Source: Azospirillum thermophilum | Lineage (GTDB): Bacteria; Pseudomonadota; Alphaproteobacteria; Azospirillales; Azospirillaceae | Assembly: GCF_003130795.1 (NCBI RefSeq) | Contig: NZ_CP029352.1 | Location: forward strand, 1,094,001 to 1,158,000 | Direction: 5' to 3' | DNA: 64,000 nt | Shown: positions 1 to 64,000 of the stretch, one piece after another | Numbering within the stretch: the first letter of the stretch is position 1 | Layout of the letters: every line of letters begins with the position of its first letter | Position numbers and translations under genes: made by a program | The notes under the pieces: generated by a model | Seen by the model: the letters and a program-made list of their open reading frames with translations, nothing else | Databases searched by the model: none | What the model was told of the DNA's origin: nothing

Positions 1-23
1 TCGTTGTCGTCCATCGCCGTCAT
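1..23 (-). CDS. start of a gene downstream of ctaB (partial)
   Basis: Only the first seven codons and part of the eighth lie in the window (MTAMDDN...). The ATG overlaps the ctaB stop codon in an ATGA arrangement, so it is translationally coupled to ctaB. In alphaproteobacteria a short membrane protein often sits here, ahead of the copper chaperone gene ctaG and subunit III. That family knowledge suggests a cytochrome oxidase assembly gene, but too little sequence is present to identify it. Confidence 0.5.
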
Positions 24-919
24 GCCCCACCTCCGCTGATCAGCCGCTCGCCGACCAGCAGGGCGAACAGCAGGAAGAGATACAGGATCGAGAAGCCGAA
101 CATCCGCTTGGCCGGGCGGTCGTCGGTGGCGCGCAGGACGCGCAGCGCACAGCCGACGAACATCAGCCCGAGCAGGGTGGAGCCGGCGAGATAGGCCGGG
201 CCGGCGATCCCGACGAAGGCCGGGGCGGCCGCCACCGGCAGCAGCAGCAGCGTGTAGAGCAGCATCTGCCGCTTCGTCGCCTCCGGCCCCGCCACCACCG
301 GCATCATCGGCACGCCGGCGCGGGTGTAGTCGCCGTTGCGGAACAGGGCGAGCGCCCAGAAATGCGGCGGCGTCCACAGGAAGATCAGCAAAAACAGCAG
401 GATCGACGGCAGGTCGACCGAGCCGGTGACCGCCGCCCAGCCGATCATCGGCGGGAAGGCGCCGGCCGCCCCGCCGATCACGATGTTCTGCGGCGTGCGC
501 CGCTTCAGCCACATCGTGTAGACGAAGACGTAGAAGCCGATGGTCAGCGCCAGCAGCGCCGCCGCCGTCCAGTTGACCGCCAGCCCCATCAACAGCGTGG
601 AGGCGGCGGACAGCACGACGCCGAAGCCCAGCGCCTCCTCCGCGCCGACGCGGCCGGAGGGGATCGGCCGCTTCGCCGTGCGCGCCATCACCGCGTCGAT
701 GTCGCGGTCGTACCACATGTTGATCGCCCCCGACGCCCCGGCGCCCACCGCGATGCACAGCACGGCGACACCCGCGAGCAGCGGATGCAGGTGGCCCGGC
801 GCCAGCACCAGGCCGGCGAGGCCGGTGAACACCACCAGCGACATGACCCGCGGCTTCAGCAGTTCCAGATAGTCGCCGACCGAAGCTCCCGGGACCCGGT
901 CCAGTGTCAGGTCCGTCAT
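20..919 (-). CDS. ctaB: protoheme IX farnesyltransferase (heme O synthase)
   Basis: A 299-residue polytopic inner-membrane protein of the UbiA prenyltransferase superfamily. It transfers a farnesyl group to heme b to make heme O, the precursor of the heme A used by the oxidase encoded just upstream. The first Asp-rich motif ([12 protein letters not shown]) and the following RT..RP segment are characteristic of CtaB/COX10. Eight to nine hydrophobic helices follow one another and the length is normal. I chose the ATG at 919 because an AGGAGGAGGGG ribosome site lies just upstream; an in-frame start nine codons earlier lacks this. The gene follows ctaD on the same strand after about 90 bases. Confidence 0.96.
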
Positions 920-1010
920 CGTCGCTTCCCCTCCTCCTGTCGTCACGTCCGGTTCTCCGCCGCGGGCCGGGGTCGGGACGGACCCGGCCCGGCCGCGGCG
1001 GAGCGCCTTG

Positions 1011-3591
<2,581 letters not shown>

Positions 3592-4160
3592 CCCCACCCC
3601 TTCATTTTTGCCGCGACATTGGCTTCGGGGCCGCGGTCGTCTCTTTTCACCGATCCCGCATCGGCGCATAATCATTCGTGTCGTTATGGTCTCGATACGA
3701 GACGATCAGCCTCCGCAGCGAAATCCGGCCCTTGGAGTTCTCCGCCTTTGCACGGTTCGCGCCATTTCAGGTGCGACATTTTCCCGCGGCCGGAGATTAT
3801 CCCTTCACCACACTCGGATACAAGCCTTTCCTCTCCCCCGCCCACGCCCGATCCGGGCACCTTGGGCAGAGCCGTTCGGACGCCGATTTGTTCGCCCCTT
3901 CAGCGAATAAAGGTTGAGCCTTTCAAAGGGTTGATCCATGCGACAGCTTGTCGCAGTCCGTTCGCTGAGGAAACTATCAGTTACGCATATGACCATTGCC
4001 GCAAAGCCAAGCCTGCGGTGTCGGCCTGCGACGGGAACGGCCGGCGGGGCGATCCGGATCATGCGGCCGCGCCGGATCGGCAGGGACAGGACGAAGGCGG
4101 CCCCGCTCCTCCCCCGGAGGGCGCCGGGGACGGCCGAATCGGGAGAGGCGGGAGACGGCC
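3592..4160. other. intergenic region upstream of ctaC, no gene seen
   Basis: About 570 bases between ctaC and the DUF3422 gene, both on the minus strand. No convincing coding frame on either strand. It is less GC-rich than its surroundings, as expected for the oxidase promoter. It holds two short inverted repeats: GTCTCG-ATA-CGAGAC at 3689-3703, and a weaker GCGACA-GCT-TGTCGC at 3940-3954. No promoter consensus was assigned with confidence. Confidence 0.6.
3689..3703. promoter_or_regulatory. perfect inverted repeat upstream of ctaC
   Basis: GTCTCG-ATA-CGAGAC has 6-bp perfect arms around a 3-base spacer and is centred about 105 bases upstream of the ctaC start codon. The geometry suits a dimeric repressor or activator. 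Which protein would bind, if any, is unknown. Confidence 0.3.
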
Positions 4161-5570
4161 TCAGTGGTCGCTGGTCAGGACCTTGCGGATCCGCCGGACG
4201 CCGGACCAGACGAAGGCGATGACGATGGGGATCATCAGCCCGACGATCAGGTCGGGATCCGCCTTCAGGCCGAGCCCCTTCAAGCCCTTGGCGGCATAGC
4301 CGACGATCCCGACGAGGTAATAGCTGATCGCCACCACCGACAGCCCCTCCACCGTCTCCTGCAGGCGGAGCTGGAGCTGGGCGCGGCGGTCCATCGACTG
4401 CAGAAGCTCGGCGTTCTGGCCTTCGACGGCGATCTCGACCCGCGTGCGCAGCAGGTTGCTGGAGCGCGCCACCCGCTGCGACAGGGAGCTCAGCCGCATC
4501 TCCACCGCCTCGCAGGTGCGAATCGCCGGGGTCAGGCGGCGGTCCATGAACTCGCGCACCGTCTGCAGCCCTTCGATCCGGATCTCGCGCAGCTCCTCGA
4601 TGCGCTTCTCCACCAGCTCGTGATAGGCGCGGGCGGCGCCGAAGCGGTAGGCGGTCTCGGCGGCGATCTGCTCGGTCTGGGCGGCCAGCAGGGTCAGCCG
4701 GTCGAGCAGGTCGCGCTCGTCCTGCAGGCCGCGCAGCGTGGCGATGCGGGTGGTGACGTCGGCCAGCCCGGCCTCGATCGGGCCGATGCGGGGCAGCACG
4801 CCGCGCGCCATCGGCAGGGCCAGCAGGGCCATGACCCGGTAGGTCTCGATCTCCAGCAGCCGCTGCACGATCCGCCCGGTCTGGTTGGGCGTCATCGAGT
4901 GGTCGGCGATCAGGATGCGCGAGAAGCCGTCGCCATGGATGCGGAAGTCGGTCCAGGCGGTGGCGGCCCGCCCGGCGAGGCGGGAGCCGACATAGGTCTC
5001 CGACCCGAACATGGCGGCCATCATGTTGGACGACGGTTCCGGCGAATCGGCGGCCAGCACCGCCACATGGACGCCGACCATCAGTTCGCCCGGCAGGCCG
5101 GACAGCCATTCGCGCGGCACGGCGTTCAGCGCCGGCTCGACGAAGGGGTCGACCAGCGTCCCGGCCGGCATGGCGCTGGGCCGGAAGACGGTCCAGGTCG
5201 AGAATTCGGTATGGCGCTCCCACTTCAGGCGGAAGCTGCCGAAGGAGCCGCTGTAGTGGGTGGCGCCCTGGGCCGGCCGCGGAACGCCGGCCCAGTCGCA
5301 CAGCGCCTCCAGATGGCGGCGGTCGGCGCCGCCCGCCCCCTCGCCCGACAGCATGGCCAGCATGGTCGCCCGCACCGGCGAGACGATCTGCTCCGGCGGG
5401 CGGGCGTGCACCTCGTTGGTCAGGGTCAGGCGCAGCGCATGGTCGGTCAGGCCGCGCCGCGTGGCGCCGGGGCTTGCCGCGGCGAGGTCCGCGGCCCCGT
5501 CGCCGCGCGCCCCTCCCCCGGTGACGATGCCTCCGGTCGTGCCGATGTCGCCTGCCCCGATTCCACCCAT
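4161..5570 (-). CDS. DUF3422 family membrane protein
   Basis: A protein of about 469 residues in the DUF3422 family, recognised by the conserved block LTNEVHARPPE near its N-terminus. The middle is rich in predicted helices and coiled-coil-like segments. Two hydrophobic helices sit near the C-terminus (around GLSVVAISYYLVGIVGY and IVGLMIPIVIAFVW), so it is probably anchored in the inner membrane with most of the chain soluble. Function is unknown. I prefer the ATG at 5570, which has a GGGGGG tract four bases upstream; a GTG at 5657 would add a Cys- and Gly-rich tail. It sits between the oxidase genes and tldD, which are often close together in alphaproteobacteria. Confidence 0.85.
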   Translation of the reverse strand: MGGIGAGDIGTTGGIVTGGGARGDGAADLAAASPGATRRGLTDHALRLTLTNEVHARPPEQIVSPVRATMLAMLSGEGAGGADRRHLEALCDWAGVPRPAQGATHYSGSFGSFRLKWERHTEFSTWTVFRPSAMPAGTLVDPFVEPALNAVPREWLSGLPGELMVGVHVAVLAADSPEPSSNMMAAMFGSETYVGSRLAGRAATAWTDFRIHGDGFSRILIADHSMTPNQTGRIVQRLLEIETYRVMALLALPMARGVLPRIGPIEAGLADVTTRIATLRGLQDERDLLDRLTLLAAQTEQIAAETAYRFGAARAYHELVEKRIEELREIRIEGLQTVREFMDRRLTPAIRTCEAVEMRLSSLSQRVARSSNLLRTRVEIAVEGQNAELLQSMDRRAQLQLRLQETVEGLSVVAISYYLVGIVGYAAKGLKGLGLKADPDLIVGLMIPIVIAFVWSGVRRIRKVLTSDH

Positions 5571-5798
5571 GCAGCCCCCCGCCGCCAAAGTGCCGTTGCC
5601 CCCCGTGTGGCTTTCCCATGGACAGCAAGCCTTGCCGGATGGCGGCGCCGTCGCCACACTATTATTCGCCTTCAGTTAGACCACATCATCCCGGTCCGCG
5701 CGAGGACGCGCTTGGGCCGGCGCCCTGATACGATCGGCCGAGACAGGTTCGGCCGGGACACGATCGAACGAGCCGTACACCGCGAACCCGGAGTTTCC

Positions 5799-7232
5799 AT
5801 GAGCGCGCTTGCCGTCACCGACGACCTCTTCTTCAACCGCGCCGGACTGGATCGCCCCCGCATCGAAGGGGTGGTGGCCGAGGCCCTGCACGGCGCCGAC
5901 GACGGCGAGCTGTATCTGGAGTATTCGCAGAGCGAATCGCTGGGCTGGGACGACGGGAAGCTGAAGTCCGCCAGCTTCGACACCACCCAGGGCTTCGGCC
6001 TGCGGTCCATCGTCGGCGAGGCGGCCGGCTTCGCCCATGCCTCCACCCTGTCGGAGGACGCCATCCGCCGCGCCGCCGCCACCGTCACCGCGGTGAAGTC
6101 CGGCCATGGCGGCACGCTGGCCGAGCCGCCGCAGGGCACCAACCGCGCGCTCTACATCCCCGACAACCCGCTGCCGCTGGTCCCCTTCGAGGAGAAGGTG
6201 AAGCTGCTGGCGGAGATCGACGCCTATGCCCGGTCGCGCGACAGCCGCGTGAGGCAGGTGAGCTGCTCGATCAGCGGCGAGTGGCAGGCCGTGCAGATCC
6301 TGCGCGGCGACGGGGTGCGGGTCGCCGACCTGCGTCCGCTGGTCCGCCTGAACGTCTCGGTCGTGGTCGAGGAGAACGGCCGGATGGAGACGGGCGGCCA
6401 TGGCGGCGGCGGCCGGGTCACCTACGAGCATTACCTGAAGCCCGAGACCTGGCGGAGCTTCGTGGACGAGGCGCTGCGCCAGGCGCTGGTCAATCTGGGG
6501 TCGGTCGACGCGCCGGCCGGCGAGATGACCGTGGTGCTGGGCGCCGGCTGGCCCGGCATCCTGCTGCACGAGGCGATCGGCCACGGGCTGGAGGGCGACT
6601 TCAACCGCAAGAAGACCTCGGCCTTCGCCGGGCTGATGGGCCAGCGCATCGCCGCCCCCGGCGTGACCATCGTCGACGACGGCACCATCGAGAACGCGCG
6701 CGGCTCGATCAGCGTGGACGACGAGGGCACCCCCGGCCAGTGCACGACGCTGATCGAGGACGGCATCCTGGTCGGCTTCATGCAGGACCGCATGAACGCG
6801 CGCCTGATGGGCATGCGGCCGACCGGCAACGGCCGGCGCCAGAGCTTCGCCTACCACCCGATGCCGCGCATGACCAACACGGTGATGCGCCCCGGCAACC
6901 ACGCGCCGGAGGAGATCATCGCCTCGGTGAAGAAAGGGCTCTACGCCAAGAATTTCGGCGGCGGGCAGGTCGACATCACCAACGGCAAGTTCGTGTTCTC
7001 CGCCAGCGAGGCCTACCTGATCGAGGACGGCAAGCTGGGCCCGGCGGTGAAGGGCGCCACGCTGATCGGCAACGGCCCGGACAGCCTGACCCGCGTCTCG
7101 ATGATCGGCAACGACACCCGGCTCGACCCCGGGGTCGGCACCTGCGGCAAGGACGGCCAGGGCGTGCCGGTCGGCGTCGGCCAGCCCACCCTGCGTCTGG
7201 ACGGGCTGACGGTGGGCGGCACGGCGGCGTGA
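5799..7232 (+). CDS. tldD: TldD-type metalloprotease
   Basis: A 477-residue cytoplasmic protein of the TldD/PmbA (peptidase U62) family. In other bacteria TldD works as a heterodimer with TldE (PmbA) and trims peptides such as CcdA or modified precursor peptides. The zinc motif HEAIGH is at residues 257-262 and matches the HExxxH signature. The Gly-rich C-terminal segment (around GTCGKDGQ and VPVGVGQP) is typical. The ATG at 5799 is chosen because the protein then starts at the usual family length; the open frame runs much further upstream but the extra part is only a shadow of the opposite strand. No pmbA is in the window. Confidence 0.95.
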   Translation: MSALAVTDDLFFNRAGLDRPRIEGVVAEALHGADDGELYLEYSQSESLGWDDGKLKSASFDTTQGFGLRSIVGEAAGFAHASTLSEDAIRRAAATVTAVKSGHGGTLAEPPQGTNRALYIPDNPLPLVPFEEKVKLLAEIDAYARSRDSRVRQVSCSISGEWQAVQILRGDGVRVADLRPLVRLNVSVVVEENGRMETGGHGGGGRVTYEHYLKPETWRSFVDEALRQALVNLGSVDAPAGEMTVVLGAGWPGILLHEAIGHGLEGDFNRKKTSAFAGLMGQRIAAPGVTIVDDGTIENARGSISVDDEGTPGQCTTLIEDGILVGFMQDRMNARLMGMRPTGNGRRQSFAYHPMPRMTNTVMRPGNHAPEEIIASVKKGLYAKNFGGGQVDITNGKFVFSASEAYLIEDGKLGPAVKGATLIGNGPDSLTRVSMIGNDTRLDPGVGTCGKDGQGVPVGVGQPTLRLDGLTVGGTAA

Positions 7233-7292
7233 CGGGAAGAACGGTCAGCCGGGGGAGCTTGCCCTTCTCCCGGCTCACCGCCCTGCCGGGCC

Positions 7293-8444
7293 TCAGGACC
7301 TGCTGATGAGCTTGAGCAGGCTGAGCAACTGGATCTGGCGGTCCAGCGAAGCGAAGATCGCGTGCTTCTTGTAGATTTCCTTCGCGTTCGTCACCACGTC
7401 CTGGGCCACCCCCTTGGCCGTGGCCGCCTTGACCGCCTGCAGGTCGGCGGCTGGCGTGACATCCGCGTCCTTCCGGATATCGGACTTGATGAACTCGGCG
7501 AACTTCTCGACGCTGAGCCCGTCGATCAAGGTGACGATCTGACCGGGAAGGGAGTCCGGCGCCTCCTTGCCGCCACCGGTGCTGACCTTGTCGGCCACCA
7601 TGCTCAGGGCTTCCTCGACATTGCAGGCGTCGGCGTACTGGATCGCGTCGCGCACCGCCCATTCCAGGCTGTACTTGTCGAGGTCGTCGTTCTGCCGATA
7701 GCCGACCAGTTGGTTGCTGATCTTCTCCCGCTTGAGGTCGAGGCCCATGAAGATGATCTTGAGCGTGGAGTTCTTCAGGTAACTCCGGTCGATGACCGCC
7801 CCGGCGCCGCTGGCCGCGCCGGACAGGGCGGAGAAGCCGCGGCTGGCGCTGGCGCTCTTGAAAAGCGTCCCGAGGGACCCGGACAGCACGCCGACCAGTC
7901 CGGTCGCGGCCTCCTCATTCGCGGCGAAGTTCGACAGGGCTGCCTTGAAGACCCCGCACTGGCGGTCGGCGGCCCGCATGATGTCGTCCTGGACCCGGTT
8001 CCGCGCCGCCCTTCTGACCGGCACCGACGCATTTCTGTACACCGCATAGAAGGCGGCGACAGATTCTTCATATGTTATATTATCCATTGTAATGTTACTT
8101 ATCAATTGATCTTGTTCCGCCGACTTGACGGATCCCGCAGTCCCTGCTTTACCATCGGCATTTATATCGATCGACTTATTTTCCTTTTTATTCCTGCCGA
8201 CATATCGGACGCAGTTGGCGGCAGCGATGATACTGGTGTTCTCGGAGCTGGGTGGAAGCGCCCCCAATCCATCGGCCGACGCGCAGGCGACCATCAGAAT
8301 GGTCTTCGGGATGGAAACCGTGCCAGGTTCGGTTCCGCCTGCGTAAGGCTGGCTCGCCGATTTCAGATCGACCTGGGTTTGCACACAACCGGCCAACAGG
8401 ATGGAGGCCGCAACGGATGCAACCCTTTTCCGAAGAATGGTCAT
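7293..8444 (-). CDS. putative lipoprotein of unknown function
   Basis: A 383-residue protein not recognised as a known family. It begins with a short basic N-region, a hydrophobic stretch and a lipobox (LLAGC, Cys about residue 20), so it should be lipid-anchored in the periplasm or outer membrane. The rest is mostly charged helix with a short Gly/Ala/Ser-rich segment around residues 190-220. The stretch encoding roughly residues 75-135 (about 8040-8220) is markedly AT-rich compared with every neighbour and uses codons such as AAT, ATA and TTA. Together with the isolated position, this suggests a horizontally acquired or poorly adapted gene. There is no obvious partner gene. Confidence 0.75.
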   Translation of the reverse strand: MTILRKRVASVAASILLAGCVQTQVDLKSASQPYAGGTEPGTVSIPKTILMVACASADGLGALPPSSENTSIIAAANCVRYVGRNKKENKSIDINADGKAGTAGSVKSAEQDQLISNITMDNITYEESVAAFYAVYRNASVPVRRAARNRVQDDIMRAADRQCGVFKAALSNFAANEEAATGLVGVLSGSLGTLFKSASASRGFSALSGAASGAGAVIDRSYLKNSTLKIIFMGLDLKREKISNQLVGYRQNDDLDKYSLEWAVRDAIQYADACNVEEALSMVADKVSTGGGKEAPDSLPGQIVTLIDGLSVEKFAEFIKSDIRKDADVTPAADLQAVKAATAKGVAQDVVTNAKEIYKKHAIFASLDRQIQLLSLLKLISRS

Positions 8445-8759
8445 TGGCTCGCCGCCGTCCGGAGATTTCTAATGCGGTGAATATACCGCAAGCTGTATCT
8501 CGCGAGGGATTTGCCTTTGCCGCGGTGACCATCCTGCGGCACTATGAGGCAGTCGTCTGGCAGCGCAGAAGCAGCGGAGCCTCCGCGCCTGCGGGCAACC
8601 CTCTCCTCCTTGAGATCGCCGTTCGAGGTTAAAGGCCGCAACGCGGCAATTATGCTGCCCTTCGCCGGATAAGATCTTACCATCTCCCCATCGGCATCCG
8701 GTTCCGCGCTCGTCCGGACGGGTGGTGCGGCCGGGCCGTGCAAGGAAGGGAGGACGATC
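8445..8759. other. intergenic region between divergent genes, nothing identified
   Basis: About 315 bases separating the minus-strand lipoprotein gene from the plus-strand ACT protein gene. No coding frame is convincing. It presumably holds both promoters, but I could not place -35 and -10 elements with confidence. Confidence 0.5.
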
Positions 8760-9296
8760 TTGGCCACGCTTGCCCTGGTTTCCACCATCTGCCCCGACCG
8801 CGTCGGGCTGGTATCCGGCATCACCGGGCATCTCTTCTCGCTGGGCATCAACCTGCGGGACGCGAGCTTCGCCGCGCTCGGCACCGGCGCCGAGTTCTCC
8901 GCCGTCTGCGAACTGCCCGACAGCCTGACGACCGCGGAGGTCGAGTCCGGCCTCGCCAGCCTGCCGGAACTGGCCGGCGCGCGGATCGAGGTCACGCCCT
9001 ACCGGTTCGATCCCGATCCGGGACCGCAGGCGACCATCACCCACCGGGTGGAGGTGAGCGGCGGCGACCAGCCCGGCCTGATCGCCCGGCTGTCGGAGAT
9101 CTTCACGGAGTTCGCCGCCAACATCGTCCGGCTGGACGCCCAGACCCTGCCCGACCGCGAGGGCGAGCGCTACACGGTGCGCTTCTCGGTCTGGCTGCCG
9201 GCCGACCGGGCCGAGGTCTGCCTGTCCGCCGTCGCCAACACCGCGGAAACCCTGGGGCTGGCCTGCCGGGCCGAGGCGGTTCCGGAGGCCGGCTGA
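8760..9296 (+). CDS. GcvR-like double ACT-domain regulator
   Basis: A 178-residue protein made of two ACT domains (roughly residues 3-85 and 92-172), the layout of the glycine cleavage system repressor GcvR and relatives. The first domain opens with the typical ALVSTICPDRVGLVSGIT segment and the second with SGGDQPGLIARLSEIF. ACT domains bind amino acids, often glycine or serine. The start is TTG, supported by GGAAGGGAGG just upstream. There is no DNA-binding domain, so in this family control acts by binding a partner protein. The partner (a GcvA-like regulator) and the gcv genes are not in the window, so the exact role is uncertain. Confidence 0.82.
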   Translation: MATLALVSTICPDRVGLVSGITGHLFSLGINLRDASFAALGTGAEFSAVCELPDSLTTAEVESGLASLPELAGARIEVTPYRFDPDPGPQATITHRVEVSGGDQPGLIARLSEIFTEFAANIVRLDAQTLPDREGERYTVRFSVWLPADRAEVCLSAVANTAETLGLACRAEAVPEAG

Positions 9297-9391
9297 CGGA
9301 CCCGGCCGGCGGGAGCGCTCCGTTTTCGGTTGCATATGCATGACTGTTACGCCATGGATCGGACATGAACTCCGACTGATGCGACCATGGC

Positions 9392-11464
9392 GTGAAGACG
9401 CTTGCCTATCCCCTCCTCACCGCCGGCCTCGCCGCCGGCGTCGCCGCGGCCGAGGTCGGGCCATCCCGGTCGGACTGGGGAACGGTCGGGCTGCTGCAGG
9501 TGCCGAGCGCGCGGATGCTGCCGGACGGAACGCCCGGCGCCGGGCTGACCGTGCTGGGCGGGCTCCACCGGCACCTGACGGTCGGGGCGCAGCTCTCCCC
9601 CGGGCTGGAGGTGGTGGCGCGCGAGACGGTCCATCCCAACCCCTACGGCCTGTCGGCTCCGGGCCTCGATGCCAAGCTCCGGCTGCTCGACGAGGGGGCG
9701 TGGTGGCCGGCGCTCGCCATCGGCGGGCGCGACCTGACGGGCGCCGGGCCGGTGCTGTCCGGCAAGGGGCGCTTCGCGGGGGAGTATCTCGTCGCCTCGC
9801 GGCGCTGGTGGGACCTCGACCTGACGCTCGGCCTCGGCTGGGGATCGCTGGGGGAGGCGGGGCATCTGCGCAACCCGCTGCGCCTGTTCGGGAGCCGGTT
9901 CCGCCGCGACCGCGACCCTTCCGCCCGGGAGGCCGCCACCGGGCCGCGGAGCTGGTTCACCGGGGAGCGCGTCGCGCTGTTCGGCGGGGTGGAGTGGCAC
10001 ACGCCGGTGCCGGATCTCTCGGTCAAGCTCGAATACAGCGGCGACCGGTTCCGGGCGCAGCGCCGGGAGGATGCCGCCTTCCGCGCGGGAAGCGGGATCA
10101 ATGCCGGCCTCAGCTACCGCCCCTTTCCGTGGATCGACATGGGGGTGGGGATCGAGCAGGGACGGCGGGTGATGCTGCGGCTGAGCGGGCGGCTCGATCC
10201 CGGTACGGCCGGGCGGGAGGCGCCGGCCCCGGCCCCGGCCATCGGACCGCGCCCGTCGGCCGAGGCCGCTCCGCCGGCGCAGGCGGTCCTGCTGATCGCC
10301 CGGGCGCGGGGGCTGCCGGCGCGCTCGGTCCTGGTGGAGGGGCGGCGGGCCGTGCTGTGGCTCGATCCGGCGGGGGACCCGGCGGCGCCGCTGGCCCGCG
10401 AGGTCGGGCGGGCGGCCCTGCTGCTCGCGGAGCTGACGCCGGCGGCGGTGGAGGAACTGACCGTCGTCACCGGCAGCGGCGGGCTGCCCGTGCTCTCCAC
10501 CACCATCCTGCGGCACGAGCTGGAGCGGGCCGCCCGCCGGCGGGGCAGCGCGGAGGAGGTCTGGCGCACCACCCGCATCGGCCGCCCGCACGGGGAACCG
10601 TCCGGCTGGCCGGGACGGCTCGACCTCAGCCTGCACCCCGGAGCGGAGGTCGGCCTGTCGGAGGTCGGCAATCCGCTGGTCCTGCGCGGCCATACCGACG
10701 CCCGGCTGCGGCTGGAGCCTTGGCGCGGCGTGGTGCTGGGGGCGGGGTTGCGGGTCAATCTGGGCGGCAATGCCGGCACGCTCGACAACCATGCCCTGCC
10801 GGCGGCGGATCCGGTGCGCAGCGACCTGCCGCTCTACACCAGGCCGCTGCTGGGGCTGGAGCATCTCTATGCCGCCTGGCTCGCCGACCCGGCGCCGGGC
10901 TGGACGATGCGGCTGTCGGCCGGCCAGTTCGAGGAGATGTTCGGCGGTGTCGGCGGCGAACTGCTCCACCAGCCGCTCACGGCCCGCTGGGCGGTGGGGC
11001 TCGACCTCAACCAGGTCTGGAAGCGGCCGGCGGGCGAGCCCTTCGGCATCGCCGCGGGCAGCGGCCGGCTGACCGGCCATGCCAGCCTCTATCTCGAGGA
11101 GCCGGGGGCGGCGGCCACGGCGATCCTGCGGGCCGGCCGTTATCTCGGCGGCGACTGGGGAGCCACGGCGGAGCTCGACCGGCGGTTCGACGGGGGATGG
11201 CGGCTGAACGGCCGGATCACCTGGACCGGGGGGCCGGACCGCGGCCGGACGCGGCTCGGCGGGCGGGTCGATTACGGACTGTCGCTGGTGGTGCCGCTGG
11301 CACCCTCCGGCCTGCTGCCGGTCGGCGGCGCGACGGAGATGGCGGTACGGACGCTCGGCCGCGACGCCGGGCAACGGCTGCGCCAGCCCCTGCCGCTGTA
11401 CGAGGCGCGGGTGCCGGCGGGCTACGGCCGCCTCGCCGGCACCTGGAGGCACCTGCTGGATTAG
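9392..11464 (+). CDS. YjbH-family exopolysaccharide-associated outer-membrane protein
   Basis: A 690-residue secreted protein starting at GTG, with a signal peptide ending near AAAEV. The N-terminal half resembles the YjbH domain: GTVGLLQVPSARM at the start, then alternating short beta strands. The C-terminal half looks like a beta-barrel, with many amphipathic strands separated by Gly/Asp turns. YjbH proteins are outer-membrane components linked to extracellular polysaccharide (yjbEFGH) or, in relatives, to capsule assembly. Here it stands alone with no yjbEFG neighbours. Its stop codon overlaps the stop of the convergent gene by three bases within TTAG (11461-11464). Family assignment is fairly sure; its role is inferred. 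Confidence 0.8.
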   Translation: MKTLAYPLLTAGLAAGVAAAEVGPSRSDWGTVGLLQVPSARMLPDGTPGAGLTVLGGLHRHLTVGAQLSPGLEVVARETVHPNPYGLSAPGLDAKLRLLDEGAWWPALAIGGRDLTGAGPVLSGKGRFAGEYLVASRRWWDLDLTLGLGWGSLGEAGHLRNPLRLFGSRFRRDRDPSAREAATGPRSWFTGERVALFGGVEWHTPVPDLSVKLEYSGDRFRAQRREDAAFRAGSGINAGLSYRPFPWIDMGVGIEQGRRVMLRLSGRLDPGTAGREAPAPAPAIGPRPSAEAAPPAQAVLLIARARGLPARSVLVEGRRAVLWLDPAGDPAAPLAREVGRAALLLAELTPAAVEELTVVTGSGGLPVLSTTILRHELERAARRRGSAEEVWRTTRIGRPHGEPSGWPGRLDLSLHPGAEVGLSEVGNPLVLRGHTDARLRLEPWRGVVLGAGLRVNLGGNAGTLDNHALPAADPVRSDLPLYTRPLLGLEHLYAAWLADPAPGWTMRLSAGQFEEMFGGVGGELLHQPLTARWAVGLDLNQVWKRPAGEPFGIAAGSGRLTGHASLYLEEPGAAATAILRAGRYLGGDWGATAELDRRFDGGWRLNGRITWTGGPDRGRTRLGGRVDYGLSLVVPLAPSGLLPVGGATEMAVRTLGRDAGQRLRQPLPLYEARVPAGYGRLAGTWRHLLD

Positions 11465-12102
11465 CGCGGCGTGATCGTGCCGGTCGCCGGATCCAGCTCC
11501 ACGGTCGACCAGCGGCCGTTGCGGTCCTGCGCCTCGGCGACGTAGCGGTCGCCGTCCTTGCGGAAGTCGCGGACGGCCGCCCAGCCGGCGGCGCTGAACT
11601 GGTTCAGCAGCGAGGTCTGCTTCAGCTCCATGTCGTTCTGGCCGCGGCCGCGGCGCGACTGGATCTGCGAGCTGGTGACGCCGTCGGTCACGCTGCGGCG
11701 GTTGCCGGCGGCGGCCCCGGTCGAGGCGGAACCGGTATAGCCGCGGTCGGACGAGGCGCCGGTGCTGCCGGACATGCCGCTGCCCGACATCGAACTGCCG
11801 GACATCGAACTGCCCGACATCGAGGTACCCGACATGCCGCTGCCGGCGGTCGAGCCGCTCTGCGCGGCGCGCGGCTGCGAGGACCAGGTGGAGGCCGCTC
11901 CGCCGGACCTGTCGTCCGACCAGGGATCGGGCTGGAAGCCCGGCAGGCTTTCGACCTGCGGGCTGGTGCTCGGCAGGCCCGAGGAGGTGGAGCGCTCGTA
12001 GGGCATGTTGGAGGACGGGCTGCCCGAGGTCTGGGCCAGGGCGGCCGGCGCGGCCGCCAGGGTCGCGGCTGCGGCCGCCGCCAGCATCAGTTTCGTCTTC
12101 AT
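11461..12102 (-). CDS. secreted repeat-containing protein of unknown function
   Basis: A 213-residue protein with a clear signal peptide (MKTKLML... cleaved near ALAQT), so periplasmic. The ATG at 12102 has an AGGAGAGG ribosome site. The middle is low-complexity and rich in Ser/Gly/Met, built from five 5-residue units of the type S-M-S-G-S (DNA repeat at 11771-11845). The C-terminal 60 residues (around [20 protein letters not shown]) fold like a PepSY-type or similar small domain that ends in a DPATG turn. That resemblance is my impression, not a search result. The gene is convergent with the YjbH gene, sharing overlapping stops. Confidence 0.72.
11771..11845 (-). repeat. five tandem 15-bp coding repeats
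   Basis: Five units of about 15 bp (GACATCGAACTGCC[C/G] and close variants) encode a Ser/Met/Gly pentapeptide repeat in the secreted protein. The two central units differ by one base. Such runs change copy number easily, so the length may vary between strains. Confidence 0.85.
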
Positions 12103-12288
12103 GTCTGACCTCTCCTGAAGTCGTCGCAAGGCGCCGGGCTGGCGCCGGTTGTCGATGCGTCAACAGGGGTTCCGCGCAGGTGTTGCGGTCACGGTCACGG
12201 CCGGGCTGCGTTTCACCAGCATCGGGCGGCCCCGACGAAGTGATCGCCGGCACGATTCAAGAAAAAGATCCTCCGGCACCCGCCCAGC

Positions 12289-12313
12289 GGAACCTTCGTA
12301 CAGGGACGGTGTT
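12289..12313 (+). promoter_or_regulatory. candidate EcfG-type stress promoter of the DUF1328 gene
   Basis: GGAAC at 12289-12293, a 16-base spacer, then TGTT. The known alphaproteobacterial general-stress consensus is GGAAC-N16/17-CGTT, so the -10 half is one base off. It lies about 110 bases upstream of the DUF1328 start codon. DUF1328 genes are commonly stress-induced, which fits. Confidence 0.4.
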
Positions 12314-12425
12314 CTGCATCCAGACACCCGCATCGCGGCCGATGTTCGAGGCCTCGATGCACCGCTTGACTGTTGATCGCCGGCGGAAGTGTTCGGACGC
12401 TTCCACCGGGGCGAGGGAGGGTAGG

Positions 12426-12590
12426 ATGCTCTATTGGGCTCTGGTTTTCTTCGTCATCGCGCTGATCGCCGGCGCACTTGGTTTCGGCGGGATTGCGTCG
12501 GCCTCTTCGGGTATCGCGCAGATCCTGTTCTTCCTCTTCCTGGTGCTGTTCGCAGCCAGCCTGATTCTGGGTCTGGTCAGGCGCCGCTAG
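12426..12590 (+). CDS. DUF1328 (UPF0391) small membrane protein
   Basis: A 54-residue peptide with two hydrophobic helices ([18 protein letters not shown] and [19 protein letters not shown]) joined by a GGIASASSG turn and ending in RRR. This is the exact architecture of the YtjA/DUF1328 family of inner-membrane peptides, found widely and often under stress control. The ribosome site GGGAGGGTAGG is strong. The precise function is unknown in any organism I can recall. A T-tailed hairpin follows 107 bases after the stop. Confidence 0.9.
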
Positions 12591-12696
12591 ACCCGGAGGC
12601 CTCCGGCGCCCTTCCCTTCGCGGAACGGAGCCGGAGGCGGTCCCCGTACGGGCGCCAGTTACCTTGAAAGCCTCTCGATGTTAGCCTCGCACCTTT

Positions 12697-12733
12697 CCGG
12701 CAACGCCTGACACGGCGTTGCCGGTTTTGTTTT
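12697..12733 (+). terminator. intrinsic terminator, plus strand
   Basis: Perfect 11-bp stem (CCGGCAACGCC / GGCGTTGCCGG) with a 6-base loop, followed by TTTTGTTTT. It would end transcripts from the DUF1328 gene and separates it from the convergent sigma-factor gene. Confidence 0.85.
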
Positions 12734-12773
12734 CTGGGCAGAGCGCGGGCGGGAGGACGCGAAGGCGGGAGGA

Positions 12774-13547
12774 TCAGTCCTCCTCGTCCTCGCCGGGGCT
12801 GCGGCCTTCCATCAGCAGGCGCAGGGCGCGACGGCCGCGCGACAGGCGCGACTTCACGGTGCCGATGGAGATCCCCAGGATGTCGGCCGCCTCGCCGTAG
12901 GAGATGCCCTCCAGGCCGATCAGCAGAACGACCTCGCGCTGCTCGGTGGGCAGCAGGCCGAGCGCTCGGCGCAGGTCGCGCAGTTCCAGCCGGACGAACT
13001 GCGAGCCGGGGGCGGCGCCGATGCTGGCCTGCGCCTCGGCATCGATGTCCACCACGGTCTGGCGGCGGCGGACGCCGTTGATGTGCAGGTTGCGCAGGAT
13101 GGTGAAGAGCCAGGCGCGCAGGTTGCTGCCCGGACGCCACAGGTGAAGGCGCGACAGCGCGCGCTCCAGACATTCCTGGACGAGGTCGTCGGCGAGCGTG
13201 GCGTCGCGCACCATGGCGCGGGCGAACCGGCGCAGGCGGGGAATCTCCGCCTCGATCTGCGCGATGATCGCCGGGTCGGGCGGAGCCGACGGCACCGCCG
13301 GCGCCTCTGCATCGAGATCGGCCGCGATGCCGTCGACGGCGTGGCTGTCGTCCATCGCACTCTCTTCCGTCTGGTCCGCGTCGGCCTCGGTATCCCCGCC
13401 GGAGGTCCTGAGGGCCCCGTTCTGCAGCACCGGCTGCTGCTGGACGACCGTCACCGGCGAGGAGGTCAGGGCGGCGGCGGCCGGGGGGTCGGCCGGGGCC
13501 TTGGCGTGGGCCGTCTGGCGCAGCGTGGTTGCGACGTGGTTCGCCAT
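12774..13547 (-). CDS. ECF-family RNA polymerase sigma factor
   Basis: A 257-residue sigma-70 family protein of the extracytoplasmic-function group. Region 2 (about residues 95-165) has the DDLVQECLERAL motif that contacts core polymerase and the FTILRNLHIN segment for -10 recognition. Region 4 (about 190-245) has ALGLLPTEQREVVLL followed by the helix-turn-helix GISYGEAADILGISIGTVKSRL. About 90 residues before region 2 are Ala/Pro/Asp-rich and probably disordered; an internal ATG at 13355 could give a shorter form close to normal ECF length. It is monocistronic, with no anti-sigma, NepR or PhyR gene beside it. It resembles EcfG-like factors, but I cannot assign the subgroup with confidence. 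Confidence 0.92.
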   Translation of the reverse strand: MANHVATTLRQTAHAKAPADPPAAAALTSSPVTVVQQQPVLQNGALRTSGGDTEADADQTEESAMDDSHAVDGIAADLDAEAPAVPSAPPDPAIIAQIEAEIPRLRRFARAMVRDATLADDLVQECLERALSRLHLWRPGSNLRAWLFTILRNLHINGVRRRQTVVDIDAEAQASIGAAPGSQFVRLELRDLRRALGLLPTEQREVVLLIGLEGISYGEAADILGISIGTVKSRLSRGRRALRLLMEGRSPGEDEED

Positions 13548-13859
13548 CGATGAAACGCAGCCTCCTCATGTGCCGCCGGTCCGGTCCGCCTTCGGAAAGC
13601 GCCCTCCAGGGTCCTGAAACCGGCAGCCCGGCCTTGTGCGATGCCCCTGGGGCACCGGCACGCGCACCGGGGTCCTAAAGAAAATTTCTGGCCTGCCAAC
13701 AGGTAAGAACCGCCCCGACCGGCTGCCACCTGGGAAAAAGGCTAGTGCCGCACACAATGAGGCTGAATTACCCCTTGTATGCCGGCGCCATCTCCATTCG
13801 AGGCTTGGAACTTGTCTTAGCTGATGCTGTATCCATCCCGCTTTGATTGGGGAGGATCA
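13548..13859. other. intergenic region between divergent genes
   Basis: About 312 bases between the sigma-factor gene and the transglycosylase gene. A GGAAC at 13816-13820 is not followed by a good -10 at the right spacing. Nothing else specific was found; the region should contain the two divergent promoters. Confidence 0.5.
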
Positions 13860-15068
13860 ATGACTTTTCTCAAAACAGAAAGGCCGATCGACATAAGTCG
13901 ACCGGCCTATGAAATGTCAGATGGGGCTAGCGGCTATGACTGCCAGGATGCCGTCGGACGCCCGTCCATCTCCCTGAACCGCGCTGACACGTTCTTGTTC
14001 TTAAAGCGCCGGCGCTTCCTCCCTATTCGTGCCTTTTCTTCTCTTTTGGTGGCGAGGCACCGCCTGACGGACACCATACGCCCGGACGATACCGCTGCCT
14101 ATACTGACAATCGGCGTATCCGTCCTTTTCCTGTCACAGGCGCCAAGGCGCCGATCGTCGCCTTGGCGGTACTCGTCCTGACGGGACTGCCGGGTCTTCC
14201 GGCGAGCGCCGCCGCCGCCGACCCCACGCTGCGGGCGCTGGAGGCGCTGGCCGGCAAGGGCAGTGCCCGCGCGCAGTATGAGCTGGCCCAACGCTACGAG
14301 GCGGCGGAGGGGGTGAAGCGGGACGACCGGATGGCGCTGTCCCTGTACTGCCGCGCGGCCCGCCAGAATCATGCGGAGGCGGCGCTGCACGCCGGCCGCA
14401 TGCATCTGGCGGGTCGGGGCGGCGTGGCGAAGGACGAGGATCTGGGCCGCGCCTGGCTGCGCACCGCCGCCGCGCTGGGCAGCAACGAGGCCGCGCGGTA
14501 TGTCAAGGCTCCCGCCAGCCGGACCAAGGCGCCCGACCGCTGCGAGCCGCCCAATGCGAGCTGGGGCGTCGTCCGCAAGCCGCCGGCCGAGCTGCGCGCC
14601 CTGGTGACGAAGCTGGCGCCGAACTACGGGCTGGACCCCGAACTGGTGCTGGCGGTGATCGCCGTGGAGTCCGGATTCCGCGTCGACGTCGTCTCGAACA
14701 AGAACGCCATGGGACTGATGCAGTTGATCCCGGAGACGGCGGAGCGCTTCGGCGTCGGCAACGCCTTCGATCCGGAGCAGAACCTGCGCGGCGGCATGAA
14801 GTACCTGCGCTGGCTGCTGGCCTATTTCGACGGCGATGTCCGGCTGGCGCTGGCCGGCTACAACGCCGGCGAGGGGGCGGTTCTGCAGTACAAGGGCGTC
14901 CCGCCCTACCGCGAGACCCAGGACTATGTGGTGAAGGTGCAGAGCATCTATCCGCGCAGCCGCCATCCCTACGACCGGCAGGTCGCGCAGTCCGCCGGCC
15001 TCGCCCCGCGGCAGGAGGAGGTGGCCGAGCTGTCGACCGCCCCGCGGTCCCGCAGCGCCAAGCGCTGA
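13860..15068 (+). CDS. Sel1-repeat lytic transglycosylase
   Basis: Cleaves peptidoglycan glycan strands. From the ATG at 13860 the product is 402 residues. A hydrophobic segment (about 97-112, IVALAVLVLTGLPGL) is followed by ASAAAAD, like a signal peptide. Then come one or two Sel1-type helical repeats (about 120-200) and an SLT domain (about 235-370) with catalytic Glu in AVIAVESGF, GLMQLIPETA and ALAGYNAGEGAV. The start is uncertain. The ATG at 13860 has a very good GGGGAGG site but puts about 95 residues before the signal core. GTG at 14049 gives a more normal export signal but has no clear ribosome site. The first 270 bases are also lower in GC. Confidence 0.9.
   Translation: MTFLKTERPIDISRPAYEMSDGASGYDCQDAVGRPSISLNRADTFLFLKRRRFLPIRAFSSLLVARHRLTDTIRPDDTAAYTDNRRIRPFPVTGAKAPIVALAVLVLTGLPGLPASAAAADPTLRALEALAGKGSARAQYELAQRYEAAEGVKRDDRMALSLYCRAARQNHAEAALHAGRMHLAGRGGVAKDEDLGRAWLRTAAALGSNEAARYVKAPASRTKAPDRCEPPNASWGVVRKPPAELRALVTKLAPNYGLDPELVLAVIAVESGFRVDVVSNKNAMGLMQLIPETAERFGVGNAFDPEQNLRGGMKYLRWLLAYFDGDVRLALAGYNAGEGAVLQYKGVPPYRETQDYVVKVQSIYPRSRHPYDRQVAQSAGLAPRQEEVAELSTAPRSRSAKR
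13866..13908 (-). terminator. terminator-like hairpin, minus strand, at the 5' end of the transglycosylase frame
   Basis: AGGCCGGTCGAC-TTAT-GTCGATCGGCCT reads on the minus strand as a 12-bp stem with one A/C mismatch, followed by TTCTGTTTTGAG. It lies just inside the upstream part of the transglycosylase frame. No minus-strand gene to its right needs it, so it may instead be a 5' leader structure on the plus strand. Confidence 0.4.
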
Positions 15069-15169
15069 GGCCGACCGGCGACCCCATCGGGGAACGTTCG
15101 TCCCGCGGCCGGTGTTGCGGTGCGGAGCCGGGACATCGAGCCCGATGCGAACCCGATGGAGAACACCCC

Positions 15170-16141
15170 TTGCGAACCGGACTGGCATTCGCCGCCGGCC
15201 TGATCGGCGGCCTGTGGCTCGACACCGCGCGGCGGACCCATGAGCAGCCGCGCACCTACCCGCCCCGCGGCCGTTTCGTCGACGCCGCCGGGGTGAGGCT
15301 GCACGCCTATGACCGGGGCGGCGACGATCCGGCGAAGCGGCCCGCCGTCCTCATCCACGGCGCCGGCATCACCGCCGACGACTGGGACTTCTCCGGCATC
15401 CTGAACCGGGCGGCGGCGGACCGCCGCTGCGTCGCCTTCGACCGGCCGGGCCAGGGACACAGCGCCCAGCCGCCGGGCGCCTACGACCCGGCCAGCCAGG
15501 CCCGCATCCTGCGCGACGGCGCCCGCGCGCTGGGGCTGGAACGTCCCATCCTGGTCGGCCAGTCGCTGGGCGGCGCCGTGGCGCTGGCCTGGGCGCTGCA
15601 GTATCCGGAGGAGGTGGCGGGCGTGGTCTTCATCGCCGGCTTCGCCTATCCGACCCCGCGGGCCGACCTGATCCCCTTCATGGGGCCGGCGGTTCCCGTC
15701 CTCGGCCCGGCCATGAGCCGGACCGTGCTGCCGCCGCTCGACCGGCTGATCCTTCCGGCGCTCATCGCGCGCATCTTCCAGCCGGACCCGGTGCCGGAGA
15801 GCTACCGCGACATCCCGGTGGACGTCATCCTGCACCCGACGCGGCTGCAGGCCGGGGCGGCGCAGCTCGGCGCCCTGATCCCGGCGATGGCGGAGCAGGC
15901 CCCGCGCTATCCGGACCTGCGCGTCCCCCTGACGATCATCGCCGGCACCGACGACCGCATCCTGACCCCGCGCGACCATTCGATCCGGCTGCACCGGGAG
16001 GTGCCGGGTTCGACGCTGCATCTGCTGAGCGGGCACGGCCACATGGTGCACCACATGCGGCCGGACATGGTGCTGGACGCGATCGAACGGCTCGACCGTA
16101 CGGCCCATGCGGAGTCCGGGATGCCGCTTCAGGCGACGTAA
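15170..16141 (+). CDS. alpha/beta hydrolase
   Basis: A 323-residue protein of the alpha/beta-hydrolase fold. It has an oxyanion-hole HG segment (VLIHGAGI, about residue 62), nucleophile elbow GQSLGG (Ser near 122), an acid Asp in AGTDDRILTP and the catalytic His in SGHGHMVHH. The N-terminus has a short hydrophobic stretch (LAFAAGLIGGLWLD) that could be a membrane anchor or a weak signal. The start is TTG at 15170 behind GGAG. The substrate cannot be predicted; this architecture includes esterases, haloperoxidases and meta-cleavage hydrolases. Confidence 0.85.
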   Translation: MRTGLAFAAGLIGGLWLDTARRTHEQPRTYPPRGRFVDAAGVRLHAYDRGGDDPAKRPAVLIHGAGITADDWDFSGILNRAAADRRCVAFDRPGQGHSAQPPGAYDPASQARILRDGARALGLERPILVGQSLGGAVALAWALQYPEEVAGVVFIAGFAYPTPRADLIPFMGPAVPVLGPAMSRTVLPPLDRLILPALIARIFQPDPVPESYRDIPVDVILHPTRLQAGAAQLGALIPAMAEQAPRYPDLRVPLTIIAGTDDRILTPRDHSIRLHREVPGSTLHLLSGHGHMVHHMRPDMVLDAIERLDRTAHAESGMPLQAT

Positions 16142-16264
16142 GAGGGCGACTCGAAAAAAGCGACTCGGGGCGAATCGGGCGCCTCATGGTTAATCGTTTG
16201 GTTACGAAGAGGCCGATATCCTTGGGCTACCTCGCTCCTCCATCCGCGCCCCAAGGATCGCCCG

Positions 16265-16600
16265 ATGCCCATGGCCGCCGACGTCGACACCATCGAACGC
16301 ACCTCCATCGTCGCCTATACGCTGCTGAACGAGCTTCACGAGGTTCTGGCGCTGCCCAAGGCGCCGGACGACGTCACGCTCGGCATCCTGATGGGCCTGT
16401 CCATGTTCCTGGACGACAAGGTCGGCCCGATGCGCGCCAAGCGGCTGATGAGCGAAGCCCCGACCATCGTCCTCAAGACCGACGCCCATGTGACGGCGGA
16501 GCAGATGGAGCGCATCGCCCCCGTCCTGCGCGCCTTCGGCGAGCACCTGAAGGACCTGCGCGTCAAGGCGGAGCGCCAGCTCGACGGCCGCGTCGCCTGA
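16265..16600 (+). CDS. small conserved-looking protein of unknown function
   Basis: A 111-residue soluble, largely helical protein with no signal or membrane segment. I do not recognise the family. Codon use and third-position GC match the surrounding core genes, which supports it being real. A second ATG two codons in (16271) is an equally good start. It is followed by a strong intrinsic terminator, so it is probably a single-gene transcript. Upstream, TTAA-N7-GTTAC near 16190 only loosely resembles a CtrA site. Confidence 0.7.
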   Translation: MPMAADVDTIERTSIVAYTLLNELHEVLALPKAPDDVTLGILMGLSMFLDDKVGPMRAKRLMSEAPTIVLKTDAHVTAEQMERIAPVLRAFGEHLKDLRVKAERQLDGRVA

Positions 16601-16630
16601 CCGGTCCTTTCCGATCTCCTGTGGCCTGAA

Positions 16631-16670
16631 AGGGGTCCGGCCGGGCGGCCGGGCCCCTCTTTCTTTGTTC
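16631..16670 (+). terminator. intrinsic terminator, plus strand
   Basis: 12-bp stem (AGGGGTCCGGCC / GGCCGGGCCCCT, one G-T pair) with a 4-base loop, followed by CTTTCTTTGTTC. It ends the transcript of the 111-residue gene 30 bases upstream. Confidence 0.85.
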
Positions 16671-16857
16671 GCCCGCCCTCCTTGTCCGCGGGTTCCTGTC
16701 CGTGGGTTCTCGTTCGCGGACCCGGCTCGCAGGCTCCCCGCGGCGGCACCGCGGTTCCATCCGTGACGTCCGTGAAGCCCCTGCACCCGCCGGTTTCCGG
16801 CACCTCCGGCCATACCCGCGCTTGACCCCGTGGCGGAATGCGCGGAAGCTTTCCGTC

Positions 16858-17169
16858 ATGGACTGGGTGACCGCCCTTGGCATCGTCGCGCTCGCGGCCG
16901 GAGGGACCATCAGCGCGGTGGTGCTGGTGGCCGTGGGGTCGATCCGCCGCAGCCTCAACGAGCATGCCGTCCGCCAGTCGCAGCAGATCAAACGGTTGAC
17001 CGAGAGCGTCGCCGCCCTTACCAGTCAGCAGCAGGCGGCCGAGACCCGTATCCAGCAGTTGAGCGACGCCAATCGCCGACTGGCCGAGGAGCTGACCGCT
17101 CTCGGCGAACGGCTGAGCGACGGGGACACGATGCCCCGCCACTCACGATCGGCCCGGTTGCTCCACTGA
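16858..17169 (+). CDS. small membrane-anchored coiled-coil protein
   Basis: A 103-residue protein with one N-terminal transmembrane helix (about residues 5-27, GIVALAAGGTISAVVLVAVG) followed by a charged, heptad-like helix (about 35-90, Gln/Leu/Ala-rich). This is a single-pass protein with a cytoplasmic or periplasmic coiled coil. No family is recognised. Its TGA overlaps the ATG of the following methyltransferase gene by one base (TGATG), so the two are translationally coupled. The open frame extends upstream of the chosen ATG, but the helix starts cleanly here. Confidence 0.65.
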   Translation: MDWVTALGIVALAAGGTISAVVLVAVGSIRRSLNEHAVRQSQQIKRLTESVAALTSQQQAAETRIQQLSDANRRLAEELTALGERLSDGDTMPRHSRSARLLH

Positions 17170-17993
17170 TGCACACGCTCGACACCGAAACCGAACGCGC
17201 GCGCTGGGCCGCCAGCGCCGAAGCCTGGGACCGCTGGGCCGACCCGATGGCCGACATGGCCGACAAGCTGAACCGCCCCCTGCTCGATGCCGGCGGCGTG
17301 GCGGAGGGCGACCGGGTGCTGGACCTCGCCTCGGGCGCCGGGGAGCCGGCGCTGAGCGCGGCGCGGCGGGTCGGTTCCCGGGGGCTGGTGGTCGGCAGCG
17401 ACCTCGTCCCCGGCATGATGGCCGGCGCGGTGCGCCGGGCGGCGGCGCTGGAGGGCGAGGCTCCGGTCTTCACCGCCGCCGACATGACCGCCCTGCCCTT
17501 CGCCGACGGCAGCTTCGACCGCGTCACCTGCCGCTTCGGCGTCATGTTCGTTCCCGACATCGCCGGTGCGCTGGCGGAACTGCGCCGGGTCCTGCGGCCG
17601 GGCGGGACCGCCGCCCTGATGGTGTGGGGCCGGCGCGACGGCAACGCCCTGTTCGAGGTGGTCGGCGGCGCCGTGGAGGCCCTGCTGGGCGACGACGGCA
17701 GCATGGCCCCGCTGTTCCGCTTCGCCGAGCCCGGTTCCCTGACCGGCCTGATGCGGGAGGGCGGCTGGAGCGCCGTCGCCGAAAGCGACCTGACGCCGGT
17801 GCGCAAGGTGCCGGCCGGCCAGCCCTTCTGGCAGGCGACGCTGGACATGGTCTGCGGCCACCGGCTGCACGGGCTGCCGGAGGACCGCCGCGCCGGGATC
17901 GAGGCGGAGATCACCCGCCGCTTCGCCGGGCGCGCCGGCGACGGGATGATCCCCCTGCCGGCCCATGTGCGGATCGTCGTCGGCACGCGCTGA
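17169..17993 (+). CDS. class I SAM-dependent methyltransferase
   Basis: A 274-residue enzyme of the Methyltransf_11 / UbiE-like type. SAM-binding motif I is VLDLASGAGEPAL (about residues 50-62), followed by an acidic residue at the end of strand 2 (GSDLVPGM), motif II around ADMTALPFADGSFD and motif III LRRVLRPGGTAALMVWG. The substrate is unknown; it could be a quinone-, fatty-acid- or small-molecule-type acceptor. It is translationally coupled to the preceding small membrane protein. Confidence 0.85.
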   Translation: MHTLDTETERARWAASAEAWDRWADPMADMADKLNRPLLDAGGVAEGDRVLDLASGAGEPALSAARRVGSRGLVVGSDLVPGMMAGAVRRAAALEGEAPVFTAADMTALPFADGSFDRVTCRFGVMFVPDIAGALAELRRVLRPGGTAALMVWGRRDGNALFEVVGGAVEALLGDDGSMAPLFRFAEPGSLTGLMREGGWSAVAESDLTPVRKVPAGQPFWQATLDMVCGHRLHGLPEDRRAGIEAEITRRFAGRAGDGMIPLPAHVRIVVGTR

Positions 17994-18117
17994 AGCGGGA
18001 TGTACGGATAATACGTCAGACCGACCGCTTGTCACTCCCGCAGACCGGGAAAGCCATGGCACCTTCACCGGACGAGGAGGCGGCTTCAGCCTCCCGCAAC
18101 GGGAAGGACCGGAGACG

Positions 18118-18483
18118 ATGCGTGTCATGGTGATTGTCAAGGCGACCGGGGACAGCGAGGCGGGCATCATGCCGTCGGCCGAGCTGCTGCAGGCCATGGG
18201 CGCCTTCAACGAGGAGCTGATCAAGGCCGGCATCATGCTGGCCGGCGACGGGCTGAAACCGTCCTCGCAGGGCAAGCGCGTCGCCTTCGACGGGACCAGC
18301 CGCACCATCATCGACGGCCCCTTCGCCCGGACGTCCGAGCTGGTGGCCGGCTATTGGATCTGGCGGGTCAAGGACATGGCCGAGGCGGTGGAGTGGGTGA
18401 AACGCTGCCCCAACCCGATGCCCGGCCCGAGCGAGATCGAGATCCGCCCGCTCTACGAGATGGAGGATTTCGCCGGGGCATAG
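18118..18483 (+). CDS. YCII-related (DGPF-domain) protein
   Basis: A 121-residue protein of the YCII/DGPF family (PhnB-like fold). It carries the family signature DGPFAR near residue 67, plus a typical RVMVIVKAT start and EIRPLYEMEDF end. Members are small dimeric proteins of unknown reaction, often beside ECF sigma factor genes, which is not the case here. The start has GGAG three bases upstream of ATG. Confidence 0.88.
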   Translation: MRVMVIVKATGDSEAGIMPSAELLQAMGAFNEELIKAGIMLAGDGLKPSSQGKRVAFDGTSRTIIDGPFARTSELVAGYWIWRVKDMAEAVEWVKRCPNPMPGPSEIEIRPLYEMEDFAGA

Positions 18484-18526
18484 GCGGCCGGGGCGGACAC
18501 CCGCGACCGGGTCCCGCCCCGCCTCC

Positions 18527-21500
18527 TCAATAGTCCCGCTCGAACTTCAGACCGAACTGGGTGTCGGAATTGGCGCCGACCCCGGCCTCGGCCTTCAGGC
18601 TCTTGGTGATGTCCACCTCGACCTTGGCACGGCTCTGGTTGGCGCCGATGCCCTGCTCCACGCCGACATAGACGCGGTCGCTGACGTAGCGGCCGGCCTG
18701 GACCGAACCGCCGCGGCCGTTGGCGCCCGGCGTGAACTCCAGCCGGTCCACCCCCAGCCCGCGCCGCACCGTGTCCATGATGCCGCCGCCTCCGCCATAG
18801 CCGGCGAGCGAGGCGGCGGACTGGGCGAGCTGCACCGCCTCCACCCCGCTCAGGTCGGCGACGGACTTGCCGAACAGCACGCCGGCCAGCACCTCGTCCT
18901 GCGGCAGGCCCTGGGGCGAGGTCAGCTCCACCTTGGGCTGGCGCGCGGTGCCGGTGACGACGACCTGCGCGGTGATGCCGTTGGCCGATGCCTCCGCCAG
19001 CAGGTCGAGGCGCGGGTCGATGGGCTGGGTGCCGTCGAAGTCGAGGTTGCCGCGCTTGAAGGTGAAGGTCTTCGCCAGCAGGTCGAGCTGGCCCTTCAGC
19101 ATGCCGAAGCGGCCGGTCACCTCCGGCGCGGCGGCGGTGCCGCGGACGCGGAGCTGGCCGCCGAGTTCCGCCTGCAGGCCGCGGCCTCGGACATAGATCT
19201 GGTTCGGCGCGTCCACCGTCAGGTCGAGGTCCAGCACGAAGGGCGAGGGCGGCGCATCCGCCGCCGGCTCGGCCCGGGCGGATGCGGACTTGGCGGATGC
19301 GGACTTGGCGGAGGCGGATTTGGCGGAGGCGGATTTGGCGGAAGCAGGCTTGGCCGAGGTCGCTTTGGCAGGAGCCGGTTTGGCGGCTCCCGGTTTGGCC
19401 GCGCCGGCCTTGCCCTTGCCGCGCCGGCCGCCGCCGACCTCGACCACGTCCAGCGTCACGACGTTGGGCGGCAGCCGGTCGGGGATCTGCACCTCCGCCC
19501 GCCGGACACGGATCGGACCGGCGAGGCGGGCGTGGGTGAAGCCGCCGGTCACCGTCAGGTCGGCGCCGACCTCGCCGGTCATCAGGTCGTTCTCGACCAG
19601 GCGCGCATTGTCCGCCTGCACGACGAGGTCGAGCTGGCGGTCGGCCGCCGCCGCCGGCCGGATGACCCCGCGGGCGCTGACGGTGCCGCCGTTGCGGGTC
19701 CGGCCGCGGAAGGTCTGGATGGTGAAGACGTCGCCGTCGCCGACCAGCCGCGCCTCGATGTCGCTGATGACGGCGCCGGAGGCCCGGTTCTCGTAGCGCC
19801 CGCCGCTCATCGCCACCGTGCCGCCCAGCCGCGGCGCCTCGACCGTGCCGCCGGCCCGGACGTCGAGCCGGAGCGTGCCGCGCGCCCGGTCGCCCGACGC
19901 GGCGAGCAGGTCGTCGGCGATGGCCGCGTCGATGGTGCCGTTGACCGCAGCCTCCAGCGCCCCCTGGGCGGAACCGAGACGGCATAGCTGGCCGGGTCCA
20001 TCACCAGCGGCACCGCGGCGGTCAGGCTGATCCGGCCGGAGTTGGTGGTGGTCGCGGCATCGCCGTCGACCGACAGGCGGCGGTCGCGCCACTGCGCCCG
20101 GACGGTGGCGTTGACTCCGGGAACGCCGGCGCGGGACGCCTCCTGCGCGTGCAGGCCGGCGACGCGCAGCGTGGCGTCCGCCTGGGGGTTGCGCACGGTG
20201 CCGCCCAGCGTCGCCTGGGCGTTCAGCGTGCCGTCGAGCCGCAGCGCCGGGCTGGCGAGCCGCGCCAGCGCCATCGGCACCTGATCGAGGCGGATCTCCC
20301 CCCTCAGCCGCTCGCCGGTGAGGCCGAGGTCGGCGGCGAGCCGGGCGCCGCCGCTGACGATCTGCAGCCCGGCGACCTCGTAGCGGCGGTCGCCGAGGGT
20401 GATGGTGGCGGGGCCGGTGGCGCGGAAGGTCTCGTCCTGGTAGCGGCCCTGGAACCGCTCGATGCGGATGCGGGTGAGCGATGCGTCGCCGCTCAGGGTG
20501 CCGGCGAGGTCGAGCGCCAGCGGGCTCTGCCCGGCCCCGGTGGCGGCGGCCTGGAAGCCCGCCCTGGCAAGGCTGCCGTCCAGGCTGGCGGTGACGCCGG
20601 CCAGCGCGTTGCCGGCGGCGGAGCCGTCCGCCAGTTCCAGCCGCGCCTTGCCCGAGGGGGTGCCCAGCGCGTCGGCGACGTCGGCGCTCGCGGTCAGGCG
20701 GCGGGCGGTCAGCAGCGGTCCGCCCTCCCCCTCCACCCGCAGGTTGGTGGCGTCGGCGCTCAGGCTGGCGGCCTGCCTGCCGCCGCGGCCGTCGAGCGAC
20801 ACGGTGAAGCCGGCAGCGCCGTCGAGCGGCAGGCCCGCCAGCTCCGACAGGCCCTTCAGGTCGGGCAGCGCGCCCTCCAGCCGGCCGGTCGCCAGCAGCG
20901 TGTCGAGCGCCACCGTCACGGCACCGGTCACCCGGTTGCCGCCGCTGGCGACCGCGAGGTCGGAGAGACGGAGCGTGTTCCGCCCGTCGAGCGCGTAGGC
21001 GCCGTCCAGCGACAGGCCGGCGCCGGCCATCTGGGTGCGGGCGCGCAGGCGGCCGGTCGGGGCGGCCGGCAGCTTGGCGGCGGTGACGGTCACCTCGGTG
21101 GCGCCGAAGCGGCGGTCGGCGACGGCGAGGTCGCGGCCGGTCAGCGTGGCCTCCGCCTCCAGCCCGTCGAGCGGACCGCGAGCCGTGGTGTCGAGCGGAC
21201 CGCGAGCCGTGGCGTCGAGGGCGAGCGAGCCCGCCATCGGCGTGCCGACCGCCTCGCCCACCGGGTCGAGCTTCGCGATCTCCAGCCTGGATCTGGCATC
21301 GACCCGGCCGCCGGCCAGCGCGGCGCTGGCGGTGAGGCGGCCGTTGCGGCCGTCGACCTCCAGGCGGTCGAGCCGCATCGCCCCGTCCGGCGCCATGGCG
21401 GCGACCGCCTTCAGCGTCGCGCGGTCGCCCAGCACGGCATCGGCCGGGGTGCCGGTGGACAGGTCGCGCGCCTCGCCCGACAGTTCGGCCGAGAGCGCGC

Positions 21501-22961
21501 CGTCGCCCCCCGGCGCACCGGCCCCTTCAGCGACAAGGCACCGCCCAGCGGCCGGCCGGCCAGGGCGGAGAGTTTGGACAGGTCGTCGGCGACCAGCGAC
21601 AGCGCCAGATCGGCCGTCTGTCCCCAGCCGCCGACCTGCCCCTCGGCGCCGGCCTTCGCCCCGGCGGCGTCGAGCGCCAGCCGGCCGATCCGGACGTCGC
21701 CCTTGCCGGTGTCCATGCGGCTGCGCAGTTCCAGCCTCACCTCCGGCCCGGCGACCGGGGAGAGGGCGGCATCGCCGGCCGCCACGTCGCGCAGGACGGC
21801 GGTGAGCGCCACGGCGAGGTCGTCGAGCGTGCCCTCGACCGATCCGCTCGCCATCCCCTCGCGCCAGGACAGGCCGGAGGTCATGCCGTGGAGCGCGGAG
21901 TCCGGGCCGGCGGCGGCCTCCCAGGTCAGGGCGAGCCTCTTGTGGTCGGCGGAGACGGTCCCGGTCAGCGAGGCGGTGCCGGCGGCGGCGCGCAGGGCGA
22001 CCGGGCGCAGCGCCAGCCCGCCGTCCGGCGCGACGACGACCGTGGCGTTCAGCGCCGGGTCCGGCCCGACCAGCGCCGCGGAGGACCCGGCGAGCACCGC
22101 CGGCAGGTCGCCCCCGGCGGTCAGGGTGACGGCATGGCCATCCGCGATGCGGCGGACGGCGGCGTCGGCGGTCAGCCTGCCGCGCCCCTGCGCCTCGGCC
22201 ACCAGGGCGCCCTTCCAGTCGTCGAGCGGTCCGGCGCCGTCGAGCGTCACCGTCACCGGCGGCAGGCCGGGGATGGAGAGCGTGCGGGCGATCACCCCGC
22301 CCTCCGGCTCCGACGCCTTGAGGTCGAGGTCGAGCCTGTTCCTCGCCGGGTCGAAGGCCGCGGCCAGCACCGCCTGCCCCGGCTTGTCGTCGATGCGGTC
22401 GACGCGCAGGTGGCTGTCGAGCCCGCCGCCGCCGCGCTCCAGCCGGGCGTCGCCGCCGATCCGCAGCACCGCCGGCTCGCCGAGCAGCGCCTCGCCCAGC
22501 CGCAGCTCGTCCACCGCCAGCCGCCTGACCTCGATCCCGACCGGAAGCTGGGGAAGCAGGGAGGCCGACTGTCGCTCGTCCGCCGGCTCCGGCTGCGGCG
22601 GCCGGGTGCCGACCGGCGCGCGCACCACCTCGATCCTCGCGGCCTCCAGCGCCTCCAGCGAGACGCGGCGGGCCAGCAGGGCGCCGGGCGACAGGCGGAT
22701 GTGCAGCCCCTGCAGCGACAGCCAGCGGCCCTGGCTGTCGGCGACCTCGGCGCTGGCGACGGTGAGGTCGAAGGGGATGCCGCCCTCGATCGCGCCGAGG
22801 GTGAGCGTCATGTCCGGCCCGGACGCCGCCCCCTCGATGGTGGAGGCGAGCCACTGGCGCCCGCCGGCGCTCTGCAGCCAGGCATAGCCGGCGGCAACGC
22901 CCGCCAGCAGCAGGACGACGAGCCCCGCCAGACCGATCAACCCGTACCGTACCGCCTTCAC
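18527..22961 (-). CDS. tamB: translocation and assembly module protein TamB (two apparent frameshifts)
   Basis: The inner-membrane partner of TamA: a signal-anchor helix at the N-terminus (from GTG at 22961, VRYGLIGLAGLVVLLLAG), then a very long periplasmic beta-rich chain that bridges to the outer membrane, ending with the DUF490/TamB domain (C-terminus QFGLKFERDY). It is read in three successive frames. Frame changes fall at a run of six Cs (21506-21511) and a run of five Cs (19960-19964); adding one C to each restores a single frame of 1478 residues, normal for TamB. An Ala/Lys/Ser repeat insertion lies in the last third. TamAB inserts certain outer-membrane proteins and carries phospholipids. 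tamA lies immediately upstream. Confidence 0.9.
19284..19358 (-). repeat. 15-bp tandem coding repeats in tamB
   Basis: Five units of about 15 bp (GCGGA[C/T]TTGGCGGA[T/G/A]) encode repeated S-A-K-S-A in the protein, and degenerate units continue to about 19400. The result is a Lys/Ala/Ser-rich, probably flexible tract inserted before the conserved C-terminal domain. Confidence 0.85.
21166..21213 (-). repeat. 24-bp tandem duplication in tamB
   Basis: Two copies of a 24-bp unit differing by one base encode a duplicated octapeptide (TARGPLD-type). It is in frame and looks recent. Confidence 0.8.
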
Positions 22962-23043
22962 GCCAACGTCCTTTCCCAGCCTCGCATCCCTGTTCAACCG
23001 GCATACCGCCCGACCCTCCCGCCCGAATAGGGCGAAAGGATGG

Positions 23044-24966
23044 TCAGAAGGCCTGCCCCAGGCTGAGGTAGAGCTGCCAGCGGGCATCGCCGCCGGCCGC
23101 GTTCAGCGGCACGCCGACATCGACCCGCAGCGGGCCGAAGTCGGTGTAGTAGCGCAGGCCGACGCCGGTGCCGACCCGCAGCGGCTCGCTGAAGTCGGGA
23201 AAGGCGCGGTCGTAGACGGTGCCGGCATCGACGAAGGGCACGACGCCGATGCTGTCCGTCACCTTGATGCGCAGCTCCGCCCCGATCTCGAACAGCGACC
23301 GGCCGCCGGAGGGGTCGTCGAAGCGGTCGCGCGGCCCGGCCTTCTGGAAGCCGTAGCCGCGCACCGAGCCGCCGCCGCCGGCATAGAAGCGGTGGTCCGG
23401 CGGGATCTGGTCGAGCGTCGCCCCGACGATGCTGCCGAGCCCGATCCGGCCGGCAGCGACATAGCGCCCGTCGCCGGCGATGTCGTGGTAGACCGAGCCG
23501 TTCAGCAGGGTCGAGGTGAAGGGCCGGTCGGTGTCGCCGCCGGCCGGGAACCAGGGCGTCACCTGGGCCGAAAGGCGATAGCCCCTGGTCGGGTTCAGCA
23601 GGTCGTCGGTGCCGTTCCAGGCGGCGGCCAGCGGCACGCCGACGAAGGCGGTCTGGTAGGTCCGCTCCTGCGTGCGCACCCTTCCCCGCTCGCCGCTGAC
23701 GCCGTAGGACAGCGTCAGCCGGTCGGTCGCCTGCCATTCCAGCGATCCGCTGAGAACGGTCGCCACCCGGTCGTAGGCCGGCGGCTGGTCGGACACCACC
23801 TGGAAGTTCAGGACCAGCGACTGCTTCAGCAGCAGGAAGTCCGGCTTGCGGAAATTCACGTTGAAGCGCAGGTCCGGCAGGTTGTCGGCCGTCGAGGCCT
23901 TGCCGCCGGAGGAGCCGGCCACCCGCCCGACATCGACGCCGACGCGGAGCTGCTCCGCCCCGCCGAACAGGTTGCGGTGGCCCCAGTAGGCGTTGGCGCC
24001 GATGCCCTCCTCGGTCGAATAGGTGACGCCGGCGCCGATGAATCGCCGCTTGCGCTCGACCACGTTGACCTCCACCGGGGTGACGCCGTCGGGGCCGGGC
24101 TGGTCGGCCAGCCGCACGCGCACCGTGTCGAACACCTCCAGCTTCGCGATGTCCTGGCGGGCCTTGTCGGTCTGGGCCGGGACATAGACCTCGCCCGGCT
24201 TCCAGGGCAGCCGGCCGCGGACCAGATCCTCGTCCACCCCCTCCAGCCCGGTGATCCGCGTCTCGCCGTAGCGCACCAGCGGGCCGGGATCGACCGTGTA
24301 GGCGACGTCCATCGTGCGGTCGGAGTGGTCGACCACCACCCGCCGGTCCGGCACCTTGGCGTAGCCGTAGCCGCGCTGGACCAGCCGGCCGACCAAGGCC
24401 CCCTCGGCGTCGAGGACGAGCTGGCCGCGCGCCGGCTCTCCGGCCTTCAGCCCGAACTCCGCCGGGTCGATGGCGTCGCCCGGCAGCGGCGCCCCGCCGG
24501 CGGTGGCGGCGGTGACCGTCTTGATGCGGTAGAGCGGCCCCGGCTCCACCGCGACCGTCACCTTGACCGGCTGGGCATCGGCCGGCCGGGCGTCGCCGTC
24601 GATGCGGATGTCGAGCCGGGCATCGTAGTAGCCGGCGGAGCGCAGCGCCGCCTGCAGCCGGTCGCGGTCCGACTCGGCGCGGCGCTCCAGCCCGATCAGC
24701 GAGGGCGGCGGATCGTCCTTCAGCTCCACCAGCGAGGAGCTGGCCCGCAGCAGATCGTTCAGGTCGCCCTCGACGCCGGTCAGCTCGACCTCGTAGGGCA
24801 GGCGGCCGGCGGCCGGCTCTTCCCCGGCCTGGGCGTCGGGCGCGGCCGGGGGAGCGGCGGGCGGGGCCGTGGCGTCCTGCGCGAAGCCGGCCGCCGCCGG
24901 CACGGCGAGCAGCGCTGCGGCGATCAGGGCGGACGGCAGAAGGGGAGCGGAGGCGGAACGGTTCAT
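23044..24966 (-). CDS. tamA: outer-membrane assembly module protein TamA
   Basis: A 640-residue Omp85-superfamily protein. After the ATG at 24966 there is a signal peptide (cleaved near AAAGFAQ). POTRA-type domains follow (about residues 50-290) and then a 16-strand beta-barrel (about 330-640). The barrel carries the conserved loop-6 region around GGGGSVRGYG, a VRGY-type motif, and ends with the outer-membrane signature ...LYLSLGQAF. It pairs with TamB, encoded 82 bases downstream. The frame extends 87 codons before this ATG, but that part has no signal-peptide logic. Confidence 0.93.
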   Translation of the reverse strand: MNRSASAPLLPSALIAAALLAVPAAAGFAQDATAPPAAPPAAPDAQAGEEPAAGRLPYEVELTGVEGDLNDLLRASSSLVELKDDPPPSLIGLERRAESDRDRLQAALRSAGYYDARLDIRIDGDARPADAQPVKVTVAVEPGPLYRIKTVTAATAGGAPLPGDAIDPAEFGLKAGEPARGQLVLDAEGALVGRLVQRGYGYAKVPDRRVVVDHSDRTMDVAYTVDPGPLVRYGETRITGLEGVDEDLVRGRLPWKPGEVYVPAQTDKARQDIAKLEVFDTVRVRLADQPGPDGVTPVEVNVVERKRRFIGAGVTYSTEEGIGANAYWGHRNLFGGAEQLRVGVDVGRVAGSSGGKASTADNLPDLRFNVNFRKPDFLLLKQSLVLNFQVVSDQPPAYDRVATVLSGSLEWQATDRLTLSYGVSGERGRVRTQERTYQTAFVGVPLAAAWNGTDDLLNPTRGYRLSAQVTPWFPAGGDTDRPFTSTLLNGSVYHDIAGDGRYVAAGRIGLGSIVGATLDQIPPDHRFYAGGGGSVRGYGFQKAGPRDRFDDPSGGRSLFEIGAELRIKVTDSIGVVPFVDAGTVYDRAFPDFSEPLRVGTGVGLRYYTDFGPLRVDVGVPLNAAGGDARWQLYLSLGQAF

Positions 24967-25201
24967 CGAACCAATAGGTAGACCGCGGCGCTGCCGAAGC
25001 AAAAGGACTTGCAACGCTGCCACGACGGAATTTCGCACTAGACCGGACGGCCAGTGCTTGCCTTTCCGGCGAGGATCATTATATTGCGCCGCAACAGTTT
25101 CCCCGACGAGCCCTCCGAACTCCCTTCGGCGGGCCTTTTGTTGTGCGTTTGGCAGTCGCTGCGCGAGCGGGTCGGGGGTGCCATTGCGAGACCAAGGCTC
25201 C
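24967..25201. other. intergenic region between divergent tamA and typA
   Basis: 235 bases with no gene. On the plus strand, GCCCTCCG...CGGCGGGC (25110-25134) followed by CTTTTGTTG can form an imperfect stem-loop with a T-rich tail about 60 bases before typA. It could be a leader structure or attenuator of typA, but the stem is short and has a mismatch. Confidence 0.4.
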
Positions 25202-27028
<1,827 letters not shown>

Positions 27029-27061
27029 CCCTTGCCTGCCCCGACAGGCCGGTAATACCCT

Positions 27062-27104
27062 GCAAGCCCCCCGCCCCGACCGGGACGGGGGGCTTGCTTC
27101 ATTT
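27062..27104 (+). terminator. intrinsic terminator after typA
   Basis: Perfect 12-bp stem (GCAAGCCCCCCG / CGGGGGGCTTGC) with a 12-base loop, followed by TTCATTTCC, 33 bases past the typA stop. Confidence 0.9.
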
Positions 27105-27138
27105 CCGGACCAGCGCTCCCCGCGTTCCAAGGACCCAG

Positions 27139-28805
27139 ATGGCGACGACCACCGACGACCGAGGCTCCCGTCCCCTTGCGGCCCTGCGCGGCCTGCTGCC
27201 GGGCTTCGGGCCGGCCGGCGGGGCGGCGCTGCTGCTGGCGCTGCTGATCGCCGCCCCCATCGTCGCCGTCTTCGCGCAGTCGGTGGCCGACACCGGCGGG
27301 CTGTGGCGGCACATGGCGGACACGGTCCTGACGGATTACGTGGTCAACACGCTGATCCTGCTGGGCATCGTCGGCTGCGTCACGCTGGTGGCCGGGGTTG
27401 CCGCCGCCTGGACGGTGACGATGCACGCCTTCCCCGGACGCGGCGTGCTGCAATGGGTGCTGCTGCTGCCTCTGGCCATGCCGGCCTATGTGCTGGCCTA
27501 CACCTACACCGATTTCCTGCAGTTCGCCGGCCCGCTGCAGAGCTGGCTGCGGGCGCTGACCGGATGGCGGCACGGCGACTACTGGTTCCCCGACGTGCAG
27601 ACCGCCTGGGGGGCCGGCTTCGTCCTGTCCTTCGTGCTCTACCCCTATGTCTACGTGCTGGCCCGCGCCGCCTTCCTGTCGCAGTCGGTCTGCGTGCTGG
27701 AGGCGAGCCGGACGCTCGGCTGCACCCCTTCGGGGCCTTCCGGCGGGTCGCCCTGCCGCTCGCCCGGCCTGCGCTGGCCGCCGGGGTCGGCTATGCGCTG
27801 ATGGAGACGCTGGCCGATTTCGGCGCGGTGCGCTACTTCGGCATCGACACCTTCACGGTCGGCATCTACCGCACCTGGTTCGCGCTGGGCAGCCCGGTGG
27901 CCGCCGCCCAGCTCGCCGCGGCGCTGCTGCTGTTCGTCCTGCTGGTGATGGGGCTGGAGCGGCTGTCGCGCGGGCGCATGCGCTTCCACCAGACGACCAA
28001 CCGCTACCGCAGCCTGCCGGCGCCGCGGCTGTCGCGCCGGGGCACGGCGGTGGCCTGGGGCGTCTGCCTGACCCCGCCGCTGTTCGGCTTCTTCCTGCCG
28101 GCCGGGATCCTGCTGTGGATGATCGGCCGCGGCGGCACCGAGATCACCGCCGCCCGCTTCCTGGAGCTGACCGCCAACACCGTCCTGCTGGGGGTCTGCG
28201 GCGCGGTGCTGGTGGTGGGGACCGCCCTGCTGGTGATCCATGGCGTGCGCCACGACCGCAGCCGCATGGCGGCCCAGGCGGTCAAGCTCGCCTCGCTCGG
28301 CTATGCCACGCCGGGCACGGTGATCGCGGTCGGCATCCTGATCGTCATGGGAGCGGCCAACCAGTGGCTCGGCCTGTCGGCCGGCGCGCTGCTCGGCGGC
28401 ACCATCCTCGGCATCCTCTACGGCTACCTGATCCGCTTCTTCGTGGTGGCCTACGGGCCGCTGGAGGCCGGCTTCGCCAAGATCAGTCCCAATCTGGAAG
28501 GGGCGGCGCGCTCGCTCGGCCACAGCCCGCTGCAGGTGCTGCGCCGGGTGCATCTGCCGCTGCTGCGCCCCAGCCTGCTGAGCGCCGCCATGCTGGTCTT
28601 CGTCGACGTGGCGAAGGAGCTGCCGGCGACGATGATCCTGCGCCCGTTCAACTTCGACACGCTGGCGATCGAAGCCTTCCGCATGGCCTCGACCGAGCGG
28701 CTGGACGACGCCGCCCTGCCCGCCCTGGTCATCGTTCTCGCCGGCCTGCTGCCGGTGATCTACCTCAGCCGGACCATCGCCGCGTCGCGGCCGGGGCAGC
28801 GGTGA
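27139..28805 (+). CDS. fbpB: iron(III) ABC transporter permease, fused two-domain (apparent frameshift)
   Basis: Inner-membrane permease of a Fe3+ (FbpB/SfuB) importer, with two binding-protein-dependent permease domains fused in one chain (about 12 helices). EAA-type loops are visible around LEASRTLGC (first half) and NLEGAARSLGHSP (second half). The frame breaks at CACCCCTTC (run of four Cs, 27725-27728): adding one C continues TLGCTPFGAFRRVALPLARP into the downstream frame, giving 555 residues. It is followed by the binding-protein and ATPase genes, so the importer is complete if the break is an artefact. Confidence 0.9.
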
Positions 28806-28956
28806 CGCGGCGGTCACAAAAGTACCGGTCCGCATCGCATTTATTCTAAATCGCTTTTAATGCCGCGCGGCATCCTGACCGCTGGACAGATCCCGATGCG
28901 ATTGATATTCACTCTCCCTATCAGTGAGAACAATTCGCATTCCCAGGAGTCCATTG
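28806..28956 (+). promoter_or_regulatory. candidate iron-responsive promoter region of fbpA
   Basis: An AT-rich interval holding three suggestive elements: TTTATTCTAAA (28840-28850), whose TTCTAAA half matches the Irr/ICE half-site; a perfect 14-bp palindrome ATGCCGCGCGGCAT (28860-28873); and TGAGAAC-A-ATTCGCA (28925-28939), a 7-1-7 arrangement like a Fur box, which overlaps the area just before the AGGAG site. These matches are by eye to remembered consensus sequences. Confidence 0.45.
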
Positions 28957-29976
28957 ATGCCCGTGACGAAGATCGCCGCCGGCCTGACCTTCACCGTGGC
29001 CGCCCTGCTGTCGGCCAGTGCCGCCGCGCAGGAGGTGAATGTCTACAACTCGCGCCACTACAATACCGACCGGGTGATCTACGAGGAGTTCACCAAGGCG
29101 ACGGGCATCAAGGTCAACATCATCGAGGGCAACCACGACGAGCTGATCCAGCGCATGAAGTCGGAAGGGGCCAACAGCCCGGCCGACCTGTTCATCACCG
29201 TGGACGCCGGCCGTCTGGCCGCCGCGGCCAAGGAAGGCCTGCTGGCCCCGGTGACGTCGCCCGCCCTGGCGGCGGTCCCGGCCACCCTGCGCGCCCCGGA
29301 CGGCGCCTGGTACGGCCTGTCCAGCCGCGCCCGCGTCATCGTCTATGCCCGCGACCGGGTGAAGCCGGAGCAGGTCAAGGACTATGAGGATCTCGCCAAG
29401 CCGGAGTGGAAGGGCAAGGTCCTGACCCGCAGCGGCACCCACCCCTACAGCCTGGCGCTGACCGCCTCGATGATCGAGGCGCAGGGCGAGGAGAAGACGG
29501 AAGCCTGGGTGAAGGGCCTCGTCGCCAATCTGGCCCGCCCGCCGAAGGGCGGCGACACCGACCAGATCAAGGCGGTCGCCGCCGGCGAGGGCGACCTCGC
29601 CATCGCCAACACCTACTACGTCGGCAAGCTGATGGTCTCCGAGAAGCCGGAGGACCGGGCGGTGGCCGAGAAGATCGGCGTGATCTTCCCCAACCAGGGC
29701 AACCGCGGCACCCACGTCAACCTCAGCGGCGCCGGCGTCGTCAAGACCGCCCCGCACCCGGAGGCCGCCCGCAAGCTGCTGGAGCATCTGCTGAGCCCCG
29801 AGGCGCAGCGCGTCTTCGCCGACGGCAACATGGAGTTCCCGGTCAACCCGGCCGTGAAGCCCCACCCGAAGCTCGTCGAGCTGGGCAGCTTCAAGCAGGC
29901 CGAGGTGAACGCCGCCTCCTTCGCGCAGTATACCCCGGCCGCCCTGCGCATCATGGACCGCGCCGGCTGGAAGTGA
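28957..29976 (+). CDS. fbpA: iron(III) ABC transporter substrate-binding protein
   Basis: A 339-residue periplasmic ferric-binding protein. A signal peptide (cleaved near ASAAAQE) precedes VNVYNSRHYNTDRVIYEEF, the usual start of the mature FbpA/FutA fold. The iron-ligand tyrosine pair is in AIANTYYVGKL. The ATG at 28957 follows AGGAG; an upstream in-frame ATG would add 11 residues with no benefit. It lies between the permease and ATPase genes and has its own putative iron-controlled promoter. Confidence 0.94.
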   Translation: MPVTKIAAGLTFTVAALLSASAAAQEVNVYNSRHYNTDRVIYEEFTKATGIKVNIIEGNHDELIQRMKSEGANSPADLFITVDAGRLAAAAKEGLLAPVTSPALAAVPATLRAPDGAWYGLSSRARVIVYARDRVKPEQVKDYEDLAKPEWKGKVLTRSGTHPYSLALTASMIEAQGEEKTEAWVKGLVANLARPPKGGDTDQIKAVAAGEGDLAIANTYYVGKLMVSEKPEDRAVAEKIGVIFPNQGNRGTHVNLSGAGVVKTAPHPEAARKLLEHLLSPEAQRVFADGNMEFPVNPAVKPHPKLVELGSFKQAEVNAASFAQYTPAALRIMDRAGWK

Positions 29977-29999
29977 CCGCCGGCTGAGACCGGAGCCCG

Positions 30000-30028
30000 C
30001 CCCCGGTGCCGCCTCGGCGCGCCGGGGG
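30000..30028 (+). other. intercistronic stem-loop between fbpA and fbpC
   Basis: CCCCCGG ... CCGGGGG encloses an inner GCCG-CCT-CGGC hairpin. It has no clear T tract, so it may stabilise the abundant fbpA message or reduce read-through rather than end transcription. Confidence 0.5.
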
Positions 30029-30081
30029 TTGCGCTTTGGAGGGGCCTGCCCCCAAATGGACCGTGCCAGAACGGGTGAACG

Positions 30082-31182
30082 ATGACCACTCCCCCTGCCT
30101 CCCCGACCACGACCGGCCGCGTCTCCATCACCGACGTTTCGCACCATTACGGCCGCCATCAGGTGCTGGCCGGCGTGTCGCTGACGGTCGAGCCGCAGGA
30201 GGTGGTGTGCATCCTGGGACCGTCCGGCTGCGGCAAATCCACGCTGCTGCGCCTGGTGAGCGGGCTGGAGACCCTGCAGGCGGGCAGCATCGCCGTGGGG
30301 GACACCCTGCTGGCGGAGGCGGGGTACGGGCTGCCGCCGGAGCGCCGGCCGGTCGGCATGATGTTCCAGGACTTCGCCCTGTTCCCCCACCTGACGGTCG
30401 CCGGCAACATCGAGTTCGGCCAGCAGCACCGTCCGCGCGCCGAGCGGCGCCGGCGGACGGAAGAACTGCTGGCGATGGTCAACCTGTCGGACTATGCCGG
30501 CAGCTATCCGCACATGCTCTCGGGCGGGCAGCAGCAGCGCGTGGCGCTGGCCCGCGCCATGGCGCGCGACCCGGCGGTTCTGCTGCTGGACGAGCCCTTC
30601 TCGGCGCTCGACGAGCAGCTTCGCCGCTCGGTGCGCGAGGAGGTGGTGCGGCTGATCCGCGCCACCGGCGTCGCCACCCTGGTGGTCACCCACGACCCCG
30701 AGGAGGCGATGGAGATCGGCAGCCGCGTGGTGGTGATGGCGGACGGCCGCGTCGTGCAGGCCGATACGCCGCGGCAGCTCTACCGCAACCCGGCCAACAG
30801 CTTCGTCGCGCGGCTGTTCGGCGAGGTGAACCGCTTCGAGGCGACGGTGGACGGCGGCGAGCTCGCCACCCCTTTCGGCCGCATCCCGGCGCCGGCGCTC
30901 TCCTCCGGCACCCGGGTCGAGGTCGCCTGCCGGATCGAGGATCTGGAGCTGGCGCCCGCCAAGCGCGCGCCGGACGGGCTGCGCGTCCGGGTGCGGCACG
31001 CCAACTTCCTCGGGGCCTCCACCCGCGTCTGCCTCGACGCCCTCGGCCCGGCGGGGGAGCCGGCGGGCGGCTTCCGGTCGGAGATCCACGCCCGGCTGCC
31101 GGGCCTCGTCGAGGTCACCCCCGGCGAGGAGCTGGTCGCCCGCGTCGAGCCGCGCCGGCTGATGGTGTTCCCGGCGGCATGA
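30082..31182 (+). CDS. fbpC: iron(III) ABC transporter ATP-binding protein
   Basis: A 366-residue ABC ATPase of the FbpC/PotA type. Walker A GPSGCGKST (46-54), Q-loop FQDFALFPH, signature LSGGQQQRVALARA (146 on), Walker B LLLDEP (167-172) and switch His in VVTHDPEEA. The C-terminal 120 residues form a TOBE-like regulatory domain. It energises the FbpB permease. Its stop codon is exactly where similarity of the antisense ccdB remnant ends. Confidence 0.95.
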   Translation: MTTPPASPTTTGRVSITDVSHHYGRHQVLAGVSLTVEPQEVVCILGPSGCGKSTLLRLVSGLETLQAGSIAVGDTLLAEAGYGLPPERRPVGMMFQDFALFPHLTVAGNIEFGQQHRPRAERRRRTEELLAMVNLSDYAGSYPHMLSGGQQQRVALARAMARDPAVLLLDEPFSALDEQLRRSVREEVVRLIRATGVATLVVTHDPEEAMEIGSRVVVMADGRVVQADTPRQLYRNPANSFVARLFGEVNRFEATVDGGELATPFGRIPAPALSSGTRVEVACRIEDLELAPAKRAPDGLRVRVRHANFLGASTRVCLDALGPAGEPAGGFRSEIHARLPGLVEVTPGEELVARVEPRRLMVFPAA

Positions 31183-31336
31183 AGGCGGGGTTGAGCGGAG
31201 CCGCCGGCCGTGGCGCCTCGCCCAATGGCAGCGACGGCGCCACGAACCGTGTGTTCAGGTCACGAAGGATGTCTGCCTGAAGGTCGAGCAGATAGCCGGC
31301 TCCATCCAGACGGCGGTGGACGTCGAACCGCGCCAT
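31181..31336 (-). pseudogene. truncated CcdB-like toxin remnant
   Basis: Read from ATG at 31336 on the minus strand, about 52 residues (MARFDVHRRLDGAGYLLDLQ ... RPAAPLNPAF) look like the N-terminal half of CcdB-family gyrase poisons. The GYLLD-Q-D-L-NTR pattern and following PLLP-type strand are recognisable from the family. The similarity stops abruptly at the fbpC stop codon, and what follows is merely antisense to fbpC. The catalytic C-terminal end (the final WGI-type helix) is missing, so it cannot be active. No ccdA antitoxin frame is visible upstream. Confidence 0.6.
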
Positions 31337-31394
31337 CAATAAGGGCGATGCCCCCCGGCATAATCGGGATCAAGGGCAGACGGGATCGCAGGTC

Positions 31395-31429
31395 CGAAAC
31401 GAAACGGGCCGGGAGTCGCCCCCCGGCCC
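31395..31429 (-). terminator. intrinsic terminator of the CsbD operon, minus strand
   Basis: On the minus strand, 8-bp stem GGGCCGGG / CCCGGCCC (31406-31429) with an 8-base loop, followed by GTTTCGTTTC. It is about 20 bases beyond the stop of the 56-residue gene. Confidence 0.7.
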
Positions 31430-31448
31430 TTGCCCGCGGCGCGACCGG

Positions 31449-31619
31449 TCAGTCGCGTCCGCTCTCGCGCTTGATCTCCGGCCGCTCGCCCATCTCGTCC
31501 CATTTCTCCTGCACGGGCTTGTCCGGGTTGCCGGAGGCCTTGCCGGTGTCCTCGATGAGTTCCTCCTCGATCCGCTGGGCGGCGTCGGAGGGGGCGTCGT
31601 CCTTGCGGCCGGCGGACAT
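31449..31619 (-). CDS. small acidic protein coupled to a CsbD-like gene
   Basis: A 56-residue highly charged, hydrophilic peptide (many Glu, Asp, Lys), without membrane segment or Cys; probably disordered. Its ATG overlaps the stop of the CsbD-like gene by one base (TGATG), so it is translated from the same message. No family is recognised. The pairing suggests a stress role, as inference only. Confidence 0.7.
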   Translation of the reverse strand: MSAGRKDDAPSDAAQRIEEELIEDTGKASGNPDKPVQEKWDEMGERPEIKRESGRD

Positions 31620-31795
31620 CACTCGTTCCCCCGCAGGACGTCCTTCACCTTGCCCGCCACCTTGTCGACCTTGCCCTCGGCCTTGTCGGCGCGGCCGGAG
31701 TTCTTCATCTCCTGGTCGCCGGTCAGGTCGCCGGCCTGCTTCTTGATCTCGCCCTTCAGCTCCTTGCCGGCGCCGGTGATGCGATCGCTGTTCAT
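31619..31795 (-). CDS. CsbD-like stress protein
   Basis: A 58-residue CsbD-family protein: the core ITGAGKELKGEIKKQAGDLTGD followed by KAEGKVDKVAGKVKD is the signature of this small helical stress-induced family. In other bacteria it is under general-stress sigma control and no biochemical activity is known. Upstream on the minus strand is GTAAC-N16-TGTT (31861 to 31837), one base from GGAAC in the -35 and one from CGTT in the -10. Confidence 0.9.
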   Translation of the reverse strand: MNSDRITGAGKELKGEIKKQAGDLTGDQEMKNSGRADKAEGKVDKVAGKVKDVLRGNE

Positions 31796-31857
31796 GTTTC
31801 CCTCCTCTTCGTCCGTGAAGCCGGACTGAGGAGACCAACAGCCCGGACCGCGAAGAG

Positions 31858-32271
31858 TTACGGCCACGGTCCGGCAAGGGCGGCCCGCAGCTGGCCGGCC
31901 AGCGCGTCGCGCTCCGCCGGGTCGTAGGGGGCGGCATGGCCGGAGCCCCAGACCGGGCCGGGCCAGGCGGGGTCGCCGCGGGTGCGGCCGATGACGTGGA
32001 CATGGAGCTGCGGCACCATGTTGCCGAGCGCCCCGACATTCAGCTTGTCGGGGGAGAACAGCCGCTCCACCGCCTCCGACGCCCGGGCGATCTCCTCGAT
32101 CAGCGTCGCCCGCTCGGCGGCGGGCAGGCGGTGGATCTCCGTCAGGCCGGGGCGCATCGGCACCAGGATCAGCCAGGGCCACACGCGGTTGTCCATCAGG
32201 AGCACGCGGCACAGTCCCAGATCCGTCACAGGAACCGTATCGGCGGCAAGCCGTTCATGCAGGCGGAACAT
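31858..32271 (-). CDS. HIT-family hydrolase
   Basis: A 137-residue histidine-triad protein of the Hint/Fhit superfamily. The HxHxH motif is QLHVHVIGR (His-Val-His-Val-Ile; catalytic His second), and the N-terminal RLHERLAADT plus VWPWLILVPMRP strand fit the family. HIT proteins hydrolyse nucleotide phosphates or phosphoramidates. The ATG at 32271 gives the normal length; an extension upstream is possible but lacks family features. Confidence 0.88.
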   Translation of the reverse strand: MFRLHERLAADTVPVTDLGLCRVLLMDNRVWPWLILVPMRPGLTEIHRLPAAERATLIEEIARASEAVERLFSPDKLNVGALGNMVPQLHVHVIGRTRGDPAWPGPVWGSGHAAPYDPAERDALAGQLRAALAGPWP

Positions 32272-32649
32272 GCTTTGTCTCTTTCGCTGGGAGGGGGGAA
32301 GGCGGGATAAGCCGTATGGCTGCCCGGTCAAAGGCGGCACTGGTTACCGGCTGTCGGAAGTAGTATAGATCTTCGGCGCGATCCTTGCCGGATGGGTTGG
32401 TGCGTCCTGCGAACGACTGCACCGGCGAGGATTGCTCCATGTCGCGACGGGGCGGGCCTTTCCGCAAGCGGCGCGACCGGGGATTGAACGTCCAGGCAGC
32501 GGGTTTTTGAAGGGTTCGGTTCGGTCCGAGGGTTCAGGTCGGGGCGGCGATGCCGTCCGCCTGCGCTTCGGGCCTGATCGTGCGGGGTTGGGCCGGCGGG
32601 GAAGGAGCCCCGGCGGCCGCAGAGGTGGCGGGAAGCGAGAAGGACACTC
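32272..32649. other. intergenic region upstream of the ndvB-like gene
   Basis: About 380 bases between divergent genes. No coding frame on either strand stands out. It ends with GGCGGGAAGCGAGAAGGACACTC ahead of the ATG at 32650, a plausible ribosome site. No recognisable operator was found. Confidence 0.4.
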
Positions 32650-35288
32650 ATGCGCAAGTCGGCGATCCTGGTGCTGTTCCTGGTGATCCTGGGCAATGTG
32701 GGGGCCTGGGCGCTGTTCAACCGCCCGGTGTCCGAGCGGTCCTGGGCGGGGGCGGTCAACGGCGTGTCCTACACCCCTTCCACCCGAACAAGAGCCCGTC
32801 GAAGGGCGACAAGGCCTCGGCCGAGGACATCGAGAAGGACATGGCCGCGCTCGACGGCTCGGTGAAGGGGGTCCGCACCTATTCGACCACCGACGGGTCC
32901 GAGCTGGTCGCCCCCATCGCCAGGAAGTACGGGCTGCCCGTGACGGCCGGCGCCTGGATCGCCGGCAAACCCGAGATCGACGAGCCGGAAATCTCCGGCC
33001 TGATCAAGCTGGCCCGCGCCAACGCCAACGTGAAGCGCGTGCTGGTCGGCAACGAGGCCATCCTGCGCACCGACGTGACCGTCCCGCAGGCCATCGACTA
33101 CATCAGGCGCGTCAAGAAGAAGGTCAACGTCCCGGTCTCCACCGCCGAGCCGTGGCACGTCTGGCTGGCGCATCCCGAGCTGGTGGAGGCGGTGGACTTC
33201 ATCGCCGTGCACCTGCTGCCCTACTGGGAAGGGCTGCCGATCGACCAGTCGGTCGACTACGCGATGCTGCGCTACAACGAGCTGAAGACGAAGTATCCCG
33301 GCAAGCACATCCTGATCTCGGAAATCGGCTGGCCGGCCGACGGGCCGTGGCGCCGCGGGGCGGAGGCGAGCCAGGTCAACCAGGCGAAGTTCATCCGCAA
33401 CTTCCTGAACGTCGCGGCGCAGAACAAGCTCGACTACTTCATCATGGAGGCCTTCGACCAGCCCTGGAAGCGCGAGATCGAGGGCACGGCGGGCACGAGC
33501 TGGGGCCTGTGGGACGCCAACCGCAACCCGAAGTTCCCGATGATCGGCGGCGTGCAGGAGCTGCGCAACTGGCCGATCATGTGCGGCACCGCCATCGCGC
33601 TGGGCTTCCTGCCGCTGGTCTTCTTCCTGTGGCGGCGCGACGACCTGAAGATGGGCGGCCAGCTCTTCTACGGCGCGCTGATCCAGGCGGTGGCCTCGGT
33701 GCTGGTCCTGACGGTCAGCGCCGCCTCGGCCGCCGGCCTCGCCGTCACGACCGAGATCGCCTGGGGCCTGCTGATCTTCTGCCAGCTCGTGCTGTTCGCC
33801 GTGATGCTGATCGACGGGCTGGAACTGACCGAGGTGGTCTGGCAGGCGCGCTTCAAGCGGCGCTTCCAGCCCTGCTCCGCCGCGCCCGGCCCCAACGCGG
33901 CCAAGGTGTCGATCCATGTGCCCTGCTACAACGAGCCGCCGCACATGGTCATCCAGACGCTGGACGCGCTGGCCCGGCTCGACTATCCGAACTACGAGGT
34001 GCTGCTGCTCGACAACAACACCAGGGATCCGGAGGTCTGGAAGCCGGTCGAGGCCTATTGCAGGCAGCTCGGGCCCAGGTTCCGCTTCTTCCACCTGGAC
34101 AACTGGCCGGGCTTCAAGGCCGGCGCGCTGAACTTCGGCCTCGCCCAGACGGCTCCGGACGCCGAGCACATCGCGGTCATCGACAGCGACTACCAGGTCC
34201 ATCCCGACTGGCTGAAGGCGACCATCCCGCACTTCGACCGGCCGGAGGTCGGCTTCGTCCAGTCGCCGCAGGACTATCGCGAGTGGGACCACGACCTGTT
34301 CCAGCGGATGATCAACTGGGAATATGCCGGCTTCTTCCACATCGGCATGATCCAGCGCAACGAGCGCAACGCGATCATCCAGCACGGCACCATGACCATC
34401 ATCCGCAAGTCGGCGCTGGAGAAGGTCGGCCGCTGGGGCGAGTGGTGCATCACCGAGGACGCCGACCTCGGCCTGCGCCTGTTCGAGCATGGCTATGAGG
34501 CCGTCTACATGCCGGAGAGCTACGGCAAGGGCCTCGTCCCCGACAGCTTCTCCGCCTACAAGACGCAGCGCTTCCGCTGGGCCTACGGCGCGGTGCAGAT
34601 CCTGAAGCACCACTGGCGCGACCTGCTGCCGACCGGCAAGCGGCTGACCGCCGGGCAGAAGTACCATTTCGTGACCGGCTGGCTGCCCTGGTTCGCCGAC
34701 GCCGCCCACATGATCTTCGGCATCGCCGGCATCCTGTGGTCGGTCGGCCTGCTGGCCTTCCCGAAATATTTCGAGTTCCCGCCCAACGCCTTCATGATCC
34801 CGACGCTGAGCGTCTTCGCCTTCAAGGTCGGCGCCAGCCTGTGGCTCTACGAGGCGCGGGTGAAGTGCGGCTTCTGGGACAAGGTCGGCGCCGCCATCGC
34901 CGGCATGGCGCTGACCCATACGGTGGGCCGCGCCATGTGGCTCGGCATCTTCACCTCCGGCCGCCCCTTCGTCCGCACGCCGAAGTGCGAGAACCAGCCG
35001 GCGCTGATGCAGGCCTTCCTGATGGCGCGCGAGGAACTGGTCCTGCTGGTGTCGCTGTGGGGGGCCGCGACCGCCATCGTCATGGTCTTCGGCCATGAGA
35101 ACCGCGACGCCTTCATGTGGTCGGGCCTGCTGGTGGTGCAGTCGCTGCCCTACCTGTCGGCCTTCATCACGGCGCTGATCAACGTCTTCCCCAACCTGAA
35201 CCTGGGCAACCGCCGGCCCCAGCCGGCCGGCGACCAGACCGCCGGCGACAAGGCGGCGGGCGGCACGGTGGGCGCCGGGGCGGACTGA
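32650..35288 (+). CDS. NdvB-like glucan synthase with GH17 and GT2 domains (apparent frameshift)
   Basis: Inner-membrane enzyme with an N-terminal anchor helix, a periplasmic GH17 domain (about residues 35-260; acid/base Glu136 in VGNEA, nucleophile Glu225 in ISEIGWP), membrane helices, a GT2 domain (DNNTRDPEVW, DSDYQVHPDWL, TEDADLGLRL, QRFRWAYG) and more helices. This layout is that of NdvB-type enzymes making periplasmic or cyclic beta-(1,3)-glucans, where GH17 acts as a transglycosylase. The frame breaks at a run of four Cs (32774-32777); one added C joins VSYTP to FHPNKSPSKGD, giving 879 residues. Product chemistry is inferred. Confidence 0.85.
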
Positions 35289-35309
35289 TCCGCCCCTTCC
35301 CACCCCGCA

Positions 35310-35358
35310 GAAAACGCAAAAGCGGCGCCGGAGACTTTCCGGCGCCGCTTTCGTTCGT
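35310..35358. terminator. bidirectional intrinsic terminator
   Basis: 12-bp stem AGCGGCGCCGGA / TCCGGCGCCGCT (35321-35349) with a 5-base loop. On the plus strand it is followed by TTCGTTCG, and on the minus strand by TTTTGCGTTTT. It separates the convergent ndvB-like and ohr genes. Confidence 0.9.
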
Positions 35359-35372
35359 GAGGCGGCAGGCGG

Positions 35373-35792
35373 TCAGGCGACCGACAGCGTCACGTCGATG
35401 TTGCCGCGGGTGGCGTGCGAGTAGGGGCACACGATGTGGGCCTTCTGCACCAGCTCCTCCGCCTTCGCCCGGTCGACGCCCGGCAGCGCGATGGTGAGCG
35501 CGACCTCCAGCCCGAAGCCGGTGCCGTCGTCGCGCGGACCGATGCCGACCGCGGCGGAGACCGAGGCGTCGGCCGGGATGGTCGCCTTCTCCTTGCCGGC
35601 GACGAACTTCAGGGCGCCGAGGAAGCAGGCGGAATAGCCGGCGGCGAAGAGCTGTTCCGGATTGGTGCCGTCGCCGTTGCCGCCGAGCTCCTTCGGCGGG
35701 TTCAGCCGGACCGACAGCTTGCCGTCGTCGCTGGAGGCGCTGCCGTCACGCCCGCCGGTCGCCGTCGCCTTGGCGGTGTAGAGAATGGCCAT
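35373..35792 (-). CDS. ohr: organic hydroperoxide resistance protein Ohr
   Basis: A 139-residue thiol peroxidase of the Ohr/OsmC fold that reduces fatty acid and organic hydroperoxides. Both catalytic cysteines are present: Cys56 (SACFLGAL) and Cys122 (IVCPYSHATRGN). The start has AGGAGGG nine bases upstream. It is divergent from ohrR with a palindromic operator between them, the standard arrangement of this system. Confidence 0.96.
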   Translation of the reverse strand: MAILYTAKATATGGRDGSASSDDGKLSVRLNPPKELGGNGDGTNPEQLFAAGYSACFLGALKFVAGKEKATIPADASVSAAVGIGPRDDGTGFGLEVALTIALPGVDRAKAEELVQKAHIVCPYSHATRGNIDVTLSVA

Positions 35793-35847
35793 GGTTCTTT
35801 CCCTCCTGTTCGGCCGCCGCAGCGGTCCGCTGTGTTCGTGGCGCCAT

Positions 35848-35878
35848 ATATCGCACGCTATTTGATAGCGCGCAATAT
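35848..35878. promoter_or_regulatory. OhrR operator candidate, 31-bp imperfect palindrome
   Basis: ATATCGCACGCTAT-TTG-ATAGCGCGCAATAT: 12 of the 14 positions in each arm pair, with mismatches only at the fifth and eighth positions. The inner CGCTAT-TTG-ATAGCG is perfect. It sits in the 187-base gap between divergent ohr and ohrR, where OhrR binds in other species. Confidence 0.8.
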
Positions 35879-35979
35879 GTTTTTGCGCGAGCAACCTGGA
35901 TTCCTGATATGGTGGGTTTGCCGGTGTTCTGCCGACCGCATGCGGGCCGGCGCCCCGTGCCGTTTTCCTGGATGCTCCA

Positions 35980-36420
35980 ATGACCGAACCGTCCGATCGT
36001 TCCCTCTCCCTCGACGCCCAGCTCTGCTTCGCCCTGCATTCGGCGACGCTCGCCTTCAACCGGCGCTACAAGCCGCTGCTGGACGAGCTTGGCCTGACCT
36101 ATCCGCAATATCTCGTGATGCTGGTCCTGTGGGAGCGGGACGGGGTGACGGTCACCGAGATCGGCAGCCGGCTGTTCCTCGATTCCGCGACGCTGACCCC
36201 CCTGCTGAAGCGGCTGGAGGCCGCCGGGATGGTCACCCGCGAGCGCGACCCCGAGGACGAGCGGCGGGTGCGCATCCGGCTGACCGCCCAAGGGCGCAGC
36301 CTGCGGGAGCGGGCGCGGTGCATTCCGCACGGCATGGCGGCGGCGACCGGCCTGTCGCTCGACGACCTCGTCCGGCTGCGCGACGAGCTGGTGCGGCTGC
36401 GCGACGCCATGGGCACCTGA
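35980..36420 (+). CDS. ohrR: MarR-family peroxide-sensing repressor OhrR
   Basis: A 146-residue winged-helix repressor. Cys16 (AQLCFALHS) is the peroxide-sensing cysteine of OhrR, and a second Cys at 114 could form the disulfide used by the two-Cys class. The recognition helix region [32 protein letters not shown] is typical. It should repress ohr and itself from the palindrome upstream until oxidised by organic hydroperoxide. Confidence 0.94.
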
Positions 36421-36532
36421 GCGGCGGCGACCGGCCGTACAGGACCGTATCGTATACGACTGTTCTTGACTCGCGGACGGTCTCTGCCACACTCGAAGGT
36501 GGGCACGTACCCCTTCCGCGCGGAGGCCGGCC

Positions 36533-37096
36533 ATGGCGGACAGCATCGTCAGGCGACCCGAGATGCGACCGGAATTCCAGGTCCGCACCGCAGCCGGTGT
36601 GGAGCGGACCGGCAATGCGACCGACAACCGCAAGCAGCGCAACCCCCGCCAGGACCGCCGCAACCAGCAGCCGCCCAATCCCGCCCGCCGCCGCGTCTAC
36701 GACCTGCTGTTCGATGAGGTCGACCGGATCGACGACCTGCAGCCGCAACAGCGGGCGCGGATCAAGGACAATCTGCGCGCCCAGCTCACCGCCCGCAAAC
36801 CGCCGGACGAGGCGACGGCCCCTCCCCCGGCCGAGCAGGACGAAGGGGCGCTGGCCGATGCGCTTCTCCGGAACCCCCAGTCGGTCCCGGTCGATCACGA
36901 CCATATCGTCGGGCTCGCCGCCCCGACCCATGGGGAGCTGCCGCCCGACCTCGCGGCGGAGAACGCCCAACTGGCGCAGCAACTCCGCGACTGCCTGTCG
37001 CGCCATACCGAACGCGCCCGGCGGGTGGCGGTCTACCTGCACCTGCTGCTGAGCATCGACGGCGCCTTCCGCCCCCACACGATCCTCGACGTGTAG
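36533..37096 (+). CDS. protein of unknown function
   Basis: A 187-residue soluble protein with a basic, Arg/Gln/Asn-rich N-terminus (residues 25-55) and a helical remainder. There is no signal peptide, membrane helix or motif I recognise. Reading-frame composition is typical of the genome. It is likely a single-gene unit between ohrR and the DUF350 operon. The upstream segment has CGTATCGTATACGAC, a short palindromic element, and TTGACT, a possible -35, without a matching -10. Confidence 0.65.
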
Positions 37097-37205
37097 CGCC
37101 GCTCCTGGCCGGATTTCATAGGCGAGGCAATACCTTAGGTTGGTTGTCCGCACAGGCTTGCGCTGTCACGATGCGCCGCGACGGCGTAACCCGCGACGGT
37201 GCAGC

Positions 37206-37618
37206 ATGGATCCCATTCTCCAGTCCCTGACGACCCTGCCATCCTACCTGCTGTTCACGGTGACGATGCTGGGGTTCCTGCTGCTGTTCATCGCCGCCTA
37301 TACCGCCGTGACGCCCTACCGCGAGCTGGCGCTGGTCCGGCAGGGGAACACGACGGCGGCGGTCAGCCTGGGCGGCGCCATGATCGGCTTCGCCCTGCCG
37401 CTGATGAGCGTCGCGTCCCACACCACCAGCCTGCTCGACCTGGCGGTCTGGGGGTGATCGCGCTGGTGTCGCAGATCGTCGCCTACGTCATCGTGTCGCG
37501 CGTCCTGCTGCCGGGCTTCCGCGCCGGGGTGGAGGCGGACCGCATCGCCTACGGCGTGCTGCTGGGCAGCCTGTCGGTGGCGGTGGGGCTGCTGAACTAT
37601 GGCTCCCTGACCTATTGA
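37206..37618 (+). CDS. DUF350 (YjfL-like) membrane protein (apparent frameshift)
   Basis: A four-helix inner-membrane protein of the DUF350 family, which comes in two repeated halves. The first half (MDPILQSLTTLPSYLLFTVT... to LLDLAVWG) and the second half (VIALVSQIVAYVIVSRVLLPG... to LNYGSLTY) lie in different frames. The break is at the run TGGGGGT (37450-37454): one more G gives LAVWGVIALVSQ and 137 residues, the normal size. It is the first gene of the DUF350-DUF1190-GspS-like operon. Confidence 0.85.
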
Positions 37619-37637
37619 GCGGAAAGGACAGCCGGCG

Positions 37638-38252
37638 ATGAAGCGTTCCCGAACCGTGGCCGCCCTGCTGCTGGGTGGCGTCAGCCCCCTGCTGGTCTCC
37701 TGCGGCGACGATGCGCCGGAGGAGGCGAAGGTCTATCCCTCCGTCGAGGTCTGCGCCCGGGACCTGCCGGCCGAGGACTGCACCCGGGCCTTCGCCGCCG
37801 CAGCCGACGCCCACCGGCAGGACGTCCCCCGCTTCGCCTCCCTCGACGCCTGCGAGGCGGAGATGGGTGAGGGCGCCTGCCAGCGGCAGGCCGACGGCCG
37901 CAGCCTGCTCGGCGGGGTCTTCGTCCCGGCCATGGTCGGCTTCATGGTCGGCCGCAGCCTCTCCGGCAGCTTCGCCCAGCCCGTCTATTTCGACCGCCAG
38001 GGCTTCGCCCGCAGCGGCGCGGACCGCATCGGGCAACTGCCGCCGCGGCGGGAGGATGATCGCGGCAGCGGGTCGTCCGGCGGTTCAGCGGGCGGAACCA
38101 GCTCCGCCTACTATCGCGGCTGGGCCAACAGCGGCCGGCCGATGACCATCACCACCGCAGGCACCACCGCAGGCACCACCGCAGGCAGCACGGCGGGACG
38201 CAGCGCCGGCTTCGGCTCGACCGGCTCCGCCCGCGGCTTCTCGGGAAGCTGA
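37638..38252 (+). CDS. DUF1190 (YgiB-like) lipoprotein
   Basis: A 204-residue protein with an N-terminal signal and a cysteine near residue 22 (VSCGD) consistent with lipidation. The Cys-containing segments (EVCARDLPAEDCTRAFAAA, DACEAEMGEGACQ) and FVPAMVGFMVGR are typical of YgiB/YjfM proteins. The C-terminus is Ser/Gly/Thr-rich with short TTAG repeats. It stands between DUF350 and the glutathionylspermidine synthase-like gene, the usual order for this operon. Confidence 0.88.
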   Translation: MKRSRTVAALLLGGVSPLLVSCGDDAPEEAKVYPSVEVCARDLPAEDCTRAFAAAADAHRQDVPRFASLDACEAEMGEGACQRQADGRSLLGGVFVPAMVGFMVGRSLSGSFAQPVYFDRQGFARSGADRIGQLPPRREDDRGSGSSGGSAGGTSSAYYRGWANSGRPMTITTAGTTAGTTAGSTAGRSAGFGSTGSARGFSGS

Positions 38253-38256
38253 CGCG

Positions 38257-39471
38257 ATGGACCGCGTCGTCACCACGCCGCGGCCGGACTGGCAGTCCCG
38301 GCTGGAGGAGATCGGCTTTCCCTTCCACACCGACGCGGACGGCACGCTCTATTGGGACGAGAGCGCCTATTGGCGCTTCTCCCTCGCCGAGATCGAAACG
38401 CTGGAGGACGCGGCGGAAGAGGTCTACCGGCTGTGCGAGCAGGCGGTCGGCCATGTCGTCGCCAACCGCCTTTACGACGCGGTCGGCCTTCCGCCGGAGG
38501 CCGCCCCGGCGGTGGAGGCGAGCTGGGCCGGCCGCGACGACCGCGACATGGCGCTCTACGCCCGCTTCGACTTCGCCTGGGACGGCACGGGCGGCCCGCC
38601 GAAAATGCTGGAGCTGAACGCCGAAACGCCGACCTCGCTCTATGAGTCGGCGGTGGCGCAATGGTGCTGGCTTCAGGACCGCTTCCCGGAGGCCGACCAG
38701 TTCAACAGCCTGGAGGAGGCGCTGGTCGCCCGCTGGGAGCGGCGGCGGGATGCCTGCCCCACCCTCGCCGCCGGGCAGGAGGCGGTGCATTTCGCCTGCC
38801 TGATGCCGCACCCCGAGGACGAGGCGACCATCGCCTACCTGCAGACCCTGGCGCTGAAGGCCGGGCTGACCACCAAGGCCATCCCGATCCAGTCGATCCG
38901 CTATCACGACGCCACCGGCGGGTTCCTCGACGAGTCCGGCCAGCCGATCCGCCACCTGATGAAGCTCTACCCCTGGGACTGGATGGTGCACGAGCAGGCC
39001 GGGCGCGAGCTGGTCGCCGCCGCGGCCGCCGGCCGCATCCGGGTGATCGAGCCGGCCTGGAAGATGGTGATGGCGTCGAAGGGGCTGCTCGCCCTGCTGT
39101 GGCACCTGTTCCCCGGCCACCCGAACCTGCTGCCCGCCTTCCTCGACCGCAGCCGCTTCGCCGCGGGGAGCACGGTGGTGGCGAAACCCCTGCTGGGACG
39201 CGAAGGCAGCAACATCAGCATCGCCACGCTGGACGGCGCCGGACAGCCGGCCGGGGCGCCGCTGGCCGAAACCGCCGGCCCCTATGACGAGGCCGGCTGG
39301 GTCTACCAGTCCTACGCGCCGCTGGCCGAATCCGGCGGCAACCATGCGGTCCTCGGCGTCTGGATGGCCGGCGGCCAGGCCTGCGGCCTGGGGATCCGCG
39401 AAGACCGCAGCCTGATCACGGGCAATTCCAGCCGGTTCGTGCCTCACCTGTTCTTGTCGGGCGCGCAGTAA
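38257..39471 (+). CDS. glutathionylspermidine synthase-like (YgiC/YjfC) ATP-grasp enzyme
   Basis: A 404-residue pre-ATP-grasp enzyme of the glutathionylspermidine synthase family. The N-terminal domain has LYWDESAYWRFSLAEIETLEDA, and the catalytic core includes LELNAETPTSLYESAVAQW and NLLPAF with KPLLGREGSNI, all marks of this family. Homologues (YgiC, YjfC) lack the amidase half and have not been shown to make glutathionylspermidine, so the substrate is unknown. It starts 4 bases after the DUF1190 gene. Confidence 0.9.
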   Translation: MDRVVTTPRPDWQSRLEEIGFPFHTDADGTLYWDESAYWRFSLAEIETLEDAAEEVYRLCEQAVGHVVANRLYDAVGLPPEAAPAVEASWAGRDDRDMALYARFDFAWDGTGGPPKMLELNAETPTSLYESAVAQWCWLQDRFPEADQFNSLEEALVARWERRRDACPTLAAGQEAVHFACLMPHPEDEATIAYLQTLALKAGLTTKAIPIQSIRYHDATGGFLDESGQPIRHLMKLYPWDWMVHEQAGRELVAAAAAGRIRVIEPAWKMVMASKGLLALLWHLFPGHPNLLPAFLDRSRFAAGSTVVAKPLLGREGSNISIATLDGAGQPAGAPLAETAGPYDEAGWVYQSYAPLAESGGNHAVLGVWMAGGQACGLGIREDRSLITGNSSRFVPHLFLSGAQ

Positions 39472-39666
39472 AGCCGGAACAGTCCGGCCGGATCGGCAAG
39501 TGAAGCGGCAGCGTCGGCTTGGCCGTTTGCCGATCGTTGGGCAGACACATCTATCACCTTGGGCGGGGCTGACCTTTAGATGTGGGTTCTGCCACCGATG
39601 CGTGCGCCTTCCGATAACAATGTTGGAGCACACTGTGGAAAACATTCAGGACCGGAGGTTACGCCC

Positions 39667-40965
39667 GTGGCCGACACTCATCTCGTCAACCCGCCCCACA
39701 GCACCGGTCCCGCCCTGCGCCAGTCGCTGACCACCCGGTTCCAGAAGGCGCGCGCCCGCACCGGCGAACTGGCGGCGCCGCTGTCGCCCGAGGACCTGAT
39801 GGTCCAGTCGGTGCCGGACGGCGCCCCCGTCAAATGGCATCTGGCCCACACCACCTGGCTGTTCGAGACCAGCGTGCTGATCCCCTTCAGCCAGGGCTAC
39901 CGGCCGTTCGACCCCACGCTGCTGACCCTGTTCGCGGCACGGGACGAGCGGTCGGACGGCCCGCCGCTGCCCAGCCACTCGCTGCGCCTGCTGTCCCGCC
40001 CGCCGGCCTCGGAGATCATGCGCTACCGCGACCATGTCAACGGCGCGGTGCTGCACCTGATCGACCGCGTTCCCGACGACCGGCTGGAGATGGTGGCGGC
40101 ACTGATCGAGACGGCCATCGCGCACGAGCGGCGGCACCAGGAACGGCTGATGATCCACATCAAGCACGCCTTCTGGTGCAACCCGCTGCGCCCGGCCTAC
40201 GAGCCGCCCCCGGCACAGCAGCCGGCCGGCGCCCCGGAGATGGGCTGGATCGACCATGCGGGCGGGCTGGTGGAGATCGGCCGCAGCGTCCCGGTGCCCG
40301 GCTTCGACCATGAGGGGCCGCGCCACCGCAGCTATCTGCGTCCGTTCCGGCTCGCCACCCGGCCGGTCACCTGCGGCGAATATCTCGCCTTCATCGAGGA
40401 GGGCGGCTATGCGATCCGTTCCCTCTGGCAGGCCGACGGCTGGCAGGCCGCGAAGGCGGGGGGCTGGACGGCCCCGCTCTACTGGGAGCGCCGGGAGGGC
40501 AACTGGCAGATCTTCACGCTCTACGGCCAGCGCCCGCTCAACCCCGACGAGCCGGCCTGCCATGTGAGCTGGTACGAGGCCGACGCCTATGCCCGCTGGG
40601 CCGGCAGGCGCCTGCCCGACGAGGCGGAGTGGGAGGCGGTGGCCGCCCGCTGCGACAGCCTGGGCAACCTGCTGGGCACCGGCTACCGCCACCCGCGGCC
40701 GAACCCCTGCCATGGCGACGGGCCGTGGCAGATGTACGGCGACGTCTGGGAATGGACGCGCAGCGCCTTCGGCCCCTACCCCGGCTACCGCCAGCCGGAC
40801 GGCGAGGACGAGGCGGTGATCGGTCGCTTCATGACCAACCGGATGGTGCTGCGGGGCGGAAGCTGCGTCACCGCCTTCGACCATGCCGGTCCCTGCACCC
40901 GCCACTTCCTGCGGCCGGACGACCGGCTGTCCTTCTCCGGCATCCGGCTGGCCGAGGATCTGTAG
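39667..40965 (+). CDS. egtB: ergothioneine biosynthesis protein EgtB
   Basis: A 432-residue iron-dependent sulfoxide synthase joining a sulfur donor to trimethylhistidine. The N-terminal DinB-like domain carries the iron histidines: KWHLAHT (His58) and HERRHQE (His153, His157). The C-terminal formylglycine-generating-like domain has RLPDEAEWEAVAAR and DVWEWTRS. Starts at GTG 39667 behind CGGAGG. The methyltransferase partner EgtD is not nearby, so the pathway must be completed elsewhere. It could be an OvoA-like relative, but the short length favours EgtB. Confidence 0.92.
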   Translation: MADTHLVNPPHSTGPALRQSLTTRFQKARARTGELAAPLSPEDLMVQSVPDGAPVKWHLAHTTWLFETSVLIPFSQGYRPFDPTLLTLFAARDERSDGPPLPSHSLRLLSRPPASEIMRYRDHVNGAVLHLIDRVPDDRLEMVAALIETAIAHERRHQERLMIHIKHAFWCNPLRPAYEPPPAQQPAGAPEMGWIDHAGGLVEIGRSVPVPGFDHEGPRHRSYLRPFRLATRPVTCGEYLAFIEEGGYAIRSLWQADGWQAAKAGGWTAPLYWERREGNWQIFTLYGQRPLNPDEPACHVSWYEADAYARWAGRRLPDEAEWEAVAARCDSLGNLLGTGYRHPRPNPCHGDGPWQMYGDVWEWTRSAFGPYPGYRQPDGEDEAVIGRFMTNRMVLRGGSCVTAFDHAGPCTRHFLRPDDRLSFSGIRLAEDL

Positions 40966-41028
40966 GCGCGGACCGGCCGCCCCGGGGGTTCCGGCCGATC
41001 CCCGCGGGGGCCGGCCGGGTCCGCGGGG

Positions 41029-42177
41029 TCAGCGGCGGAACAGGAACTCGCGGCCGACCTTCACGCGGCGCTCGCCGTCATACTGGATGATGTCGGCGGT
41101 CGCGTAGGTCTCGGTCCAGCGCTCCGGCAGATAGCTGCCGGTGCCGATGATGTCCACCGGGGCGTTGGCCTCGGCCATCAGGCGGCATTTGGCCGGGCCG
41201 AAGCCCGAGCTGGCGACGATCTTGACCGCCGGGAACCCCGCCTCGTCCAGCTTCTCGCGCACGTAATGGATCGCCGCCGCGGACACGCCGGTGCCGATGA
41301 GGTAGCGGAGCTGCGTCTCGTCGCGATAGCCGCGGATGGAGTGCGGCGCGTGCCGCTCCAGCACCGCGTAGGAGCCGGGCGGGTCCAGCCCCTCGACGAA
41401 GCGGCCGCCCGCGGTGTCGAGCCGCACCGCCAGCTTGCCCTGCGCGGCGAGGTCGGGGAAGCGGCGGCAGACCGCCAGGGAGTCCGTGATCTCGCGCCCG
41501 AAATAATCGACCAGCACGGTCAGCGCCAGGTCGGGGAAGGTCTCGTGGAACATCTCCGCCGCGCGGACGGTGGAACCGGCATAGCCGATCAGCGCGTGCG
41601 GCATGGTGCCCATGCCCTTGGCCTGCCCGAAATAGCGGGCGGTGGCGTCGGTGGCGTTGCCGATGAAGCCCTTGGCCCCGACCTTGCGCTTGGCGCGGTC
41701 CGACCCGACGGAGGCGGCATAGGCCATCATCTCCGCCATCTCCGTCCCGGCGCAGTGGCGGGCGTCCATGGCGAGGAAGGCGACCTTCGGCAGGTCGGCG
41801 CACATGGTGAAGGCGTTGTAGGCGGCGACGCAGGCGGGGCCGAGCTTCTGCAGAAGCAGCGTCTCGGTGTCCACCAGATGGTAGAAGGAGCCGGTGATGT
41901 ACAGGATCGGCTCGCCGGCGCCGACCCATTTGCCTTCCGGATAGTTCAACTCGACATTGAACTCGGTGTTGCGCTCCGCGGCGACCGCCTGCAGCCATTC
42001 GAGCGCCAGGCGCGGAGCGCAGACCACCGGGCGGCGCATGAAGATGGCGTAGGTGACCTGCTTGTCGCCGAACTTGCCGACCGCCTCCTTGGTGCGGCGG
42101 AAATAGGTGTCGGTCCAGTCCGGCAGCGCCGAGGCCGAGGGATGGACGGCCGACGGCCGTTTGCTGGTGTCGTCCAT
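41029..42177 (-). CDS. pncB: nicotinate phosphoribosyltransferase
   Basis: A 382-residue enzyme of NAD salvage that converts nicotinate and PRPP to nicotinate mononucleotide. Family features are the conserved opening (DWTDTYFRRTKEAVGKFGDKQVTYAIFMR), the MDARHCAGTEM and RLDTAGGRFV segments, and IIGTGSYLPE near the end. The sequence is shorter and simpler than classic PncB and resembles the alphaproteobacterial class. It is convergent with egtB. Confidence 0.88.
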   Translation of the reverse strand: MDDTSKRPSAVHPSASALPDWTDTYFRRTKEAVGKFGDKQVTYAIFMRRPVVCAPRLALEWLQAVAAERNTEFNVELNYPEGKWVGAGEPILYITGSFYHLVDTETLLLQKLGPACVAAYNAFTMCADLPKVAFLAMDARHCAGTEMAEMMAYAASVGSDRAKRKVGAKGFIGNATDATARYFGQAKGMGTMPHALIGYAGSTVRAAEMFHETFPDLALTVLVDYFGREITDSLAVCRRFPDLAAQGKLAVRLDTAGGRFVEGLDPPGSYAVLERHAPHSIRGYRDETQLRYLIGTGVSAAAIHYVREKLDEAGFPAVKIVASSGFGPAKCRLMAEANAPVDIIGTGSYLPERWTETYATADIIQYDGERRVKVGREFLFRR

Positions 42178-42527
42178 GGCTGTTCCCTTGTCTCCCGACC
42201 TTCCTCTGCTGCGACCTGTCATGTGCCGGCCCCGCCGGGGTTCGCTGAAACCTGCGAGCGCAGCATTATACGGCCCGGCCCGGCGGGGGAAGGGCCTTTC
42301 GCCATTCTCAACCCCCGCCGACCGGCAAGGTTGCGCGCACCGCAAGGCGGCCACCGCAAGGCAGCACTTCGCACAGCATAAGAAATGAATTTTAGGCAAT
42401 CGCCGGACGTTCCGGAAATTCCGCCGTCGGTTCGTCTTTTCGACCAAACAGAATAAAATACCGACATTTGACCATCCTCCATCGCCGTCTTACCCTACCA
42501 CTATCGATCTGACCGAGGAGACCGACC
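42178..42527. other. intergenic region upstream of divergent pncB and the FliL-like gene
   Basis: About 350 bases, GC-poor by local standards around 42370-42480. No gene found. A flagellar sigma promoter for the FliL-like gene was looked for and not found. Direct evidence stops there. Confidence 0.4.
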
Positions 42528-43004
42528 GTGGCGGCAAGGAAAGGCATGGAGCCGGCGACGCCGCCCCGAATCGACGGGCGGATCTTCCTCATCCTGTCGG
42601 CCCTGCTGATCGCGCTGGCCGGTGCCGGGACCGGCGGCATGCTGATCCTGAAGCCGGCGACCGCCCACACCGCCCGGCAGGCCGACCGTGCGGTCACCGG
42701 GGTCGCGACCTATATCCCGCTGCCGGCGATGAGCGTGTCGTTCAACGACGGGATGCGCCAGCGCGACCTGCAGCTCCGCCTCGTGCTGGAGATGGACCCG
42801 GGCGTGCAGGCCAAGCTGGTGGAGCCGCTGATCCCGCGCATCGCCGATGCCGTCAGCGTCCGCATGCAGGAGTTCGAGGCGGCAGAGCTGCGCGGCAGCG
42901 ACGGGCCGCTCTTCATCAAGGACGCCGTGCGCTACACCGCGGGCAAGGTGCTGCGCCCGCTGCCGGTGCGCCAGGTGCTGATCCAGGACATGCTGATGCG
43001 CTGA
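42528..43004 (+). CDS. FliL-like membrane protein
   Basis: A 158-residue protein with one N-terminal helix (about residues 18-40) and a periplasmic domain of FliL type: a MSVSFNDGMRQRDLQLRLVLEMD segment, then a final strand-helix ending RQVLIQDMLMR. FliL supports the flagellar stator. No flagellar genes are adjacent, so this may be a stand-alone paralogue. GTG start supported by GAGGAG upstream. Confidence 0.65.
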   Translation: MAARKGMEPATPPRIDGRIFLILSALLIALAGAGTGGMLILKPATAHTARQADRAVTGVATYIPLPAMSVSFNDGMRQRDLQLRLVLEMDPGVQAKLVEPLIPRIADAVSVRMQEFEAAELRGSDGPLFIKDAVRYTAGKVLRPLPVRQVLIQDMLMR

Positions 43005-43088
43005 GGGCCCGGCCCCTCCCTCCCACTCGTCCGTCCCGGCCACGCCTCCCATATCCTGTCGATCCCCTCGACAGGGCTGCCGGAATGC

Positions 43089-43113
43089 GGAACATTCCGG
43101 TGTCCCCGCCGTC
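43089..43113 (+). promoter_or_regulatory. weak EcfG-type promoter candidate upstream of gor
   Basis: GGAAC at 43089-43093, 16-base spacer, then CGTC (consensus CGTT). About 45 bases before the gor start codon. Confidence 0.3.
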
Positions 43114-43155
43114 CCGCGGCGGAGGACGGCAAATGCGGACCGGAAGGAGACGGCT

Positions 43156-44529
43156 GTGGCCGAGTTCGATTTCGACCTCTTCACCATCGGTGCCGGTTCG
43201 GGCGGCGTCGCCGCCAGCCGGCGGGCGGCCTCCTATGGCGCCAGGGTGGCGATCTGCGAAGGAAGCCGGGTCGGCGGCACCTGCGTGATCCGCGGCTGCG
43301 TGCCGAAGAAGCTGCTGGTCTACGCCGCCCAGTTCCGCGACGGATTCGAGGATTCCTGCGGCTACGGCTGGTCGCACCATGCCGCCGCCTTCGACTGGGG
43401 CGCGCTGATCGCCCGCAAGGACGCCGAGATCGACCGGCTGAACGGCCTCTACATCAAGATGCTGGAGACCTCCGGCGTCCGGCTCTTCACCGGCTTCGGC
43501 CGCATCGTCGACCGCCATACGGTGGAGGTCGACGGCAAGCGCTACACCGCCCGCAACATCCTGATCGCCACCGGCGGCTGGCCGACCAGGCTGGACATCC
43601 CGGGGATCGAGCACACCATCACCTCGAACGAGGCGCTGGACCTCAAGACGCTGCCGCATTCGATCATCATCATCGGCGGCGGCTACATCGCGGTGGAGTT
43701 CGCCGGCATCTTCCGCGGACTGGGCGCCGAGGTCACGCTGATGATCCGCGGCGACGAGCTGCTGAACGGCTTCGACGACGACATCCGCATCGCGCTGGCG
43801 CAGGAGCTGCGCAAGCGCGGCATCACCATCGTCAACCGCGCCCGGCCGGTGAAGATCGAGCATGGCCCCGGCGGCTGCACGGTCACCGACCATCTCGGGC
43901 GGGAGCATTCGGCCGGCCTCGTCATGTCGGCCACCGGCCGGCGGCCCAACACCAGCGGGCTGGGGCTGGAGTCGGTCGGCATCACGGTGAACGAGGCGGG
44001 CGCCATTCCGGTGGACGAATGGTCGCGCACCAGCGTGGACAGCATCTACGCCATCGGCGACGTCACCGACCGCATGGCGCTGACGCCGATCGCCATCGCC
44101 GAGGGGCGGGCGCTGGCCGAGACGCTGTTCAACGACACCCCCTCCACCATCAGCTACGACAATGTGCCGACCGCGGTCTTCTCGCTGCCGCCGCTCGGCA
44201 CGGTCGGACTGACGGAGGCGGAGGCCCGCCGGCGCCATGCCAAGGTGGACATCTACAAGGCCGGCTTCCGCCCGATGAAGCACACGCTGTCCGGCCGGGA
44301 CGAGCGGGTGCTGATGAAGCTGGTGGTCGACGGCGAGAGCCAGCGGGTGCTGGGCTGCCACATGATGGGCATGGATGCGCCGGAGATCGTGCAGGCGCTG
44401 GGCATCGCCCTGAATTGCGGCGCCACCAAGCGCGACTTCGACCGCACCATCGCGCTGCACCCCTCCACCGCGGAGGAGTTCGTGCTGATGCGGGAGAAGG
44501 TGCCGGATCCGACCGCCAAGGACCTTTGA
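43156..44529 (+). CDS. gor: glutathione-disulfide reductase
   Basis: A 457-residue flavoprotein that keeps glutathione reduced using NADPH. Redox pair Cys43 and Cys48 (GTCVIRGCVPKK), FAD motif GAGSGG near residue 12, NADPH domain around IGGGYIAVEFAGIFRGLGAEVTLMIRG (Arg suits NADPH), and the C-terminal catalytic His in HPSTAEEF. GTG start with AAGGAGA upstream. Divergence of function to a related disulfide reductase is possible but the CxxxxC spacing and length fit Gor. Confidence 0.92.
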   Translation: MAEFDFDLFTIGAGSGGVAASRRAASYGARVAICEGSRVGGTCVIRGCVPKKLLVYAAQFRDGFEDSCGYGWSHHAAAFDWGALIARKDAEIDRLNGLYIKMLETSGVRLFTGFGRIVDRHTVEVDGKRYTARNILIATGGWPTRLDIPGIEHTITSNEALDLKTLPHSIIIIGGGYIAVEFAGIFRGLGAEVTLMIRGDELLNGFDDDIRIALAQELRKRGITIVNRARPVKIEHGPGGCTVTDHLGREHSAGLVMSATGRRPNTSGLGLESVGITVNEAGAIPVDEWSRTSVDSIYAIGDVTDRMALTPIAIAEGRALAETLFNDTPSTISYDNVPTAVFSLPPLGTVGLTEAEARRRHAKVDIYKAGFRPMKHTLSGRDERVLMKLVVDGESQRVLGCHMMGMDAPEIVQALGIALNCGATKRDFDRTIALHPSTAEEFVLMREKVPDPTAKDL

Positions 44530-44592
44530 CGGATCCCTGCCTCATTTCGTCATAGCCATAGGACAATAACGAGTAATCCGCCCCGGTTTTCC

Positions 44593-44617
44593 GGAACGTG
44601 CGGCAGGCCCCCCGGTT
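44593..44617 (+). promoter_or_regulatory. candidate EcfG-type stress promoter of manganese catalase
   Basis: GGAAC at 44593-44597, 16-base spacer, GGTT at 44614-44617: one base from the known alphaproteobacterial general-stress consensus GGAAC-N16/17-CGTT. It would give a leader of about 70 bases before the catalase ATG. Confidence 0.5.
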
Positions 44618-44692
44618 GACGGGAACGACCGGGGGCAGCCGGGCCTCGGCTGCCTCCCCAGGAACCCGACCAGACCGAGGGGACCCGCAAGC

Positions 44693-45598
44693 ATGTTCAT
44701 GCACAACAAGAACCTGATGTACACCGTCCGGGTGTCGGAGCCCGACCCGAAGCTCGCCGCCCTGATGCTGGAGCAGTTCGGCGGCCCGCAGGGAGAGCTG
44801 GCGGCGGCCATGCGCTATTTCACGCAGGGCATCGCCGACGAGGATCCGGGCCGCAAGGACATGCTGATCGACATCGCGACCGAGGAGCTGAGCCACCTGG
44901 AGGTGATCGGCTCGATCGTCGCCATGCTGACCAAGGGCGTAAAGGGCAAGCTGGCCGAGGCGGCGGAGGAGACGACCGACCTGCTGGCCAACATCACCCA
45001 GGGCAACGGCAGCCACACCCTGTCGCTGCTCTATGGCGGCGGGCCGGCGCTGACCAACTCCGCCGGGCAGCTCTGGAACGCCGGCTACATCGACTCCATC
45101 GGCGAGCCGACGGCCGACCTGCGCTCCAACATCGCCGCCGAGGCGCGCGCCAAGATCATCTATGAGCGGCTGATCAACGTCACCCCCGATCCGGGCGTGA
45201 AGGAGGCGCTGGGCTTCCTGATGACCCGCGAAGTGGCGCACCAGAAGATGTTCGAGAAGGCGCTCTACTCCATCGACAACAACTTCCCGCCGGGCAAGAT
45301 GCCGGGCATGCCGCAGTACACCGACAAGTACTACAACATGAGCCAGGGCGACGGCGACGCCCGCGGCCCGTGGAACCAGGGCGAGCAGTGGGAGTTCGTC
45401 GACGTCGCGTTCGGCCAGGGCCCGGTCAGCGGCGGCGAAGGCAAGCCGACCGTGCGGCTGGCCGCCGAGGAGCTGGCGGCCGTCGAGCAGACCGCCGCCC
45501 GCACCAAGTCGCGCACCGACGTCAACCCGGTGACGGGCGCCGACCTCGGCGCCGGGCCGGGTGCCGGCAAGACCACGACCACCGCCGGCAAGGTCTGA
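44693..45598 (+). CDS. manganese catalase
   Basis: A 301-residue non-heme catalase that disproportionates hydrogen peroxide with a dimanganese centre. The ligand set is visible: Glu in GELAAAMRYF, Glu-x-x-His in TEELSHLEV, Glu in NIAAEARAKIIYERL and Glu-x-x-His in REVAHQKMF. The long C-terminal tail is Ser/Thr/Lys-rich and ends TTTTAGKV, as is common in this family. An EcfG-like promoter upstream suggests general-stress control, matching the CsbD-like and DUF1328 genes in this window. Confidence 0.95.
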   Translation: MFMHNKNLMYTVRVSEPDPKLAALMLEQFGGPQGELAAAMRYFTQGIADEDPGRKDMLIDIATEELSHLEVIGSIVAMLTKGVKGKLAEAAEETTDLLANITQGNGSHTLSLLYGGGPALTNSAGQLWNAGYIDSIGEPTADLRSNIAAEARAKIIYERLINVTPDPGVKEALGFLMTREVAHQKMFEKALYSIDNNFPPGKMPGMPQYTDKYYNMSQGDGDARGPWNQGEQWEFVDVAFGQGPVSGGEGKPTVRLAAEELAAVEQTAARTKSRTDVNPVTGADLGAGPGAGKTTTTAGKV

Positions 45599-45608
45599 GG
45601 CCCCACCA

Positions 45609-45634
45609 CCCTCCCGCCCTTCGGGGCGGGAGGG
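45609..45634. terminator. stem-loop between convergent Mn-catalase and ampG genes
   Basis: 11-bp perfect stem CCCTCCCGCCC / GGGCGGGAGGG with a TTCG tetraloop. No T tract on either strand, so termination is likely but not certain. Confidence 0.6.
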
Positions 45635-45635
45635 C

Positions 45636-47012
45636 TCACTCCGCCGGCTTCAGGGCCGCCCCGCTGCGCTCCAGCCCCATCAGGCGGGTGAGCAGCAGCA
45701 GCGCCGGGATGGCGCCGGCCATCGACAGCAGGAAGAAGCTGCTCCAGTCCATCCGGTCGGCCAGCCAGCCGGAGGAGGCGCCGAACAGGTCGCCCCCCAG
45801 CTTGTAGAAACTCGACAGCAGAGCATACTGCGTCGCCGTGTAGGCCACGTTGCACAGGCCCGAGAGATAGGCCACGAAGGCCGCCGTGGCGATGCCGCCG
45901 CAGACATTCTCCACCGCGACCGTGACCGCCAGCGCCGAGACGTCGTGCCCGGCCCAGGCCAGGAAGACGAAGCCGAGGTTGGAGACCATCTGCATCAGCC
46001 CGCCGACCAGCAGCCCGCGCAGCACCCCGACGCGCCCGACCAGCAGCCCGCCCACCAGCCCGCCGATGATGGTGGCCCACAGGCCGAAGACCTTGGAGAC
46101 GGTGGCGATCTCCGACTTCTCGAAGCCGAGGTCGACATAGAAGGGCGAGGCCATCTGGCCGGCCAGCACGTCGCCCAGCTTGTAGGTGGCGATGAACAGC
46201 AGGATCACGACCCAGCCGCGCCGCGTCATGAACTGCGCGAAGGGCGCCACCACCGCGCCGTAGAGCCAGGACAGCAGGTCGGCCTGCCAGCCGCTCAGAT
46301 GCGGGCGCGCCGCCAGCCAGTCGGCCACCCGCTTCTCCCGCGCGGCCGAGTCCGCGCTCGCCGCCACCTTCGGCTCGCGGTTCAGCAGGATGGTGATCAT
46401 CCCGACCCCCATCAGCGCCGCCATCGAATAATAGGCGACGTGCCAGCCGAAGAACTCCGCGAGGTACAGGGCACCGGCCCCCGCCGCCAGCAGGCCGAAG
46501 CGGTAGCCCAGCACCAGCACCGCGGCGCCCGCCGCCTGCTCGTTCTCCTCCAGTATTTCGACGCGGTAGGCGTCGATGACGATGTCCTGGCTGGCCGAGC
46601 AGAAGGAGACGACCACCGCCAGGACCGCCGTCCACCAGAGATCCTCCACCGGATTGGTCGAGCCGAGCCCGACCAGGGCGGCGGCCAGCGCCACCTGCGT
46701 CACCAGCGCCCAGCCCCGCCGCCGCCCGAACAGCCGCGTCACCACCGGCAGCCGCAGCCGGTCGATCAGCGGCGCCCAGGCGAATTTCAGCGCATAGGGC
46801 ATGGTGACGAGCGCGAACAGTCCGATCGCCGTCTTGCTGACCCCGCCCTCGCGCAGCCAGACCGACAGGGTGGCTCCGGTCAGCGCCAGCGGCAGCCCTT
46901 CGGAAAATCCCAGGAACAGGATCGCCAGAACCCGGCGGTCGAGGTAGAGCGACGCGGCTTCGCGCCAGGACGACGGTTTCACGGACACCGACCTTCTTTG
47001 GGACCAGCTCAT
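45636..47012 (-). CDS. ampG: AmpG-like muropeptide permease (MFS)
   Basis: A 458-residue inner-membrane transporter with 12 or more helices. The N-terminus (LGFSEGLPLALTGATLSVWLREGGVSKTAIGLFALV) is the characteristic AmpG opening, and SFCSASQDIVIDAYRVE is a typical AmpG helix. AmpG imports anhydromuropeptides released by lytic transglycosylases for peptidoglycan recycling, which fits the transglycosylase gene in this window. The ATG at 47012 is chosen over the longer frame. Confidence 0.88.
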   Translation of the reverse strand: MSWSQRRSVSVKPSSWREAASLYLDRRVLAILFLGFSEGLPLALTGATLSVWLREGGVSKTAIGLFALVTMPYALKFAWAPLIDRLRLPVVTRLFGRRRGWALVTQVALAAALVGLGSTNPVEDLWWTAVLAVVVSFCSASQDIVIDAYRVEILEENEQAAGAAVLVLGYRFGLLAAGAGALYLAEFFGWHVAYYSMAALMGVGMITILLNREPKVAASADSAAREKRVADWLAARPHLSGWQADLLSWLYGAVVAPFAQFMTRRGWVVILLFIATYKLGDVLAGQMASPFYVDLGFEKSEIATVSKVFGLWATIIGGLVGGLLVGRVGVLRGLLVGGLMQMVSNLGFVFLAWAGHDVSALAVTVAVENVCGGIATAAFVAYLSGLCNVAYTATQYALLSSFYKLGGDLFGASSGWLADRMDWSSFFLLSMAGAIPALLLLTRLMGLERSGAALKPAE

Positions 47013-47218
47013 CCGTTTGTGTATAAGCGCGCCATCCGTCCCGTGCCAGTGGCGAGATTCGGCCCCTGTCCGGAACGCAGATTGCCGCAATGCCCCCTGA
47101 AATGGTGGAAAAGTTTCCGGGACTCGGGCTATAGAGGGGATCCCGCGGGCCGCGGCCCGGCCGAACGGCAACGGTCCGGCGGGGCAGTCCCTTCTGTCAT
47201 AGAGAGAGCAGGCGCGTC

Positions 47219-48607
47219 ATGGTGGAGCGTTGGTCACCCGACAGCTGGAGGTCGAAGCCGGCGAAGCAGCTGCCGACCTATCCGGACCCCTCCAAGGTCG
47301 AAGCGGTGGAGCAGCGCCTTGCCTCCTATCCCCCGCTGGTCTTCGCCGGCGAGGCGCGGCGGCTGAAGTCGATGCTGGCCAACGTGGCCGCCGGCAACGC
47401 CTTCCTGCTGCAGGGCGGTGACTGCGCCGAGAGCTTCGCCGAGTTCCACCCGAACAACATCCGCGACACCTTCCGCGTCCTGCTGCAGATGGCCGTCGTG
47501 CTGACCTTCGGCGCCGCCATCCCGGTGGTCAAGGTCGGCCGCATGGCCGGCCAGTTCGCCAAGCCGCGCTCGGCCGATACCGAGGTGATCGAGGGGGTCG
47601 AGCTGCCCTCCTACCGCGGTGACATCATCAACGGCTTCGACTTCACCGGCGAGGCCCGCGTTCCCGATCCGGAGCGCATGATGCAGGCCTACACCCAGGC
47701 CGCCTCGACGCTGAACCTGCTGCGCGCCTTCGCCCAGGGCGGCTATGCCGACCTGCACAAGGTTCACCAGTGGACGCTCGGCTTCGTCGAGCGCTCGCCG
47801 GCCGGGGAGCATTTCCAGGAGCTGGCGAACCGCCTGGACGAGGCGCTCGCCTTCATGGCCGCCTGCGGCATCACGGCGGACACCACGCCGCAGATCCGCG
47901 AGACCGACTTCTTCACCAGCCATGAAGCCCTGCTGCTGCCCTTCGAGCAGGCGCTGACCCGCGTCGACAGCACCACCGGCGACTGGTACGACGTCTCGGC
48001 GCACATGCTGTGGATCGGCGACCGCACCCGCCAGCCGGACGGCGCGCATGTCGAGTTCCTGCGCGGGGTGAAGAACCCGATCGGCCTGAAGTGCGGCCCG
48101 TCCACCGACCCGGACGAGCTGATCCGCCTGATCGACATCCTGAACCCGACCAACGAGCCGGGGCGCCTGACCCTGATCGTGCGGATGGGCTCGGACAAGG
48201 TGGCCGACAAGTTCCCGCCGCTGCTGCGCCGGGTCCAGCGCGAGGGCCGCACGGTGGTGTGGTCCTGCGACCCGATGCACGGCAACACCGTCAAGGCCTC
48301 CAACGGCTTCAAGACCCGCCCGTTCGAACGGGTGCTGGCCGAGGCCAAGGCCTTCTTCGCCGTGCATCAGGCCGAGGGCACCCATGCCGGCGGCGTCCAT
48401 TTCGAGCTGACCGGCCAGGACGTGACGGAGTGCACCGGCGGCGCCCAGGCGATCACCGACCACAAGCTGGCGCTGCGCTACCACACCGCCTGCGACCCGC
48501 GCCTGAACGCCAGCCAGTCGCTGGAGCTGGCCTTCCTGCTCGCCGAAGAGCTGAAGCGTGCCCGCAACCAGCGCGACGCCGCCCGCCGCGCCGCCGCGGC
48601 CGAGTGA
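47219..48607 (+). CDS. class II 3-deoxy-7-phosphoheptulonate (DAHP) synthase
   Basis: First enzyme of the shikimate pathway: phosphoenolpyruvate plus erythrose 4-phosphate to DAHP. The 462 residues are of the type II (plant/Mycobacterium-like) class. Family features are the [10 protein letters not shown] loop, [21 protein letters not shown], and [10 protein letters not shown] with metal and substrate ligands, plus [18 protein letters not shown]. Together with aroC (chorismate synthase) it supplies chorismate. A strong terminator follows. Confidence 0.95.
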
Positions 48608-48658
48608 TCGCCTGGCTGTGACGGCCCGACGGTGACCGTCTGAAGAGCCCTGAAGAGC

Positions 48659-48699
48659 AAGGCCCTTCCTCCACCGCCGGAGGAAGGGCCTTCTTCATT
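48659..48699 (+). terminator. intrinsic terminator after DAHP synthase gene
   Basis: 14-bp perfect stem AAGGCCCTTCCTCC / GGAGGAAGGGCCTT with a 6-base loop, followed by CTTCATT, about 50 bases past the stop. Confidence 0.88.
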
Positions 48700-48752
48700 G
48701 GCCTGGCTGCGGGGGACCGGTTCCAGGGGGCCGGTTCGAGGGAGGCTCGTTT

Positions 48753-50345
48753 TCAGGAGTCCGGCCGGAAGCCCGGATGGTCGGGGATCCAGGGCCGGGC
48801 CGGCTCGCGGATGCTGAGGGCGCTGCAGTCGCCGGACTGCGTCAGGTCCAGCAGCGTCGCGCCGGCGTCGCGATAGACCTCGCGCGACAGCACGCGGCCG
48901 AGATTGGCCGCCGCGAACTCGAACAGGCGGATCTCGTCCACGCCGGACAGGGCCGTCCTGTGCGACCACACGAACCACACGCGGTGGCCGCAGATCCTGC
49001 GGAAGTCGGACAGCATGTAGTTCCAGTCCGCCCGCGGGTCCCGTCCGTAGACGACCGGCCCGTCGGCCGCGCGGGTCAGCGGCTCGCCATAGAAGCGGAA
49101 GGCCGGGACCGCGGCGTAATAGACATAGACGGCATCGCCCGGCTGCCGCCGCGCCGCGACATGGGCGACGCTCTTGTTCAGCTCCTCCCGGCCGAAGGCG
49201 GGGGTGCGCTTGAACTGCCAGGCGGCTTCCAGCGTCACCAGCCCGATCACCAGCACCCCGCAGAACAGGATGGGGATGCGCAGGCTGGGCGCGGCGGACG
49301 AGGCGGCGGCCAACCCGGCGGCCATCAGGTAGATGGCGGCGGGCGCCAGGAACAGGATGAAGCGCCCGGTCATCGGGTAGAACTGGAGCATCGAGGCCAG
49401 CGACGCCCCGGCCAGGATCGTCACGAAGAAGACCGCGAGGATCGGCGTCCGCCTCCAGGTCCGGATGAAGCCGATCATCGACAACAGCACGATCAGCGTG
49501 ACGCTGGAGGGCGGGAAGCCCCACCCTTCCGGCAGGCGCAGCAGGATCTTGACCGCGTCGGCGAAGTGGGACGGGTTCCACAGGTCGAGCGGGAGGAACC
49601 ACTCGCTCCAGTATTTGCGCATGGCGGCGATCAGCGCGCCGGAATCGCTGGCCACCAGCTTCAGCGTCCCGGCGAACACCGCCAGCCAGACCAGCCCGAT
49701 CACCGCCGCCACGGCCATGCCGCGGCGGTCGCGCTCGACGGCGGCGCGGATGAACAGGCTGCCGCCGACGCCGAGCAGGACGAAGGTCGCCGCATGGCTG
49801 AACAGCACGGCCGCCACCCCAAGCCCCAGCAGCGTCGCGATCCCCCTCCCGCTGCGCAGCAGCGCCGTGCCGTGGTCCAGCAGCAGCCCCATGAACAGCA
49901 CGGTGACGAGGACATCGACCGAATACTGCTTCAATTCCCCGGAGTAGTAGACCAGGGAGTTGAGGACGCTGAACAGGAAGATCGCCGCCGCCGCGCCGAA
50001 CAGGCTGAGATGGCGGTAGGCCAGCAGCGAGAACAGCAGCAGCGACGACACCCCGCAGGCGAAGGGCAGAAGACGCAGCGCGATCTCGCCGTGCCCGAAT
50101 ATGTCGGTGACCGCCTTGCTGACCAGCAGCCACAGGAAAGGAGCCGACTGGTCGTACTTCAGCGGAAGCAGAAGCCCGGAGTAAGGACGGTCGATGATGT
50201 TCAGCGCGATCATCGCCTCGTCCAGCCACAGGGGCCGCGACTGCAGCAGATGAAACGTGCGGAGCGCGATCCCCAGGAGAACCAGGGAGACCAGAATATA
50301 TCTGGTATTGGACCCATTGACCCCGACAAATGTGCGCGCGTTCAT
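48753..50345 (-). CDS. GT-C-like (ArnT/PMT-type) integral membrane protein
   Basis: A 530-residue polytopic protein with about 12 helices. The first periplasmic loop has PLWLDEAMIAL, the Asp-Glu motif characteristic of GT-C glycosyltransferases using polyprenyl-phosphate sugars, and LLPLKYDQSAPFLWLLV resembles their second loop. A soluble C-terminal domain of about 150 residues follows. Family placement as a glycosyltransferase is likely; donor, acceptor and role are unknown. No polysaccharide cluster surrounds it. Confidence 0.75.
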   Translation of the reverse strand: MNARTFVGVNGSNTRYILVSLVLLGIALRTFHLLQSRPLWLDEAMIALNIIDRPYSGLLLPLKYDQSAPFLWLLVSKAVTDIFGHGEIALRLLPFACGVSSLLLFSLLAYRHLSLFGAAAAIFLFSVLNSLVYYSGELKQYSVDVLVTVLFMGLLLDHGTALLRSGRGIATLLGLGVAAVLFSHAATFVLLGVGGSLFIRAAVERDRRGMAVAAVIGLVWLAVFAGTLKLVASDSGALIAAMRKYWSEWFLPLDLWNPSHFADAVKILLRLPEGWGFPPSSVTLIVLLSMIGFIRTWRRTPILAVFFVTILAGASLASMLQFYPMTGRFILFLAPAAIYLMAAGLAAASSAAPSLRIPILFCGVLVIGLVTLEAAWQFKRTPAFGREELNKSVAHVAARRQPGDAVYVYYAAVPAFRFYGEPLTRAADGPVVYGRDPRADWNYMLSDFRRICGHRVWFVWSHRTALSGVDEIRLFEFAAANLGRVLSREVYRDAGATLLDLTQSGDCSALSIREPARPWIPDHPGFRPDS

Positions 50346-50539
50346 TGTGCACCCATTTGTAACAATTGGCGGGTGGTGGCGGCATTACCGGCCCTGCACC
50401 CGATCGCTACAGGGACGGTTCCTCCTGATAATTCCGTCTTCGCAAATGCGGCAATGGGAATTAAGAGCAGCGGTTTAACACCGACGACACCGCGCTACCC
50501 GACGGGCTGAGGGACGCTGTCCGAAATCCGCCCCGGCGC

Positions 50540-51766
50540 TCAGTCGTCCCCGGAGCAGCCGTCGCGCAGCGACTCCCAGATGCGGGCGAACTCGTCCTGG
50601 TTCTGCACGAGCAGCGACAGCAGACGCGGGTCGAAGTGACGCTCCGGGGTGATGCGGTCGTCGCCCTGCGTCAGGATCGCCATGGTCCGCTCGTGCGGGA
50701 AGGCCGGCTTGTAGGGCCGCTTGCTGCGCAGGGCGTCGTAGCAGTCGGCGACGGCGACGATGCGCGCCGACAGGGGAATCGCCTCCCCGGCGAGGCCGTT
50801 GGGGTAGCCGGTGCCGGCCCATTGCTCGTGATGGCAGAGCGCGATGTCGGCGGCCATCTTCAGCCGGTCCGACGCGATCAGGATCTCGTGGCCGTAGACC
50901 GGATGGCGCTTCATCTCCGCCATCTCGCGCTCGTCCAGCCGGCCCTTCTTGCGCAGGATGGCCTGATCGACGCTCATCTTGCCGACGTCGTGCAGAGCGG
51001 CGGAAAAGCGGATCTCGGCGCAGAACTCCTCCGGGCAGCCGGCCCAGCGGGCCAGCGCGTAGGAGTATTCGTTGACGCGCAGGATGTGGTTGCCGGTGTC
51101 CTCGTCATGCAGTTCCGCCGCCTTGGCGAGCAGATGGACGGACACCATGAAGGCGCGCTCCGTCTCCTCCTGCAGTTCGGCGACCCGCCGCCGCTCCTTC
51201 GCCAGGGCGCGGTTGCGCTCCCTCAGCCGCTCGGTCGTCGCCGCCCGCTCCAGCGCCCGCCCCACCAGATGGTTGACCGGGGCGATCATCTCCTCATGCT
51301 CACGCAGGAAGGGCAGCGGGTCGGGGCAGCCGGGCAGCCGCCGGTTGATGAGCTGGACCACCCCGATCGACCGGCCGCCCACCCCCTTCAGCGCGAAGGT
51401 GAGGATCGAGCGGGTGCGGAAGCCGGTGTGCCGGTCGAAGGAGGGGTTGAAGCGGTAGGGCCGGTCCTTCGGGATCGCGTAGGCGTCCTCGATGAACACG
51501 GTGTCGCCGGTCAGCGCCACATAGCCGGCGATGGAGAAGAGGTCGGCCGGCAGACTGAAGGCCCGGCCGGGCGCCCGCACCACGTCGTTCTGCACGCTGA
51601 CCGCCGTCAGCTCGCGCGCCCGGCCCCGGCGATGCAGCATGAAGACGCTGCCGGCCTCCGCCCCGGTCAGCTCCCGGCACTTGTGCAGCACACGCTGGCT
51701 GACGGCCCGCACGGACTGGTCCGGCGACTCCTCGATGAACTCCAGGAACTGCTGCACCACGCTCAC
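50540..51766 (-). CDS. GAF and HD-GYP domain cyclic-di-GMP phosphodiesterase
   Basis: About 408 residues from GTG at 51766. An N-terminal GAF sensor (about 10-170) precedes an HD-GYP domain (about 210-390) with AALHDVGKMSV (HD) and HEQWAGTGYPNG (GYP), both intact. It should hydrolyse cyclic-di-GMP in response to a ligand or redox signal bound by GAF. The longer upstream ATG reading adds residues antisense to nothing useful and lacks the family start. Confidence 0.9.
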   Translation of the reverse strand: MSVVQQFLEFIEESPDQSVRAVSQRVLHKCRELTGAEAGSVFMLHRRGRARELTAVSVQNDVVRAPGRAFSLPADLFSIAGYVALTGDTVFIEDAYAIPKDRPYRFNPSFDRHTGFRTRSILTFALKGVGGRSIGVVQLINRRLPGCPDPLPFLREHEEMIAPVNHLVGRALERAATTERLRERNRALAKERRRVAELQEETERAFMVSVHLLAKAAELHDEDTGNHILRVNEYSYALARWAGCPEEFCAEIRFSAALHDVGKMSVDQAILRKKGRLDEREMAEMKRHPVYGHEILIASDRLKMAADIALCHHEQWAGTGYPNGLAGEAIPLSARIVAVADCYDALRSKRPYKPAFPHERTMAILTQGDDRITPERHFDPRLLSLLVQNQDEFARIWESLRDGCSGDD

Positions 51767-51846
51767 GCGACGAACCCCCTGCAGGCTGTGCGCGAAGAGG
51801 GTACCGCAGCGCAGCAGCCGGAAGAAGAGGAAGAGCCGGTTTCGCC

Positions 51847-53088
51847 TCAGATCGTCATCCAGCCGCCCCACCACAGCCACAGGGCGGCAAACCCCATGGA
51901 CAGGATCGCCATCGGAATGCCGCAGCGCGCATGCTCGGCGAAGCCCAGCCGCACGCCGGAGGCCGCCGCCCGCTCCGCCACGATGATGTTGGCGAGGCTG
52001 CCCGGCAGCAGGAGGTTGCCGGCAAGCGTCGAGAGCAGGGCGAGGCCGTACAGCGCCCCGACCGGCGGCGACGGCCAGGCGGACAGCAGCAGGATCACCG
52101 CCGGGACATTGCCGATGCTGTTGCTGCCGGCCAGCGCCAGCGGCGCCATCACCGCCAGCCGGTCGGGCAGCCAGCCGGCCGCCTCCAGGTCATGGACGAG
52201 CGCCGCCGGCAGCCCCGTCAGGCCCAGCGCATGGTTGATGGCGAACAGCGCGCCGAACAGCACCAGCAGATGCCAGTCCACCATCCCCAGCATGTCGCGG
52301 CTCGCCATCCGCCGGCTGATCATGACGAAGCCGGCGACCAGCAGCACGCTGGTCTCCTGCGGCAGGGGCGAGGCGAAGAGGGCGAGCAGAACCAGCGTCG
52401 CCGCCACCGCCTTGCCGAGCTGCCAGCGGTCGAGCGTCACCGGCCCGACCTCGCGGTCGCCGTCCGGCAGGCCGAAACGGCCGCGCCAAGCCAGCCACAC
52501 CACGGCATAGACGATGCCCAGCGCCACCAGCGCCGGCACGCCGCACACGCCGATGAAATGCCAGAAGTCGAGATGCCCGACCTGCCCGATCAGGATGTTC
52601 TGCGGGTTGCCGATCATCGTCGCGGCCGACCCGGCATTCGCCGCCCCCGCCAGCCCGATCAGGTAGGGCCGCGCGTCCAGCCCGCGGGCGGTCAGCCCGA
52701 CGCACAGCATGGGCGTCATGGCGAAGACCACCACGTCGTTGGCCAGGACCGCCGACAGCCCGCCGGCCACCGCGACCACCACGGCCAGCAGCCGGGCGGG
52801 CGAGCGCGCCGCCCGCGCCACCCGCAGGGCGCACCAGTCGTAGAAGCCGCTGCCGGCATACTGGGCCGACAGGATCATCAGCCCCAGCAGGATGAACAGG
52901 GTCGGGAAGTCGACCGCCTCCACCACCTGCCGGCTGTCCAGCGCGCCCACCGCCAGCAGCAGGATCGCCGCGACCAGCGCGATGCCGGTCCGGTCGATGC
53001 GCAGGCCGGGAAAGCGCCCGACCGCCATGCCGAGATAGGTGACGGCGAACAGGACGACGATGGTTGCGGTCATGGGGATGGCGGTCAT
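51847..53088 (-). CDS. ArsB/NhaD-superfamily ion transporter
   Basis: A 413-residue membrane protein of the IT (ArsB/NhaD/SLC13) superfamily with about 11-12 helices. AAILLLAVGALDSRQVVEAVDFPTLFILLGLMILSAQ is typical of ArsB-like transporters, and GAANAGSAATMIGNPQNILIGQ is the signature repeated-hairpin motif; a second hairpin is around LAGSNSIGNVPAVILL. Substrate could be arsenite, sodium or a dicarboxylate. No ars genes are nearby, so it cannot be specified. Confidence 0.85.
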   Translation of the reverse strand: MTAIPMTATIVVLFAVTYLGMAVGRFPGLRIDRTGIALVAAILLLAVGALDSRQVVEAVDFPTLFILLGLMILSAQYAGSGFYDWCALRVARAARSPARLLAVVVAVAGGLSAVLANDVVVFAMTPMLCVGLTARGLDARPYLIGLAGAANAGSAATMIGNPQNILIGQVGHLDFWHFIGVCGVPALVALGIVYAVVWLAWRGRFGLPDGDREVGPVTLDRWQLGKAVAATLVLLALFASPLPQETSVLLVAGFVMISRRMASRDMLGMVDWHLLVLFGALFAINHALGLTGLPAALVHDLEAAGWLPDRLAVMAPLALAGSNSIGNVPAVILLLSAWPSPPVGALYGLALLSTLAGNLLLPGSLANIIVAERAAASGVRLGFAEHARCGIPMAILSMGFAALWLWWGGWMTI

Positions 53089-53125
53089 GGGAGCGCGATC
53101 CGCGGCTGCCGGGAAAGGGCACCCT

Positions 53126-53962
53126 CTATAGCTCACTCCAGCGTGATCGTCGTCCCTCGCGCGCGGCGAAGCAGTCGGGGAACTCGGCCCTGGCCTGCGC
53201 CTCGATCTGGTCCATCGTGGCGTCGTCATGGTCGGGGTCGTGGTGGAACAGGCAGAGCCGCTTGACGTTGCCCGCCCGCGCGATGCGCACCGCCTCGGTC
53301 CAGGTGGAATGGCCCCAGCCGACGCGGGCCTCCCACTCCTGGTCGGTGTAGCTCGAATCGTAGATCAGCAGGTCGGTGCCGTCGACGAGGTTCAGGATGT
53401 TGCGGTCGGGATGGTCCGGCACATGCTCGGTATCCGTCACATAGGTCAGGGAGTGGCCCTGGTACTCGATGCGGTAGCCGGTGGCGCCGTCCGGATGGTT
53501 CAGCGGGGCCGTGTGGATGCGGACGCCGCCTTCCAGCTTGAAACTGTGGCCGGCCGGCACCTCCAGGAAGCTGAGGCTGCCGCCCATGGTGCGCAGCGGC
53601 ACCGGGAACAGCGGCCGTTCCATCTGGCGGGCCATCACCGCCTCGATGTTCGGGCTGCCCGTCAGGTGGCCGGAGATGATGCGCAGGCTGAAGCCCTTGG
53701 TGTAGGCGGGGGCGAAGAAGGGAAAGCCGCTGATGTGGTCGAGGTGGGTGTGGCTGAGCAGCAGCGTGGCGGACGTCGTTCCCTCCGCCAGCAGCTTGCG
53801 GCCCAGCAGGCGCAGCCCCGTTCCGGCATCGATGATGATGCACTGCGCGCCGGCCCGGACCTCCAGGCAGGAGGTGTTGCCGCCATAGCGCAGATGCGAC
53901 GCCAGCGGGCATGGGATGGTGCCGCGCACGCCCCAGAACGTGACCGAAAAACCCATCGACAC
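53126..53962 (-). CDS. MBL-fold metal-dependent hydrolase
   Basis: A 278-residue metallo-beta-lactamase-fold protein. Metal ligands: HTHLDH near residue 72, a His in APLNHPDGA, Asp in YDSSYTD and HHDPDHDD near the C-terminus. The opening FWGVRGTIPCP followed by YGGNTSCLEVR is typical of the PhnP/RNase-Z-like and cyclic-nucleotide phosphodiesterase-like subgroup. Substrate unknown. Starts at either of two Met three codons apart. Confidence 0.85.
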   Translation of the reverse strand: MSMGFSVTFWGVRGTIPCPLASHLRYGGNTSCLEVRAGAQCIIIDAGTGLRLLGRKLLAEGTTSATLLLSHTHLDHISGFPFFAPAYTKGFSLRIISGHLTGSPNIEAVMARQMERPLFPVPLRTMGGSLSFLEVPAGHSFKLEGGVRIHTAPLNHPDGATGYRIEYQGHSLTYVTDTEHVPDHPDRNILNLVDGTDLLIYDSSYTDQEWEARVGWGHSTWTEAVRIARAGNVKRLCLFHHDPDHDDATMDQIEAQARAEFPDCFAAREGRRSRWSEL

Positions 53963-54037
53963 TCCTCACCCCCAACCGCCGGCGACGCAAAGGTCCCCCG
54001 CAAGCGGCAGCGAGAGTGTAGCGCGAATCCCGGCGGC

Positions 54038-55429
54038 TTACACCTTGTAGGCCAGACGCAGGCCGCCCCAGTGACGGCCGCGGACGAAAATGGGGGCCGA
54101 TACGTCCTTCATCAACACATAATTTCCACCGCCCATGTCGCGCCGGTAGGTCTGCAGCAGGAACCGCTTGGTGTTGCGGCCGGCGGCCAGCCCGACCCGG
54201 TCGTTGAACAGGCGGCGGTTGCGGCAATGGGCGGCGTTCCAAACCGGATCCGTGCCCTGCGGCTGGCTGAAGGCGCGGTTGTGGGTCGGCAGATAGCCGT
54301 TCTGGTCGACCGCGACGCAGAAGACGATGCGGTCGCTGCTGGCCAGCGCCGGCTCCTGCACGGCGGGGAGCACGCGGTCGCAGAAGCCGGTGAAGCGCGC
54401 CATGAGCTGCTGCGGGTCGGTTCCCGGGATCGGCTGGTAGCTGCGGTCGAACAGGTCGCTCTCCGAGACCTCGCCGCGGGCGACGGCATCCTCGAAACCG
54501 GCCGACACGCGGTTGGCCGCGTCGATCACCAGCTTGATGAAGGGGGTGTCGACCGTCTCGATGTCGAGCTCGGCGGTGATGCCGATCAGCCGCTCGCTCA
54601 TCCCGACCAGATTGTTCACCCGGTCGCGCGCCTGGGCGAGGTTCTCGCTCGACAGCCTGACCCCGACCGCGAGGTCGGCGATCTCGCTTTCCAGCGCGTC
54701 GCAGTTCTCGCCGATCTCGCTGGAGGCATGCTCGATCTTGTCGGTCTCCTGGTTCAGGTCGCGCATCGCGCGGCCGACCGTCTCGATCACCTGCCCGATC
54801 GCCACCGTGCCTTCGCTGACCGCGCGCGCCTTGGCGGCACTGGCGGCGCTCTCGCCCATCAGGCGCTGGGCCTGCTCGTTCAGCGATTTCAGCGTCGCGT
54901 CGATCTCCGTCGTCGCCTCGCTGGTCTTGCGCGACAGGGCCTTCACCTCGTTGGCGACGACGGCGAAGCCGCGCCCGGCCTCCCCCGCCCGCGCCGCCTC
55001 GATGGTGGCGTTCAGCGCCAGCAGGTTGGTCTGCTTGGCGATGGTGAAGATCTCCCTGGCGACGCGGGCGACGCGGTCCAGCGCCTCGCGCAGGCCGACG
55101 ATCTGCCCTTCCATCCCGCCGACCGCGGTGACCAGGGCGTGGATGTCGGACAGCGAGCGTTCGACCCGGTCCTGGGAGGAGGCGACCTCCTGCTGTGCCG
55201 CCTGGGTCACCGTGCGGGCGACGGCGGAGGCCTCGGCGATCCGGTGCGTGCTCTGGGACATCCGGGTGCCGGTGTCGCGAAGCTGGGCGAAGACCGTGGA
55301 CTGGCGCGTCACCCGCGCATTCACGTCCTCGATATGGCCGGCGATGTCGGCGATCTCGATCCCGAGGTTGCCGGCTTCAGTCGCGATGTCCGCAATCAGC
55401 TGCGGGCGGACGCCGAACCCACTGTCCAT
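54038..55429 (-). CDS. soluble methyl-accepting chemotaxis protein
   Basis: A 463-residue cytosolic chemoreceptor with no transmembrane helix. The signalling hairpin (about residues 45-250) contains the conserved tip [35 protein letters not shown]. Unusually, a sensor-like domain follows at the C-terminus (about 320-463, with [14 protein letters not shown] and [10 protein letters not shown]), resembling a single Cache or related ligand domain. Sensing would be cytoplasmic. No other che genes are nearby. Confidence 0.88.
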
Positions 55430-55663
55430 GTTTCTTCCGCCGTTCTTGTATAATCGACGCTTCCCCCGCGCACGATTATTGCAATTTCCTGTCAGACCCG
55501 CAATCCTCCGGGACCCGGAAGATCAGCGGACACCCCTATACATTGGTCGAATAGGCCACCCGGGATAACAGACGGGGATAGCAGATCTGCAGTTGTGACG
55601 CAGTGACCTTCCGCGGACAATCAGGGGCACCCCGAGGGCGGGGTCGCGGCATGCGGGCGGAAG

Positions 55664-56581
55664 TCAGGCCTTCGCTCCCCTTATCCGGTCGTCGAGACGC
55701 TCGTCCTTCAGACCGGCCGGTTCCTGGTGGATCATGACCTCGCAGTTGGCGAAGGTCCGGCGCAGCAGCGCCTCCACCCCGTCGGTGATGTCGTGGGCCT
55801 GATCGACGGTCAGCCTGGAATCCAGTTCCAGGTGAAGCTCGACGAAGCTGCCGGTGCCGGAGCTGCGGGTCCGCAGGTCGTGCATGCCCTCCACGCCCGG
55901 ATAGTCGGTGACCAGCTCCACGATGCGGGCGCGCTCGCCCTCCGGAAGCTCGCGGTCCATCAGCACGTTCAGGGCTTCCCGCGCCACGCCGCGGGCGCCG
56001 TTCAGCAGGAACAGCGCGATCCCGATGCCGAACAGCGGGTCGAAGGCCGCGATCCCGGTCCATCCCGTCAGCAGGATGGCCAGGATGACCGTCGCGTTCA
56101 TCAGCAGGTCGCCGGAATAATGCAGCCGGTCGGCCCCGATGGCGACGGAGCCGGTCGCCGCCTGCACCCGCCGCTGGAAGGCGATCAGCCCTGCGGTCAG
56201 CAGGATGGACAGCAGCATCACCGCGATGCCGACGGTCCCTTCCGAGATCGCCTCGGGCCGGATCAGCCGGCGGACCGCCTCGACGCTCAGCAGCACGGCG
56301 GACCCGCCGATGAAGGCCGCCTGGGCGAGCGCGGCCAGCGCCTCCGCCTTGCCGTGGCCGAAGCGGTGGGCCTCGTCCGGCGGCCGCAGGGCGTGACGCA
56401 CGCCCAGCAGCGTGACGATGGAGGCCATCAGGTCGGTGCTCGAGTCGATCAGCGACGACAGGATGCTGACCGACTCCGTCATCAGATAGGCGACCAGCTT
56501 GGCGGCGATCAGCGTCCCGGCCACCGACACGCTGGCATAGGTCGCGTAGCGGCGCAGGCGGTCTGCTTCGGTCTCGGTCAC
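55664..56581 (-). CDS. cation diffusion facilitator (Fe/Zn/Cd efflux)
   Basis: A 305-residue CDF-family transporter with six helices and a C-terminal cytoplasmic domain. Metal-site motifs: SSLIDSSTDLMASI (helix 2), HRFGHGKAEALAALAQ (loop between helices 2 and 3), and HYSGDLLMNATVI (helix 5). The His/Asp pattern suits FieF-like Zn/Fe/Cd efflux by proton exchange. Substrate inferred from family only. Confidence 0.9.
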   Translation of the reverse strand: MTETEADRLRRYATYASVSVAGTLIAAKLVAYLMTESVSILSSLIDSSTDLMASIVTLLGVRHALRPPDEAHRFGHGKAEALAALAQAAFIGGSAVLLSVEAVRRLIRPEAISEGTVGIAVMLLSILLTAGLIAFQRRVQAATGSVAIGADRLHYSGDLLMNATVILAILLTGWTGIAAFDPLFGIGIALFLLNGARGVAREALNVLMDRELPEGERARIVELVTDYPGVEGMHDLRTRSSGTGSFVELHLELDSRLTVDQAHDITDGVEALLRRTFANCEVMIHQEPAGLKDERLDDRIRGAKA

Positions 56582-56650
56582 GGCCTTCGGGCTCCAGGCG
56601 GCTGGCCGGGCCGCGCCCGCGATCCGGTGGGCGGCCCGTCGCCGGAGGTT

Positions 56651-57256
56651 TTAGGGGTAAAGCCGCTCGGTCGTCCACCCCGTCGTCCCGCCGGCCTCGT
56701 CCTGCACGCGCAGGTAGACCAGCCGTTCATGCAGGCGGAAGGGCTTGTCCTGCCAGAACTCGATGCGGCGCGGCACGATGCGGCAGCCGGTCCAGTAGGG
56801 CGGGCGCGGGATGTGGCCGATGGCGAACTTCGCGGCGTACTGCGCCACGCGCTTCTCCAGCTCCCAGCGGCCCTCCAGCGGGCGCGACTGCTGCGAGGCC
56901 CAGGCGCCGATGCGGCTTTCGCGCGGGCGGCTGTCGAAATAGGCGTCGGCCTCGGCGTCGCTGACCTGCTCCACCGCCCCTTCCACCCGCACCGAACGGC
57001 GCAGCGACTTCCAGTGGAAGCACAGCGCGGCGCTGGGGTTGGCGAGGAGCTGCCGGCCCTTGCGGCTTTCCATGTTGGTGTAGAAGACGAATCCCCGCTC
57101 GTCGACGCCCTTCAGCAGCACCATCCGCACCGAAGGGATGCCGTCGGAGTCGGCGGTGGCCAGCGCCATCGCGTTGGGATCGTTCGGCTCGCTCCGGCCG
57201 GCCTCGTCCAGCCAGTCGGCGAACAGCTCGTAGGGATTGCGGTCCGCGTCGGTCAT
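56651..57256 (-). CDS. pdxH: pyridoxamine 5'-phosphate oxidase
   Basis: A 201-residue FMN enzyme making pyridoxal 5'-phosphate. Recognised by [48 protein letters not shown] and the C-terminal [20 protein letters not shown] segment. A slightly short N-terminus compared with E. coli PdxH (about 218) is normal for this class. Confidence 0.96.
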
Positions 57257-57367
57257 CGCTCGCTGTCCTGTTTATTCCGGTTTGCCTTGCCGTGCGTCCT
57301 GTGCGATCTGGTCACAGCTTCGTCGCAATTCACACAGAGCATAGGCTCGCATATATCAGTGTCCATC

Positions 57368-57392
57368 GCGGCGCCACCCCAAAAGGCGCCGC
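57368..57392 (+). other. leader stem-loop of the 17-kDa-antigen lipoprotein gene
   Basis: GCGGCGCC-ACCCCAAAA-GGCGCCGC: 8-bp perfect stem, 9-base loop, ending 27 bases before the ATG. It has no T tract and may tune translation or message stability. Confidence 0.4.
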
Positions 57393-57419
57393 AAGCCCCC
57401 AACCTATCGAGGCAACGCG

Positions 57420-57893
57420 ATGTTCTTGAAGAAGCTCGTCCCTGCGGTCATGGCCGTGGCCCTGCTGGCCGGCTGCGCCAGCAGCGGGACGAAGGAGACC
57501 GCCGGCACCGTCGGCGGCGCCGTGGCCGGCGGACTGATCGGATCCCGCTTCGGCGGCGGCTCCGGCAAGCTGGTCGCGACGGGCGTCGGCACGCTCCTCG
57601 GCGCCTTCCTCGGCAAGGAGGTCGGCGCCTCCCTCGACAAGGCCGATGCCGGCTATGCCGAGACGGCGGCCCGCCGCGCCTATGCGGCACCGGTGGGCGA
57701 GCGCATCACCTGGAACAACCCGCAGTCGGGCAACGCCGGCGCCATCACCACGACGCGCGAGGGCTACAACACCGCCGGCAACTACTGCCGCGAGTTCCAG
57801 CAGACCGTGGTCGTCGGCGGCCGGACCGAGATGGCGTACGGAACCGCTTGCAAACAAGCCGACGGTACGTGGAAAATCGTCCCCAACCAGTAA
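57420..57893 (+). CDS. 17 kDa surface antigen-like outer-membrane lipoprotein
   Basis: A 157-residue protein with signal peptide and lipobox (LLAGCASSG). A Gly-rich glycine-zipper segment (TAGTVGGAVAGGLIGSRFGG ... GVGTLLGAFLGKEVG) is the hallmark of the Rickettsia 17 kDa antigen family, and the C-terminal NYCREFQQTVVVGGRTEMAYGTACKQADGTWKIV domain is also typical. A structural or envelope role is assumed. Confidence 0.9.
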   Translation: MFLKKLVPAVMAVALLAGCASSGTKETAGTVGGAVAGGLIGSRFGGGSGKLVATGVGTLLGAFLGKEVGASLDKADAGYAETAARRAYAAPVGERITWNNPQSGNAGAITTTREGYNTAGNYCREFQQTVVVGGRTEMAYGTACKQADGTWKIVPNQ

Positions 57894-57941
57894 TCTTTCG
57901 ACCCCGCACGGGCGGGGCGGGACCGCTTGCACAAGGCTTCC

Positions 57942-58904
57942 ATGCGCGACCCCTACAGTATCCTCGGCATCGGCCGATCCGCCAGCACCGAGGACATCAA
58001 GAAAGCGTACCGCAAGCTCGCCAAGCAGTACCACCCCGACCTGAAACCGGGCGACGCCGCGAACGAGGAGCGCTTCAAGGAAATCTCGGCGGCCTATACG
58101 CTGCTGTCCGATCCGGAGAAGCGCGCCCGCTATGACCGGGGCGAGATCGACGGCTCCGGCCAGGACCGCCATGCCGGGTTCGGGGCCCGCGGCGGCGGCG
58201 GACGCGGCCGGGCCTACAGCGGGGCCGGGCGCGGCGGCGACGACTCCTTCTTCTCCTCCGACGACTGGTTCTCCGACCTGTTCGGCGGCGGGCGGCGGCG
58301 CCCCGGCGGCGGGGCGGGCGCGGGCGCCGGCGGCGGCACCGGCGGTTCGTCCGGGCCGAAGGCGCGCGGCAGCGACATCGCCTATTCCGTCACCGTCCCC
58401 TTCCTGGAGGCGGCGACCGGCACCAAGCGGCGCATCAACCTGTCCAACGGCAAGAGCATCGACGTCACCGTGCCGGCCGGCACGGAGGACCAGCAGAAGC
58501 TGCGCCTGAAGGGCCAGGGGCTGCCCGGACTGGGCGGCATGCCGGCCGGCGACGCCATCGTCGAGGTCCATGTCGAAGCCCACCCCTTCTTCACCCGCCA
58601 GAACAGCGACATCCATGTCGAACTGCCGATCACGCTGAACGAGGCGGTGCTGGGCGCCACCATCCGCGTGCCGACGGTCAGCGGCCCGGTCGCGCTGAAG
58701 GTGCCGCCGGGCAGCAACACCGGCTCCGTCCTGCGCCTGCGCGGCAGGGGCGTGATGAACCAGCAGACCCGGGAGCCGGGCGACCAGTATGTGAAGCTTA
58801 AGGTGGTCCTTCCCGACCCGCCGGACGCCGAGCTGGTGCGCTTCATGGAGCAGTGGGCGAAGACCCGCAGCTATGACGTCCGCAGGAAGGCGGGGCTGGA
58901 GTAG
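57942..58904 (+). CDS. DnaJ/CbpA-like co-chaperone
   Basis: A 320-residue Hsp40. J-domain at residues 1-70 with HPD (KQYHPDLKPG), a Gly/Arg-rich linker (about 75-145), then the substrate-binding C-terminal domains (SDIAYSVTVPFLEAATGTKRRI on). The Cys-rich zinc domain is absent, so it is type B (CbpA-like). ATG at 57942; an alternate TTG 15 bases upstream is possible. Confidence 0.93.
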   Translation: MRDPYSILGIGRSASTEDIKKAYRKLAKQYHPDLKPGDAANEERFKEISAAYTLLSDPEKRARYDRGEIDGSGQDRHAGFGARGGGGRGRAYSGAGRGGDDSFFSSDDWFSDLFGGGRRRPGGGAGAGAGGGTGGSSGPKARGSDIAYSVTVPFLEAATGTKRRINLSNGKSIDVTVPAGTEDQQKLRLKGQGLPGLGGMPAGDAIVEVHVEAHPFFTRQNSDIHVELPITLNEAVLGATIRVPTVSGPVALKVPPGSNTGSVLRLRGRGVMNQQTREPGDQYVKLKVVLPDPPDAELVRFMEQWAKTRSYDVRRKAGLE

Positions 58905-58932
58905 GCGGGCGGGCGGCTCCCCGCCGACCGCC

Positions 58933-60315
58933 TCACGACTTCACCGCCCGGAACGGGACCGCGGCCCGTGCCGTTCCCGCGGGGCCGTTCCCGGCCGGCC
59001 CCATTCCCGCAGGCTGGTCGCTGTCCGGCAGGTCGGCGAGCAGGACCTTCAGCGGCACGTTCAGCAGATCCCGCTGCTGCGTCTCCGCCTGCTCCAGCAG
59101 CGTGGCGGTACGGTCCTGCCAGGGCAGCTCCAGCCCGCCGAGCCCGTGGACCGAACCGCGCAGCCCGATCCCCAGGGCCTTCATCAGGTCGTAGAGCGTC
59201 GATTCGCCGAGGTCGCGCGTCACCACCCAGGCGTTGCCGGTGGTGTGCGCCACCCAGTGGACGTCGCGAAGCTGCTCCAGGATGCCGTCGATCAGCACCG
59301 TCCCCACCGGGACCCGGCCGACCAGCGTGCGGCGCCGCAGGCCCACCCCCAGCCGGCTGGCGTCCATCAGCTCGTGCAGCACCGCCAGCGCCAGGGCCAG
59401 CCGCTGGGCGGGCAGCAGCCCCTCCGGCCCGCCCTTGGTGATCTTGCCGGCGCGCCATTCCGGCAGCGAGGCGGCGACCACCGCGCCGAACAGCACGGTG
59501 GACCAGGCGATGTAGAGCCAGAACAGGAAGATCGGCACCGTCGCCAGCGCGCCGTAGATCGTCTGGTAGGCCGGATATTCGCGCATGTACCAGGCGAAGA
59601 TGGCCTTCGACGCCTCCAGCAGGATGGCCCCCACCGCCCCGCCGGCGAAGGCGTCGAGCCAGTAGACGTCGCGGTTGGGAATGATCAGGTAGAGAAGCGT
59701 GCAGCCGATGAGCTGCAGCACGAAGGGCAGCACCGCCCCGAAGCCGGCCAGCGGGTTGACGTAGCCTTCCAGGTGGGCGATCTCCAGCACACCCCACAGC
59801 GAACTGGACAGCGACAGGCTGGCGCCGGCGAACAGCGGGGTCAGCGACACCACCGCCCAGAAGGACAGGATGCGGGTGATGTAGGAGCGCGGCTCCCGCA
59901 CGCGCCAGACGGTGGCGAAGGAGCCCTCGATCGTCCAGATCAGCAGCACGGCCGAGATGGCGAGGCCGACGACGCCGAAGATCGGCATCTGGCCGGCGTT
60001 GGCCATGAAGCGGCTCATGTACTCGATGATCGCGTCGCCGATCTCCGGCACCAGATTGCGGAAGATTGCCGTCTGCACCCGCACCTGGAGCGCGCTGAAG
60101 GCCGGGAAGGCGGAGAAGATGGCAAAGCCGATGGTCATCATCGGCACGATCGCCAGCAGCGTCGTGTAGGTCAGCGACGCGGCGGTCTGGAAGCAGTTGT
60201 CGTTGTAGAAGCGCATGGCGGCATGGGCGACGAAGCCGCCGATCTCGCGAAGCGGCGCCTTGATGCCGCGCGGATTGCGATGTCCCCCCCGGTCTTCCGG
60301 TTCACGTCCCGGCAC
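58933..60315 (-). CDS. YihY/BrkB-family membrane protein
   Basis: A 460-residue YihY/BrkB (ribonuclease BN-like name is historical) protein. FYNDNCFQTAASLTYTTLLAIVPMMTIGF near residue 40 is the signature; about six helices follow, then a soluble C-terminal domain of about 150 residues. GTG at 60315 has a perfect AGGAGG site, which decides the start. Function unknown, possibly envelope related. Confidence 0.9.
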   Translation of the reverse strand: MPGREPEDRGGHRNPRGIKAPLREIGGFVAHAAMRFYNDNCFQTAASLTYTTLLAIVPMMTIGFAIFSAFPAFSALQVRVQTAIFRNLVPEIGDAIIEYMSRFMANAGQMPIFGVVGLAISAVLLIWTIEGSFATVWRVREPRSYITRILSFWAVVSLTPLFAGASLSLSSSLWGVLEIAHLEGYVNPLAGFGAVLPFVLQLIGCTLLYLIIPNRDVYWLDAFAGGAVGAILLEASKAIFAWYMREYPAYQTIYGALATVPIFLFWLYIAWSTVLFGAVVAASLPEWRAGKITKGGPEGLLPAQRLALALAVLHELMDASRLGVGLRRRTLVGRVPVGTVLIDGILEQLRDVHWVAHTTGNAWVVTRDLGESTLYDLMKALGIGLRGSVHGLGGLELPWQDRTATLLEQAETQQRDLLNVPLKVLLADLPDSDQPAGMGPAGNGPAGTARAAVPFRAVKS

Positions 60316-60406
60316 CGCTGACCTCCTGCCCACGTTTGACCGGCCAGTGCTTTCGTGTAGGATGCGCCGCACTTTTTACCGCAATGCAGTGCTTCACGAG
60401 GTCCCG

Positions 60407-61249
60407 ATGTCCAATCCGAAGCCGCTCATGGACGGCAAGCGCGGCCTGATCATGGGCGTGGCCAACGACCGCTCCATCGCGTGGGGAATCGCGTCCACGC
60501 TCGCCCAGCACGGGGCGGAGCTGGCCTTCACCTACCAGGGCGACGCGCTGGCCAAGCGCGTGAAGCCGCTGGCCGATCAGGTCGGCTCCAAGCTCGTGCT
60601 GCCCTGCGACGTCACCGACGAGGCCAGCATCGACGCGACCTTCGCTGCGATCGAAAAGGAATGGGGCAAGCTGGACTTCGTGGTTCATGCGATTGCTTTT
60701 TCCGACAAGAGCGAACTCGACGGCCTCTACCTCAACACGACGCGGAGCAATTTCCTCCGCACGATGGACATCTCCTGCTACTCCTTCACCGCGGTGGCGC
60801 AGCGCGCCGTGCCGCTGATGAAGGATGGCGGCAGCCTCCTCACTCTATCCTATTACGGCGCCGAACGTGTAATGCCGCATTACAACGTCATGGGCGTCGC
60901 CAAGGCGGCGCTGGAGGCGAGCGTGCGGTACCTGGCCGTTGATCTGGGCGGACAGGGCATCCGCGTCAATGCGATCTCGGCCGGGCCGATCAAGACGCTG
61001 GCCGCCAGCGGCATCGGCGACTTCCGCTATATCCTGAAGTGGAACGAGCTGAACGCCCCGCTGAAGCGCAACGTGACGATCGGCGAGGTCGGCGGCGCCG
61101 GCCTGTTCCTGCTGAGCGACCTCGGCACCGGCGTGACCGGCGAGGTCATGCACGTCGACGCCGGCTACCACACGGTGGGCATGGTCGCGGTCGACGCCGC
61201 GTCGGAGGTGGCGCAGCTCCTCGGCTCGCTCGGCGGGCAAAAGGCCTGA
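60407..61249 (+). CDS. fabI: enoyl-[acyl-carrier-protein] reductase (NADH)
   Basis: A 280-residue short-chain dehydrogenase-type enzyme completing each fatty-acid elongation cycle. NADH motif GVANDRSIAWGIA near residue 17, catalytic Tyr159-x6-Lys166 in ERVMPHYNVMGVAKAALE (the FabI Tyr-x6-Lys spacing), and SAGPIKTLAASGI. Transcribed away from yihY. It is the triclosan/isoniazid-type target in other bacteria. Confidence 0.97.
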   Translation: MSNPKPLMDGKRGLIMGVANDRSIAWGIASTLAQHGAELAFTYQGDALAKRVKPLADQVGSKLVLPCDVTDEASIDATFAAIEKEWGKLDFVVHAIAFSDKSELDGLYLNTTRSNFLRTMDISCYSFTAVAQRAVPLMKDGGSLLTLSYYGAERVMPHYNVMGVAKAALEASVRYLAVDLGGQGIRVNAISAGPIKTLAASGIGDFRYILKWNELNAPLKRNVTIGEVGGAGLFLLSDLGTGVTGEVMHVDAGYHTVGMVAVDAASEVAQLLGSLGGQKA

Positions 61250-61280
61250 CGCGCCAAGCCACTCCTGACGTCATATGCGC

Positions 61281-61320
61281 GGGGGAGTCGGCCGGTCTCC
61301 GGCCGGTTCCCCCTTTGCCG
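61281..61320 (+). terminator. intrinsic terminator after fabI
   Basis: 15-bp stem (61281-61295 with 61299-61313, two G-T pairs) closed by a 3-base loop, followed by TTTGCCG, 32 bases past the stop. Confidence 0.75.
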
Positions 61321-61375
61321 TTGCCGCATGCGCGACTATGCTGCGGCAGCTTTCCTACCGGTTCGGGTTGTTTTG

Positions 61376-62542
61376 ATGCGCGCAAGGCGGAATACGGACT
61401 CGGTCTCGCCGATCCTGGAGCAGATCCTTCACGGCGGCTCCAGCGTCTCGATGAACCTCATCTCCATCACGCGCGACATTCCGGAGGACAAGCGGCTCTT
61501 CAAGACCCAGGGTCTGAACAGCTGCATCCTCTTCAAGTATCCGAACTTCGACGACCGCGACGAGGCGGCCGACCCCATCGCCGAGGACGAGGACCTGGAA
61601 TCCGCCGAGCGGCCGGTGGAGACGGGCATCTACGTCCCGCACAACGCCAAGGCGCCGGAGGCCGGCGGCGTCGCCATCTACCTGCGCGGCCGCAACAGCG
61701 CGGCGCTGATCGAGGAACAGTTCGGCACCACCGTCACCGCCACCCCGGCGGACAGCGCCACGGTGTCCGACATGAAGCTGCTGTCGATGATCGACGAGGT
61801 GCCGTCGCTCGACGCCTTCCTGCTGAAAACCTGTTTCGAGGCCGAAAAGGTCACGGTCGACCCGCGGCATTTCCTGATCAGCAACGAAGAGGACCATCAG
61901 CTCCGGCGATTGATCCGGCAGCGTATCGAGCCCATCGTGCGCAAGGCGCTGGCCGGCAGCCAGAGCGGCGCGCAGAACATCGACCGGTTCCTGGACGCCA
62001 TCTGGAACCCGAACCTGGAGGAGGCCGGCCTGTTCGTCTCCGCCTTCGGGATCGAGCGGGCCGAGGCCGACAGCATCTTCAGCGCCTGGAAGGGCACGAC
62101 CTTCTACGAATACCAGCTCCGCCGCATCGCGCCGCGGGCCCGCACCATCCTGACCTGGCTGAAGTCGCGGGAGTGCATTCCGATCGACATCCGCATGCAC
62201 AAGCCCTACGAGACGCAGCTTCTGATGCATATCGAGAAGGTGGGCAAGCTGCTGGAGGCCACGCTGCTGGACATCCGCACCATCCTCTCGGACTACGAGA
62301 CCGCCTTCAGCGCCTTCATGAACGGCCAGCCGGAGCCGTTCCGCGACTATCTGCGCGGCATCCGCACCCGCTACTGGCTGCTCGGCTACTGCGTGTCGGC
62401 GCTGACCAGCGTGGCGCATCTCGACGGCCGCGCGATGAAGAACAATCCCGGCCGCAAGCTGTATTTCGAGGCGATGCAGAAGCTGCTGCGCCAGTTCGAC
62501 GTCGCTCTCGACCGCCGCCGCGAACAGAAGGGCGCGTTCTGA
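61376..62542 (+). CDS. protein of unknown function between fabI and aroC
   Basis: A 388-residue soluble protein with no signal, membrane helix or recognisable motif. It has an acidic stretch (about residues 65-85) and long helical segments toward the C-terminus with many Arg/Glu pairs. Codon use is typical of the core genome and the frame is intact, so it is a real gene. Start chosen at 61376. Confidence 0.75.
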   Translation: MRARRNTDSVSPILEQILHGGSSVSMNLISITRDIPEDKRLFKTQGLNSCILFKYPNFDDRDEAADPIAEDEDLESAERPVETGIYVPHNAKAPEAGGVAIYLRGRNSAALIEEQFGTTVTATPADSATVSDMKLLSMIDEVPSLDAFLLKTCFEAEKVTVDPRHFLISNEEDHQLRRLIRQRIEPIVRKALAGSQSGAQNIDRFLDAIWNPNLEEAGLFVSAFGIERAEADSIFSAWKGTTFYEYQLRRIAPRARTILTWLKSRECIPIDIRMHKPYETQLLMHIEKVGKLLEATLLDIRTILSDYETAFSAFMNGQPEPFRDYLRGIRTRYWLLGYCVSALTSVAHLDGRAMKNNPGRKLYFEAMQKLLRQFDVALDRRREQKGAF

Positions 62543-62632
62543 GCGGACGGGAACAGGGACCACCCCCATCTCCCTTGACGCGCGTGCGCAAAAAGCCGCA
62601 AAAGGCAGCGTCCGATCAGGGGAGTTCCGACG

Positions 62633-63709
62633 ATGGCCGGCAACAGCTTCGGCACGCTTTTCCGCTTCACCACCTGGGGCGAGAGCCATGGGCCGGCAAT
62701 CGGCGTGGTGATCGACGGCTGCCCGTCCCTGATCGCGCTGGACGCCGCCCGCGACATCCAGCCCTGGATGGAGAAGCGGCGGCCCGGCCAGTCGCGCTAT
62801 ACGACGCAGCGCCAGGAGCCGGACGAGGTGAAGATCCTCTCCGGCGTGTTCGAGGGCAAGACCACCGGCACGCCGATCTCGCTGCTGATCGAGAACACCG
62901 ACCAGCGCTCCAAGGACTACAGCGAGATCGCCGCCAAGTTCCGGCCGGGCCACGCCGACTACACCTATTTCAAGAAGTACGGCATCCGCGACTATCGCGG
63001 CGGCGGCCGGTCCTCGGCGCGGGAGACCGCCTGCCGGGTCGCCGCCGGTGCGGTGGCGCGCAAGGTGCTGGGCCATGGCGTCTCCGTCCGCGGCGCCCTC
63101 GTCCAGATCGGCCCGCACAAGGTCGACCGCAGCCGCTGGGACTGGGCGGAGGTGGAGCGCAACCCCTTCTTCTGCCCCGACCCGGTGGCCGCCGCCCGAT
63201 GGGCCGACTATCTCGACGGCATCCGCAAGTCCGGCTCCTCGATCGGCGCGGTGGTCGAGGTGGTGGCCTCGGGCGTGCCGGTCGGGCTGGGCGACCCGCT
63301 CTACGACAAGCTCGACAGCGATCTCGCCTGCGCGATGATGACCATCAACGCGGTGAAGGGCGTCGAGATCGGCAACGGCTTCGAGGCCGCCGCCCTGACC
63401 GGCGAGCAGAACGCCGACGAGATGCGCGCCGGCCCGAACGGCGAGCCGGAGTTCCTGTCGAACAACGCCGGCGGCATCCTCGGCGGCATCTCCACCGGCC
63501 AGGACATCGTCGTCCGCTTCGCGGTGAAGCCGACCAGCTCCATCCTGACGCCGCGCCACACCGTGGACTTGCAGGGCAACGACACGGACATCATGACCAA
63601 GGGCCGCCACGACCCCTGCGTCGGCATCCGCGCCGTTCCGGTCGGCGAGGCGATGATGGCCTGCGTGCTGGCCGACCACCTGCTGCGCCGCCGCGCCGAG
63701 GAGCGCTGA
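62633..63709 (+). CDS. aroC: chorismate synthase
   Basis: A 358-residue enzyme that forms chorismate from EPSP using reduced FMN. Motifs: [16 protein letters not shown] (residues about 14-30), [20 protein letters not shown] and [19 protein letters not shown]. End point of the shikimate pathway whose first enzyme is also encoded in this window. Confidence 0.98.
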
Positions 63710-63806
63710 CCGGAGTAGCCCGGGCGGCGGCCCGGCGCATTGCCCCGGCCTGCCGAATCCCTTACGGTGGCGTAAGCGTGGCGAAACCGATCGGGAGCCG
63801 GAACGA

Positions 63807-64000
63807 ATGGCGCGGCAATGGCGCTCGGCGCGGCGTTTTGGTTTGCTTCTTGCCGGACTGACGGGGCTGTGGACAGCCGGTGCGGCGGCCCAGGGCGCCG
63901 CACCCTTCCAGGACTATTCCGAAACCTTCAAGGACTGGAAGCTCTACTGCCAGGTCTGGCCGGCGACCCGGCGGGTGGAATGCGAGCTGACGGCCCGCGG
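63807..64000 (+). CDS. IalB-family protein (partial, cut by window end)
   Basis: The first 64 codons of a secreted protein: signal peptide (LLLAGLTGLWTAGAAAQGA), then DYSETFKDWKLYCQVWPATRRVECEL, in which the Trp, Cys and following pattern match invasion-associated locus B proteins. The rest is outside the window. Confidence 0.75.
   Translation, partial: MARQWRSARRFGLLLAGLTGLWTAGAAAQGAAPFQDYSETFKDWKLYCQVWPATRRVECELTAR

Follow-up and report, generated by a model that had tools for sequence, protein, structure and literature searches.

Five frame breaks at short G/C runs

The DNA analysed here, which we call the window, is a 64-kb stretch (positions 1,094,001–1,158,000 of contig C1) of the 6.78-Mb, nine-contig genome G000. 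The original prediction placed five one-base frame breaks in it, each at a particular run of G or C: two in a tamB gene and one each in the genes for an iron(III) permease, an NdvB-like enzyme and a DUF350 protein. All five runs were located as claimed. Named matches to the permease assign the genome to Azospirillum, and the comparison set consisted of 24 genomes of that genus; the nearest named relatives compared, A. agricola (L013) and A. doebereinerae (L034), are ~70–88% identical over syntenic stretches.

The tamB-like gene (18527–22961, minus strand) is distributed over three reading frames by two breaks. Its last piece holds the whole TamB domain (PF04357, positions 2–381 of 381), and in relatives this piece lies inside one longer frame. 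Taken in the reading order of the gene, the first break falls at a CCCCCC run (21506–21511), where an additional base is present in 15 of 16 distinct aligned relatives, and the second at a CCCCC run (19960–19964), where all 16 have one. The single exception is L034, for which another alignment gives the additional base. At the first site the position of the short base is ambiguous in the alignments, and at the second the nearest relatives differ next to the C run, not within it. The predicted length of 1479 codons after two bases are added is arithmetically correct, with the stop counted and given a GTG start at 22961, which is one of several possible starts. Measured from stop to stop in the 16 relatives, the frame spans 1448–1515 codons in 14; it reaches 2078 codons in L019, and in L026 it ends at the edge of the locus.

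The permease gene (27139–28805, plus strand) encodes an iron(III) ABC transporter permease of the fused type, with a BPD_transp_1 domain in the piece downstream of its one break. Homologues in Azospirillum are mostly 557 amino acids long, and some carry the name iron(III) transport permease. The two pieces match the proteins P0123 and P0124 up to residue 197 and from residue 199, and they adjoin on P0122–P0124 and P0126 with one or two residues at the junction. The break lies at a CCCC run (27725–27728), and 42 of 48 distinct aligned relatives have one base more; none of the six exceptions (L037, L038, L043 and L054–L056) is an Azospirillum.

By Pfam, the NdvB-like gene (32650–35288, plus strand) encodes a GT2 glycosyltransferase with a weak GH17 match. 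It too has one break, and its pieces match residues 1–42 and 44 onward of unbroken homologues of 867–870 amino acids, adjoining on P0001, P0002 and P0005 with a single residue at the junction. At the CCCC run involved (32774–32777), all 18 relatives carry an additional base, and in six of them the C run itself is at least one base longer. The DUF350 gene (37206–37618, plus strand; PF03994) is broken once, at a GGGGG run (37450–37454), where all six relatives have one more base and three a G run at least one base longer. Its pieces match residues 1–83 (97.6% identity) and 85–137 (96.2%) of P0242, a 137-residue protein in a single piece, and on P0242 and three other homologues they adjoin with just one residue in between. 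P0242 is encoded on a contig of 2996 bases and therefore does not come from the window.

Pooled over the five sites, a net excess of one base was found in 97 of 104 aligned relative sequences, counting distinct sequences with the difference no more than 15 bases from the site and dropping rows that were below 66% identity or did not cover the site. This comparison points firmly to a net loss of one base at all five sites. The more specific claim, that each break lies inside its run, has support at two sites. A longer run of the same base in relatives bears it out directly for the NdvB-like gene (6 of 18) and the DUF350 gene (3 of 6), but such runs give no direct support at the two tamB sites (0 of 16 at each) or in the permease gene (1 of 48). 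There, relatives differ by another base beside or within the run, and since a longer run is scarcely seen, the base lost could be one next to the run.

An excess of one-base losses across the genome

Frame breaks were called with a two-strand coding model that can skip one base at a penalty; it was trained on this genome and was not supplied with the sites. Training on the longest open reading frames was rejected, as antisense frames were chosen and the output was nonsense, and the model was retrained on codon-position G+C. At the standard penalty, one-base-loss breaks were called in the whole 64 kb at 19974, 21509, 27728 and 32777, and nowhere else in it. The DUF350 gene, which is short, appears at that penalty as two open reading frames, and its loss (at 37447) emerges solely at the weakest penalty tried. 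Two weak-penalty calls, at 17141 and 53155, proved to be ordinary neighbouring genes by comparison with relatives and by Pfam. A candidate break at 51864 appeared at the weakest penalty only, and from one of two models.

Outside the window the same signature is common. In 1.658 Mb (24% of the genome) the model called 78 one-base losses and 8 gains, compared with 2 losses and 7 gains in 1.090 Mb of Azospirillum relatives, a sample without L013 and L034 (which the G041 and G042 stretches cover) and in which other relatives may overlap. The loss-to-gain ratio differs between the two sets (Fisher test, P = 1.8e-5), and the density of losses is ~47 per Mb in this genome against ~2 per Mb in the relatives. 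A model trained on the relatives gave 83 losses and 7 gains here versus 4 and 8 there. Stronger penalties widened the contrast (losses:gains of 64:4 versus 1:5 and 56:3 versus 0:4) and weaker ones narrowed it (122:16 versus 16:8 and 201:40 versus 44:25), so that at the weaker penalties the relatives too have an excess of losses. When random deletions were planted, 215 of 360 (~60%) were detected; because the other 145 were missed, the break counts are lower bounds. Of the five contigs sampled, C1, C2, C3 and C5 all yielded losses; the single 20-kb stretch taken from C4 yielded none. A simulation found no local grouping beyond chance: five breaks within 17.5 kb had P ~0.19, given an unbroken stretch of 518 kb that holds 27 breaks, with the DUF350 break put in by hand.

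The model called 74 losses outside the window, some of them false, and for 28 of these the pair of pieces was scanned against Pfam. Twenty-three pairs were selected for having two fairly long pieces; the last five came from a second sample, where in four cases the choice followed the naming of the larger piece and in the other it rested on the length of both pieces. In 12 of the 28 pairs one domain continues over the break at adjoining profile positions. These are a peptidase of family M32, a histidine-kinase ATPase domain, a LysR regulator, a MoeA–PBP fusion, a carboxyltransferase (E-value 0.002 on one side), an NlpA lipoprotein, a Peripla_BP_6 protein, a proton-antiporter subunit of the complex I type, a 4Fe-4S domain (E-value 0.006 on one side), a class II ribonucleotide reductase, a glutamate synthase and a family 1 glycosidase. 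In two further pairs, ParE and GlnA, the full-length family continues over the break, and three (DegP-like, Eis-like and a chemotaxis receptor) are supportive in that they hold different domains of what is usually a single chain. Eight pairs were uninformative and three were not breaks (queA/tgt, a kinase and its regulator, and a transposase).

The losses are associated with runs of G or C. A run of at least four such bases was called within 5 bases of 35 of the 78 losses, where random coding positions would give 7.4; among the 215 detected planted deletions the share with such a run was 6.0% (P = 1.3e-13). The remaining 43 had no such run within that distance, so homopolymers explain only part of the losses. 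Breaks per 1000 called G/C runs rose from 0.09 at length 2 through 0.55, 3.5 and 5.6 to 12.9 at length 6, although each break was assigned to the longest run no more than 7 bases away and part of this trend consists of chance assignments; the 26 runs longer than 6 had no break. Runs of A or T were not enriched at losses, and they are too rare in this genome for a good test. There was no clear depletion of G/C runs of 6 or more, and the overall spectrum of run lengths was not clearly altered. The original prediction had spoken of systematic under-calling. The excess of losses, the rise with run length and the enrichment at G/C runs agree with that, but the loss is sporadic, at a few per thousand runs, and does not shorten every run; from this low rate it follows that most runs are correct.

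Error in the assembly or change in the organism

We consider it very probable that the five breaks arose in the assembly and not in the organism, the consensus having sporadically dropped single bases, most often beside short G/C runs. Under-calling in the assembly would explain why the losses are of one base, why relatives have an additional base, why losses are in excess and why they are associated with G/C runs, and it would account for the five sites and the 74 further losses alike. The pattern would be that of the residual homopolymer errors of an under-polished assembly, presumably arising in long-read consensus calling, and the reads would then be expected to carry the longer sequence. 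As the original prediction proposed, the genes carrying the five breaks are probably intact in the organism, a view in which the relatives, the genome-wide losses, the enrichment at G/C runs and a split parE concur.

The parE case bears most directly on whether the written sequence can be that of a living cell. The sole parE_Gneg gene found in the genome covers family positions 3–523 and 523–622 in two different frames (contig C2, about position 1472336), whereas parE is in one frame in all 24 congeners. The only other parE-type match in the genome is an 885-residue frame that we take to be GyrB. A paper on Caulobacter terms topoisomerase IV essential for chromosome segregation (PMC4470285), and since a living cell should need this enzyme, the parE break is probably false. 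The gene surfaced among the called breaks and was not selected in advance; this post hoc emergence leaves the argument from essentiality intact, though it concerns a single gene. The sole type I glnA found is likewise split (C2, about 1652279). The split class II ribonucleotide reductase on C1 was dropped as a decisive case, as a second, unbroken copy lies on C2.

The best surviving alternative, which we nevertheless regard as improbable, is that the frameshifts are real and recent, a mismatch-repair mutator or a decaying strain having lost the genes in nature or in culture. Repair-deficient strains do shift homopolymers, and mutS has a frame change near its C-terminal end, where the family match stops at position 788 of 840. 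The model classes this change as a gain, and the change could be an error in its own right; mutL is read in a single frame. Loss of repair yields gains as well as losses, and gains are no commoner in this genome than in the relatives (8 in 1.658 Mb and 7 in 1.090 Mb, respectively). Moreover, a mutator would have to live with its sole parE and sole type I glnA cut, and survival without topoisomerase IV is not to be expected.

Programmed recoding, in which ribosomal frameshifting or transcriptional slippage at the G/C runs restores the frame, is a good deal less likely again. A short run is indeed present at each of the five sites, but the additional base in almost all aligned relatives means that the break is not conserved, no common slippery motif was seen by eye in the alignments, and many unrelated genes would require recoding. 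The runs in the window are also only 4–6 bases long, compared with published sites, which the GeneTack survey describes as conserved sequences of at least 7 bases, with slippage sites often being homopolymers of at least 8 or two shorter runs combined (PMC3711429). Slightly harder still to credit is a sequence that is correct as written, in a strain that tolerates hundreds of losses, including that in ParE, through genome-wide correction at G/C runs by slippage of RNA polymerase or the ribosome. Independent chance decay of the genes in one neighbourhood, for which the placement of five breaks within 17.5 kb might speak, can practically be dismissed, since all five are one-base losses, chance at the local rate suffices for their grouping (P = 0.19) and similar breaks occur on four of the five contigs sampled.

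Assembly error thus stays our preferred reading, and it has precedents. According to the Polypolish paper, the errors remaining in bacterial assemblies made from long reads only are mostly errors of homopolymer length (PMC8812927), and in the test genome of Kastor false deletions make up most indel errors and follow runs of four to five most often, with A/T the more frequent context (PMC12007338). The breaks described here resemble both in being single-base deletions beside short homopolymers that split genes. Unlike in the Kastor test genome, the enrichment here is at G/C runs and does not extend to A/T runs, which are few in this genome of 70% G+C. Our detection is of the same type as that of the ab initio frame-transition surveys made with GeneTack, whose authors regard one class of singletons as likely sequencing errors and use a Pfam domain lying over the break as validation (PMC3711429); here, by comparison, there is one genome, a model of our own and far fewer genes. 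A study of public proteobacterial genomes describes frameshifted essential genes, for many of which errors were suspected, close relatives being intact, while the authors could not know (PMC6403173). Essential genes look broken here as well, in the form of parE, although the cases described there (GroEL, RpoB and RpoB', and PolA) involve other genes and other genomes. Among papers retrieved for Azospirillum genome assembly, frameshift and homopolymer, none was, by title, about this genome.

Consequences for the genome record

No second assembly of the strain was found in a collection from which records very close to this genome may be absent; plasmid searches returned, at best, DNA 74–79% identical over the DUF350 gene. 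A search of the genome for rRNA gave no match, to which we attach no interpretation.

Scaled to the whole genome, the calls correspond to ~320 breaks within reach of the model, or ~280 once the proportion of pairs that were not breaks (3 of 28) is deducted, and given the 60% detection of planted deletions (215 of 360) the total may be perhaps 400–500. The fault has already spread into the protein collection, where fragments stand as if they were proteins, among them a 334-residue piece of the permease (P0121) and an 83-residue piece of the DUF350 protein (P0241). Annotation of the genes with the five breaks as pseudogenes is unwarranted, and any claim of gene loss for this genome requires the reads first. 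As biology the finding is ordinary; it is useful as a warning about this genome record.

Small-subunit rRNA

A search of the whole Azospirillum thermophilum genome, which is rated 99.99% complete, for small-subunit rRNA returned no match. The same was true of 5 of the 14 control genomes, and the sequences searched may therefore be masked at this gene.

Frame changes and a duplication in individual genes

The frame change in mutS (locus L238, G000:C2:181271-183721) was called as a gain and lies close to the C-terminal end; the family match ends at 788 of 840. In another locus (L164:1183-2031) we found three called one-base-loss breaks in a stretch of less than 850 bases, two of which fall in the same gene. 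By eye, we also spotted in tamB a short tandem duplication (window 21170-21220) of about two dozen bases.

Class II ribonucleotide reductase

A class II ribonucleotide reductase at L161:5263-8651 (G000:C1, approximately 925-929 kb) contains an intein with a LAGLIDADG domain, and the loss of one base splits this intein-bearing gene. The genome has a further copy, at C2:716482, which carries no break.
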